The notes below the pieces were generated by a model. It made no database searches. It worked only from the letters and a program-made list of their open reading frames with translations, and was not told where the DNA came from. Position numbers and translations under genes: made by a program. A stretch of DNA of 64,000 nt from Citrus sinensis (taxonomy: Eukaryota > Streptophyta > Magnoliopsida > Sapindales > Rutaceae), in the NCBI RefSeq assembly GCF_022201045.2, contig NC_068562.1:6306001-6370000 (forward strand), written 5' to 3'. This document shows, in pieces, positions 1-64,000 of the stretch (its first letter is position 1; each line of letters opens with the position of its first letter).

Positions 1-867
1 TAATCTTTTTCCCCACTTTTAGTGATGGTGTATTGTTTTTTTTGTATATTACTTTTGTGTGAATAATGATGTATGTACTAAAATTAATATTAAATTTAGT
101 AACAAAAGAAACAAATGTAAGATAAATTTCTCTTAATCCTATAATTAAGATGTTTTATTCTTTAAATTACTTTTTTTATTTATATCATTATTATTTTTGT
201 CCACATATTAATCTTATGATCGGTAGAGAATTTTGAAATTGTCCAAACTACAGTGGTGATAAGAAGTTTCATACTATCGCTTTTATATTACAAGGCATTT
301 AGCTTCACATCAAAGAGAGAATGATGTAAAATAGTTGTAGCTTGTCTTTATTCAAGAAAAGTTCATGTGTTTCCGATTCCATAAGTGAATGGTTGGTAAT
401 CATATATCATACTTGTTTTGTTTTTCCATAGCAGACTTTTATTTTTCCGTTTGTGGTGATAAGTGCTCTATTAATAATGGACTCAAGGTCGACTGAGGAT
501 AATAATTCAATAAATAAACAGATAAATAAATAAATAAATTCAGGTCTTGAGGTCAACTGTGCAAAAATTTAAGTCTTATCTATTACTTAATTACCTTGAA
601 TTTTCTTCCTGAGAAGTGATATAACTCTTCCTTTTACACCATTCCACCAGAAATGGGTTTCCAGTTTTCCTTGCCAGCACTGCCTTTAATTTCTCTTCTG
701 TGTTTCCTATCAGTACTAGTTGTTGACAAGATTCAACCATCTTGAACTCGTTCTTTGACTTGAGCCCATTAGCTTTTTCCCAAAAAAAAAATTATTTTGT
801 TTATTTATTTATTTATTTTTACAGATCCATGCTACTGTAGGTTGTGCGCTCTTGTAATTTTGTTTAT
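1..867. other. Intergenic, no gene recognised
   Basis: AT-rich sequence with short homopolymer runs and a small TAAA/ATTT-type repeat near 520-540 and 800-820. I see no coding region, RNA gene or clear mobile-element end here. Confidence 0.5.
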
Positions 868-1329
868 GAGTACGTCTTTTGACACCCCTAAAAATTCTTC
901 ATGACACCTCTTTCAATATAAATTATCTAAATAATCGAAGATAATTTCTTAATGATAATTTAATTATACAATTTAATAAACTATTCATATTAACAAATTT
1001 TTTACACTCGTTTCGTTTCATAATTTGTATTTATATTTATATTTTTAATTGAAAAACATTTTTATATAAAAAAAATTATAAGAGTTTAGAGTTATTGAGA
1101 TAGAAGCTATATAATGAGAAATATTAATTAAAGATTTTGGGAATTTACATATTTTATAAGATAAAAATTAACAAGAAATAATTTTTTAATTGTGAAATTT
1201 TATAAGAAGATGTTGAATTTTAATATAGTTTGTCTTTTATAAATTAAACTAGGAGTATTTGAACTTTTAAGAAATCAAATGTAAAAGGGGTGTTATAAGG
1301 AGTTTGGAGGGGTGTTAACATGTCCACTC
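868..1329. mobile_element. MULE-type MITE with 9-bp target duplication
   Basis: A 462-bp non-coding element. It starts GAGTACGTC and its far end, read in reverse complement, starts GAGTGGACATG. The inverted ends share two ACACCCC/ACACCTC blocks at matching spacing. It is flanked on both sides by an exact 9-bp direct repeat, tttgtttat (859-867 and 1330-1338). A 9-bp duplication with long imperfect inverted ends is typical of Mutator-like elements. It carries no transposase, so it is non-autonomous. The superfamily call is inference from the duplication length and end structure. Confidence 0.7.
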
Positions 1330-1338
1330 TTTGTTTAT

Positions 1339-2876
1339 AAAACTGAATGATATGGGCCAGCGAACCACAGCCACAGGCTGTGAGAGACTCAGAGTGTGAC
1401 GTGCACGTTCAAATTAGCTCCATGCATAAGTCTGCGCATCAAACATTCTGCCGGACCTCCAGCTATCTTAGCATCCGAGATCTATGGCTTGATGCCTCGC
1501 ACTGATCATGATTTACTCACCGTACTGTATCAGGACCAAGCTAGTTAATGGGGTATATAATGTTGGAAAATTAAGACGGAAAACAGCAGAAGTTTGGATG
1601 GAAAAATTGGACTGAAAAAAAAAAAAGAGTCAAAGCGTATGATAGCATTGTCTTTAAGAAGGACTAACGAAGGCAGTTTGATCCCCCCTCCGTGAGTTGT
1701 CAGTTAATAAATCCTCAGAACAGACTCCTCTCTTGGGCTTGACTTTGTGGGCGTGAGTCTTCTTTTTATGGGCTTGTTACCATACCATATTTGGTTTCTA
1801 TATATAAACCAACTTATGTAATTAAGGGATTTATTGGTATTTTGAAATAACCAACTCAATCTCTAACGTATAATTTATACTTTAATTATGTATAACCATT
1901 AATGTAGTGAATGATATGAATGTAAAGTGGCATATTATGTGAAATACAAATTTTGTATATCAACTTTATAAATTTCGCATCACTCATCCCTCTAATGTCC
2001 TTCCTGAATGATTGCATTAAAAAAATAATTAATTAATTTATTTCAATTATTTTACAAGCTTTTTTTGTGTTGGGGGGGGGGGGGGGGCTGGGCTTTTTAA
2101 GGAAAGAACAACAAAAGCACAGAAATTGACTGAAAAATTAGTGTAAATGAGTTAATGAAAGCTATTGTGAAGGAAAGTAATAATTAGGGCATTAGGCCCT
2201 TTGATATCTTTCTCAAAAATGAAAAAAAATAATGGCCACACTTAAGATTTTATTTTTCTTATTGTGTGTGCTGGCTGGCGCACACACACTCATCTCCAGA
2301 AACACTTTTCAATTATTGCAGCTGCAGCTAGCAGCACTGAAGTTAATTCTTGCCTGATGATAGAAGCAATGCCAAACATGTTAAAACGAACACAACAAAT
2401 TCATACCACTTAATTTGGCTTTGGGGAAAATGGAGAAATTTAATTAAATTACAAAGTAATTATAACCCTTGCAAGTCGGTCTTCTCGAGGAGCAATTGAT
2501 CAGCAAGCGCTTAACTATACTTTTAGTTTAGATGGTCAAATTTTTTAACAGTAATGTATGAGATTTGAGGGTCTAAATCCGGCCAGTTCAAAGAGTAGCA
2601 AATTTAACATCCCGCTGCGTTCAGGGGGAAAAAAAGAGAAAAAAAGAAAGAAAGAAGCTATTTTTGCACGCTGTCGGGAAAATTAGGTTCCATATATTGT
2701 CATTCATCATACACAAAAAATAGATTGATGACAAATGGTATTGGTTTGTTTACATTTAACTAGCTAGTTTTTCACTTTCCTTACAATAAGTTCAAGCATA
2801 TAATTCAGTACACAACAAATTAAGCTCCGGAAAGAGAAGTCATGACAGAGAAATAAGTTATAAGTTATATACCAAA
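1339..2876. other. Intergenic, with 16-G homopolymer
   Basis: No gene recognised. A run of 16 G lies at 2072-2087. The sequence next to the SAUR-like gene (about 2600-2876) is probably its 3' flank. Confidence 0.45.
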
Positions 2877-3185
2877 TTAACAAGAGTGAAACGACAAGAT
2901 GATAGGAAGATGATGGTGGTGATGGCGGTGACTATTGGATTCTCTTTCAATCCGCCACTGAAGATGAAGAAAATCGTCAACACTACAAGGTAACCTCAAA
3001 GGACCATCCGTATTGTAACCGTAGACCTCTCGAGCTTTCTCCAACAGTTGCCCAAACAGGGGATGATAAAGATGAGATATCGGAATCACAAACTTTCGGG
3101 ACCCGCCGTCTTCCTCTTCTAAGCCCACCTGAACTGCAAGCCACCCTTTCTTTACCTTCATCGTCTTCTTGTCTTCTTGCATCAC
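2877..3185 (-). CDS. SAUR-like auxin-responsive protein
   Basis: Intronless 102-residue protein. The core (about residues 10-80) has the SAUR pattern: KKGWLAVQVG, then RKFVIPISHLYHPLF, then LLEKAREVYGY, a small GPLRLPC block and VDDFLHLQWRIE. SAUR proteins are small, auxin-induced and usually intronless; many inhibit PP2C.D phosphatases and so activate plasma-membrane proton pumps to promote cell expansion. That role is family knowledge, not visible here. The short N-terminus and the IPISHLYHPLF/VYGY wording resemble the SAUR32 type. The C-terminus ends in an unusual His-rich tail (five consecutive His after HR). The start is the first of two adjacent ATGs; either could be used. A TATAAATA lies 90-97 bp upstream. 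It stands alone between transposon-rich flanks. Confidence 0.85.
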   Translation of the reverse strand: MMQEDKKTMKVKKGWLAVQVGLEEEDGGSRKFVIPISHLYHPLFGQLLEKAREVYGYNTDGPLRLPCSVDDFLHLQWRIERESNSHRHHHHHLPIILSFHSC

Positions 3186-3274
3186 GTTATTATTTAAAAC
3201 CGAGAAGCGAAGAAAGAAACTAGAGAGACCTTGGAATTTATTTCTGTGAGTAGAAAAGAGCTTGGGGTGTTAAT

Positions 3275-3282
3275 TATTTATA
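3275..3282 (-). promoter_or_regulatory. TATA box of the SAUR-like gene
   Basis: On the minus strand this reads TATAAATA, 90-97 bp upstream of the SAUR start codon. That would put the transcription start about 60 bp before the ATG. Position and match support it; there is no expression evidence. Confidence 0.5.
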
Positions 3283-3717
3283 TGTGGAGTGGGGGGGGAA
3301 GAGAGCGTGACAATTTTGGCTTTTAAATTGAGTAAGTAATTTTGGCACATCTCTTAGTTAAAGTTAATAGTTACGTTGACACAGTTCGTACTGTATACGG
3401 AATCCGTATCATATCTAGGCTCTTTTTGTGCCGTCCTTACAAGGTTACAAGGGATAAAATAAAAGAACTAACAATATTCGCTCTTGGTTTGTGCTAAAGG
3501 TCAATACGTACGATCACAAATTTCTTTGTTATCGCTTGTTATAAATGTTTTGTCACACTTGTAAATTTGACAAAACTTCATAGATGAAACAAATTACTAG
3601 CGTCCACTTAATTTATATTTATCAATTAAAAACGCTGAGAAGAATTTCTCACATTGCAAATAGTTCTTGAGCTAAAAATATTAGCTTGAGACATACAACT
3701 TAAAAATTGAGTCTAAA

Positions 3718-4808
3718 TCTACACAATGTATATATATATAAAGTCGAGACTATAAGAGGTGATGTGGCATCACCATTTCTCATTTTTATATATTTTTTAT
3801 TATTTAATAAATAGATAAATTTTCTTTTAAATTTGACTTTTTATCTTCTCATAATTAATTTGATTCTTATTACATAATAATAATTATGTAAAGATTTTAA
3901 TGAGGCATATTCTTTGTAATGAACATCCAAGGGAAAGTGTTATAAATTTATTAAAATAAATGTGGATATTTATAATATATATCTTTTAATCTCCCCACTA
4001 TCTCCCATTAGCAACCTTTAGTTTCCCTATAACTCCCACGATCTCACAATGAATTATGATCCATAATTTTTTATTAATTTCATGGAGTGATTATGTAATT
4101 ATAAAAGCAGAGTTCATCTTTTTATTTTGTACACACACAATTGGAATGAATAAAATCACTCTATAATATATTCTCTCATTTTATTCTTTATCTTGCATTG
4201 CTTCTTTATTTGTGTTGTTGGGTAATAATTTTTTTTTTATTTAAGCCACCCGGTTTCCGACGACCGCATTGGATACTTCTACTGCATTCAACATTTCTAA
4301 CTTTTATTGGTTGATATACATGTGAATGATAACACAATCCTTTGAGGTATTTTTTTAATTATTAATGTTTGTTAATCTTTAAGTGTATATTAGAAATTAT
4401 TGATCCTTATGTTTTAACATGTTTATGTTATTTTTCCATAATATTACAGATGTTGTTGGAAGTTTATGTGGTGTGGGTGATATTGAAATAGTTGGAGCTG
4501 ATTGGAAAAAAAGAGATATAAAAGTTTTAAAAGATTAGCAAGTTGAATATAATTTGGAACTTATCAACAACTATAAAAGGTATAAGGTTTGTACACTTAA
4601 CTATACACATTAATATATATATATATATATTTAAAGTTAACAAACAAATAATTAACTTTCATAAATAACATTAATTTTATAAGGTTGCCTCATCTTAAAA
4701 AAAATTAATTCATATTTTTTTATTAGTTTCATCAAGTGCAAAGTAAAAAAAAATGATAATACTAAATTATTTTTTTAAACCCGCGTGAAGCGCGGTTCTA
4801 TTTCCTAG
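3718..4808 (+). mobile_element. Non-autonomous Helitron with RPA-like exon relic
   Basis: The 3' end has the Helitron signature: a GC hairpin CCGCG-tgaag-CGCGG (4781-4795), then a short spacer and terminal CTAG (4805-4808) followed by T. The 5' end is placed at TCTACACAATG after an A, just before an AAGTCGAGACTATAAGAGGTG block typical of plant Helitrons. There is no terminal inverted repeat and no target duplication, as expected. There is no Rep/helicase. Inside, 4449-4535 reads in frame as a piece containing GDIEIVGADWKKRDI, preceded by a splice-like ttccataatattacag and closed by a stop. It resembles an exon of an RPA70-like OB-fold protein, which plant Helitrons are known to carry. The 5' boundary is less certain than the 3' one. 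Confidence 0.65.
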
Positions 4809-4926
4809 TTATAAAATAATTTAAAGGACTATTCATTATGGCTAAGAAATTCCACTAATATAGGTGAGATCTCACACTTATAAATTTTTTTTAAAGAATA
4901 TGATAATAAATAAACTTATTGTATAA

Positions 4927-5952
4927 TAGAGATGGTAATTTTTCCTATTGGAATGAGATCTTATGAAATCTTGTTCCGTTTGGGATGGGATTGAGACATT
5001 TTTACATCCCAAGTAGGATGGGATAAGGACAAAAAATAACTCATGTTTTTTTTTTGTGAGATGGGAGGATGACTAATTATAAAATATCGTCATGTAGTGT
5101 ATATCTCATTAATAATATAATTTTAAAACTATTCTAAATTTTTAATTATTTTATAATCTTGACTTAAGTAACATTTAAAGTTGAATCCCAAAGGTTAAAA
5201 TTAAATAATAAAAGTAATAGATGATTAGAAAGTGAAGTGTCAGCCAAAAGCCAAAATTATAATTAATTCTATCTTTTTATGTTCAAAATATAAGTTGGTT
5301 ACTTTCAAAATTTATAGCTTTCAAAGCCTAAATCTTAATTTTAATGTGTAATGGAAGCAAACAGATAACTAAAAAATGTTAGTATAAAATTCTATTCAAA
5401 CATGTTTGGGATTAAGGTGCTGTAGCTTAAAGCTATAGCTGATGTGGAAAAAATGATGTAACTATAAAACAAAAGTTAATAATACATAGTAAATATAAAT
5501 TTTAAATAATAATTTTGATAAAATTATTAAAAATATAATAGATTGTCTATCATACAAATGAAAATTATATCAACATAACTTCTAAATTACAGTAACTAGT
5601 ATTTACCAAGCACTTTAGTGCTACAACTTTTAATCTATAACTGTCCAATCTCAATCTCAAACGCACCCGTAGTCAAAATAAAATTATTATTTAATTATTC
5701 TATTTTGTATTTATTCAAGATTTTTGTTATATTAAATTATGATGATCCTTAAAAAAAAGTCAAATTTATTTATTTACTTTCGGAATTGTTCTAGATAATG
5801 GGATGAGATGAGATATTTAATGCGATAGGATTAGGATAAATTTTTGTCCCAAAAAATAAAAGGATAAAAATAATTTTTTTTATCCCACTTATATATATGG
5901 GATAGAACTGAGATTAACAAATTTTGTCATATTCCGTCCTATTGCTAACCTA
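4927..5952. mobile_element. Non-autonomous hAT element with 8-bp target duplication
   Basis: A 1026-bp element starting TAGAGATGGTAA and ending TTGCTAACCTA. It is flanked by an exact 8-bp repeat ttgtataa (4919-4926 and 5953-5960). TA-GATGG-type ends and 8-bp duplications are hallmarks of hAT transposons. Subterminal regions are rich in GGGATGGGAT/ATCCCA words on both sides, as in hAT transposase-binding arrays. No transposase is encoded. A separate MITE of about 265 bp is nested inside. Confidence 0.7.
5404..5668 (-). mobile_element. MITE, copy 1 (nested in hAT element)
   Basis: This non-coding 265-bp segment, read in reverse complement, aligns end to end with 7316-7577. Shared landmarks are a GGGTGCRTTTGA start, AAAAGTTRYAGYACTAAAGTG, TTTAATAATTTTRTYAAAATTATT and a CAATCCCAAA-like end. 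The end sequences (GGGTGCGTTTGAG... and ...CCCAAAC) are weakly inverted, as in many plant MITEs. I could not fix a target duplication, so exact ends are approximate. Confidence 0.6.
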
Positions 5953-5960
5953 TTGTATAA

Positions 5961-7315
5961 TCTTTCAAAAGTGAAACGATATTTTATGAGATGGCTATAA
6001 TTATTTAATACGATGGATTTAATGAATAAATTTAAAAAAATCAATCATATTACTTCTTAATTATAAATTACCTTCTAAAAAGAGTATTGTGATTGCGTGG
6101 GATGACGTATTATAGATATAGACTTATTTATATGCCAAAATAAAATAATAGAAGTGGACAGTGGGCATGTGGAGTGGTGTATTGGTTGGACGGACGGCAG
6201 CGTCCTTTGAATTTGCTTAAGAGTCGTTCCATTAACATTAATAACATTAACATTTGCAAATAGCAAATTAGATTAAACTAAATTAAGGTGTAATGTAATC
6301 TTTGTCATCGTCAGTACTACGGCTGTCCTTCACTACAGGTACATATGCTGCACAAATAATTGAAGGGATCTGTTGAATGTTGACGCTGCCAGTTCGCCAC
6401 TTGCACACAAAGAAGGTAAAATTAATTTAAGGTATTGTCATTATAATAAAGGTCCAAAAATGCAATTGAAGCGTACAAGTGATTGGTCGTTACCTGAAAC
6501 CAAAAAGTTAAAAGGGACAAAATTAAAAGAATGATCTTGAAGTTTATCACTACTCTTCTAGAAGGTTGGCAGGATTAGTTCAAATCGTGCCACTTTTGAA
6601 AGTGGGAGTGTGGTCTTCTGAGTCGTCGAGTCGTTTTCTAAAGATCCCATCGAAGCTTTGTAAAGTCTTGAGGAGATCGATATTCTTTGAGAGGGCGTAC
6701 AAAAGCACAAATTCTATAGTCATCGTAAAGTGAAGACAAAATGAGTTCGTTGCAGAATAATCGAAAGCAGAAGTGGGATTTAAGTGGTTGTATTGAAGAT
6801 GTAGAATATTGAAGAGTTGGGACCATACGTGTGTACTGATGAGTTGAGTGGTTATATGATTATTTGTATATAATGCGCTCCTTGGCCGGTGATCCCGCAC
6901 TCTATTACTTGCCCACGCCAGTATACTAAATGGACACACAGCGTGTGGACGTTCCTACATATATAATCCCAACTATATATTTTGACTAATTATTTGGGTG
7001 TTCTCTAAAAGTAATACAGTTCAAGCTTTTGTTAACGCAAGTAATCTCATGATCTTACAACACAATCTATTAATTGATGACACGTTTGCATCGCTTGAAA
7101 AATAAGTATAGCCTCACTCTATTAATCTAATCATTATTATTTGAACAAATTAGCATTCTTATGACTTTTAGTGTGTCACAAATTGGGTATAGAGAGAGTT
7201 TTTTTTTTTTTTTTTTTGGGACTATTCCTAACTACTCCTATCTATTAATAGGAGGAGAATTAAAAATTTAACATCAATTTTTTTTTATTGATGACTGGAC
7301 TTGAAGGGTGCATTT
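5961..7315. other. Intergenic, no gene recognised
   Basis: An open frame of 119 codons lies on the minus strand at 6580-6939. Its product matches no family I know and the codon choice is not convincing. The rest is AT-rich with a T homopolymer near 7200-7217. Confidence 0.4.
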
Positions 7316-7577
7316 GATCTTGAGATTGGGTAGCTGTAACTTAAAAGTTACAGTACTAAAGTGTTTGGTAAAACACTAACTGCTATAATTTAGAAGTTAT
7401 TTTAATATGATTTTTTACTTATACAATGAAAAATATATTATATCTTTAATAATTTTGTTAAAATTATTTTTTAAATTTATATCTACTAAATATTATTAAC
7501 TTTTATTTTATAATTACATTTTTTTTCTACAGCAGCTGTAGTTTAAAAATTATAACACGTCAATCCCAAATAGAACC
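7316..7577 (+). mobile_element. MITE, copy 2
   Basis: 262-bp non-coding element that is the inverted-orientation relative of 5404-5668. It starts GGGTGCATTTGATC and ends CAATCCCAAATAGAACC, so its ends form a short imperfect inverted repeat. The two copies differ by scattered substitutions and small indels, so they are not a recent pair. Confidence 0.6.
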
Positions 7578-7950
7578 AAAGTTGTGTCCTTCAAATTTCA
7601 AGATGGTATTGAGTTAAATATAGATGGAGATTAGACAAGTGTATTGATTTTGATAATTAGAAAATTAATAATAACAAATTTATTAAGGAATAGGATCCTC
7701 TCTTGATCTGAGCTCTACTGAGTTTTTAAAGATTTTGTACCATGTGTCTTTTAGTAGTAGTGTATGGGTAAGATTTAATTTCTTTTATTTTTTTATTTAT
7801 TAACAACCAATCAACAATTGAATTATTTATTTAGAACATGATCGATTAAGAGAGAATTCTGATACATTTATTAATTAAGTTAAACAAGGTGTTTACAAAC
7901 ATGCCTAAATGGTTAGGTCTCAACGATTGAATCATAACCATAATAATATA

Positions 7951-8666
7951 GGAAAAAGCTATTTACCTCAAATATGCGCCCCGAAATCAAAACGCACCGT
8001 TTACTTTTTTCTCTCGACACGTGTTGCTTCATTTTGCCTTCACTTTCCACTTCCTTTCTTTCACTTTCCACTTCTCTAGTTAGGCCCGTAAAGCAAGGTA
8101 AACATTTTGCTTTCACTTTCCATTTCTCTTTCCAGTTAGCAGCACTCTTTTTCTTCAGGCAGATTCGTCACTTTCCATTTCTCTTTCCAGTTAGCAGCAC
8201 TCTTTTTCTTCAAGCAGATTCATTTGTTAAGTCAGGAGGATTTCGTTCCATTTTTTATGTCAAATCCACTCAACCACGCCACTTGCGTCTTAATTCAATC
8301 TCTTTTTCCCCCCCTTCCCTCAACTCTTGATCGATGGTTCGTTCTCTTGCTCTCGTTTAATTTTTGTTATTGTGTTTGATGCATGTATCATCATCTGATA
8401 CAAAGAAGGAAATAGCAAAGAAGAAGAAAATAACAAAGAAGGAAGGAAATAGCAAAGCAAAGTAAAATAAGCGGACCACAGCTGGACACAATAAATTTTC
8501 TAGTTAGGCCCACACGTTGACTGAAGAAACAGCTTTACTTTTGCTTTTTCTTTCCCCAGCTTTTTCCTTTCCTTTATATAAAGTAAGAAAATGGACACGT
8601 GATTAACTCAGAACAAACGGTGCATTTTGATTTCGTGGTGCAAATTCGGGGTAAATAGCAGCACTC
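7951..8666. mobile_element. MULE-like element, possible Pack-MULE
   Basis: 716-bp element with inverted ends of about 60 bp: both contain GCTATTTACC, then a block reading ACGAAATCAAAAYGCACCGTTT (one side CCGAAATC). It is flanked by a perfect 9-bp duplication aataatata (7942-7950 and 8667-8675), the Mutator length. The interior is pyrimidine-rich with a tandem duplication of roughly 52 bp (about 8110-8220) and a GATCGATGG that looks like a captured start-codon context near 8328-8336. That suggests a captured gene 5' end, but the source gene is not recognised. No transposase is encoded. Confidence 0.65.
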
Positions 8667-8675
8667 AATAATATA

Positions 8676-9340
8676 TGTGTGTGTAGAGGGTAAGAGGTAG
8701 ACCCACAATCCACTATCTAAAATGGGTAACGTCCAGAGCGCACCCTAAATTTTGACTAATTCGAGCGGTACAAAGACAGCACACAATCCGTTGGTCTTCT
8801 TTAAATCAAATCAGATACAATGCGGGCCGAGATGATTGTGAATCTTTCATCTTTGGTTTAGGCACAACACTTTCGGTAAAGAAAGAGGAGGCACTGCCAA
8901 GTGCCAACAAGTCAACAACGTGACGAATATGGCTGACGACGTGCATTGTATCTTTCATCATTTCGATTTATGCCTTCTTTGAATTGTATCTGCTATCTAC
9001 ATCCTTTTGCGAGAATCTTTCATGGTTAATTTTGGTGCGCACACCCCACAGCCACTGGAGCCACAAGCAGTGAGGCAGTGACCGACCAATCGACCGACGA
9101 CAGATATTTATTTAATTAATTTTTTTTTTAAAAAAGAAGCTGCTTGCGTGTCTGAATTTGATTTGCTGGGGAGGGAGTTGATGTGTTGCTTTGCCTAGGA
9201 TTTTCCCTTCGATGTTCGATCGCTTAGGTTTGGTTCATCAACTTGTCTCCGACGGCATTGTTTTGTAAGCCCAGCAAATGGAGTGTTGTGTGTTGTGGGT
9301 TTACTAGGCCCGCATGGTATGAGAATTTTCCAAAACAAAC
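8676..9340. other. Intergenic, no gene recognised
   Basis: Somewhat less AT-rich than the surroundings, with no long open frame of recognisable product. I see nothing else to annotate. Confidence 0.4.
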
Positions 9341-9352
9341 TTCCTTAAATTT

Positions 9353-9463
9353 ATTCTCATGAACCACTAGGTTTTTAGCCAAGTGCCTAGAGCCATTTCC
9401 TCACAAGTGTGTGAGGGTAGTGGTTCGAGTCCTCACAAAAATATTATGGGAGATTTAATTTTT
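9353..9463 (+). mobile_element. tRNA-derived SINE
   Basis: A 111-bp insertion bounded by an exact 12-bp direct repeat ttccttaaattt (9341-9352 and 9464-9475). It carries an A-box-like TAGCCAAGTG (9376-9385) and an exact RNA polymerase III B-box GGTTCGAGTCC (9422-9432), about 46 bp apart, and ends in a T-rich tail. Internal promoter, tail and target duplication of variable length together define a SINE. It is not a tRNA gene: the acceptor and anticodon arms do not pair. Confidence 0.65.
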
Positions 9464-9475
9464 TTCCTTAAATTT

Positions 9476-11736
9476 GAGTAAATGTAGTATTCTCTCTTTT
9501 AAAATGTGATTGGAGTTGACGTCACTTGAATATTAGAGAGGGTAAAATCTGAACAATATTATTAAGATAAATTGTATATATTAGTTGTAGGCTCATGTAA
9601 TTAAAAAAACTCTCATGCACTTTCCAGATAATGATCTTTGTTAAATAAATTGATGACCTTTTTCTATATATCTCATAACTTAAATTTAATCTTATTATAT
9701 TTTTCTCAATAAACGTAACTTTTAAGTAAAAGTTACAATAAAGATAATATTTGAGGATATAGAAAATGTACGAGTTTATTTAGATTAAATTGATAATTTG
9801 TGATATTAAAAATATTAAATAAAATACGCGAACCAGTTTCATTTAGAGGACTTTGATCAGTATTGAGTTATATTTTTCCTTCTAATAGTGATATTTAACC
9901 CTCTCAACCCATCTTTTCAACCCCCACTTTTTCTATTTTAACTTGAAATGTCTAGCATACCTATTAGAACAACGTAAGTTTCTAAATTTTACAATATTCT
10001 CCCTCACTTTCCTTAATCTTCTTCGTTGCCAAACACCCATCACAAGTTCACAACAATACATTTTTATATTAAAGATTGACATACTTTGATTCACAACAAT
10101 AGACTTTAAAAAAAAAAAAAAATTAAAGATGGGCATACTTTCCTTCATTTTCTCTTTTTCCAACTAAAAGATGAATCCATCACCAACAATCGACGACTCA
10201 ACAATCCTCCTCCAAGATTTTTAATATATTTTGGGGGGTTTCTTCTTCTTCCTTTTTTTTTTAATTAATATTGATTTCATTTATTTTTCTGAATGAGTCA
10301 ATGCTTTTAAATATCGTATGGACATGAACGATTCCAATACAAGAAAATAGCTTCAGCGTCCAAGTGGGCTATAGTTGCAAATGTCTGAGGATTAGCAGAA
10401 CAAATTTTTAGAAGAATTCATAGGCATCATAACTACGTAAGGAGATGAGAAAGAACATGAGCTATTGAGTTAAGAAAAAAAAAAGAATAAGAATGCTTTT
10501 GAAATAAACAGAGATAATTGAGAAGTGGAAATTATTGAGACAAATTAAAGAGTTCGAGTACCTTTTTATTTTTTTGTCTTCCTTTCATTTTCCTTTTTTT
10601 AGCTATAATCTTAACAATGCTAGAATTTACATGTAATATTTCAAGATTTTGATCCAAGTCCCTTAGTTTTTATTAAAGTTTTATAATTAATGAATTAAGT
10701 GGTATGACGGCCAAATAATTTAGGATCCAACACTACTCATACAATCCATGACTTAGGAATTGGGATCTAAGAGTGATTTTACAATTAAAAAATCACTTAT
10801 TTTAATATAGTAAGAGGATAAATTAAAAAATAAAATAACAAACAATTTAATACATTATATAACAAAATATACTGCATTAGAATGTATATTATTTTAATCT
10901 TTTAATGCATCTCGTACTTTGTTAAAATAAATCCAAAACTACTCATACGATCCGTATTATTTTGAATCCCTCACAACTCATACGATCGATAGCATCTCAT
11001 ATACCGCGGCTTCAAAAAGATTTGTGGAAGAGTGTAGTTGAAGATAGGTAGCATTTGAACATATAAAATATACTGAAAAGAAAGCCTTCATTTATTAATT
11101 GCATTTCCTCATTCACACTTCTTTTTGTTTTTGTTTTTTCAACACATAAACGATATATATTTAGGAGTATTTTGATTAATGGGTGTCAAGTCATCTAATT
11201 AAGCTGATATAATATCTTGTCCGTTTGGCCAAACCAGGCCTAAATAATAATAATAAAAAAAGTAGCTTTTTATTGACACGTTCCATTCCTATTTGTCTAA
11301 AACCAAAAATAAATAAGTAAAGTGTAACCTGTTTCCAATCAAGTCGCTGAGAAGCTGAGCGGACATTTGATCATTCCTGACATTGGAAGAATCCTCATGA
11401 CATTTTTCAAAGCTAAGAAACCATCATTAATGCTTCATGATAGGTAATCATTAATCCATTTTTTATCACCATATCTTTTTCTCGCTTCATAGCCGTTATC
11501 ATTAATGGCATGCGTTAATCCAATGATTAAGATGTTTTAGTATAATCTCTTACCTACTAAGTATTAACAAAGATTACACACTCTGAACTGTGAAACTCTA
11601 AAACGTTAGATTTATTGAAACAACTTTCATTCTCTCTCTCTCTTTTTTTTTTTTTTCAAGAATCCACACTACTGTATATATTCTCCACACAATCATGGAC
11701 ACACAGCAATACAGAATGGTAATAATTAAATAAAAC
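9476..11736. other. Intergenic, no gene recognised
   Basis: AT-rich, with no supported gene. Related short words (ACTACTCATACRATCC) recur near 10731 and 10933 and may be decayed repeat ends, but I could not define an element. The last few hundred bases are probably the 3' flank of the protease gene. Confidence 0.4.
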
Positions 11737-13053
11737 TCACAATTTATCACATTGTGTTGGAAGGAAAGACAAGGTTTCTTTCGCAAGATCATAAAGCACC
11801 AACATGTTTTGCTGCTGTACATTCCCAAATATAGACATGCCACTTGAACTCCCCATGGCCAAACAAGCCAATCCCATACTTGAATCAGCAATCATATAAT
11901 TTTCAGGTGGCAAATCCACGTCTGCCCCTTTGAAATGGAACACCAACTTGGGTACCTCTACATCTGTTGAACCCGACGGCAACTTGAAACAAACGTCAAG
12001 CCCCGTTTGATCGGCCGCATCGGTCACCGAGAGTTTTGTTTGAGAAATGAACTCCTTTTTAACAAGATCAAAAGCAGAGTCTATTAGATATGTTAAAGTT
12101 GTGCCCGAGTCTATAATTAGGCCACCGCTGCCATCCTCTTGCAGTGCAAAGTTTGATGCATCGATGGGCAAACGGGTGCCGCCCACTGAGATACCTTCAA
12201 GAGGAAGATAATAGAATGATGCCTGTAATGGGCTTTTGATTAAAGGTGTCGTAAGGATTTGGTCTGATGAGCTGCTGTTTGCACTTGCTAGTGACCCCAT
12301 CAAAAGCGTGCTTGTTTTTGCAGCATCAATAGAAGTTAAGCAGTACGAGAATTTTGGTTCCTTGAGTTGTGAAACGAGAGACAATGGTCCCCGCCCAAGT
12401 CCCACTAGGCCCGCACCTTGTGAGAACCCATCTCCCTCGTTGTCTGAGCCACAACCGAACCCGATATTCGGAACCGAAACATCACCAAACGTGAGGGTCT
12501 CGGTCGCCAAGACCCCTTGCGAGGAAGAAGTATCACCGTACGAGTAAATGTACTCACAGGCATTGTTAGCATTGCATTCTTGTTGAGGCAGAGCTTTACA
12601 TAGAGCACTGGAGCAAGGTATCTTAGAGTAAGAAGAAGATTCCTTGGGATCAAAAATTGGCGTAGCCTGATCGAAACACACTTGGCAAGGCTTGCACTGA
12701 GTCCAAATCAAATCACTGCCGGTATCCAAGATAGCAGAGAAACTCACCGCGGGTGAACCGATTGATAAATCCATTAGATATTCACCGGTACCAGCATGCA
12801 CAGGCGATTTGAGGTCTGAAGCCGTATCTGAAGCCGCCAAACTCATAGCATTAAACCTTTGCAGTCTGTGTTGCCCGCGCTTCATTCCGTGTAAGACACG
12901 TTCAAAAGTGGACAAATTTTTTCCAAAATCAACTGATTTGAGCTTCACCTTGAACCCCGCGGACGCGGAGAACGCTGGAGAAACACATAATGCAAGTGTT
13001 GCTAATGCTAATAGAGATGTTATTGCTGAAGATGAAGAAAATGCGGAAGCCAT
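11737..13053 (-). CDS. Nepenthesin-type aspartic protease (A1 family)
   Basis: Intronless 438-residue secreted pepsin-like endopeptidase. Residues 1-30 form a signal peptide (hydrophobic SLLALATLALCVSPAFSA). A pro-segment of about 55 residues follows. The mature enzyme starts near GTGEYLMDLSIGSP. Catalytic aspartates are D110 in DTGSD and D315 in DSGTT. The flap region has YSYGDTSSSQG. The Cys-rich insert between the first Asp and the flap (CKPCQVCFDQ, CSSALCKALP, ECNANNACEY) is the nepenthesin-specific insertion, and no plant-specific saposin insert is present. Length is normal for the family. Such enzymes act in the apoplast or vacuole in protein turnover, defence and development; the exact substrate cannot be read from sequence. 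It is a stand-alone gene. Confidence 0.92.
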   Translation of the reverse strand: MASAFSSSSAITSLLALATLALCVSPAFSASAGFKVKLKSVDFGKNLSTFERVLHGMKRGQHRLQRFNAMSLAASDTASDLKSPVHAGTGEYLMDLSIGSPAVSFSAILDTGSDLIWTQCKPCQVCFDQATPIFDPKESSSYSKIPCSSALCKALPQQECNANNACEYIYSYGDTSSSQGVLATETLTFGDVSVPNIGFGCGSDNEGDGFSQGAGLVGLGRGPLSLVSQLKEPKFSYCLTSIDAAKTSTLLMGSLASANSSSSDQILTTPLIKSPLQASFYYLPLEGISVGGTRLPIDASNFALQEDGSGGLIIDSGTTLTYLIDSAFDLVKKEFISQTKLSVTDAADQTGLDVCFKLPSGSTDVEVPKLVFHFKGADVDLPPENYMIADSSMGLACLAMGSSSGMSIFGNVQQQNMLVLYDLAKETLSFLPTQCDKL

Positions 13054-14423
13054 CTTTATGTGTTATGTGTGGTGTAGTAGAGATATATATATGAAACTTA
13101 AAAGAATATATAGGGAATGCGAAGAGGAATTGGTCAGTTGAAGAATGTAACGCTCAGTCCAAAACGTAGGGAGGGAGAATATGAAGGGCAGAAGATCCTG
13201 CCCACTTAAAAATTGGCCAGATCTTGCGTGGTTGTTGAGAAAAATGATATCTAAATTCAGCATCAAAATTTTGTGAACTTATAAAGAGTTTAATTTCACA
13301 AGCATTGGTGTTACATGACTATTAATGTGGTCATGATTGTACTTGAGAACAATATTGCAAACATCACATAAGGTATATGGACAGGTTGAGTGTCCGTAAA
13401 GGCAAGGCCGATAATGGTGTCATTGGAGTACTTGAATTATGTGAGAGTGAGAGATAGAGGTTGGTGGGCTAACTGGCTAGTTTACTAATCAATGACGTTT
13501 AATTTTGGTCGAATAAAGTTGGTTTGATGTTTCTATTATAGTTAGGTGTGATCCATTGACAATTTGTAACTTTTTTTCATTATTTCTCTTTTTTCGGATT
13601 TTGTTAGATTAACTACATTATATGTGCCATTTTTTGTGTTGGGGTTGTTTTAGATGTTTAGGGTTTACTAATATGAATATTCACTTTCACATTAAAATTT
13701 TTAACTTTTTACTAGTTAATATTTATAGAAATTTATAGGGTGAACTCAAACTCAAAATAGTAACTCAGAGTATGAGTTAAGTCTATGGCCTTTTATATGG
13801 TATGGGAATCAAGCTGACCAATGCCTGAGCCTACTGTACCTTTTCACATGACAGAAACTTGCCTAAGTGACTGATTTACACACGACGAGAGTGGTAAAAA
13901 GAGAATTTCATATTGACTGAAAATAATTAATTGCTGAACTAATAACATAAAATTGAACAATCCTCACACTTAAACAAAATTTTTGGCTTTTTAAGGGGTC
14001 CGATGATAATGTATCTCTCTAAGGTAGAGAGAGTTTGGTTTTCTTAAAGATTGCTTAAAAAAAAAAAAGGTTTTGCTACACACCCCAATTGCTTTCTAGG
14101 TTTGTTGCAATGTTATGAAGCCGAAAACGACCAGATAACTTAAATTAGGGTATAGCAATTACCTTTTCTTAACAACAGACTTTGAAAAATGGAACTCCGA
14201 ACCCATTTAATATATATATATATATATATCATCTCAATTTATACACACGTTTCTCTTGTTATATGGATCATATATTCCAAGTAGTATTGCCGTAACCAAA
14301 CCATAGAATTTCTCTTGTTTTCCATTCTTATACAACATATGTACGCGCGACTATAATAATGTATGCTTCAGTCTGCCACTGTCATTTCCAAGTTGATTAA
14401 CATGGAAATTCGAATTAACGCTC
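13054..14423. other. Intergenic, protease 5' flank and RLK 3' flank
   Basis: No gene recognised. An AT microsatellite lies at about 14211-14230. The part beside 13053 should hold the protease promoter, but I cannot assign a firm TATA box because the obvious TATATATAT (13083-13092) sits only 30 bp from the ATG. Confidence 0.4.
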
Positions 14424-17400
14424 TCATCTTGCATTGGACAATTGTATGGCTTCTTGGTCAATGCTTGAATCTTCTCCCCAAGCAAATTGGTGAGGCAAAA
14501 GTGAAACTTCTTGTTGCCTTACTTCTTCAAGCTCCTCCCACTCTGCCCATCTCTCAGCTAAATCCTCTCCTTGCAGCATTTTAACCACCTGTGCCATCGG
14601 TGGACGGTCTTCCGGTGTGCTTTGAGTGCACAGCAATGCAACCTGAACCATTGTCTCAACTTCTTTCGAATCATAAGTATTCAAGTTTCTATCCACAATG
14701 TCATTGAGTCTATCTTCCCTCAGTAACTTTCTAATCTGTTGACAATGCAACATGACCCCCAACGCATATCAGATAAGCAGCAGTCACACTCACAGACAAA
14801 ATCAGACCAAATATACGTATAATAAAAACGTTGTTTTCAAGTGGGAAAAGGGGATAAGCTTACATGATCAAGCAGAAGAACATCCTCTTCCTCTTCAAGG
14901 CGAGAAAAATCTATAGCACGTTGACCAGTTACTAGTTCTAGAAGTGTTATACCATATCCAAACACATCTGTCTTCTCTGAAGATTTCCCGGTTGATAAAT
15001 ATTCTGGAGCAATGTGGCCCATAGTACCACGGATTTGAGTGGTAACATGAGTCAATTTTGCATCAACTAATTTTGCTAGTCCGAAATCACAAAGAACAGC
15101 TTCAAAGTTGTCATCTAAAAGGATATTTGCAGCCTTTAAATCACGATGTATAATCTTGGGATTGCAGTGCTCGTGTAGGTACTCCAAACCATATGCTGTA
15201 CCAAACGCCGCACGTTTCCTTGTCGGCCAGTCCAAGCCCTTCTCTCCAGGTTTTAAATCTACAACAAATTTCAAATGGAAAAAAAGAATTTGAGTACGTA
15301 CTGACAATCAATCGCGTCAAAATGATCAATAACTATACCACTGTTCATCACAGAAATGTATTCAGCATTTACCTTAACAGAAACAATCAAAGAGAAAAGC
15401 AGTGTAGCGAGCTAAGAGAGATTATTTTGGTGTAAATCTTATGGGACACTGCATGCAGACATAAGCACAGTCCAAATGTCTGAAATAATCGAATCATGTG
15501 ATTCGGTTTAATCTTCACAGTACAAAATTTCCAGCATTTGTTACTAGAATAAAAAATTAACAGTGATATCTTTATTCGCTTCAGCTGAATGTAATTGAGG
15601 TTTTTTAAAGCATGAGAAAGACATCAGACACGCCAAGCTAGTCTAGTTTACAACCTGAACTGCATGGTCTAACAGAATAACCAAAAGTAAAGCATGATTC
15701 TCATGAAAAGCAATACCTCTCAGCCGGTATGCAACACTAAGATTTTGCATGAAGGGATAAACAAGGATTCTCTCAGACGAGGTTGCACAATACCCAATCA
15801 ACTGTAGTAGATTCTTATGAATAGCAACACTTATAAGATGAACTTCTCTCTGGAAAGCAGCCTCTCCACCAGGACTATAATAATCTTGGAGGCGTTTCAC
15901 GGCAACCTTTGTGTTGTCTGAGAGGACACCTTTGTAAACTTTTCCAAAACCTCCTTGTCCAATTACGTTGCTTTCACTGAAATTGTCAGTTGCAAGTTGG
16001 AGTTCACGCCAAGAGAATCTTCTAAGCTGTGTTAAGGAGACTTTGCTGTCATCTTCCCCTGAAATCAGAGAAAAATTATATATATTACTTTCGGATAACT
16101 ATCCAGGATATGCTACCCCAAAAATCAGTGCACCTGCTTAATAATCCACCAAAATGGAAACACAGAACTAAACTTATCACAATGTCTAAGTGATTGAAGA
16201 AATCATGCAAGAAAGAAAGATGAAGCGTAATCACGACTTCAAGCTAGATGTAAAAGAAACATGGCACCAAAACTGCTTCGAGAAATTATTATTTGTTTTT
16301 ATAAGACATTCTCTGAAACTCAGAATTGATAAAGCTCACAAGCTGATGAAAGTATATAAAATTTTGAGTCTTGAATAAAGAAATAGGCCAAGTCATAGAA
16401 GAAAAAGAATAAATTTTGACTATATGTAAGGTTGTCAGGGACCATTGTCTAATCTTCATCAGAAGCAGAGCATGTTACATATGCTAACTGGAAGCAGATT
16501 GTTAGGTTATTGGTGCATGTTAATTAATATATAACTGCATAAAAACTGATGTGAATATATACAAATTTTTGACAAGTTGGATCCAGAAGCCAAAGAGAAA
16601 ATGAAATTACCTGCAACATCAAAAAACACATCATGTTTGATTTTTCGCAATTTCTGATAACGGCATGCAAAGAGAGCCCCAAGTGACAGTAGTACAAAAG
16701 CACCACAACTTGCGGAAGCTACAACAATTCTGAGTTTTGTTCTGCTGGTTGAAACTGCCAAGAGCATCTAGCTTTAGTTTCCCTCAAGGTTTGGGACATA
16801 ATTGGTATCGAACTAACAATATGCTAAAAGTCAAGTCCATAGGAAACTGCATAATAATAGTATTCAAGTCCAATTAAATAACTGCCATGGGAGATTGGAA
16901 GTAACTACCAGGCTTGTCGTGTAAATCCAAGCATGGACTTTCTTGCTTTGTGTTGTTATTTAACTGATAGAATATGATTTTGAGATTTAAAAAAAGAATT
17001 TCTTATCAAAATAAACCCCCATAGCATATTTGAATGCTACTGATCCCAATAGGTTAAGCTTACAAGAAATAACCCAACATTAATATTTGAGTTCTAGTCG
17101 GTGAAAAATCCAAAATCAGTGAGATAAGTTATAAAACAAACCTGGAGGAGAGGGCCTCGACATGCAAGGCTGCTCCAAGCTTGAGCCACAAATGAGATGT
17201 GTTCCAGTAAAGCTGACAATATAACACAAAGGACAAGCTCTTGAGTGGCAAATAAAGACAGGTGTTACAATGGAAGTTATCTAAACATAATATTAAAGCA
17301 ACTAACATGAGCAGATAGACGTAAACATGAATAAAAGGTAAATTGCATTGCATCAAGTAAATAATACAAATAATAGTATGAACTAGACATATGGGACTTG

Positions 17401-19840
17401 GTTCAGTATTCTAATTGATTTAAAAATTGGAATTAGGATAGAAGAACATATTCAAGTGACAACTTGTTCAATATGTATAACTTTCGCTTGCTGGCTACAA
17501 ATGTTATGAATGGAGTAAATTCTTTTCCTGCATCACTACCTCACTTTGCAGCAATTATATTCAGTGATTCATAAGTTCCTCTCTTTTTAGTTTGTTTTTT
17601 CAGTTTTCCCTACTCATGAAATCTCATTTTGGGCATGCATTCATATGTGAACAATGAACTCTGTATTTCTGCAACAGAATCTTAAAACTAGTTTCCTACA
17701 TTTTATACTCTAGTAGTATGCATAACACTCACTTTTGTAGGCTAGATTAATGACAAATATCACACCCATTGTAATGAAAATATGCATATATAAGGATCCT
17801 TTTGTGACTAAAATATTGAAAGATACAGAGGAAAGGTTATAAACAAACATTGGGATAATTTCAGATCCCAGATATAGTATATAGTTACTAGAAACAGCAT
17901 ATATAATTTTTTGTTTGAAACTCATCACCAACACAAATCAATAACAAATTAACTAATTTCTTTCCATTGTTTTCACTAATTTTTTTTTCCCTATATGATC
18001 AAAAATCCAATGTGAAACTGAAGGTTACGTGTTTACTAGAAACAAAAAAAATATACAAAAACAATATCATGCAATATTTCATAGAAATTCTATTGGAGTT
18101 TACTTGAATGTCGCAACTGAAAAGAGTTGCATTGGAATTCTTCCAGTTAAATTGTTGGATGAAAGATCCCTGTCAAATAAAGAATGCATTAGCAATAATT
18201 AGAGCTCGATAGTATTATAGTTCACAGATTGCACAGATGATTAAACTTAATAATTAAAGACAACCAATAGAACCCTTAGATACAGGTTCCACATAGCTCA
18301 CCTTCGATACGTCAAAAGCAAAATCACGCTTCTTGATACAGATTAGATTTACAAGAAACAAAAAAATTGAATGTTGAAGTAACTGGGAAACCATCCTTAC
18401 AAATGCTTTAAATTGGATAGTTGACTCCAAGTAGCAGGTATGGAGCCACTGAATTTATTATTTGCAAGATTCAGACTCTGGAGATGAGTCATGCTGCCTA
18501 GAAAATCTGGTAACGTACCTGATAAATCATTGTCCTGTAATTCCCTGCTAAGAGAACAGTTCATCACAATGGGTAAAATTCAGGTATTGAAGTTATTGAG
18601 AATCAATAGGTATGCTTACAAGCTAGCCAAAAACTTCAATTTTGTAATTGATGGTGAAATTTTTCCTGAAAATCCATTTGAACGGAGGGTCCTGCAAATT
18701 AATGCAATCACAAACTCAACATAATGCAAAGATTAACAAATTTGACCATTAAAGTAATAACAAGAAATATTGGAATTGAGATCTTTAATCTTCTATTTTG
18801 AAATTTGTAAAAAGCTTGCCCTCAAATTTAAAACGAAAGTTCCTGCCAAGTTTATAAAGAAATATCCCTTAGATGTAAAAATGTACCGAAAATAAACGTT
18901 CCAGAATTCATATCTTTAACGGCCAATGATTGACTTACAGGGATATGACATTTCCATTTCTGCAAGTGACATGAGACCAACTAAAGCAGGGGCTCACGAA
19001 ATGGTCATTCCAATCTGTGAATTGACCGTTGGTATCATTGAGAGCCTTTAAAACCTCAATCAAAGCTTCACCTGATCATTATCAAAGTGTAAAACCAAGT
19101 TGTTTGTCATTCAGAGTAACCTTTAAGACGGCTAGAAATCACTCCCAAAAGGAAACAATAATCCAAACAAGCTTTCACACAAATATCAATCTGACCTTCT
19201 ATGCAGAGGCTTTCAGTATCTCTTGGTAAATAAACAATTCTTTGTCTCAGAAATTTATTTAAGATTTTCAAAAGTACTTAGTTTGAACTCAAAAGCATTG
19301 GTACTAGCCAAATTCCTCTGATTAGTATAGATTCTATTCCTGTACAAATTAGATTTCAATAACATAATCAATCCATTCTTTTAAGGCATCAACAAAATCA
19401 CTCTTGATGGCTCACCAACCTGTGATCCAATGCTAAATTATAGGAAACGTAATAATTCAAAAGGCATATGTGAAGAAAGAGCAAATACATTAGATATCAG
19501 CAAAGAAGAAGCTAGGGCCTAGCCAGACAAGAGCTAGAATAATTATTTGCAGAGAAGGTACAGAAACAAAATCCAGAGGCTCCGAAATAAAGCCAGCCAT
19601 AGCAAGTCTAATAAATTAGAACTAATTATATTTCTCAAAATACAGCATGCATGCAACGACATTCCAATTAATTACACTTAAAGAACCCCGTTTTTGCAAA
19701 AGGTTAGAACATAAATTTTAATTTATTCTACCTTCAACATCAGGCTCCCTGGATGAATGACCGAAATTTAGAAAGATGACGAGTATAAGCCATTTTGTCA
19801 TTAGACTTGGAGGGCAACATTTGTGTAAAGCTCCAAACAT
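14424..19840 (-). CDS. LRR receptor-like kinase, At5g63710 type (LRR-II)
   Basis: Ten coding exons, predicted from splice signals and family similarity: 19840-19732, 19071-18939, 18691-18620, 18544-18401, 18169-18104, 17212-17142, 16754-16611, 16058-15717, 15258-14864, 14735-14424. They join in frame to 595 residues. Order: signal peptide (about 1-30), LRRNT with [11 protein letters not shown], five LRRs, a short Pro/Ser linker, one membrane helix (about 209-231), juxtamembrane [11 protein letters not shown], then kinase. Kinase motifs: [11 protein letters not shown] near 280, VAVK lysine near 301, HRDLKAAN at 398-405 (RD kinase), DFG at 418-420 preceded by Cys rather than the usual Gly, and [26 protein letters not shown]. 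The 72-nt and 144-nt LRR exons with phase-2 borders are typical of SERK-like LRR-II genes. The close match to At5g63710 is by memory. The first ATG is uncertain: upstream in-frame codons exist, but this one gives a good signal peptide. Confidence 0.88.
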
Positions 19841-22450
19841 GTTTCTGCCTCTAGTTTCCAATGAAGATTCAGCTGCTGACCTCTTGCCACCTTTTGAAGA
19901 ATTCAAAATAGAACAAGAAAAGTAATACCTAGTTAAAGAAAAAAAAATGAATTTCAGATACAAATGTGCAAGATGAAGAATTTAACATCTCTATTCATTT
20001 AAAACGAGGTCGTAAAGGCATTTTTAATAGATTGTAACCTTATGCATGGTAAATGAAATTGAAACTCAAAAGACTTAGACATAAAACTAATCAGTAGATT
20101 GAAATAAAAATTCTTAGTCCAGTACAGCATTCAACATTATCAACATATACAATCTTCAAATTGAAAGCATATCATCCCACCTTTTTCATTACACAAAGCA
20201 TCCACTTTTCCTTCATGTTTATGTGAATTTAATCAAATAGTACTGAGAAAAGCAAGCCAAGACTGATTGATTTTTCAACTTGAAATAATAGCAACTGCAG
20301 GTGATGCAAAAACAAACAAAAATGATGAATCAGAAATACCTGATTTAGCCATGAATGATGCAAATGCAACCCCAGCAGCAATAATAAAGAAGAAAAGGTG
20401 GTGGCAATGGCACCACAAGAAAGCAGTTTTGATTAGTCTGATCATGTCAAATGGAGTAATGGCTTTTGATGGGGTTAGTGTAAGGGACCCACAAAGCATT
20501 TGAGAGAGTGAAAGGCCAATCACCAATGGCTAAAGAATATGTGAATATGAGCAACAACTAAGTATACGAAACATTGTTTTGTTGAGTTGGTGGTGGAATG
20601 CGAATGAGAATGAGAATCCCACTAAGTTTAAACGTACGTAATAGCTTTGTGTTTCACTTTAAAAACATTATGCATTAAAGAAATAATTGTGATCACCTTT
20701 TTATCTCGATCTTTTTTAAATGTGCAGATGCTTAGTATCAATTGGCTCAAGTTCCCACTTCGCATTGAAGAATGACTGACGATATTTATCCTCAAAAATT
20801 ATTTTGAAAATGAGGTTTGGATAAGTACGCCCTCAATGGTGTCTACCCTGTGTTTGGACTACTTTCATGATGGCATTGGCATGCAACATGCTTTCTTCCT
20901 CCCTTTTGCTTCAACAATTAGAGCTCAAAGATGGTGTTGTACTCAACAAGCTTTTTGGTGCATGGCCCATGAGGCACCCAAGCCATCACTGAGTAAAGTT
21001 TTAAACTGCATGAGGACCCACAGACCAAATCATTACATGCATTCAGGCTATGGTGTGCTATGAAATTTGACCGAGTCTGAATAAAGTATAAATTATACGA
21101 AAAATTTATGGTTAATTTTTCCTTGGGAGATCTTTGTCGTCAAGAAAGGATAGTCTAAATTATCATGTAATTTGAGCAAGGCCTAAAATAGGTTAAAAAA
21201 CAAAGTCCATTTTGATATGGATGGCTGATCACTGCTCAAAATTCTTTGATATGACTTCTCCACCAACTTAGTTTTATTCATGTCAACAAACTCTTTTAAT
21301 TTTTCCACCTGTGTGCTTGTAATTAAGTGGAGCTTATAAAAGTTTTTTTTTTCATTTTTCATATTTTATTAGGAAGAGATTGAATTTTAATTTTTTTCAG
21401 AAGGAAATGTGGTAGAGTTTTTTTTTTTTTTTTAAATACTCTTATTTTTTTTTCACAAATTTACTCCATTTTTTTCATAATATAACTTTAAAATACCTTT
21501 CTACACTATTTTTACTGAAAACTAACTAAACATTTTTTCGGAGGTTAAAAGTTACAATTTGAAAAAATCTAGCAATATTTATATATATAATATACTTGAA
21601 AAAACAATAAAACGTACCTCAAGTGTGGTCCAAATCACTTTTGATTCCAATTCTCAAATCTTTTATTAATTAAATTATCTTTTTCCTCCCTGTCAAAAAA
21701 AAAAAAAAAGAAGATAAGATAATTATCTTTTTCCTCAAATAGCACAGTTGCTTGCCTCGGAAGAAAAGTCGTCTACACGTTTGCACTTTGCAATTAATGG
21801 TATTAAAGTGCGAGAATGCTACAATATGGTATAGTGTATTAGTGTAATAGGTATAATGGCATCCCTTCACTTTTATTAAAGTGCGCGCACTCTTATAAAA
21901 TAACAACTATTATGTGTATGTACATATATAGAGCGGACCAACAACCCTTAAAATTTCATTTATTTCATCTATATCAATCATCAAGATTTTGTGGAACGTA
22001 ATAAATCTTTAGATAAGATTTTGTTAGCAGCAAGGGATTTATTCAATTTAGGAAACTCTTTCTTTGACAAATATTTACTCCTTTCTCCCTCTTGATTTCT
22101 ATGTTTAATATTAAAAAATATCACCGAATCTGTAAGCAATCAACCACTTACAATAAATATGATGTAAGAATATCAATTTAATGAAATAATAATATCTATT
22201 CGTGAATGATTTGATGATGGATATGTTCTTGTCTGTAATAGCATCCTATGACTAAGCATGTCAATCCTGTTTGTGGATTTTTTTTTTTTTAAATGATACA
22301 TTCAATAGGTAAATTTAGAGGCTTAGCCATGAGAAGATAAAAATAAAATAAAAAATGCTGAGAAAGCTTAGAAGAGAGAAATTATGTTTTACAAAGAAAC
22401 TAATTACATTAATTATTATTGTTATTATACATTTATATTATTAATTCCCA
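19841..22450. other. Intergenic, 5' flank of the receptor kinase
   Basis: Holds the 5' UTR/promoter of the receptor kinase. Short open frames (20275-20526 minus, 20836-21063 plus) have no recognisable product. T-rich homopolymers lie near 21417-21434. I see no defined mobile element. Confidence 0.4.
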
Positions 22451-23528
22451 AGAACTCAGTAGAGATTGTTATGGGGTGGGGTGGAGGTGGGGAGGCCTAC
22501 CCCATTCTCCAGCCTTTTTAAAATTTTTTGCCTCAATTCTCCACCTCATTCCCCATTAAATTTAGTGGGGTGAGGATGGGGAATCTCCATGTGATGAATG
22601 ATTCCTCATTTCCACTTCATTATGCATTTACTTATTTATAGTAGATATGGATAAATGATTTCAGTAAATTAAAATTTAGATACTTAGATAAAATCATTAC
22701 CATATTATGTAGCATTTAAATTATTTAAAAAATCTCCAAAAGGTTGAAATAATACCAAAACTAAAAATGTTTGAAGAGAGCAACACCTTGAGAGATAAAA
22801 GAAAACATAACAATATTTTAGGATTAAATAAGAATTATAATGTGAGATTTTCTCTTAGTTATAACCTATTCATATTAGGTAAAAAAAAATATTAACCAAT
22901 ATTATAAATGATAAAACAAAAATTTTTTAAATACTCATACATATTGAGGATTGGGTTGGGGGTGGGGTGAGGAGTAAATGTCTAATATGATATTGTCTTA
23001 GACATTTACTTAGAAATTTTAGTTGTTTAATAGACTAGACATTTACTAGATTATCTAAAATCTTGTCCTAATAAAAAATAAATTATAATAGAATAATGTT
23101 CAAATGAATGTCAATTGAAAGGAGTAAAGGATGGATAAGGAAATGCTGAAGTGAAGAATTTTATTTTTGATCTAAATATTTAGTAATACATAGATTAAAA
23201 TTAAACTTAACAAACATCAAATTATAATACATATTTACCTAAAATTAAAAAAAAATTTAAAATATTTTAAAATAAAGTTTTGCATATTTATTTAAAGCTA
23301 AATAGTTAATTTATCATTTTTTAAATATATGCAGTTATAAAAAATAAAAGGGGATATAAAGGATAGGATAAAAGGACTACTATCAGTAATTTTTATCGAG
23401 GAATCCTGACCGTACCGGTTTACACCCACCACAGGTAAAGATTTGTGATGAGGATGTCCTCTACCGAATAAATATAGGTATAGGTATTAGTATTCCTGCA
23501 AAATACATGGGCCGTTGCCATCCTTAGA
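22451..23528. mobile_element. Possible decayed hAT-like element
   Basis: The left end TAGAGATTGTTATGGGGTGGGG and the right end (reverse complement TAAGGATGGCAACGGCCC) look like diverged hAT ends of the TAG-GATGG kind. GGGGTGGGG / CCCCAC words recur internally on both sides (22470-22580 and 22950-22975). I could not find a matching 8-bp target duplication, so this stays tentative. Confidence 0.3.
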
Positions 23529-24026
23529 AGATGATGACAAATGGGTGCACATTAATGACTTTTTTTTTATGTGTTTAATCATAAATTGAAATAAATTGAT
23601 GTTTTCACACATTTAAAAGATAAATTGAAAACTATCATTCAAAGGAAGGAGTAAATTGAGGTTTGAGTAATAATGCATAATCCTTTCAATTTATCTCAAC
23701 AGCCTTCACTTTCTATTTAATTCATTTTATTTCAAAAATTACCCTTATTAAAAATAAAAATACTTTTTAAATTTTTTTTCTTTATACTCTCTCAAGCATC
23801 ACCGTCACCAAAACATCATTACTAATTTACCACCATCGCCCACTTATTTTTGTTACCACCACATCCATCCTCACCGTCGCCATCACTTCCATCACTTTGG
23901 CAAATTATAAAGAATATTAACCTTGACGAGATGTGGCTTACAATGGGAAGTAGTGGGGCACTGGTTTTAAAATAAATTTAACGAATTAATGATAGACGTT
24001 TAGCTGAGAAACCATCAGAAGAAGAA
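23529..24026. other. Intergenic, nothing recognised
   Basis: AT-rich sequence followed by a pyrimidine-rich stretch with CACCACC/CATCACC words (about 23800-23900). I see no coding potential. Confidence 0.35.
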
Positions 24027-25877
24027 GGGAAATTTATAAAAATGGCCATAAAATATTTGCGTTTTTCAACTTTGACCCCTCAAATTTTTTTCTATCATAA
24101 CTAGCCAAACACCATATTTTTGGACTAGATTACCCTCATCACTTTCATCAAATTTACAAAGGCATGCCACCTTTTCAATTTCAGCACAACTAAATACGGT
24201 TATTCTTCAATAACTTAACAAACATTTATCACTCTCAACAAACTTCATCACTCTCTATAAATCAATTACATAATTGAATATAATCATCAATGGGAGAGCT
24301 TCTTAAAATTAGTTTATGCTTTTACACAATGTAAATCTTTAATCTATTGATTTTATCAACTAAGTTCGAAATTAAAGTGGGTTTTGTTGCAAATATTGTT
24401 ATTTTTCATTCATAAAACAATGTGATTTGTTAAAGTACTTAGTTTGAGTTGAGAAATGAAGAAAAATCATTGATAATATAGAAAAATCGAGCAAAAAATG
24501 AAGTTAAGAACAAGTGAGATAGGCAAGTGAGACAGGTGCATGTCTCACATAAACGCACTACATTTATGTACGACATGCACTTGTCCCACTGCTTGTCGCA
24601 CATAAACCCATGGATTTTATAGAGTACATGATTTTGGATATGATTTGTCTCGTCGTAAGCTTCGAAACGGTATATTATACGCCTAAAACGGACATATGTA
24701 GCTCAAGTTATGGCTTTCGCAATATATATGAAATTTAGTGAGACATGCACCTGTCTCACTTGCCTGTCTCACTAAATTTCATATATATTGCGAAAGCCAT
24801 AACTCGAGCTATATATGTCCGTTTTAGGCGTATAATATACCGTTTCGAAGCTTACGACGAGACAAATCAAATCCAAAATCATGTACTCTATAAAATCCGT
24901 GGGTTTATGTGAGTCAGGCAATGGGATATGTGCATGTCTCACATAAACGCACTGCATTTATGTGCAACAGGCACATATCCCATTGCCTGACTCACATAAA
25001 CCCACGGATTTTATAGAGTACATGATTTTGGATTTGATTTGTCTCGTCGTAAGCTTCGAAACGGTATATTATACGCCTAAAACGGACATATATAGCTCGA
25101 GTTATGGCTTTCGAAATATATATGAAATTTAGTGAGACAGGCAAGTGGGACAGGTGCCTGTCTCACTAAATTTCATATATATTGCGAAAGTCATAACTTG
25201 AGCTATATATGTCCGTTTTAGGCACATAATATACCGTTTCGAAGCTTACGACGAGACAAATCATATTCAAAATCATGTACTCTATAAAATCTATGGGTTT
25301 ATGTGCGACAAGCAGTGGGACAGGTGCCTGTCGAACATAAATACAGTGCATTTATATGAGACATGCACCTATCCCACTTGCCTATCTCACTTGTTCTGAA
25401 CTTCATTTTTTGCCCGATTTTTCTGTATTTTCAATGATTTTTCTTCATTTCTCAACTCAAACTAAGTACTTTAACAAATCACATTGTTTTATGAATGAAA
25501 AATAACAATATTTGCAACAAAACCCACTTTAATTTTGAACTTAGTTGATAAAATCAATAGATTAAAGATTTACATTGTGTAGAAGCATAAACTAATTTTA
25601 AGAAGCTCTCCCATTGATGATTATATTCAATTATGTAATTGATTTATAGAGAGTGATGAAGTTTGTTGAGAGTGATAAATGTTTGTTAAGTTATTGAAGA
25701 AGAACTGTATTTAGTTGTGCTGAAATTGAAAAAGTGGCATGCCTTTGTAAATTTGATGAAAGTGATGAGGGTAATATAGTCAAAAAGTATGGTGTTTGGC
25801 TAATTATGATAGAAAAAAGTTTGAGGGGTTAAAGTTGAAAAACGCAAATATTTTATGGCCATTTTTGTAAATTTCCC
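24027..25877. mobile_element. 1.85-kb foldback (MULE-like) palindrome element
   Basis: Almost the whole element is an inverted repeat about a centre near 24952. The left end GGGAAATTTATAAAAATGGCC is mirrored by the right end GGCCATTTTTGTAAATTTCCC. A candidate 9-bp target duplication flanks it: gaagaagaa (24018-24026) and taagaagaa (25878-25886), 8 of 9 matching. Inside, a block of about 150 bp marked by CGTAAGCTTCGAAACGG is present four times in alternating orientation (about 24590-24742, 24768-24913, 24985-25138, 25163-25311). The blocks are separated by small GTGAGACA/TGTCTCAC palindromes. Two short minus-strand open frames (24772-24957, 25166-25351) are just the repeated block. No transposase is encoded. 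Confidence 0.75.
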
Positions 25878-25886
25878 TAAGAAGAA

Positions 25887-26884
25887 TGCATGGTTTGCTT
25901 CTTTTTATTCAACTTTAAAAGTTCCAAATATTTCTATATTACTTCCGGTTTTATGATATTGCTTGCTGAATGTTTATATTCATTCAATCAAATAGATGAC
26001 CTTTGGAGTGAATCCATTAAGTTCATGGATTTTGCACCATCCAAATATTTTCATTCTACAGTGTTGGGCCTGATGGTTCGAGGTTCTGTGGCAACAATAG
26101 AGATTGGGTGCATGTGACAAAGAAAAGAAAAGAAAAGAAAAATTAAAATTATTTATTTTTATTCCTGCAAGGGTAATTTTGAAATTATAATGAATTAATT
26201 AAAAAATAAGGGCTAAAGAGATAAACTGTCAAATATCACTACTGTAAAGGTTTGCCCAATTGGATATGCATTTTCGGCCGGTTTGATCTCAAAGAATAAT
26301 GAGCCCATCTCGGAAAAAACCAATTTGATGAATCCAAACAAAAATAAGTGGGCTTGCTGTTCTTAAGATCCAACCCATCAACGGCTAAATGAACAATAAG
26401 ATTTTATTTTATTTTATTAAGCAAGTCAAATAATGCCATCTAGAAGTGTATACTGTTTCCTAAAAGAAACACTTTCACCAAATGGGCCAATTGGTTCATG
26501 AGATTTGACGATTTGTGCACTGAAAATTATTTGAACAGCAAAAGGATGCATGCATTAACATTATCCGCAAGTTTCTGCCTATGCACTTAAGCCGAATAAC
26601 AATTTCTTCCGCTAGTTCTCACCTTCACGTCTTATCCAAACGATTTGTGCGCGGGAGTTGATTTTTTCCAGATACTAGACTAGGTCTTTCCTTAATACAA
26701 GTGGGCTTGAATTAGACATCATTTTGATTTTAGAGAGAGTCTCGGAATTTTTATTTGGGTTTAATTTGGAAGCTTGCTCATAACTTGTTCCACCAATGGT
26801 GTGAACTTTTTTAAAAAAAGAAAAAAGAAAAAAACAAAGAAGAATTCTAGCTTAACACAAATTTTGTCAACCTCAAGATGCATC

Positions 26885-26916
<32 letters not shown>

Positions 26917-28730
26917 TAGGTTTAGTGCGCATAACAAACGAAAATTCTGTTTGAAGATGAATTTATGACTTATTGATAAGGAATGAATAAGAGAAGATTT
27001 GCCAAGCCTAACATCTCAAATTGAGTTCATATACATGATACATTAAGTCAGCATTTTCTGCCTAAAGGATGATCAATGATTGAACGCCATTGGGTGTGTA
27101 CGCTAACTTGGACTAAAAAATGAAATTGACAAGTCGTTTCGTTTGTTTGTTTTCTCTTTGCTGGAGGCTAGCTAATAACACTATAACAGTAAGTCAGCTC
27201 TCAAGGAAAGGTAGCTGTCCACCACTCCAAAGCCTTATTAATGCAACAATTAATTAAAGTCAATTCAATCTCCCACTTGTGAAAGACTAGACACCCAAAT
27301 TCAGTTTTTGATGCGTTCCTTTTAATTTCCACCACACGCAAATTGTTTACATGTTAAGATATTGTCAACCAAAGACAAATGCAGCCAAGATCGATGAGAG
27401 ATCTGGGGGTTACTTTCACAACAGAATGTCTATATTTAGCATATAGTTATTCTTGCCCCCACCACTCTGCTACCTCTTTTAGCCAATCGAAACCTCTTTT
27501 TCAACCTTTGCAAGCCAATGCCAAATATGCAACCATCTAATAACAAAACTCTCACAGCTTTCTAATCTCACAATCAAATTTTTGTCATCTACCCGTTTAC
27601 CAGTTTTGTATAGTCGATAATTTACGTTTTTCTTTTTCAAATATTACAACTGCATATCTTAAAATATAAATTTGAAATTATGAATTGTTATCAAACTTCA
27701 AAATAATGTTAAGCGTAATTCCTTTTGTCTAGCCTTAAATATATATTTTAAAAGTATGCATATATTCACAGAGAGACACGTACGATGAACTAATACTCAC
27801 ACTCAATAAAGCTGATTACTGTCCCGTAATTTTTTGTCTTGGGTATTGAAGCTAGCTACGTCATTGATTATCATCAATTACAATATCATTAGTTGTAAGA
27901 TTCTTGGCTTAAAGAATATTAAAGTGAAGCGGAAGTGTTATATTATAATAACTAGAACAATGTCACCTGCCAAAAAAGAAGCATAAACATGTGCTAAGCA
28001 ATGAGATTGGGGAGATTTTCAAGAGCACGCTTTGGATTGATTTAAGGAGACAGGACCACTGACTGAACCTCACGATTCTTAAGCGAATGTCTCTCTTGCA
28101 TTGATTATGTAACAAAGTACATTAATTAAAAGACAACCATTTTTATAAACAGATCTCCAATTAAAAGTGATCGGCTAAGTACAGTAGAGAATATTCATTA
28201 AAAATTAAAAAAAAAGAGTTATCATAATTAATAATTAAACATTAAGCAAAAGTGATATAAACACTTTCTGGCCCTTGATCTTAATCATAACTGCCATAAT
28301 TGCGCTAAACTTTTCATATCAAAAAGGTTATCTGGCTAAAAGCTTCATTAGTTCCACTCTTCATATTTGTCATTCCACTACAATAAATATTACAATAAAT
28401 CTTTGAAAAAGATATTATAAAGCATAGTGGAAGCAGCAAAAACAACAGTAAAAAAATTGGACGTCTCTTCAGCTATTGGGAGATGGGTGTCATGATGAAG
28501 GTTATCATTAGTGATGGTTTAATTAAAACCCTCGATCACATGATAAGATCTAATGATGAAGTTTATGATCATATGGACCTTGGATCAGTACCTTTGTACG
28601 TGCTTTTTTAAGGCTAGGAAATGTGGTTTTGCATGTTAATCATTGATGATACAATGATGGGGTCTATGATAAATAAGGATCCATAATGGGTTAGATTTTT
28701 TTTTTTTTCCTTTTTGAACTTCCATCAACT
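25887..28730. other. Intergenic, no gene recognised
   Basis: AT-rich with a compound (CT)n(AT)n microsatellite at about 26887-26917. An open frame at 25890-26117 has no recognisable product. The last part (from about 28450) is probably 3' flank of the bHLH gene. Confidence 0.4.
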
Positions 28731-30153
28731 CTATGGGCGGTGGATATGATTAGGGTTCTGAAGTGAGAAATGGGTTTGCACAGGAAATGAGTTGTTGTTG
28801 TTGTTGTTGAATGGTAATGAAGAGAAAGCAAGGTTTGTAGGTGGGTAATTCATGGCGTGATGATGATCAGGCTTTTGATGGCCTGGGTTTTCTAATGCTT
28901 TGACTTGTGACCTAAGAAACTTGAGATAGTTTGCAGCCTCATCAAGCATTGAAGCAGTATCCATCTTGCTTCCACCAGGAACCAGCCTCTGCAAAACCCT
29001 AATCCTTTCACTGATCCTCTCCCTTCTTTGCCTTGCAGCTACTGTTTGTGGATCGGTGGATATTCTAACATTCTTCCTCTTAGGCTTTTCCACCACCTCT
29101 AAGCCTAAATTCACTGGCCTAAACGCCGCTGCCCGATAAATCATCTCTTTCATATGAGCAATGGCCTCAGGGTCAGGTTCCTCAATAGATGAAGATACTG
29201 AAGAGTTATTACTTGCCTGTAACTGAAAATTGATGTTTGCTGAGCTTGGTCGCTTGTCCAATCTTGGTTTCTTTGCTTTCGGTGGATTCTCAGAGATGAG
29301 CTTAAAACCTCCTCCTTGAAAAAGATGGAATTGCTCACTTTGATGATCATCAATATTTTTCCTCTTTGTTGAACCAGGCCTTAATTCCTCCTGATGAACA
29401 ATTCTGCCATTGTTGACATACTGAACCGAGGAACAATGAGAGATTGTTTCGTGATCAAGCTCATTATTGACTGGACCATTGTTGTTTCTTGCAAAATTAT
29501 TGGGAGCATTGTTTTCAGACTCTCCGGATGAAACTGCACTACTGTTGGAACCAAAGTTCCACAGGTTTCTACAATCAGAAGAGAACAGAATGGAGATCCC
29601 ATCATCATCTTCAGCCGATGTCTCGGCGGAGTTGCTGTTAGTTGCTGAAAGCAAGCAATCAAGTGACTCAAGAGAGCATGTAGTTGTTGAAACACCAACA
29701 GCCTTATTAGCAACTTGTGATTGATCAGCCATGCCAAACTCAGCTCCAGGAGCCGATAGATTTCCCGATAGCGGCGTTGCCTCACAACTCAATTCTGGAT
29801 CAACAGTGTCTTGCAAGCTTGCCGCGTGATCTAGTCCACGCTGCAATATTAAATATAATGAATGAGACAACATGCATTTATTGAATTAAACTAAAGCACA
29901 ACCTAGCCAGTACTTGATGAATTAATCATTTAATATTAGCCTAGCTAGCTAGCTAGCTTACTCTTTCAAAATTTGAATTGAGTGGTGATATTTGAGCTTT
30001 CTGCAACACTTGAACTGGATAGAAGAGGTCTTCTGTTGGATCCATCTTGCCACCGTAACCATTATAGCAATTTGATGTGTTGGAAATCATGAACCTTTCT
30101 TCAGCTTCATGTTGTTGGTTGCTCCATATCGATGCCATACTAATACTATCCAT
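28731..30153 (-). CDS. bHLH87: bHLH transcription factor, bHLH87-like
   Basis: Two coding exons, 30153-29962 and 29840-28731, join in phase 0 across a GT-AG intron of 121 bp to give 433 residues. The start [14 protein letters not shown] was chosen because upstream in-frame codons look like leader; the second Met, five codons on, is also possible. The N-terminal 250 residues are acidic and Ser/Asn-rich. A basic patch ([10 protein letters not shown]) precedes the conserved [20 protein letters not shown] block. The bHLH lies at about 322-380: [26 protein letters not shown], loop VPGGSKMDT, helix 2 [18 protein letters not shown]. The basic region has Gln and Ala at the usual His5 and Glu9 positions, as in the HECATE/INDEHISCENT group, so canonical E-box contacts are altered. 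The C-tail has six Asn in a row. It acts in the nucleus, probably as a dimer in development. Confidence 0.88.
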
Positions 30154-33100
30154 TGATATAAGAATATTCCTTACACCAAAGCGACTCTCGATGTACGTAA
30201 CGTAAGAGGATAAGATAGATATGATAGATTTAATTCTGATTCTTTTATATCTGTAACAAATCAAAGAAACCCAATAAGACACGTTTATCGTTAAATCTAA
30301 ACATAGGTTGAAATATATATAATCAAGGAACTTAGAATAATAATTCAATTGACATACCGATTTTAGATCCAGCTGCTAGCTCAAATTTGTTTCAAGTGAT
30401 TGATGAAAATAAAAGATTCAAACCTCAGCTTGATATCAGCTCCTGTACAACTGTTGTACTGGCACTAACTACCTTCTTTAATTCTAGCTATGTCATGGAA
30501 ACTGTGAGCAGAAACAGGGAAGAGAAAAGCCACTGCTAACGTCAGTTTTGGCAACTAAATTTTGTCCACCAATGTAATAAATGCAAACCAAAACAAAATT
30601 CAAGAAACAAAACAAGAGAAGATATATGTAGCCAAAAGCCAAGAGATACATATGCATAAGAAAGCTGGATTTATTGCTCTACCTTCTTCTGCCATGGAGA
30701 GCCAATATTGAGACAATGGTGTTAAGCAAAGTTCAAAGGGCTTGTTTATATAGATGGAAAGTACAGATGGTCCAATTTTTAAGAACAAATTAAGTAAGGG
30801 AGTTAAAAAAAAAGTTTTTAAGTATGAGAAAAAAGAGAAGATGAAGATGAATTAAAAAATAGTTTCAGAAGCTGAAAGGCAGATGTAATGGGGGGTTTGA
30901 AAAAAGATAAGGCTTTTTGGCCAGTCTGGTGGGGTTGTAAGAGTATATTTCTCTGCAGATGGGGAGCATGAGACTTCAGAGCAACATTTTTTTGAATCTT
31001 AACTAATTGATTTTTTTTTTTAATAAATGTTGTAAGTAATATTTATTTATAATTGTTTTCTCTGAGTGGGGGCTCTGAGTCTGACTCCTCCTTTTGGTTT
31101 GCTCCTGCTATTCCATGCGCACTGTAAAGCTATAGTTAAAAAAATAAAAATTACTGCTTGTGAGAATGTGCATCTTTTTACTGTACTCTCCTTATTCTCT
31201 CTTTCTAAAAGACTAAAAGCTTTCCATTAATCATGTTTATAATCATAACTAGTAAATACTGGTTTCACTTTCTACTGCACAATTCTTTAATCACTTCATC
31301 ATTTACCAATAATAATGTATGGATGGTGTTTAATTTTTATTTGCTAAAGGCAGTAACAAGCCTCTTTCTCATGGATAAGGTGAAGGGTTAATTTGAGTCT
31401 GACAAGAGATACCTTTTTTTTTTTTCTCTTTGACAAGAGATACCTTTTTTTTTTTCTCTTTTAGGCAAAAAAACGGTTTTTTTTTTTTTTTTAAGAGGAG
31501 GTCGATATGTACTACTGGATGTAAGTGGAGAGATTCAATTTGCGTTTAGATGAGATTGCACCAAAATAGAGTTACACAGTCTTTTTTTTTTTTTAACCTA
31601 AAACTTGAATGAGTTTAAATTTTTCTAAAATCTGAAATGTTTTAAATACTAATGTTTAAATAATTTTTTTAATATTTAAATATAAATAACATTTTATTTG
31701 TTTTTACAAGTAAAAAATATCTTAAATATAGTTATTTGATATTTATATCCTCATAAATAAATAAAAAAAGAGAGATTAGGTTTTATAATCTAGAAAATAA
31801 GTATATTAGAGATATTTGTGGAATATACTATTTACTTCTCATTAAGATTTTTTTTAATTAAGATAAAAGTTACAAAAAAATTACTTTTTCTATTGAAACA
31901 TAAATGTCTAAAAATTAAACATAAGTTATAGAAAAAATAAATTTTAAAAAATCTGAAATTAATAAAATTTTATACTCTAGACTTTTAACAAACCCTTAAT
32001 CTAAAAAAAATAAGATAGATTTTTTTAACTGTAATTATAAAAACTCTCAACAAATATATCTTATGTGCTTGCATATAAGTGTCTGATCATATGCTAAATA
32101 AAACAATATATATGGATCAAAGATGTATGATAGCCAGTGGTGAAATATTTTGTGAGTGAAGTTAATTACAGCGGTGAAAATTGAGAAACAAAGAAAAAAT
32201 AAATGAAACCTGAAATAGATGTGTGCAGACTGCAGATGCATTAGGAAGTCTATTTAATCAGAACAAAAAACTAGGTAGTGGGATGTTAGAACATAAGTGT
32301 TGTTGGCAGGCAAGCTAAGGCAGTCAAAGAAGAAGATTGCACAAAACCAAGTTGCCTGTAGAATTTTGTCCCTTCATCAAATCATATACTTTTTTTTTTT
32401 TGGGTTAAAATTTTTGAAAATGGATTAATGAGTTTATTAATATATAGATAGTTGTACTTCTTAGGGATAGAAAGAGGCATCTGGGTTCTGACTTCTGAGT
32501 CTTTCCCACATGCAACCCATCATTACAGCTCAGTGGATGGGTTCCCATATAGCATTTGCTTCAATTCTTTTCCCAATTTGCATATATTGTGTCAACTCTT
32601 GTGTTTTTCAGCAGGTCAAGCAATAAGATAAGCAAAAACTAAGATTTTACTTGAAACAAAAATTTGAAACCAAATAATATGATCGGTGTACACTTGATAA
32701 GCTTTTACAATATATACTGTCAATTAATATTAATTTACATAATGGAAATTAAAGAACACACCCACTTGAAACCCAATTCTTAGCCCGTCCTGATCATATT
32801 AATTGTGAATTGGATTGTAAAGCATATTTAGCACTTACCAACGAAAGTGACAGAGACCGTAGTTGTGTTTGAACCTGCCCTAGTTTAGTGGGTTGAGTTG
32901 ACTCTATTCACTAACAAAAAAATCTTACCGCAATTGAGTTTGGCTAGATTGAATATTTACCAGCAGCTAAAGGGCTGGACAGAGTCTACAGTCATGTGAT
33001 TCTCGATTGTTATTCTCTTCTTGATAGCACGTACGGTGCAGCATTAATCAACTAACGATAATGAGTTGAACCACATTATTTGGGATGATCGCACTAAGGA

Positions 33101-34369
33101 GATGTCATCGTTTTAACCTGCAATTAGATCTTAACTGTCGAGTTTACATGCCTCTGTGTCTTTAGGCTAATGGTAACACTACACATGCCTTCAAAATGAA
33201 GTCTCATCCTTTGTGCCTCCCAATTATATAATTAGATAAATATAGGTATTCTCTCATGAAAACATAGATGTAGTAAATATCTCTTTGATAATAGTAAGGT
33301 AAATATCCAAAAAATGAATCCACTAAATCCTTGATAGATAAGGTTTCCATTCCACGACAATTATAACTTGAATATCATATTACACAGCAATTATATATAA
33401 TCATATCAAGGTTTATTTAAACAATTACATTTACACAGTAAGTTTTATAAAAAAATTCACGAACTCATAAATAGCACCATCAGATTAATGTTCATATATA
33501 CGTGAAATCATACATTTGCAATACCTCAGAAGAAAATTTCTTTAAGGAACACATAGACAAAGTATTTCAAATGTTTTGTACTCCTCGAATAGCAAATTTT
33601 ATTTTAATTAAATGCTGATGGAAAAGCTTATTTAAACCATTATAAACACTCAGCATAGCCACTAACCACATTCAGCCCGCATGGAAAGTTGATCAACGAT
33701 TTCCCGATCGAAAATTTGATGGAAGTTTTACAATATATCAGAGATATTACAATCAATTTATACATGAATGATATGTGTATTTAATTTAATATAATCATCA
33801 CTTGTATGAGGATTTTTTAAAAATAAATGCACATACATCCTAGCATAACTTATTTTATTGTATAACTAACATTACTCCTCTGACGTAGTTTATAATTTCT
33901 TATTTGATGCGCTTCACATTCAGGGTAGATTTAGCCCACAACCAATGCCTCGCTTGAGAAAATAAGTTTTAAAGATTAAAAAGAAAATTACTTGAGTTTC
34001 TAACTAGTTTGGTTAAATATATTAAAATAAGCCCATTAAATCATAAACCCATAAAATTTAAATTTTAACTTTAAAAATTATAAATACAACACTTTAAATA
34101 AAAGAATAAAAATTTACAGTAACTCATATAGGTGATTTCACTCTTATTTAATTTAATTTTACTATTATTTACTTTAACTCCTTAAATTTTACTAACTTAC
34201 TGTTATGTAATTTAGTTATCGTATGCCACATTTTTTTAGATCTGCCGCTACCTGCATCGACTGTAACTTTCTAAGCATGTGGTCAACCACACACGATACT
34301 GTCTCTGTCAAGAATGTCAAAATCGCAATTAAGACATTTCGGCTCTCCTCAGTCCTCCCGCGTTATTTC
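30154..34369. other. Intergenic, bHLH 5' flank and AT-rich spacer
   Basis: 30154 to about 30800 should hold the 5' UTR and promoter of the bHLH gene. The rest is AT-rich with no recognised gene. A short direct duplication (GACAAGAGATACC followed by a T run and CTCTTT) occurs at about 31400-31460. Confidence 0.4.
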
Positions 34370-34640
34370 TGGCTTTCTGCAAATGTTTCCATCTAACCGT
34401 GTGTCGGCTAAAACCGACCCGACCCGGCTCGGCATCGCAGTTCGCGGCCGCTGGTCCCCTAATGCAATAGCTAACGGCTAACGTAGACCCCACACGGCCA
34501 CAAATCTCTCGCGTCCTCTATTATTACCTGCTCACACGTGAACTCAACGCTCCAACTCACACGTGGCATAGCGTCATTGGACGGTCACCTGAGGAGATAG
34601 CCGTCTCCCATGTGGAAAATCAACACAGCGTATTGCTGTA
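34370..34640. promoter_or_regulatory. Orphan GC-richer stretch with two G-boxes
   Basis: A stretch of about 270 bp that is clearly richer in G+C than its AT-rich flanks. It contains GACCCGACCCGGCTCGG, a GCGGCCGC, and two CACGTG G-boxes at 34535-34540 and 34560-34565, 25 bp apart, each within ACACGTG. G-boxes bind bZIP and bHLH factors. No coding region begins within 2 kb on either side, so the target gene is unknown. It may be a promoter of an unannotated non-coding RNA or a relic. Confidence 0.35.
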
Positions 34641-34696
34641 ACTGGGACCATCTGATCGATGACCGAATCTCCCTCAAAATTTAACATTATCTTCTA

Positions 34697-34830
34697 GGGA
34701 AAATATGTGGTGCAATTGTAGGTACAGTTACATCTAATCGTTAGATGTCAGTGGATCTTATTAATTTAATTACATTCAACAGTTGGATGTAATTGTAGCA
34801 CGGTACTATAGTTGCACCGTAGCCTAATCC
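34697..34830. mobile_element. Short MULE-type MITE, 9-bp target duplication
   Basis: 134-bp element with inverted ends: left GGGAAAATATGTGGTGCAA, right end in reverse complement GGATTAGGCTACGGTGCAA; the inverted similarity continues through TACATC-AA-TGTT-ATGT. It is flanked by an exact 9-bp repeat tatcttcta (34688-34696 and 34831-34839). Non-coding. Confidence 0.7.
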
Positions 34831-34839
34831 TATCTTCTA

Positions 34840-36440
34840 AGATTTTAATCAGTGTATCTATACTATCCTTGATGTAGATGTGTTGTACCATATTTTTGTT
34901 CTTTTGAAATTTTTTTCTTTTGAAAATTTTTAGAATAAAATATGCCATACAAAAAAGTCATGAACATTGGAGTTTTCATATCAAATCTTATTTGGTGAGT
35001 TAAAATATTCATAAAATATATTTTATCGCAATATAATCTGATATGGATGATTGATTGATTAGTAGTAGATAATAATATTTCTCAAACTCAATTACAAAAA
35101 GAAATTGAAATCTTATTTATCATAGAACATTATTTTTTTATGATCTTCGAAAAATAGTTTACTGATATAATAATACATAGTGCGAAATGGACATAAAGTC
35201 GATTACTTGATAGATAGGTGTGGAACAAAATTGATATGAATACTTTGCATAACAATTCATTAAAGAATTTCTCATGTAGAAAGAATTTTTATACTAAAAT
35301 AAAAAAAAAAGAATCTAAGAATGTATTAATTTTTATTTTGAAAAAAATTATTCAGAAATTCATTAAAGTACACAAAATAATAATAAAAGCAGTAACAGAA
35401 AAGTAAATGTGTAACAATACAAGATCTTACTGTCAAAATTAACTAATTAACGCTCTAGATGGCCTTTACATCGATGCGACATGTCGGCAGTAGTACATGA
35501 TGGATAAGGGGATTAATGGTGTGACCACCACCGGCTGAGAATGAATTAACCGGTGATGGCGACTTGTCGTCACGGTGCGTAAAAGACGGTGAGTTGAGGG
35601 CAAATGATGAAGATCGTAGCTGTTCCAATTAAGTAGTATTCATGCATGCATGCATGAATACGAAACTTTGTCACATTCAATGGCCTTTAGCTTTCTAACT
35701 CTTAACAACCCACAAGGGGCCAAAGAGTCCATGGGAGAGTAGGGGCCCTTGTTATCTCTTCGAAATGGCAACTGGCAAGTCGTTTTCAATACATTTTCTA
35801 GAACTCACTCTTGGGTAGTAATAGTAATAGTAGTAGCAACCTAGCAATATGTACTACTGTATACGAATCCTAGAACACACAAGCTGGAATCTGGATGTCC
35901 CATGGGCCAAGACCTTTATGATGCCGACCCCCACGTGCAGTTTGAGACACCAGCCCTACATAATCACCAAGTTTAATTTTGTTGTTGAGAGATTTCTATA
36001 ATTTCTGACCCAAACCAAATTGAAAAGCATTGTATGTGTGTGTGCGCGCGCGCATTTCTTTTGAGTAATGGAGAATTGTCTAGATACAATATAATTGTAA
36101 GTCTTTTGATTGTTAGACTTTACTTAATTATTATCGACTTAAATGACTTGAGCTTTGAGTGAGGTGGTTTTACTAACGTATATGTTCATCTGATCTAAAA
36201 TTCTAGACTTTCTTAAAATTTGAAAAAATTGTTATGTCATATGGTGTGATTATATAATGTCTGTTGTACTGTTAAGTCCGCTGTATCACTCTAATTCTTG
36301 AAGGTAATTGGGGACACTAAACAGTCGAACACTCGGATCTTAAATAATTAGTTAGCTCCTTGGCTGTTAACAAATACTAGCTTTTGAAAAGATGAGCCAA
36401 AATGCAATAACGCATGGACACCAGGCTTCAATAGTCTCTA
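34840..36440. other. Intergenic spacer before MED6
   Basis: No gene recognised. It includes a perfect 24-bp palindrome at 35637-35660 made of three overlapping CATGCATG words, and a (TG)n(CG)n microsatellite at about 36034-36052. Confidence 0.4.
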
Positions 36441-36444
36441 ATAT

Positions 36445-36492
36445 TGGGCCAATAAAAAGTCTCAACAGCACAAAGTCGCCTAATATTGGGCC
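36445..36492 (+). promoter_or_regulatory. Paired site II (TGGGCC) motifs of MED6 promoter
   Basis: TGGGCC occurs at 36445-36450 and 36487-36492, both inside the same AATATTGGGCC context, 180-227 bp upstream of the MED6 start codon. TGGGCY site II elements bind TCP factors and are common in promoters of plant housekeeping genes, which fits MED6. The assignment rests on motif and position only. Confidence 0.4.
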
Positions 36493-36671
36493 CAGGCGTT
36501 CAGATCTCGACCGACAAGTTGGAGCGGGGAACCATAGATTTGCATATGCACTTTTCAATGGCTGCAACTTAGAAAACGACACGTCGTCTTTCTCGGAATT
36601 AAAATACCTAACTGTCAAACGGTAAAACCCCAAGCTCGAAAACGCACAGCATTCACTCATCAAACTTAAAC

Positions 36672-39600
36672 ATGGCGACGCCACCACCGGGGGCGAACCT
36701 CGAGGGCGCACCACCGGCGGCCCCACCGCCACCGGGTACGGACATGACGGGGATCTGCTTCAGGGACCAATTGTGGCTAAACACATACCCACTTGATCGA
36801 AACATGATATTTGATTACTTCACGTTGTCTCTGTTTTATGATAGGACTTGCAACAATGAACAGCTCAGAATGCGGTCCATCCACCCTCTAGACATCTCTC
36901 AACTCTCGTAAGTTCTTCAAAGTTATTTGTACAGAGCAGATTTTGAATCTTGTGTCATTTGCTCTTTTAGTATGTTTAGAGTTAATTTTTTTTTTTTTTT
37001 GTTTATGTTCAATCTTTATATACGGTTTGTGGGTTTATTTATTTTTAACGAAATTAAGCATGATTTTAGGTGGACTGGGTGAAATAATGATTTTGGGTTG
37101 AATGGAAATTTCGAGTTTTTAACTTCTCTGTTGTTTTAGTTGGCTCTGCCCTCTGAGACTTGATCTTACTGATTCTGAGCTGAAGTGAAATTGCGTTAGG
37201 TTGAGTAAATTTGGCTCCCATTGTCATTTGGGGTCTTGATGATGCTGAAATTTGGTCATTGAACATTTTAAAAGGGATTTCAGGAAAATTTGCAGAATTA
37301 GTATTTTATTTCAGTTTCTAATTTGTTTACTGTCTTGGGAGTGAATGTTATTCTAATGCATTCAAGAGGTCAATATTTTTGCTTCTATTCTAAGAATACC
37401 ACCGAAGACAGTGATGAAGAATAAGAATGATGTTAATTTTGGAGCTACAAAATGTCCTTATGTTCGAAAGTGGGGTGAGGAAATATATTTAATGACCAAA
37501 GAAGTAGAGAGGCATTAATTCTCCATAGGTTTTAAATAGAATACTGAGTCTGCAAGTTTCTGTAATGGAAAAACTTCTGAATGAGTATATTTTGTTGAAA
37601 TAAATGCAACCCAAGTCCTAAAAATGTGTCCTACTTTTATTTAATTTTCTTCGGTGGTTTCACTTGTTCTTTTGGAGTATCAACAAGTTGCTTAAAATTA
37701 GTGCATTTTCTCGATGATGTCTGTCACAGTCTGTGCTTAATCATATTAGTCACAAGGAGAAGTTTTTGTGGCTGAAGAACCAACCAGAATCAAAGACGTA
37801 GATATTTACAAAAATTGATTCATGAACAATTTGAGAACATGATCGTTTCATTATGCAATCCTTCTATTGGTCATCAAGATTAAGCGTCATAGAAGCACAT
37901 ACCCGATATATGCCAAAACTTTGTGGTCATTGATGGAAAATATCTAAGTTTTTATGCTTTTACTGAAGATATTGCGTTTAATGGAAATATAAGGGTTAAT
38001 ATAAATCATGTTGCTTTCTCTTTATAGTTTGGATTATTCTATCTCCAAAGGCCTCAAATCTTTTTGTTCTGCAGGAAAATGACCGGCATTGAATACATGC
38101 TTAGTGAAGTTATGGAGCCCCACCTCTTTGTTATCCGTAAGCAAAAAAGGGATGGTCCCGAGAAAGTCACACCAATGCTCACTTATTATGTATTGGATGG
38201 TTCAATTTACCAAGCACCACAACTTTGCAATGTCTTTTCGGCTAGAATTGTGAGATTTCCCTTTCTCTTCTTTTCATAAATAAATTATTCCTACATAACT
38301 GAAGTTTTTGGTCATGAAATAATTATCCTTGAGCCATAATCATAATTTAATGCATTGCTTGAATCGTATGGATGATGTGAAAGCAAGTTTAAAGTGTAGA
38401 AAAAAGATCATATAAGAATTAGTTGGATATCACTCTTATAAAAAGAGGTTTAGATGATATGCTGCTCATGTTAGACCATGATGATATAGCAATTTCTAAT
38501 CCATAGATTGGACCAAGCAGACTATCTGTGTATTGATATCCTGGTGGAGACTATGTGGAACAGATATTATGTCATCTTTTCACAAGTATATCAATTAATC
38601 TTTATGAATCTGATCTTGGTTCTGTACCCAAATGACAGGGACGGGCTCTCCACTATATACAGAAGGCTTTTACAACTGCTGCCTCGAAGTTGGAGAAGAT
38701 TGGATATGGTATCAAAGTGCTATCTAACTATGCTCCATTGTTTTACTTTAATCTATCATTTTTTATAAGATTCACTGTTCATTAGTTGTGCGATATGTTT
38801 AGCCGTATGAGTATAACTTGTATGTATGTCATTTTGCAATAAAACTAAGGTGTTCAGTTGGTTTGCCCTCGGAGTTGGGTTTTTTTGATTGTCTTAACTC
38901 ATATTTTGTTGCTCTTGGAAGTTGGAAGTACGTTCTTTCAGATCAGTTACATTTTGAACTATTGATGATCACAATATGAGGAAAATATAATAAATATGGT
39001 GTGAATATGAAAGGCCTCAAAGAGCTTGGGATCTTTCAGTCGATGTCTTAAGATTTTATTTATTTATTTATTCCTGTCACTCAGTTTCAGCAAACGTCAT
39101 ATTCGATGCAGTACTTCACTGCATTGAATATTACAGCCTTCTTTGCATGTTGATGTACGTTTAGACTATGTCTGAAGGATTATTTATGTCATGTACAGCT
39201 CGAAATGGGCTCAAATTTGGAGCCATATAATTTATCAAGTTATAACTTTATGCCTCTGACCGACCGTTGGATCCAAAATTCTGTACCTTGCCTCAATCTT
39301 TAGTTTTGTAAATGGAAAAGGAAGAAAGACCAAGGCCTTTAACCTTACTGTGATTTCCTTGCCGTATATCCTGTTAAGTACTCTTAGAAAATCAGTTAAT
39401 AATCTGTGTACGACTCATTTTTTTCCCATGACATATCTTTCCTCATCATTTAAGTCTTAATTCATTCTGCTGCAGTTGATGCTGAAAATGATGGAGGTAC
39501 CCCTCTCCACTCAAAGGCTGGTAAAGAGACAATTGATTTGAAAGAAGTAAAGCGAGTAGATCAAATACTTGCCTCCTTACAGCGCAAGGTAATTTTGTCT

Positions 39601-40203
39601 CTGTACGAATCCTCTCATGTTTCTTTTGAAGGAGAATCTAAAAATCTTTAAAAAGGAGAAAATGAAAAAGAAACAAAGAAAGAACATAGGAATACTGTTG
39701 ATCTTGATGTCAATATATTAACAGTCATTTAAACAGGTGAATGTTCCGGGTAGGTATTGCATAACTATTCATGAGTTTGAGTTACTTGCAAATGTGATAG
39801 CCAGGTTGGATGTTTTCAATTTTGTTTTGTCAATAGAGATCATTATTTTACTTGGCTCTTTTGTGAATATTTGAAATATCAACAACCGATCGGCTGTACA
39901 AGTAATAAATACCAAATTACAGCAATTGATGAATTATCTCAACATTTGTTTTTGATAAGAACTTTTTTCTCTATCTTTTGTGCAGAGCTATCATGTTGTT
40001 TTTTTCTCTCAAATTCATAAGAAATGTTCTCTATTTTGCAGCTACCACCGGCCCCTCCACCTCCACCATTCCCAGAAGGTTATGCGCCCCCTCAGACTGA
40101 GGAAGCAGAGAAAGACCCTGAAACCCAACAGACAGCAGAGCCACAACCTCCTGCTATTGATCCTATCATTGACCAAGGTCCTGCCAAAAGAGTGAAAATT
40201 TGA
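36672..40203 (+). CDS. MED6: Mediator complex subunit 6
   Basis: Five coding exons: 36672-36907, 38075-38249, 38639-38708, 39476-39588, 40042-40203. All introns are GT-AG and the exons join in frame to 251 residues, close to the Arabidopsis length as I recall it. The N-terminus is a Pro/Gly-rich lead, then [25 protein letters not shown] and [14 protein letters not shown], the conserved MED6 core. Next come [31 protein letters not shown] and [23 protein letters not shown]. The tail is [16 protein letters not shown], a Pro-rich stretch and a C-terminal PAKRVKI nuclear-signal-like end. MED6 is a head-module subunit of Mediator and links transcription activators to RNA polymerase II in the nucleus. 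The promoter has two site II motifs. Confidence 0.95.
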
Positions 40204-42530
40204 AGCAGAGTGTGCAGCCTCTTCTTAATACTAGTGTGAGCGCAGTCGGAACCAGTTAAGTCTTTAAAATTCTTTACAAAAGCTAACCTTAGGTTTATGC
40301 TAATGATCTTTTAATCTATGTGAAAATGTCAAGTTTTCTGAGGTTCCGGTTGTAACAATGTAATTAGTTCCTGTACATGGACAGGAGGATGTGAAAATAT
40401 AATAAGAATGGTTCCTTTCACGGAGACAAAGCGTAAATTTATTTTATTTTGATCCAAAAATTCTTCTGTAAATTGAAATGCTCATGTTGTGAGTTATCTA
40501 TTCTTTGGTCGACTAAAGCCAATTGCAACTTTAATTAAACAAGATAACGAGCTACCTACTATTAGCCATAGTCATAAAATCCAATCAGTGGAGGCAAAAT
40601 TTTAACCAATACAAAATACAATCAAGAAAGAAACATATGAATAATAAAATTTTACTATTATATATATATATATGTCTTATGTGTGTGATTTTAAAAAGAT
40701 ACTACTAAACTTAAATTTTTTAATACCTTTAGAACTCAAATTTAATGTCTTAATATATTTAATTAATCCAACATGAATAAATTTAAAATTGAATGGAGCC
40801 AAAAAAAGAAAAGAAAAAAGAAATATGTCTTTTTAGATTTTTGGACTAAATTGGGCAGCTGACCCCACTTATCACTTATACCACTACCAAACTTTCGTGA
40901 AGCTCGACATTGAGCCATCTTTTTTAACTACTTTTAGACCGTCGGATCACATGCCATCATGTGATCAAATTGATCAATAGAATTATCATGGTCTGCGATC
41001 TACAAGGTGGACATGTAATTATGTATTGTGAACTTTGTATAAATAGCAATTGAGTATGAGTAATAATCACGTGTCTGATTATTTGGCAATTTGCTTAGGA
41101 CATGTCATGATCAATAGTAATTTTTTATGCAAAATATTTGGCAATGGTTATCTTAAAACTACTTTAAAGTAGAGTATAAATCACAGCCACATACGTAAAG
41201 TGATAAATAATAAAAAAATATGTTATAATTTTAATCGTGTGATTATGAATGTGCGCTCCCTTTTCTGATAGTTTGGCTCGCTTAGAAATTTTGATAATTT
41301 ACGCTTTCAAATAATCTGTTTGAAGCCCCGAATCATATATTTTAGGACAAAGTGAAAAAGTGTGATGTTTTAAAAACACTTTTATCATTATAGTTTGTGT
41401 TTGATTGAAAAAAAAATCAATATTATATTATAAAATAGAGTATAAATTAACTTAGTAGTGCATAAAAATCTATCCAAACTTTGGCTCGATGTATCATATT
41501 CATAGCCGAGGCACAGCTTGTTAAGAAGGAGAAATTTAAAATCTCAATTTGAATAATGAAGTAATGAGGTTATATAAAAATTATTATTTTTTAAATAATG
41601 AAAGCTATGGAAAAATATACCATGGTATAAAAAGAATTTTTTAAAGAGAATTATTTAGTTTGGAAGAAGTTTCTCTACATGATGAGCGATCACCTGATTA
41701 CCGTGGAGGAACTCTTCTAAACTTAAAAAGTACAAAATTAATAAATTATACTTAAATTTGAGCACGTGTAGGTAATGTAATAAATTTACTCCACAACCAC
41801 CGGTCAAACGCAATCTTTGTTTCCAATAGTACCATGCAAATATCACCCTCGTGCCACGCGCCTCCAAAGACGGTAATTTTACCCCCCGCTCAAACTCCAC
41901 CGTTTGTCCGTACACAAGCTATTCATAAATGGGGATAAGAATATCAAGGTCCCCAAGTTCTTATTTTTTCTTAAATAACTAAATAAGGTATAATTTGTTC
42001 TTTTATTTGTGATATGTATTTATTTTATAAGTTTCGGTACGAAAAAAAAAAGAATTTATACTTACAACATAAATAAAAAATTAAAATTTTTATTTTAATT
42101 ATAAGATGAGAAGTAGAATGTCACTAAACAAATGAATGATTCTCTCTTCAACTCTAATATTATAATGTGTCGTGGTTCGATATAATAAGGATACAAAATC
42201 GAACAGGCGAACACAGGGACTTATTTGGTATAGATGGATAAACTATATTCTAATTCGAGAAAATGAGAAAGTGTTAGGAAAGCCAAATGTTACAGCGTCG
42301 TAATTAGACAATTCTCACAGCGTTACTTCAATATGCGCGTGGGGATTGGTTTCATCGTACTTGGAAGTAAAGAAAAGTAAAAACACTTCGGGTTTAAACA
42401 AATCTTATGCGGATTTTGCGAGAGAAGATTGGCCATGTTAAACATAAGTAACATGTGGTTATATATAAATCCAGATTACACTCAGACTCAGTCTTGCCTG
42501 TCTATCTTTCCCCAAATAGCCGCTAAGATT
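40204..42530. other. Intergenic between MED6 and ELF3
   Basis: MED6 3' UTR and AT-rich spacer, with an AT microsatellite near 40657-40672. No gene is recognised; the open frame at 41655-41915 (minus) has no family similarity that I know. Confidence 0.4.
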
Positions 42531-42531
42531 T

Positions 42532-42551
42532 GGCCACGTCAGTATATATCC
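42532..42551 (+). promoter_or_regulatory. Candidate ELF3 core promoter: ACGT box plus TATA
   Basis: GGCCACGTCA (42532-42541), whose complement contains the GACGTGGC G/C-box bound by bZIP factors, is followed at once by GTATATATCC, a TATA-like element. This would place transcription start near 42580 and give ELF3 a long 5' leader of about 690 bp, which may be intron-containing. Position and motif only. Confidence 0.35.
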
Positions 42552-42731
42552 GCAAGTTTCTTGGGGGATCTCTCTGTTGTTGGCACTGTACAAGAAAGTA
42601 CTGTAGAAGATAATTGAAGGGAGTCTCTCAGTTCTATTCTATCCACTTGGGTCCTACGTTGTCCATATCTCATTTGTTTAGCGTTTCTTTTATTTTCTTT
42701 TGGTCTTTTAGCTTTTCATGTTAGCTTTTAG

Positions 42732-42932
42732 GTGATGAGAAAGAGGGAAAGATCGGATCCTCCTCTTTTGTGGAATTCCAAAGCAACCCTTCTCTTAAGC
42801 AGAATCTATTCTTTTTGGCCACCATTTATCTATCTGTATCTGATAGCTGATATCTTCACTGTTGCTTTTTTGGCCTCTACATTCTATGTTGCCTCATTTG
42901 CTTTCGTTTTAGCTGAGACTGTGGCTCTCTGA
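42732..42932 (+). CDS. Possible upstream ORF in ELF3 leader
   Basis: A 66-codon open frame starts 535 bp before the ELF3 ATG, inside what is probably its 5' leader. The product has a hydrophobic middle (IYLYLIADIFTVAFLASTFYVASFAFVLA) described here only by its ends: residues about 34-62. If the region is in the mature transcript the frame could act as a repressive uORF. If it is removed as a leader intron it has no meaning. I do not recognise the peptide. Confidence 0.25.
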   Translation: MMRKRERSDPPLLWNSKATLLLSRIYSFWPPFIYLYLIADIFTVAFLASTFYVASFAFVLAETVAL

Positions 42933-43266
42933 GCGGGGCGTGTTTTTGGGAAATTATGAAATTGTGTTGTTCTTCTTGGGTGTTTGAGCTTTTGGTCTCA
43001 TGGGAAGGTTTGATTTCATGAGGTGGGTTTGTTAATTGGTTGCTTGTGAATTTGTCTCGTCAGAGTTCATGTGTTCTTCTTCTTTCTTTTTGGGCTTGAG
43101 TCACAAGATTTGTTTCTTTGAAGTGGGTTGATCGTGAGCTTTACTATTCTTTTTGAGGGATGGGGATTCAGAGTGCTTAAGCAATTGAATTTGCCTTGCA
43201 AATGGAATTTTGTTGTGAATTTGGAGAAAGTTTGGTATGTGGAATTTGTTGTGAAGGACTTGAAGT

Positions 43267-46200
43267 ATGAGGGAAGGAAAAGAAGAAGGAAAGGTGACTA
43301 GTCCTATGTTTCCTAGGCTTCATGTGAATGATAAAGAGAAAGGAGGACCAAGGGCACCTCCAAGAAACAAAATGGCTCTCTATGAACAGCTTAGCATACC
43401 CTCTCACAGGTACAGCTCTGGATCAGCACCTATGTTGCCTCTTCCACCTCCCAATGGCACCAGCTTGGTTTCTTCAATGTCGTCAAGCAATGTGAGTTTA
43501 ATTCATATGGTTTTCTGATCTTAATGTGCTGAATTCACGTTTTAAATTGTCTCTCTTATATCTATGATCAATGATCTCTGTTTGATCTGCACTTCTGTAA
43601 AATTGATTGCTGAGAGCTAATCTTATGCCTTTAGCTCTCTTTAGGGAACAATTTACTCTATTTGGTAAAGGTTTCAGGTCTCTGTTTGCTAAAAATTTCA
43701 GGTTTTGCTCATATGATGCACCTTAGGAGTTTACTGAATTTCTGAATTTTCATTCGTAATGAATTGAGAAATGTGAGTTTAGGTGTGATCTCGGAACACC
43801 TTTGTATTGTTTTATTTTTCTGTCCACTTTATGCTGATTTTAGTTAGTTTCAAGGGAGCAATATTTTTCCTAATTTTTCTGGTGTCAGTCTAAGCTTTGG
43901 ATTGATTTGTTCTCTACCTTTCTTGTGTGTCTGCAACTAAATGCTTATTTGAGGTCCCATGATCTGACTGCTGACGAAACATTCCATTACCTTGCGTCGG
44001 CGTTGACTCCATTAAAAGTTGCCTGTATGGTTTTGAATATACACAATTTAATGTTCTCTGCTATATTGTCTCTTTTGATTTTAATAATTGATTTGTTATT
44101 TCAGGGCGGCCATGAAAGGAGTGTGTTTACCCAACTTTGCAACTCCCCTGCACCTTCGTTTTCAGCTGAGAAGCTTCATTCTTATTCCTCCAATGGTATC
44201 AAGCTGAACAATATGATGGCAAATCAAGAAAGGAAATCAGTGAAACCTTCAAATTACCAATGTTTGAATGCCGCCGGACCTTTGTCATCAAATTCTAAAA
44301 GCAGTTCACCGAAGCCAAGTAATTTCTCCAACTTTAGGCATTTTTCATTGAGGAAGCCTGAAGATGAGGATGATTTAAGAGTTTCCTCTGCCCAGTTAGG
44401 AATATCTCCGCATTGTAGTAACAGTCAGCAGAGCAAAGATCGGAAATTTAAGCAGAAGAAACGATCTGCTTTAGGAGATATCAAGTCCAGACCACGTACG
44501 AGGAACCAGAATGATGAGGACACTCCTCAGACAAGTCCGGACCCTGTGGATAATTATACTTCAATCCCATTGAATAGAGATAGAGATTTGGCAGATGTGT
44601 CTTCCATCCGCCCATCTAAAGTTAGGCATCTGGAATCATTGAAGAGAGCACATTCATCTTTAAACCAAGAAAATAGAAGTAGTTCAATGGAAACCCTTAA
44701 CAGTTTACACAGTACCAATTCAAGGTTACATCAAGAATGTGTGGCTTTGAGGGATGAAGTGGCCCATAATTATAGCCTTCTGATGGAAACTGCCATGGAT
44801 ATAGACAAGGACAATGCTTTCAAGGTGAGAAAGGAATCATGTTTGAGGCCGTCGCTTGGAGATGATAATAGCAGTCCTAAAGAGCTTGAAAATGTTGAAT
44901 GTCATGAAGACAAGAATGAGAGGTCTGTGCAGGTGAGAGAAGTAGACAAACAAGATAATGTTTCCAACACCTATATGGTGGGCTCAGTATCAGCTTTGGC
45001 TGTATCCCCAGATGATGTTGTGGGAGTCATAGGTGAGAAACAATTTTGGAAAGCTAGAAGAGCTATCATCGAGTAAGTATTGCATCTCAAGAGCATCACA
45101 TGATTGAGTAGTTGCTTTTTCTTGTGATTATGATTATCTTCAAATGATTGACTGGTTGCTTTTTGTGTGATTATGATTATCTTCATATTATATTACCTAT
45201 AAGTCGATTCCTCACATCAGAATATATTGTTTCCACATCTGAGCAGCATTATGTTTAGATTGGTTTCCGAACTTTATATTTTAGGTGTTCATAGGCTTCT
45301 GGTGAACTCTAGACCATGTGGATATGTGCAAGCAAACTTTCAGGCTCTGTGAATTCAGTGTAGTCTTCAATGAGTTTCCTAAGCAGGAGGGAGTCAAGGT
45401 CTATTCTTCTTTCTAAAATTGAATAAATAGTTATTGACTCTTATTGCCCAATAAATGGTAGGAATTAGGAACAGTGCAGGCCCACTCCAAAGCAGACTGT
45501 CTTAGCGGCCGTTGATCAGATATATTGCATATAGCAAACTTTGTAAGCCTATGCCTTCTGTTAATTCGTAAACTTTTAGTATTTGATGGATTTGTGGTCT
45601 CCTTTTATAAACTGTCGGACTCCCTTCTCTAGTTATGAAGTATTATTATATCTGAAATAACCCTTTCCTGATGTAGTCAGTTTCTGCTTGTGACAGATAA
45701 AATAATCTGAATTTTATTGTTCTTAATCTAATTTGGTTTTTTGATAATATTTCACCAATTCACTAAACATTCATTAACATTAAGTGTTTGAATAAACTTT
45801 TACTGTGTTTTTTTTTTTCCTCAGTCAACAAAGGGTCTTCACTTTGCAAGTATTTGAATTGCATAGACTACTGAAGGTAAGTTGTAATTCCTGGTCAAGT
45901 TTCTCTGCTTTCTTTGCAATAAGATTCATTCATGTTTCTGCTTTCTCTTCTACAAAGGTACAAAAGAAAAACCATGCATAATGTTTAATTGCAACAGGTA
46001 CAAAGATTGATCGCCAGATCTCCAAATTTGCTGCTTGAAGACAACCTCTGTGTAGGCAAACCTCCTTTAAACACCTGTCAAGCTAAGTTGCGATCACTGC
46101 CCTGCATTGTGAAGGCAAAAAATTATTCCCCAAATCCAGATCCCGGTAGTCAATGTGCCGATGACAATGCAGTTGCTAATATTCCGCATCCTTTTATCAA

Positions 46201-47005
46201 TAATGACTCAAGCAAAGGATTTGTATCTCAACAATCAAATAATGGGTCTTGTTCTGGGAATGTACCTCCTGCACCTGGTGCTAACTCGAAGAATATCAAA
46301 CAGACTCCATGGTGTTTCCCACCAACTGGAAATCAGTGGTTAGTTTCTGTGATGTCCCCTTCTGAAGGACTTGTTTACAAGCCCTATACAGGGCCATGTC
46401 CTCCAACCACAGGTTTTGTGGCACCATTCTATGGCAGCTGCAGTCCAGTGAGCTTAAATCCCACAGGCGCTGACTTCTTGAACACGGCTTATGGTGTTCC
46501 AGCATCTCACCAAGAAGGGATTGGAATTCTTCCGACCACCCCTCCTTTGGGTCAGACTGGCTTTCCACCATATGGCATGCCAGTCATGAATCAGTCTATT
46601 TCTGGCACAGCTGTTGATCAAATGATCCCATTTCCTCCAAAAGACCAGTCAAAGGACAATCATTTATCAATGGTGGACATTAACTTCATGATACCCCATC
46701 AAAGTTCACGTAACATGTCAAGCCAGATGAATCGAGTGATAACAAGCTGTCTTGAAAAATTTCAGGCTTCTAAAGAGAGTGAGGTACAGGCAAGTACTGC
46801 TAGTAGTCCCTCTGAAAGGGCTAAGGGGGATGCACTCCCTCTGTTCCCTATGGCACCAATAGTTCAAGCATCAGATCAAAATGATCAAACTGGTGAGCAG
46901 CAGGCACGGGTGATTAAGGTTGTTCCTTGCAACCCTAGATTAGCAACAGAATCAGCTGCTCGAATTTTCCGGTCCATACAGGAAGAGAGAAAACAGTATG
47001 ATTAA
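43267..47005 (+). CDS. ELF3: EARLY FLOWERING 3, evening-complex clock protein
   Basis: Four coding exons: 43267-43491, 44105-45072, 45825-45876, 45998-47005. They join in frame to 750 residues with GT-AG introns. All four conserved ELF3 blocks are visible. The N-terminal block is [19 protein letters not shown] then [18 protein letters not shown]. The central block (about 372-440) is [20 protein letters not shown] followed by [19 protein letters not shown]. The third block is [20 protein letters not shown] (about 527). The C-terminal block is [20 protein letters not shown] then [15 protein letters not shown]3 is a nuclear scaffold that joins ELF4 and LUX in the evening complex, represses PRR and PIF genes, and gates light and temperature input to the clock and flowering; this is family knowledge. 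Unlike Arabidopsis ELF3 no polyglutamine run is present. Intron 2 holds a short tandem duplication (TGATTATGATTATCTTCA) at about 45123-45186. Confidence 0.95.
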
Positions 47006-47544
47006 TTTTACCTGCATTTACTTCATTTCCAGTCCTGATGAAACATGGAGTATGAAATGACTGTCTTAAATTATCAAACTCTTACGAACTTGTACCCAGT
47101 AGTCCTATGTTGAAAAGATGTAAATATAATTCTTAATGAGTGATAAACTGTTCATGCTTTAGGTACTGTCACCACCCAATTTGTACCATTAGAATGGAGA
47201 GGCAGGCTAATATTCCCATTTTAATTTGTTGTACATATATCAATTACGTGCCAAACAAAAATCCAGTTGTCAGCCGTCGGTTTACACTGATTCGGATTAC
47301 TTCTCTATTTCATCAAGGAAATAAAGCACCAAAGCATTAATGAAAGGAATTCTACTGGAACTAGGAATGCCACATGAAATGAAACACCAACACCAATGCT
47401 TACGCAACTAGGAATAATTTGTATAAAAGGATTAGGAAATCAAAACTAGATTGGGAATACATGTCATCATCTATATATATATACACACACACACACACAC
47501 TCACACTCTTAAATCCAACATCTCCAGTCAGAAGAGACCATGAG
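47006..47544. other. ELF3 3' flank and exonuclease promoter
   Basis: No gene. The part from about 47240 to 47500 aligns with 58120-58380 in front of the third exonuclease copy (shared ACTGATTC-GATTACTTCTC, AACGCAACTAG, AGGAAATCAAAACTAGATT). It is therefore the ancestral promoter of the exonuclease cassette. A TA/CA microsatellite lies at about 47472-47500. Confidence 0.5.
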
Positions 47545-48483
47545 ATGGCTCTTAACTTCGATTTCAACCGCTTCCACCCGAGCCCCTATATTCGCCTACC
47601 AAATCGTTTGCAGTTTCAAGATTTGCCAAATCCCTTTCTTCTTCAAGGTTTTGAATATTATGTTGTAATAGATTTTGAAGCGACGTGCGACAAAGAAAGA
47701 AATCTTCATCCACAGGAAATAATTGAATTTCCATCCGTGGTGGTGAGTGGTGTAAGCGGAGAGATTATAGCATGTTTTCAAACTTATGTGCGGCCAACTT
47801 TTGAACCCTTATTGACTGATTTTTGCAAAGAATTGACAGGAATTCAACAGCACCAAGTTGACAATGGCACTACTCTCGGGGAGGCTTTATATTTTCACGA
47901 TAAATGGCTTTTGCAAATGGGTTTAAACAACACCAACTTTTCTGTGGTGACATGGTCAGATTGGGACTGTCAGGTAATGCTGGAATCGGAATGCCGAATC
48001 AAGAAGATTCAAAAGCCTGCTTATTTCAACCAATGGATCAACTTAAGGGTTCCATTCAGCAAGGTTTTTGGCGACGTGAGATGCAATCTGAAGGAGGCCG
48101 TTGAGCTAGCTGGACTTATTTGGCAGGGTCGTGTTCACTGTGGCCTTGATGATGCCATTAATATTGCTAGATTACTCTCCGTCATCATGAGAAGGGGATT
48201 CAAATTCTCCATCACTAAGTCTTTGACGCCACAAGCAAATCCAAATTGTCTGACATGGAACCGGCACCAGTTTCTTGAGCCACAAGCTATGCATACTCCT
48301 CCACATACTTCACTTATACAAGAATTTGAAGATTGTCGATACTGTTACTGTGGAACAAAAAGCATAAAAAAGGTGATTCAAAGACCGGGACCAAAGCGAG
48401 GGAGCTTCTTTTTTGGATGCGGGAACTGGACGCCTAATAGGGGTGCTTGTTGCAATTATTTTCAATGGGCTACTACTTCTTAG
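47545..48483 (+). CDS. ERI1/ERI2-like 3'-5' exonuclease with GRF zinc finger (cassette 1)
   Basis: Intronless, 312 residues. A DEDDh exonuclease domain spans about 36-215 with all catalytic residues: D43 and E45 in IDFEATC, D141 in TWSDWD, and H198 with D203 in HCGLDDAIN. The C-terminus (about 264-308) is a GRF-type zinc finger: CRYCYCG, PGPKRGSFFFGCGN, ACCNYFQWA. The combination of ERI1-like exonuclease and GRF finger matches the ERI2/EXOD1 layout. ERI1 relatives trim 3' ends of small RNAs, histone mRNA stem-loops and 5.8S rRNA; the substrate here is unknown. The start was chosen at MALNFDFNRF because upstream codons translate a microsatellite and the two paralogues start at the equivalent Met. 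It converges on the neprosin gene with 229 bp between the stop codons. This is the only intact exonuclease of the three. Confidence 0.88.
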   Translation: MALNFDFNRFHPSPYIRLPNRLQFQDLPNPFLLQGFEYYVVIDFEATCDKERNLHPQEIIEFPSVVVSGVSGEIIACFQTYVRPTFEPLLTDFCKELTGIQQHQVDNGTTLGEALYFHDKWLLQMGLNNTNFSVVTWSDWDCQVMLESECRIKKIQKPAYFNQWINLRVPFSKVFGDVRCNLKEAVELAGLIWQGRVHCGLDDAINIARLLSVIMRRGFKFSITKSLTPQANPNCLTWNRHQFLEPQAMHTPPHTSLIQEFEDCRYCYCGTKSIKKVIQRPGPKRGSFFFGCGNWTPNRGACCNYFQWATTS

Positions 48484-48712
48484 CTCAAAAAGTGCTTAAT
48501 GAAATGAATTTTCTCTCTGTTTATTGGTGCTTGTAATTGGATAATGGGTATTACGTATAACCAGTGAATCCATGGCCAATTATTTAACTCCTTAATCTTA
48601 ACCATGTAAATAGAATAAATGCATCTGCAAACTTTAGTGATAATTAATTCTGCTTTGATATTATTTAGTAATAACATGCATGAAACGCAACTTTACATTG
48701 ACAAGGACACTT

Positions 48713-50933
48713 TCACGGGCACTTATCTGAATATCCTGGACCTCCAAAATAAAATGAGATACCGTCGCCCTCGTATTTTGCAAAACGTAAATCGTAGCAG
48801 GGAGGTTTTGTCACATAAACCTGAAGATCTTCGGGATCTCTCATATTGCCAGACTCATCAACGTATCCTATTTTCTCGAAAAAACAAGCTTTTCCAAAGG
48901 ATTCTTCGGGAAAATGGCCACTGCCCATTTGAGTTGAAGTGTGGTGTCCCGCAAATTCGCTATTTGTTATCTCCCCTCCCCAATTTATCTCAGTTGAACA
49001 GTCAGCTAAACTTGTGAAGATGGAGCCTGGCCAATACCCTATTAACTGGTCTTGCATTAGAAGCCACCAATTCCCACTGCTCTTATCCTGAAATAACAAT
49101 TGTTGACTTTCATCTTACATATATATAATATTCTAAGGAAAATGATCAAAATCCGTGTTTGCAGAAATTAATCATTTTTCTCCTCATGTTTCAAACTCCC
49201 TTGCTCTAAAAGGATTATGTTAATTTTTTAATTTTTAATTTTATTATTTTACCCCTACAATCAAACTTATGCTTTTTTTTTTTTTCTCTTTTTTGTGCTT
49301 ATTAATCAATCGCTAGCAACTAACTGCGCGAATGTCAGCAATTAATCAGTAGAAGAAAGAAAAAAACATTCAAAAAAAAAAAGTAAAAGAAAGAAAGAAA
49401 GATAGAAGTAGTCACGTCTGATTCTAGAAGGAAAATAATAAAAGAGACACAAAATAAATTGAATAAAAATACAATTTTTTTAACAACACAATTGATCATT
49501 TTCTTTAATTCTTTTATATGTCACCAATTCCAACTTGAATTTGTGTATAAACAGAACTTGAATTAAAACTGAATTAACGAGATTAATTACCTTGGTTATG
49601 GTGATGATAATTTCAAATTGCTCAGCACCATATCGGGAAACCGGTTCCACCGCAGCACCAAGGCTAATTTGGGTGGTAGTTTGCACAAAACCAGGGCAAA
49701 CAAGATTGTAGCAACCTGTGCTACGGTAGTCATCCCTCTAACAACCACATGATAGTTAACATATTCATAAAGCAAGTTATTAAGAAACTAATAATATGTT
49801 CATTTGTGATAAATATAATGGAAGGACTCAAATATACTTACAGTCCAGTATGTGAACAATCTTGTCTTATTCTCACCATTGTTAACCTGGATTAACCATG
49901 ATGAATTATTATGTTACTGATTGTTCTCTCAAATTTAATTGAATTTTTAAAATTTAATTGGCTGATCCAGCTTACCAACCATCCAACCTCCATAGAATTC
50001 GCTTCATCTCCTTCACCTGACCCAACCCAAATTTGTGCGAAACTGAATTCTCCTTGGTATGTTGCGGGGTTCCATACGTTGATTGTTGCGCGAGCACCAT
50101 AGTACTGCCCACCAACTAGGGCCACTAGTGCATACTAATTCATATATATTTGTGTTTAGTTTTCTTTTAAGCAAATATAGAAGATAAAATCAGTAGGCAG
50201 ACACAAAAATTAGCTAGTGAAATTATATATAATAAATAAAAAATTAATATAAAGCTGAATGTGACCTCATGACCAGGGGGAGCACTGAAATCATTGGCCT
50301 GTTTCTTTTGCGAAACTGTTGGGTAGCTGCGACGACGACGATTAGAATGTGGTGTTCTTAATATGGGGATAGTTCCTTCAGGGCATTCTCCATTCTTGTG
50401 CCAACTTTGAAAGAGTATATTGTGGTTGTTTTCTGATTCAGTTCCGCTTGAATGCACATGGGGTTTCATCTATGAATTTGGAGAAAAAAAAAAACATTGG
50501 ACAAATTCGATTAATTAGAAATGATTCTAAAATTACGTAATCCTTATGTATATATGTACTAAGTACTAACCTGTATGGTGTGATTTTTCAGAAGTGGATG
50601 ATTAAAAGCAGGTTGTTTGTTGATATCCACACAGTCAATCACATCACCATCTTCACTCTGCAAACATATTTATAATAATACGACTTGAAGCTTTCAAAAT
50701 TCATAACCTTTGGTCCTTGAACCAGCATAATAAGAATATATTAAAGGAGGAATTAAGTTCATGTATGCAATAAATTTAATAACCTTAATGGTTTTGACCG
50801 TTCCCTCATGCATGAGCAGCTCTCTATTTTTCATGAATTCGACCCTTCTGCCTTCAACAAATAGGATCAACATGTGAAATAGCATTATTAACACAAATTT
50901 GCATTTGGCACTCTTATCATTCCTATCATCCAT
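48713..50933 (-). CDS. Neprosin-type secreted prolyl endopeptidase (cassette 1)
   Basis: Seven exons: 50933-50784, 50657-50571, 50469-50266, 50134-49976, 49886-49842, 49737-49591, 49087-48713. All are GT-AG and all phase 0, giving 388 residues. Signal peptide: [17 protein letters not shown] (about 12-28). Next comes the neprosin activation domain (former DUF4409), with [20 protein letters not shown] and [15 protein letters not shown], then [17 protein letters not shown]. The catalytic domain (former DUF239) has [60 protein letters not shown] and a C-terminal [11 protein letters not shown]. Candidate catalytic glutamates are E196 (NSMEVGW) and E303 (NWGGEI), 107 apart, like E188/E297 of Nepenthes neprosin. 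Neprosins are glutamic peptidases that cleave after proline in the apoplast. The endogenous role is unknown. Confidence 0.88.
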
Positions 50934-52120
50934 TGTTGAACTTCAATAGTTTTATTTTTTTTCTGATTTAACTTTCTGATGAAAATTTTCACCATTTGGG
51001 CCAAGTATTTATTCTCCTACTCATCTTGTTTGTATGCTAGGTAAAGTTAGGAATCATACAATTACGTAGCATGTTTGGATATCTAACTCTATATTTAATT
51101 ATATAACAAGAAAAAAAAAGAAATAAATTCTATAATTTTGTTCATCCAATATGTCTATATTCACGACTTTTCTTTTATTATTGGAAACTAATAAACTGAT
51201 GTAATTAATTAAAACAGAATTAGATATATAGTGTCAATGAGTCACCTCTTTATCTACTTAATTTATTCCGTCCGTTGATAAAATCTCCTTTCTTTAGTCT
51301 CTTAATTCATGCTGATAGCTTGATTTATCACCAATTCCATGATTTAATTTTATTAGACCACTTAATTTGAAAGTTTCATGTGCCACATACATTTCAACCA
51401 CATTAATAACATATTCTTTAGGTATTTGTAGGAAGACGACCAATTAAGACTTTTCATCATAAGACATATCTTATCATTTTGACTTGACATATACTAATCA
51501 CAAAAAATTATGAATAAAATAAAATATACTTCCACGTAAAACTCAAATCCTTGATAAGGTATGGAGGTGTTCATAGATCACCACACAACCAATCAATGAT
51601 TTGTGATATTGATCTTAGTGCATATATTTGTTACAAGATGGACTTTTTCTATTGAGTTTTTTTTGAAATATTTTTATATATAATGTCTTAAAATTTTTTA
51701 TTTTGTTTTTATTTTTTTCTGAAACAAAAATTCCTAGGCATTTAAAGTGGGGCCAGAAAGCTCTGACATCACACTAATTAGAGGGTTGAAACTGCAAAAT
51801 AAGCAAATAAAAATAAGAAGAACAAGAATGGTTAACAAAATTTTTGGGATGATAGGTGCATTTCGGGGTACTATGAAATAGTGGGAGGTTCTAGAGATTT
51901 TACCTATTAAACCCATGATCACCTGCATATATTTCTTTTTAATTTAAATCCATGATAATCTAAGTTATGTGAGACTTTAAAGATTTTGTATTCTTATGCA
52001 ACATGTGCTTTTACAACTGTGTGTATAGTTAAGATCTTATTATGTACAAAATAGCTAATAGTAATAAAATTTATACTTGAGTATAACTTAGATATAATTA
52101 CTGGTGAATTATTAGTATGC
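50886..52120. repeat. Segmental duplication, copy A (neprosin 5' flank)
   Basis: This 1.2-kb stretch, from within neprosin exon 1 through its promoter to the exonuclease pseudogene, aligns almost base for base with 56785-58033. Shared landmarks include TTTGGGYCAAGTATTTATTCTC, AGGAAGACGACCAATTAAGAC, and AAAGTGGGGCCAGAAA. It contains an AATAAATA-like TATA candidate (minus strand, about 51005-51012) for the neprosin gene. No gene lies between 50934 and 52147. Confidence 0.75.
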
Positions 52121-52147
52121 AAATAACAATCAATAACGTGAGATAGA

Positions 52148-53393
52148 ATGGCTCTTGACAGCCTCCAAAGAAACCCCCTTTTCCCGAATTACCCCTTTCG
52201 TCTTCCTCAGCCAAATCCTTTTCTTCCGCAAAAGCTTCAGGATTTTGATTACTTTGTAGTTGTCGACTTCGAGGCCACGTGTGACAAAAAGATTCCACAC
52301 CCACAGGAAATAATAGAATTTCCTTCGGTTATAGTAAGTGGTGTCACTGGACAGATTACAGTCTGTTTTCAAATTTACGTACGCCCAACTCACAATAAAT
52401 TGCCTACGGAATTCTACAAGGAGCTGACAGGAATTCAGCAGCATCAAGTTGACAAGGCATTTTTCTTGGCGAGGCATTATTTTTACATGATAATTGGCAG
52501 CAGCACATGGGCGTTACGCCCACCAACTTTGCTGTGGTGACGTGGTCAGATTGGGATTGTCAAGTCATGCTGGAATCCGAATGCCGCTTCAAGAACATTC
52601 CAAAGCCTTCTTATTTCAACCGTTGGATCAACTTGAGGGTTCCATTCAGCAAAGTTTTTGGCGACGTGAGGGGCAATTTGAAAGAGGCTGTTGAGCTGGC
52701 TGGCATTGTTTGGCACGGCCGTGTTCACTGTGGCCTTGATGACTCCATAAATATTGCAAGTAAGCCTGCTTATTTCAACCGTTGGATCAACTTGAGGGTT
52801 CCATTCAGCAAGGTTTTTGGCGACGTGAGGTGCAATTTGAAAGAGGCTGTTGAGCTGGCTGGCATTGTTTGGCACGGCCGTGTTCACTGTGGCCTTGATG
52901 ACTCCATAAATATTGCAAGTAAGCCTGCTTATTTCAACCGTTGGATCAACTTGAGGGTTCCAATCAGCAAGGTTTTTGCCGACATGAGGTGAAATTTGAA
53001 AGAGGCTGTTGAGCTTGTTTGGCACGGCCGTGCTCACTGGGGCCTTGATGACTCCATAAACATGGCAAGATTTCTTGCAGTCATCATGCAGAGGGGATTT
53101 AAATTCTCAATTACTAAATCTTTGACGCCGCCGCAAGATATTACTCAGGATTCTATGATGACGTGGAATCGTCATCATCAGTTTCTTGTGCGGCAGCGCA
53201 AGTGCACTTTTCAGCATACTTCTCGTGATCCAGCAGAAGTTGAATAATTTCGGTATTGCTTCTGTGGAGCCAAAAGCTTCAAGAAGATAATTCGAAAGCC
53301 AGGACCAAAGTGTGGAAGCTTCTTTTTCGGATGTGGGAACTTGACGCCTAACAAGGGTGCTTGGTGCAATTATTTTCATTCGGCCACCGCTTG
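52148..53393 (+). pseudogene. Exonuclease pseudogene 2, with 53-codon triplication
   Basis: Second copy of the ERI1/ERI2-like exonuclease. The N-terminus is in frame (MALDSLQRNPLFPNYPF, catalytic VDFEATC) up to QQHQVDK near 52457. Small deletions then shift the frame, and it resumes in another frame at TNFAVVTWSDWD. A 159-bp segment (KP[SA]YFNRWINLRVPF to INIAS) occurs three times in tandem, at 52603, 52762 and 52921. Because 159 is a multiple of three the frame survives, but the third unit has a TGC-to-TGA stop at about 52990 and a 9-bp deletion. A second stop (GAA-TAA) lies at 53246 before the zinc finger, which is otherwise readable (CFCGAKSFKKIIRKPGP to NYFHSATA). It cannot make a full enzyme. 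Its promoter is also mostly missing compared with copies 1 and 3. Confidence 0.85.
52603..53070 (+). repeat. 159-bp in-frame tandem triplication
   Basis: Three head-to-tail copies of a 159-bp unit starting AAGCCT(T/G)CTTATTTCAACC at 52603, 52762 and 52921. The first two junctions read GCAAGTAAGCCTGC. Units 1 and 2 differ at only a few positions. Unit 3 has extra substitutions, a stop codon and a 9-bp deletion. Copies 1 and 3 of the gene have a single unit, so the expansion is private to this copy. Confidence 0.85.
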
Positions 53394-53960
53394 ATTATAT
53401 AATTTACTCAATTTTCAGTTTTGTTTAATGCCTATAATTAATTAATTAATTAATTAAGGTTGGGATGTTAATTCTTCAATTACTTAGTGTCAATCAAGCC
53501 TCTCTCTCGTATTGAGGTGTATTTAATTTATGCAATCTTTCTTTCATTTTCTGTTTAAACTTCAGAAGCATACATGTATGCTTTCTACAACTTGATAATT
53601 TTGGAGAGAATATATATTTTGACTGATTATTTAACTTCTACTATTGACTTTGAGAGAGACTAGACCAATAAGACCTTAAATAAAAATAAATAAAGTTAAA
53701 AGTGAATTTTTCTAACTTACCCTAAATTTTTTTCACATGCTTTAACCATTTCATTTTATATATGAAGAAACCCACATTGTTAATTATACCATTAATTTCT
53801 GAAAAAAAATGTACCTATTTTTTGGGGTCTCCTTTTCAAATCATAAGGTACAACCACACAACTAGTTATTGCAAAAACGAATAATAAAGACACTTCCGAT
53901 GTTATTTAGTAATGAGAAGCTAGTAGTACAACTTTATTCAATTGATGATACATATTACTT
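53394..53960. other. Convergent spacer of cassette 2
   Basis: Lies between the exonuclease pseudogene and the neprosin 3' end and aligns with 60207-61079 apart from an LTR insertion in the latter. (TTAA)n-type repeat at about 53437-53457. No gene. Confidence 0.5.
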
Positions 53961-54700
53961 TCATTGGCAATTTGCTGAATATCCAGGACCTCCAAAATAA
54001 AAGAAGACACCAAACTTGTTATCTTTTCCTGTACGTAAATCGTAGCAGGGGGGTCTTGTCACAAAAGGTTCAAGATTTTCAGGATCTTTGACATTGTTAC
54101 CTTCATCAAAGTATCCAAGTTTTGTGAAAAAACTAGCTTTCCCGTAGGCTTCATTAGGAAAATGGCCACTTCCCATTTGAGTTGAAGTGTGATGACCATT
54201 AGGTTGGTTATTGACTATCTCTCCTCCCCAAGATATAGCATCAGAAGTGCCGGCTAAATGTGTAAAGATGGAGCTTGGCCAATACCCTACTAACTGGTCT
54301 TGCACTTGCAGCCACCAATTTCCATCATTATTATTGAACTGATCAAAGAAGAAAAACAAAATCAATGCAGTCAGTCTCTCCCTAATGGTATTGGGGTTTA
54401 ATTTAATCCACAGTTAACATTCCTTTTTGCGTTGTCCTAGTAAAATTAACAGACATGAGAATGAGAATAACTGTTACTACGTGCCTTATGTATGACAATG
54501 GATATGTCACGTTGCTCCCCACCATACTTCGAAACAGGTTCTATAGACCCACCGAGGGCTATATTTTTGTTTGTTTGCACAAAACCAGGGCAATCAAGAT
54601 TGTAGCAACCTGTGCTTTGGTAGCCATCACTCTAACAACCATAAGAAAACGTGTTAGCAAAAATTTATAAGCAATTAATCTAGTCATATTCTCTCCCCCC

Positions 54701-54764
<64 letters not shown>

Positions 54765-55972
54765 AGCAATTTAAGAATTTTTTCAATTTTTAATATGGAA
54801 CTGAGGAATGATCAAATCTACTTACAGTCCAATATATGAACAATCTTGTTTTCTTCTCGCCATTGTTAACCTGAAATCATGAATTATTTCCTTAGTAAAC
54901 ATTCAAACAGGACTTGAATTTTTGGTCAATTTATATTTAGTTTTAACTATTAAAATCATATGAAGTCTGAACTCCGCTTTCCCTAGGAAATTTAATTAAT
55001 ATTTCCACACGTGCTATAAATATGCAATCTGTATGCATGTTTCATTGGCTGAAGCTTAATTACCGTCCATCCAGCCTCTAAAGAATTCAACTCATTTCCA
55101 TCGCCGGCCAAAACCCAAATTTGAGCGATACTGAGTTCTCCGAAATTTGTTAGAGGGTTCCAAACGTTGATTGTAGCACGAGCACCATAGTAATTCCCAT
55201 CAACTGCAGAAACTTGTGCATACTGATAATCATATATGTTTTTAGTATTTTTTTTTCATACAAAAAGAAGATGAAATTGTTAGATACAATTAAAAGATCT
55301 TAAAAGTATAATTAAGTGAAAAATCATTATAATTAAAGTTAAATTCTGACCTCATGATTAGAGGGATTATTGACATCGTTTAGCTGTGCTACTTTCTTGT
55401 GCAAAAATGCTGGGTAGCTGCGTCGACTATGATTAAAATTCTGTGTTCTTCTCAGTAGGGGGACAGTTCCTTCGGGGCATTCGCCATTCTTATGCCAACT
55501 TTGAAAGAGCATATTCGGATTGTTTTCTGCTTCATCGATTCCTCTTGATTGTGCATGGGGTTTAATCTATGAATTTAAAAGACAAAAATTTTATTTTTCG
55601 AACCATTTAATTAGAAATCTTTAATGCAAATTTTATGTACTAACCTGTACGGTGTGATTTTTCAGCAGTGGGTGATTAAAAGCAGGTTGTTTTCTTATGT
55701 CCACACAGTCAATCACATCACCATCTTCGCTCTGCAAAAATATAACTCAATTTGAGCTTTGAAAATTTATAACCTTAAACAAAAATTGAAAAAAAAAGAA
55801 TGTTAATAACCTCAATGGTTTTGACTGTTCCCTCGTGCATGGGCAACTCTCTTTTTTTCATGAATTGATCAACTCCTCTTCCATCAACAAATGTTATCAA
55901 CATGTGAGAAAGCAGTATTAAGAAAAATTTGTAGTCTCCAAGTTTGATACTCTTATCATTCCAATCAGCCAT
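53961..55972 (-). CDS. Neprosin-type endopeptidase (cassette 2)
   Basis: Seven exons: 55972-55811, 55731-55645, 55566-55351, 55222-55064, 54870-54826, 54631-54485, 54338-53961, all phase 0, for 397 residues. Signal peptide region YKFFLILLSHMLITFVDG. Activation domain: [38 protein letters not shown]. Catalytic domain: [67 protein letters not shown]. Candidate catalytic glutamates are E204 (NSLEAGW) and E312 (SWGGE). Five introns are GT-AG. Intron 6 starts with GC (AAG|GCACGT at 54484-54483) where cassette 1 has GT. GC-AG introns are spliced at low frequency in plants, so the gene may still work. The nearby GT (54480) would shift the frame into a stop. The start was set at MADWNDKS by analogy with cassette 1; an upstream in-frame Met adds eight residues. 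Confidence 0.82.
54701..54762. repeat. Compound (CT)n(AT)n(AC)n microsatellite in neprosin intron 5
   Basis: Runs of CT, then a short TATATA, then AC repeats, within intron 5 of the cassette 2 neprosin gene. The equivalent intron of cassette 3 has the same array with different lengths (about 61815-61877). It predates the second duplication and has since slipped. Confidence 0.8.
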
Positions 55973-56784
55973 GTTGAACTTTAATTTTTTTTGCAAACTT
56001 AATTTTCTTGTGATAAAATCGGGCCATTGGGCGTTACTATTTATTCACCAATCGGTTTTGTTTGTTCTTCATAGATAAGTTAAGAATAATTGGAAGTGCT
56101 TAACTTACTAATTATGCTTGGATGTCCGTCGCTGTATCATTTTATAAAAAGGAAACCAACACTAACAAAATAATGGATCCTCACTGTAATTGTATGTAGA
56201 CATTCTAAACTTATTTTCATCCAATGGCTCGTGTAAAAATTTTCTTTTATTGGTAATTTTACTAACAATAAAATTTACGTTGGATGAACTGTATAGTTTG
56301 AATGCGTCACCTCGATATCTAATTTGCTCGGCCTTTAACAAAATCTCCAATGTGGTTTCATCATTCATGCAGCTTAATTTATCACTAATTACATGGTTAT
56401 GGATGGTTTATATTTTAATTAGCTCATGAATTAGTTCTAATATTATATAAAAATTTATGTACTCAACTTTTTACTCAAAAGTTTGCTCATATATAGTTAA
56501 AGATTGTGCCAAGCTTAAATACTTGAAGAGACTATAAAATACTTTTTTAAAACCTCCATCATGCGTTGGTCGACAATTTTATCTTAAATTTATCATGTGA
56601 AAAAGGGTGTGTATGCCTCACTTGAGCATTAGTTGACTTTGATACATATTATCTAGTAAAGCTCGTCGTTATTTGGTTTTAATACTATCCCATGAGTTTA
56701 AACTTGTACTACAATATAGATCATGTCAAGGTTTTTAAAAACATGAAATTAGTTGGTCGGTATTACTAGAATCCAAGTAAGAGA
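55973..56784. other. Neprosin 2 promoter region
   Basis: 5' flank of the cassette 2 neprosin gene, aligning with 63111-63750 in front of cassette 3. Shared GGGCCATTGGGCGTTACTAT and a following TTTATTC give a minus-strand GAATAAATAG about 65 bp from the ATG, a TATA candidate also present in cassette 1. No gene here; open frames at 56162-56429 are not conserved proteins. Confidence 0.45.
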
Positions 56785-56834
56785 ATTATGAACACAGATT
56801 TGCATTTGGTACTCTTATCATTCCTATCATCCAT
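56785..56834 (-). pseudogene. Neprosin exon 1 fragment at duplication breakpoint
   Basis: The minus strand reads [13 protein letters not shown] and then loses similarity. This is the first 16 or so codons of the cassette 1 neprosin gene ([12 protein letters not shown]), followed leftwards by unrelated sequence. It marks the left breakpoint of the segment that was duplicated to make cassette 3. Confidence 0.75.
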
Positions 56835-58033
56835 TGTTGAACTTCAATATTAATTTTTATTTTTTTCTTATTTAACTTTCTGATGAAAATTTTCACCATT
56901 TGGGTCAAGTATTTATTCTCCTACTGATCTTGTTTGTATGCTACGTAAAGCTAGGAATCATACAATTACGTAGCATGTTTGGATATCTAACTCTATATTT
57001 AATTAAATAACACGAAAAAAATGAAATAAATTCTATAATTTTGTTCATCCAATATGTCTATATTCACGACTTTTCTTTTATTGGAAACTAATAAACTGAT
57101 GTAATTAATTAAAACAGAATTAGATATTTAGTGTCAATGAGTCACCTCTTTATCTACTTAGTTTATTCCGTCCGTTGATAAAATCTCCTTTCTTTAGTTT
57201 CTTAATTCATGCTGATAGCTTGATTTATCACCAATTCCATGATTTAATTTTATTAGACCACTTAATTTGAAAGTTTCATGTGCCACATACATTTCAACCA
57301 CATTAATGACATATTCTTTAGGTATTTGTAGGAAGACGACCAATTAAGACTTTCCATCATGAGACATATTTTGTCATTTTGACTTGACATATACTACTCA
57401 CAAAAAAATTATGAATAAAATAAAATATACTTCCACATCCACATAAAACTCAAATCCTTGATCTCAAGAATAAGATATGGAGGTGTTTATAGATCACCAC
57501 ACAACCAATCAATGATTTGTGATATTGATCTTAGTGCTTATATTTGTTACAGGATGGGATTTTTCTGTTGAGTTATTTTAATTATTTTTATATATAATGT
57601 CTTAAATTTTTTTATTTTGTTTTTATTTTTTCTGAAACAAAATTTCCTAGGCATTTAAAGTGGGGCCAGAAACCTCTGACATCACACTAATTAGAGGGGT
57701 GAAACTGCAAAATTAGCGAATAATAATAAGAAGAACAAGAATGGTTAACAAAATTTTTGGGATGATAGGTGCATTTTGGGATACTATGAAATGGTGGGAG
57801 GTTCTAGAGATTTTACCTATTAAACCCATGATCACCTGCACATATTTCTTTTTAATTTAAATCCATGATAATCTAAGTTATGTGAGACTTCAAAGATTTT
57901 ATATTCTTATACAACATGTGCTTTTACAATTGCGTATATAGTTATGATCTTATTATGTATAAAATATCTAATAATAATAAAATTTATACTTGAATATAAC
58001 TAAGATATAATGACTGGTGAATTATTAGTATGC
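56785..58033. repeat. Segmental duplication, copy B
   Basis: Aligns with 50886-52120 over about 1.25 kb with scattered substitutions and small indels (for example extra CCACATCCACATAAAA near 57432 and extra ATCTCAAGAATAAG near 57461). It is the old neprosin 1 promoter carried along in the second duplication and now has no neprosin coding sequence behind it. Confidence 0.75.
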
Positions 58034-58436
58034 TAATAGACACCGATCACAATCTTATATTTGCTCAACACAAAATTATACCAGCATCATGAAATCCAAG
58101 TCCCATTTTAATTATGAGTTTGATTATAACCTAATTACGTGCCGCTATAAGATTTTTTATTACATCTTTACTGATTCTGATTACTTCTCCATTCCATTAA
58201 GGAAATCAAACCCCAAACCTTTATTAAAGAAATTCTAATGCAAATAGGATTAAGCTATATCTGAAATCAAATACCAGCCCAATTCCTAACGCAACTAGAA
58301 ATTAAAAATATATAAAAATAATTAGGAAATCAAAACTAGATTAGAAAAATAAATTTATCATCCACACACACACGCACGCACACACACACAGTGTCTTAAA
58401 TCCAAAATTAATCTACATCAACAATCAATAACGTGA
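58034..58436 (+). promoter_or_regulatory. Ancestral exonuclease promoter, retained in cassette 3
   Basis: Aligns in part with the promoter of the intact exonuclease (about 47240-47500). It is absent from cassette 2, where TTAGTATGCAAATA runs straight into ACAATCAATAACGTGAG. A CA-type microsatellite lies at about 58363-58390. It is now cut off from its gene by the hAT insertion. Confidence 0.5.
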
Positions 58437-58444
58437 GATAGAAT

Positions 58445-59435
58445 TAGGGATGGCAAAATCCGGGTCCGGTTCCGGGTTCGGCCTTCCCGATTCCAGACCC
58501 GGATGTCATTTTCTTTTACCGGACCCGGATATAATCCGGATTTTTTGCATGTGGGTCCGGTCCGGGTTCAACCCAGAAAAATTAAGGTTTCTGGATTCCG
58601 GGTTTGAAACCCGGATTGTCTTTTGAATTATGATTAAAAAATGAAAAAAAATTGGAAACTACAACTCAAATCACAAATTAAAACTGATTAACCATTTTTT
58701 TTCCATGAAATTCAGGCAGGTACACAAGATAGACCCTAATATGAAGGCGTTGCAAATACTACCAACAAAATTCAATAAATTAATAACCTAATATAGGAAG
58801 TGGATGCACGAAAATTACAATTAATTTTGAATTGTAATGGCATCAAAGACCGTGGCCCACCAAATCCACCATGCAATGCCATCAAAGACAGCCCCCACCA
58901 TGGAATATGACAAACGAGAAGCAGAGATGGGCTTAGAGGTGGAAGCTAATCCACTCAATTTGCAATAGTTGAACGATTGAGAAGGAATGGAGGTTGCAGT
59001 AGTGCAAAGAAGAGGAACACAGCAACTGATGATGATAATGAACACAGAAAAGAGAAAATGGCTGAAATGATGACGACGACGACTTGATTTGATGAAGAGA
59101 AAAGGAAATATGGTTGGCGGCCGGTGGATGTGAGATTTGAGAAGAGGAATGCGAATTGCAAAATTAGGGCCGGCTGTGCGCATTGTTGTTTACTTCCTTT
59201 CTTTTATATTTATATTAAAAATTATTAAAAAATTAATATTAAAATGAAACATATCCGGGTCCGGGTTTTAGATATGCAGGTTCACCCAAACTCTGACCCG
59301 GTCCGAATATCATCCGGGTTCATAAAATTAAATCCAGATCCGTATTTTATTCAACTCCAATACGGGTTCAACCCGGACCGGATTATCCGGGTTCGTCCGG
59401 ATCCGATCCGGGTCCGGATTATTCTGCCATCCCTA
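58445..59435. mobile_element. Non-autonomous hAT element inserted at exonuclease 3 start codon
   Basis: 991-bp element with ends TAGGGATGGCAAAATCCGGG and (reverse complement) TAGGGATGGCAGAATAATCC. It is flanked by an exact 8-bp duplication gatagaat (58437-58444 and 59436-59443). About 170 bp at each end are packed with CCGGGTCCGG / CCGGAT words, as expected for hAT subterminal binding sites. The interior has no transposase; a minus-strand open frame of 120 codons (58821-59183) matches nothing I know. The empty site is visible in cassette 2 as a single gatagaat (52140-52147) directly at the ATG. Confidence 0.92.
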
Positions 59436-59441
59436 GATAGA

Positions 59442-60206
59442 ATGGCAATTGACAGATTCCAAAGAAACCCCCTTTTCCCAAATTATCCCTTTCTTCTTCC
59501 TCAGCCAAATCCTTTTCTTCCGCAAAAGCTTCAGGATATTGATTACTTTGCAGTTGTCGATTTCCAGGCCCCGTGCGACAAAAATAAGACTCCACACCCA
59601 CAGGAAATAATAGAATTTCCTTCGGTTATAGTCAGTGGCGTCACCACAACTTTGCTGTGGTGACTTGGTAAGATTGGGATTGTCAAGTCATGCTGGAATT
59701 CGAATGCCGCTTCAAGAACATTCCAAAGCCTGCTTATTTCAACCGTTGGATCAACTTGAGGGTTCCATTCAGCAAGGTTTTTGGCGACGTGAGGTGCAAT
59801 TTGAAAGAGGCTGTTGAGCTGGCTGGCATTGTTTGGCACGGCCGTGTTCACTGTGGCCTTGATGACTCCATAAATATTGCAAGATTACTTGCAGTCATCA
59901 TGCAGAGGGGATTTAAATTCTCAATTACTAAATTCTTTATGCCGCCGCAAGCAATTACTCAGGATTCTGTGATGACGTGGAATCGTCATCATCAGTTTCT
60001 TGTGCCGCAGCGTATGTCCACTTTTCAGCATACTTCTCGTGATCCGGCAGAAGTTGAAGAATTTCGGTATTTTCTGTGGAGCCAAAAGCTTCAAGAAGGT
60101 AATTCGAAAGCCAGGACCAAAGTGCGGAATCTTCTTTTCCGGATGTGGGAACTGGACGCCTAATAAGGGTGCTTGCTGCAATTATTTTCAGTGGGCCACT
60201 ACTTGA
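59442..60206 (+). pseudogene. Exonuclease pseudogene 3
   Basis: Third exonuclease copy. It starts MAIDRFQRNPLFPNYPF, with the ATG overlapping the hAT target duplication. The first exonuclease motif has decayed from DFEATC to DFQAPC, losing the catalytic Glu. About 175 bp that encode the central part are deleted at a CAC microhomology (near 59645), and TGG-TAA follows. The frame from 59690 then reads FKNIPKPAYFNRWINLRVPF and HCGLDDSINIARLLAVIMQRG in one copy only, without triplication. A frameshift before the zinc finger gives a false end at about 60163; the finger is still legible in another frame (PGPKCGIFFSGCGN, CCNYFQWATT). No functional product is expected. Its promoter is separated from it by the hAT element. 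Confidence 0.88.
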
Positions 60207-60603
60207 TGACATAATTCGCTCAATTTTCAGTTTTGTTTAATGCCTATAATTAACTAATTAAGGTTGGGATGTTAATTCTTCAATTAATTAGTGTTAATCA
60301 AGTTTGTCTCTCGTACTGAGGCATATTTTAATTTATTCAATCTTTCTTTCATTCTCTATTTAAACTTCGGAAGCATGCATGTACACTTTCTATAACTTAA
60401 TAATTTTGGAGAGATTATATATTTTGACTGATTATTTAACTTCCACTATTGACTTAGGAGAGACTAGACCAATAAGACCTTTAATAAAAAAAAAATGAAA
60501 TTAAAATTGAATTTTCTAACTTAACCTTAATTTTATTAACATGCTTTAACCATTTCATTTTATATATGAAGAAAGTCACATTGTTAATTATACCATTAAT
60601 TTC
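60207..60603. other. Convergent spacer of cassette 3
   Basis: Aligns with 53394-53802 of cassette 2. No gene. Confidence 0.45.
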
Positions 60604-60914
60604 TGTTAAGGAAGCTCATTGTGCTGAGCTCATGAAGAATAAGAAGGTGAAGGAGTCGTTAGTCTCAGCAAGTGAAGTTAGTCAACAGTGCCAGCTCATC
60701 AGTGCCAAATCACCAGAGTTAGTTATGATAGATAACATGTCAGCACAAGTTGTTAAAGTTTGTTATTAATCGTTTTAATGTGTATGTAACTAATCTCGTG
60801 AGTATCTAGGATGTATTGATTTAATTATAATGTAATGTGAAGAATCCAAAATTAATGAAATAAATTTTCCTCTGTAAATTTTCTCTCAAAACAAATAACT
60901 CCAGTTTTCTTTCA
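60604..60914 (+). mobile_element. Solo LTR (Copia-like) with 5-bp target duplication
   Basis: 311 bp, begins TGTTAAGGAAGC and ends TTTTCTTTCA, so TG...CA, flanked by an exact 5-bp repeat atttc (60599-60603 and 60915-60919). The paralogous stretch of cassette 2 (near 53797) reads CCATTAATTTCTGAAAA without the insert. No internal retrotransposon sequence is present, so it is a solo LTR left by recombination, or a very small LTR-derived element. The short open frame at 60566-60769 is mostly LTR sequence. The Copia call is inference from LTR length and style. Confidence 0.82.
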
Positions 60915-61814
60915 ATTTCTGAAAAAATGTACCTATTTTTTGGGGTCGCCTTTTCAAATCATAAGGTACAACCACACAAACTAATTATTGCAAAAACGAA
61001 TAATAAAGACTCTTCCGATGTTATTTAATAATGAGAAGCTAGTAGTACAACTTTATTCAATTGATGATACATATCACTTTCATTGGCAATTTGTTGAATA
61101 TCCAGGACCTCCAAAATAAAAGAAGACGCCAAACTTGTTATCTTTTCCTGTACGTAAATCGTAGCAGGGGGGTCTTGTCACAAAAGGTTCAAGATTTTCA
61201 GGATCTTTGACATTGCTACCTTCATCAAAGTGTCCAAGTTTTGTGAAATAACTAGCTTTCCCGTAGGCTTCATTAGGAAAATGGCCACTTCCCATTTGAG
61301 TTGAAGTGTGATGACCATTAGGTTGGTTATTGACTATCTCTCCTCCCCAAGATATAGCATCAGAAGTGCCGGCTAAATGTGTAAAGATGGAGCTTGGCCA
61401 ATACCCTACTAACTGGTCTTGCACTTGCAGCCACCAATTTCCATCATTATTATTGAACTGATCAAAGAAGAAAAACAAAATCAATGCAGTCAGTCTCTCC
61501 CTAATGGTATTGGGGTTTAATTTAATCCACAGTTAACATTCCTTTTTGCGTTGTCCTAGTAAAATTAACAGACATGAGAATGAGAATAACTGTTACTACG
61601 TTCCTTATGTATGACAATGGATATGTCACGTTGCTCCCCACCATACTTCGAAACAGGTTCTATAGACCCACCGAGGGCTATATTTTTGTTTGTTTGCACA
61701 AAACCAGGGCAATCAAGATTGTAGCAACCTGTGCTTTGGTAGCCATCACTCTAACAACCATAAGAAAACGTGTTAGCAAAAATTTAGAAGCAATTAATCT
61801 AGTCATATTCTCTC

Positions 61815-61817
61815 CCC

Positions 61818-61877
<60 letters not shown>
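61815..61877. repeat. Compound microsatellite in neprosin 3 intron 5
   Basis: (CT)n followed by (TA)n and (CA)n; counterpart of 54701-54762 with a longer TA and shorter CA block. Confidence 0.8.
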
Positions 61878-62742
61878 TTAGTAATTTAAGAAAATTTTCA
61901 ATTTTTAATATGGAACTGAGGAATGATCATATCTACTTACAGTCCAATATATGAACAATCTTGTTTTCTTCTCGCCATTGTTAACCTGGAATCATGAATG
62001 ATTTCCTTAGTAAATATTCAGACAGTACTTGAATTTTTGGTCAATTCATATTTAGTTTTAACTATTAAAATCGTATGAAGTCTGAACTCCGCTTTCACTA
62101 GGAAATTTAATTAATAATTCCACACGTGCTATAAATATGCAATATGTATACATGTTTCATTGGCTGAAGCTTAATTACCGTCCATCCAGTCTCTAAAGAA
62201 TTCAACTTATTTCCATCGCCGGCCAAAACCCAAATTTGAGCGATGCTGAGTTCTCCGAAATTTGTTAGAGGGTTCCAAACGTTGATTGTAGCACGAGCAC
62301 CATAGTAATTCCCATCAACTGCAGAAACTTGTGCATACTGATAATCATATATGTTTTTAGTATTTTTTTTCATACAAAAGGAAGATGAAATTATTAGATA
62401 CAATTAAAAGATCTTAAAAGTATAATTAAGTGAAAAATCATTATAATTAAAGTTAAATTCTGACCTCATGATTAGAGGGATTATTGACATCGTTTAGCTG
62501 TGCTACTTTCTTGTGCAAAAATGCTGGGTAGCTGCGTCGACTATGATTAAAATTCTGTGTTCTTCTCAGTAGTGGGACAGTTCCTTCGGGGCATTCGCCA
62601 TTCTTATGCCAACTTTGAAAGAGCATATTCGGATTGTTTTCTGCTTCATCGATTCCTCTTGATTGTGCATGGGGTTTTATCTATGAATTTAAAAGAAAAA
62701 TTGTTATTTTTCGAACCATTTAATTAGAAATCTTCAATGCAA

Positions 62743-62796
62743 ATTTTATGTACTAACCTGTACGGTGTGATTTTATGTACTAACCTGTACGGTGTG
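62743..62796. repeat. 27-bp tandem duplication across exon 2 donor
   Basis: Two exact head-to-tail copies of a 27-bp unit, 62743-62769 and 62770-62796, starting ATTTTATGTACTAACCTG. On the minus strand this repeats the last 12 nt of exon 2 with its GT donor and the first intron bases. Absent from cassettes 1 and 2. Confidence 0.85.
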
Positions 62797-63110
62797 ATTT
62801 TTCAGCAGTGGGTGATTAAAAGCAGGTTGTTTTCTTATGTCCACACAGTCAATCACATCACCATCGTCACTCTGCAAAAATATAACTCAATTTGAGCTTT
62901 GAAAATTTATAACCTTAAACAAAAATTGAAAAAAAAAATGTTAATAAGCTCAATGGTTTTGACTGTTCCCTCATGCATGGGCAACTCTCTATTTTTCATG
63001 AATTGATCAACTCCTCTTCCATCAACAGATGTTATCAACATGTGAGAAAGTAGTATTAAGAAAATTTTGTAGTCTCCAAGTTTGACACTCTTATCATTCC
63101 AATCAGCCAT

Positions 63111-63750
63111 GTTGAACTTCAAAATTTTTTACGAACTTAATTTTCTTGTGATAAAATTGGGCCATTGGGCGTTACTATTTATTCCCAATCAGTTTTGTTT
63201 GTTCTTTTTAGACAAGTTGAGAATAATTGGAAGCGCTTAACTTACTAATTTTGTTTGGGTATCCGTTGCTGTATCATTTTATGAAAAGGAAACCAACACT
63301 AACGAAATAATGGATCCTCACTATAATTGTCTGCGGACATATTTTCTAAACTTATTTTCATCGAATAGTACATGTAAAAAATTTCTTTTATTGGCAATTT
63401 TACTAACAATAAAATTTACGTTGGATGAACTGTATAGTTTGAATGAGTCACCTCGTTATCTAATTTACTCAGTCTTTAACAAAATCTCCAATGTGGTTTT
63501 ATCATTCATGCAGCTTAATTTATCACTAATTACATGATTATGGAAGGTTTTCATTTTAATTAGTTCATGAATTGTCTCTAATATTATATAGAAATTTATG
63601 AACTTAACTTTTACTCAAAATTTTGCTCATATATAGCTAAAGATTGTGCCAAGCTTATATGCTTGAAGAGACTATAAAATATTTTTTAACACCTCCATTA
63701 TGCGCGGGTCAACACTTTTATCTAAATTTTATCACGTGAAAGAGGGTGTG
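63111..63750. other. Neprosin 3 promoter region
   Basis: Aligns with 55973-56610 upstream of neprosin 2. The similarity stops near 63750, in GAGGGTGTGTG. No gene. Confidence 0.5.
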
Positions 63751-63941
63751 TGACACGACCCGCCCCGACTTATATGTCGGATCTGAGGCGAATCATGCGA
63801 ACTAATAGGTAAAACTTTTGACACAAATTTAATTCGTGAAAAAATATATAAAAATGGTCTATGATATAAGCACATAACAACTTATGTGTCTTAAAAAATA
63901 TACATTCAAAATTTAAACAGTTTATGTCTTACTATACATAC

Positions 63942-63992
<51 letters not shown>

Positions 63993-64000
63993 AGCAACAT
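63751..64000. repeat. Unclassified repeat start and CA/TA microsatellite
   Basis: Sequence after the break in similarity begins TGACACGACCCGCCCCGAC, a TG start with a CGACCCG run reminiscent of plant LTR ends, but the element runs off the window and cannot be verified. A (CA)n block (about 63944-63980) followed by (TA)n (to about 63992) lies at the very end. Confidence 0.35.

Follow-up and report, generated by a model that had tools for sequence, protein, structure and literature searches.

Neprosin of the pitcher plant Nepenthes is a glutamate-class prolyl endopeptidase (PDB 7zu8) with E188 and E297 as its catalytic residues (PMC9343461); the genes described here have in common with it and with the plant LOTR1/HOLO family an activation domain, a catalytic domain and both catalytic glutamates. 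The family is large in plants and forms tandem arrays: besides LOTR1, Arabidopsis has 42 proteins of the same domain architecture, and one subgroup has eight homologs at consecutive loci on chromosome 4 (PMC8794472). The second family of concern here comprises ERI1, ERI2 and ERI3, which are DEDDh 3'-5' exoribonucleases (PDB 2xri, 7n8v, 1w0h). No system joining ERI and neprosin proteins appeared, among the matches listed, in the available text of the literature on neprosin/DUF239, plant ERI1 exoribonucleases and convergent neighbours.

In Citrus sinensis members of the two families lie face to face. Our analysis covered a window of 64 kb (the whole stretch of DNA under study), and open-frame and repeat analysis of its last 17 kb revealed three tandem units, each composed of an ERI-like DEDDh exonuclease locus on the forward strand and then a facing seven-exon neprosin gene on the reverse strand, all inside 47545-63110. 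A first-pass annotation had described this region as a triplicated cassette. The anatomy of three facing pairs in tandem is borne out by reading frames, Pfam and PDB matches and collinear blocks, but three working pairs are not found; because copy A is the only intact exonuclease, the triplicated cassette fails by content. We regard it as very probable that the array arose through ordinary hitchhiking in segmental tandem duplication, with the ERI exonuclease as passenger.

Organization of the array

Homologous pieces are collinear across units A, B and C, and every unit holds both genes. The seven-exon neprosin models were built by hand from splice signals and from homology between the copies.

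47545..48483, forward strand: exonuclease copy A, single-exon open frame of 312 aa with a C-terminal GRF-like zinc finger
48713..50933, reverse strand: neprosin copy A, 7 exons, 388 aa, all six introns GT-AG
50933-50784, 50657-50571, 50469-50266, 50134-49976, 49886-49842, 49737-49591, 49087-48713, reverse strand: exons of neprosin copy A
52148..53394, forward strand: exonuclease copy B, pseudogene with upstream loss, frameshift, 159-bp triplication and internal stops
53961..55972, reverse strand: neprosin copy B, seven exons, all open; 397 aa; intron 6 donor GC and the other five GT
59442..60206, forward strand: exonuclease copy C, pseudogene with insertion, Glu-to-Gln change, deletion, stop and frameshift
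61080..63110, reverse strand: neprosin copy C, seven exons, all open; 397 codons if splicing follows copy B

The exonuclease copies

Copy A can be classed by sequence as an ERI-like DEDDh exonuclease with predicted 3'-5' RNA exonuclease activity. It matches Pfam RNase_T at 3.5e-23 (83.4 bits against a gathering score of 24), and its best PDB sequence match is ERI3 (2xri, 4.5e-42), next ERI2 and ERI1; the alignment spans the nuclease domain, and the catalytic positions are conserved in it. The D-E-D-H-D residues, the defining catalytic set of DEDDh exonucleases, are present at the DFEATCDK, SDWD and HCGLDD positions in the alignment to 2xri. Unlike ERI1, ERI2 and ERI3, copy A has an extra C-terminal GRF-like zinc finger: Zn_ribbon_GRF scores 25.3 bits, slightly below the Pfam family cut-off of 25.9, and residues 266-310 match the zinc-finger chain 7omk, from Endonuclease 8-like 3, at 4.8e-07. 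An assignment of copy A to the KapD 3'-5' exonucleases (NCBIfam NF005838) was rejected at 94.2 bits against a curated cut-off of 169. The one stretch of viral contigs matched by copy A was not confirmed (0 of 1).

Copies B and C differ from these known enzymes in being pseudogenes, and neither retains an uninterrupted domain with the catalytic set, frameshifts and stops being present in both. Relative to copy A, copy B has a 1-nt deletion inside the domain; the frame shifted in this way contains stop codons at 52990 and 53245. Copy B also carries two additional copies of a 159-bp (53-codon) stretch spanning the last catalytic motif.

52603..53069, forward strand: 159-bp tandem repeat in exonuclease copy B, 3.0 copies (TRF score 794, 93% matches)

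Of the 159 bases in the second unit of this repeat, 158 agree with copy C. Copy B is also without approximately 380 bp of upstream sequence found in copy C (58039-58419), and within the region upstream of copy C the stretch 58101-58408 matches the region preceding exonuclease A at 71.8%. The first fragment of copy B still matches Pfam RNase_T (2e-10); the two later B fragments and two C fragments, scanned separately, gave no Pfam match at E 0.01.

In copy C, Gln replaces the Glu of DFEATCD in the first catalytic motif (active site), approximately 175 bp are deleted, a stop stands at 59669, and a 2-nt deletion shifts the frame. The copy is further separated from its upstream region by an insertion.

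58445..59435, no strand assigned: hAT-like element of 991 bp, its target site overlapping the start codon of exonuclease copy C

Its ends are 11-bp exact terminal inverted repeats, and it is flanked by an 8-bp target duplication, GATAGAAT, at 58437-58444 and 59436-59443. Terminal inverted repeats together with an 8-bp target duplication are hallmarks of hAT elements, and on these two features the insert is classed as hAT-like. The ends are CCGGGTCCGG-rich, the ATG itself survives beside the right end, and the element has no long match at other positions of the 64-kb window.

Near-alike tandem repeats are difficult to assemble, and the lesions of copies B and C might thus be read as assembly or sequencing errors in an array whose three pairs are all intact. 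We hold this to be extremely unlikely, since part of the damage goes beyond single-base slips: an element with inverted ends inserted at copy C with duplication of its target, the upstream stretch absent from copy B, and the deletion in copy C.

The exonucleases of units B and C have no disabling change in common wherever both copies are comparable, and a single exonuclease loss predating the B-C split was rejected for that reason. The frameshift of copy B falls within the stretch deleted from copy C, so that a common frameshift could have existed at that point. The two copies apparently decayed separately, and since they share no lesion where they are comparable, the gene may still have been whole in their ancestor, with both losses falling after the last duplication.

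The neprosin copies

Spliced neprosins A and B match Pfam Neprosin (2.9e-73 and 2.7e-73) and Neprosin_AP (2.1e-31 and 2.1e-28) well over the cut-off, and copy A matches the pitcher-plant structure 7zu8 at 3.4e-97. The last exon taken separately matches Pfam Neprosin at 1.2e-38, 1.4e-36 and 3.1e-36 across the three protease copies, the last value being that of copy C, for which the Pfam scan covered this exon only. Equivalents of Glu188 and Glu297 are kept in all three copies, within NSMEVGW/NSLEAGW/NSLETGW and WGGEI; they were placed through the alignment of copy A with 7zu8 and hand-counted against the numbering in PMC9343461, with matching motifs in copies B and C. The N-terminus is hydrophobic as judged by eye. 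The proteins are probably secreted and active as proline-directed endopeptidases; in contrast to neprosin and LOTR1/HOLO, substrate and secretion here are predictions, and one copy has two non-GT donors.

That copy is neprosin C. In a model made by homology to A and B, two of its six donors are non-GT (CT at intron 1, GA at intron 6), and it does not form a spliceable gene with GT/GC-AG introns. Because of these donors, neprosin C may be decaying as well.

Given the family size and the eight consecutive homologs in Arabidopsis (PMC8794472), a neprosin array is ordinary. The chromosome 4 array represents local growth of the same family, as here, whereas the duplicated block in Citrus sinensis additionally carries an unrelated exonuclease gene. 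Searches with a two-row neprosin alignment, whose peptide patterns lay partly on the variable N-terminus, gave no confirmed match among 72 in viral contigs or 39 in prokaryotic genome contigs, and the last neprosin exon gave none among 24 in prokaryotic genome contigs. These searches and the one with exonuclease A are weak tests; being confined to prokaryotes and viruses, they do not bear on gene adjacency in plants.

Selection on the two genes

For the dN/dS counts the broken exonucleases were read in the codon register of copy A, codons with a gap or with a stop in either copy were left out, and the repeat of exonuclease B entered with its first unit alone. The exonuclease gave dN/dS of 0.14 for A-B and 0.12 for A-C, values from which it follows that the gene was constrained before its copies broke and hence is not junk. 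Neprosins A and B differ at 248 of 1167 aligned bases with a dN/dS of 0.49 (0.37-0.68); the six nucleotide gaps all have lengths divisible by three, and neither copy contains an internal stop. These features indicate that the neprosin frames were kept across the older split. When 126 random substitutions with equal odds were simulated on one neprosin copy, 5 of 1000 runs remained stop-free. Between units B and C, dN/dS is 0.43 (0.25-1.36) for neprosin and 0.59 (0.32-1.36) for the exonuclease from codon 37 to the end, and selection and neutrality are inseparable for both genes because the intervals include 1. A claim that neprosins B and C evolved under purifying selection after they separated was accordingly rejected, the interval reaching 1.36.

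History of the duplications

The more recent duplication has left its trace in a pair of matching segments.

50878..52125, no strand assigned: left portion of the unit copied in the recent duplication, starting within neprosin A exon 1 and ending just upstream of exonuclease B
56779..58038, no strand assigned: copy of 50878-52125, 93.2% over 1267 columns

At the start of the second segment, a truncated remnant of exon 1 of neprosin (56779-56834, reverse strand) is the scar of the recent tandem duplication, joining the B and C units; the adjoining junction 56613-56778 gave no clear match. The simplest account would derive units B and C from one tandem duplication whose start lay inside exon 1 of neprosin A and which took exonuclease B and neprosin B along together.

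The split between A and B/C is older than that between B and C. Synonymous divergence (dS) of the exonuclease is 0.99 (0.68-1.52) for A-B and 0.11 (0.04-0.19) for B-C, and that of neprosin is lower, at 0.44 (0.34-0.56) and 0.03 (0.01-0.05), respectively. Exonuclease codons 37-232 give 0.99 for A-B and 0.82 for A-C, and 0.96 and 0.82 when the poorly aligned N-terminus is included. The statement of the first-pass annotation that the two genes were always duplicated together is thus only partly sustained: the blocks fit, but the two genes are unequal in synonymous divergence, a disparity suggestive of gene conversion, of unequal rates or of a more complicated history.

Divergence between units B and C, taken over 18 segments, is patchy. 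Neprosin exons 6-7 with intron 6 (61080-61750 versus 53961-54631) differ at 6 of 671 bases; neprosin introns 1 and 3 differ by 1.3% and 1.6%, and introns 4 and 5 by 5.7-5.8%. Divergence is 4.8% in the spacer, 9.6% in the 5' flank of neprosin and 11.1% in the 3' flank of the exonuclease, whose own pieces differ by 7.7%, 2.5% and 7.8%. Patchwise gene conversion, mainly within neprosin, is a likely cause of this unevenness.

Spacing of the facing genes

The gap from stop to stop is 229 bp in unit A, 566 bp in unit B and 873 bp in unit C. One AATAAA stands on each strand of the unit A gap, positioned so that the 3' ends could overlap, and the convergent genes might accordingly regulate each other in cis as antisense partners, the broken exonucleases acting as RNA only. 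These hexamers are weak evidence because 70% of the gap (160 of 229 bases) is A+T, and the stops stand further apart in units B and C; we rate such regulation as very unlikely. ERI-type nucleases are known for the degradation of siRNA. A more specific version, in which pair A together with RNA from the decayed copies would form an antisense small-RNA-linked locus, the ERI-type nuclease and the secreted protease mutually controlling their expression via overlapping 3' ends, appears to us the least probable of all the readings considered.

Three convergent pairs side by side might also suggest a functional, co-regulated cassette, its exonuclease and neprosin held together by one process. Two of the three exonucleases are broken, damage that the first-pass annotation had overlooked, and the neprosin frames stand open; with one partner lost in two of three copies and the other still readable, a unit of joint function is disfavoured. 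Furthermore, co-expression of Arabidopsis convergent pairs less than 400 bp apart is suppressed, not enhanced (PMC2851598), and pair A falls below this distance by its stops, although the 400 bp refer to gene-to-gene distance and the 229 bp exclude UTR ends. A cassette of this kind has, in our estimate, an exceedingly small chance of being correct.

Probable hitchhiking of the exonuclease

Hitchhiking in tandem duplication, which had been put forward as the likeliest reading in the first annotation, is upheld by the different lesions in two of three exonucleases beside open neprosin frames. The observations comprise block homology, the scar, broken exonuclease copies, open frames and catalytic residues. 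A block with an ERI-family exonuclease and a convergent neprosin would have been duplicated long ago, giving A and the ancestor of B and C; a later tandem duplication, of the segment that starts within exon 1 of neprosin A and spans exonuclease B as well as neprosin B, would then have produced B and C, presumably as a single event of unequal exchange. The passenger exonuclease would have been retained in one copy and have decayed in two, its additional copies probably being dispensable, and the neprosin array would be the part retaining readable copies.

Several results stand against a sharp contrast between the two genes. Exonuclease A is intact and was long constrained (dN/dS 0.12-0.14 against B/C), the splice donors of neprosin C indicate that decay is not confined to the exonuclease, and one joint history for both genes is not clean at unequal levels of divergence. 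With hitchhiking as the preferred explanation, the locus illustrates clearly, on a local scale, how a block duplication can pass for a gene cassette as long as nobody inspects the reading frames: the neighbour taken along disappears copy by copy, and the other family's array endures. The locus further contributes a small set of tandem neprosin genes suited to tracing splice-site decay and possible gene conversion.

Other genes in the window

No tRNA or Rfam match was found within the 64-kb window. On the reverse strand lie an Auxin_inducible gene (2877-3269), which we take to be of SAUR type, a long open frame (11737-13062) in which Pfam recognizes TAXi_N, TAXi_C and aspartyl protease domains, protein kinase fragments (14837-16098) that are presumably receptor-like, and a bHLH protein (28731-29885) that we assume to be HECATE-like. 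Directly upstream of the array, long open frames at 43874-47005 have no Pfam match and, as we suppose, resemble ELF3.
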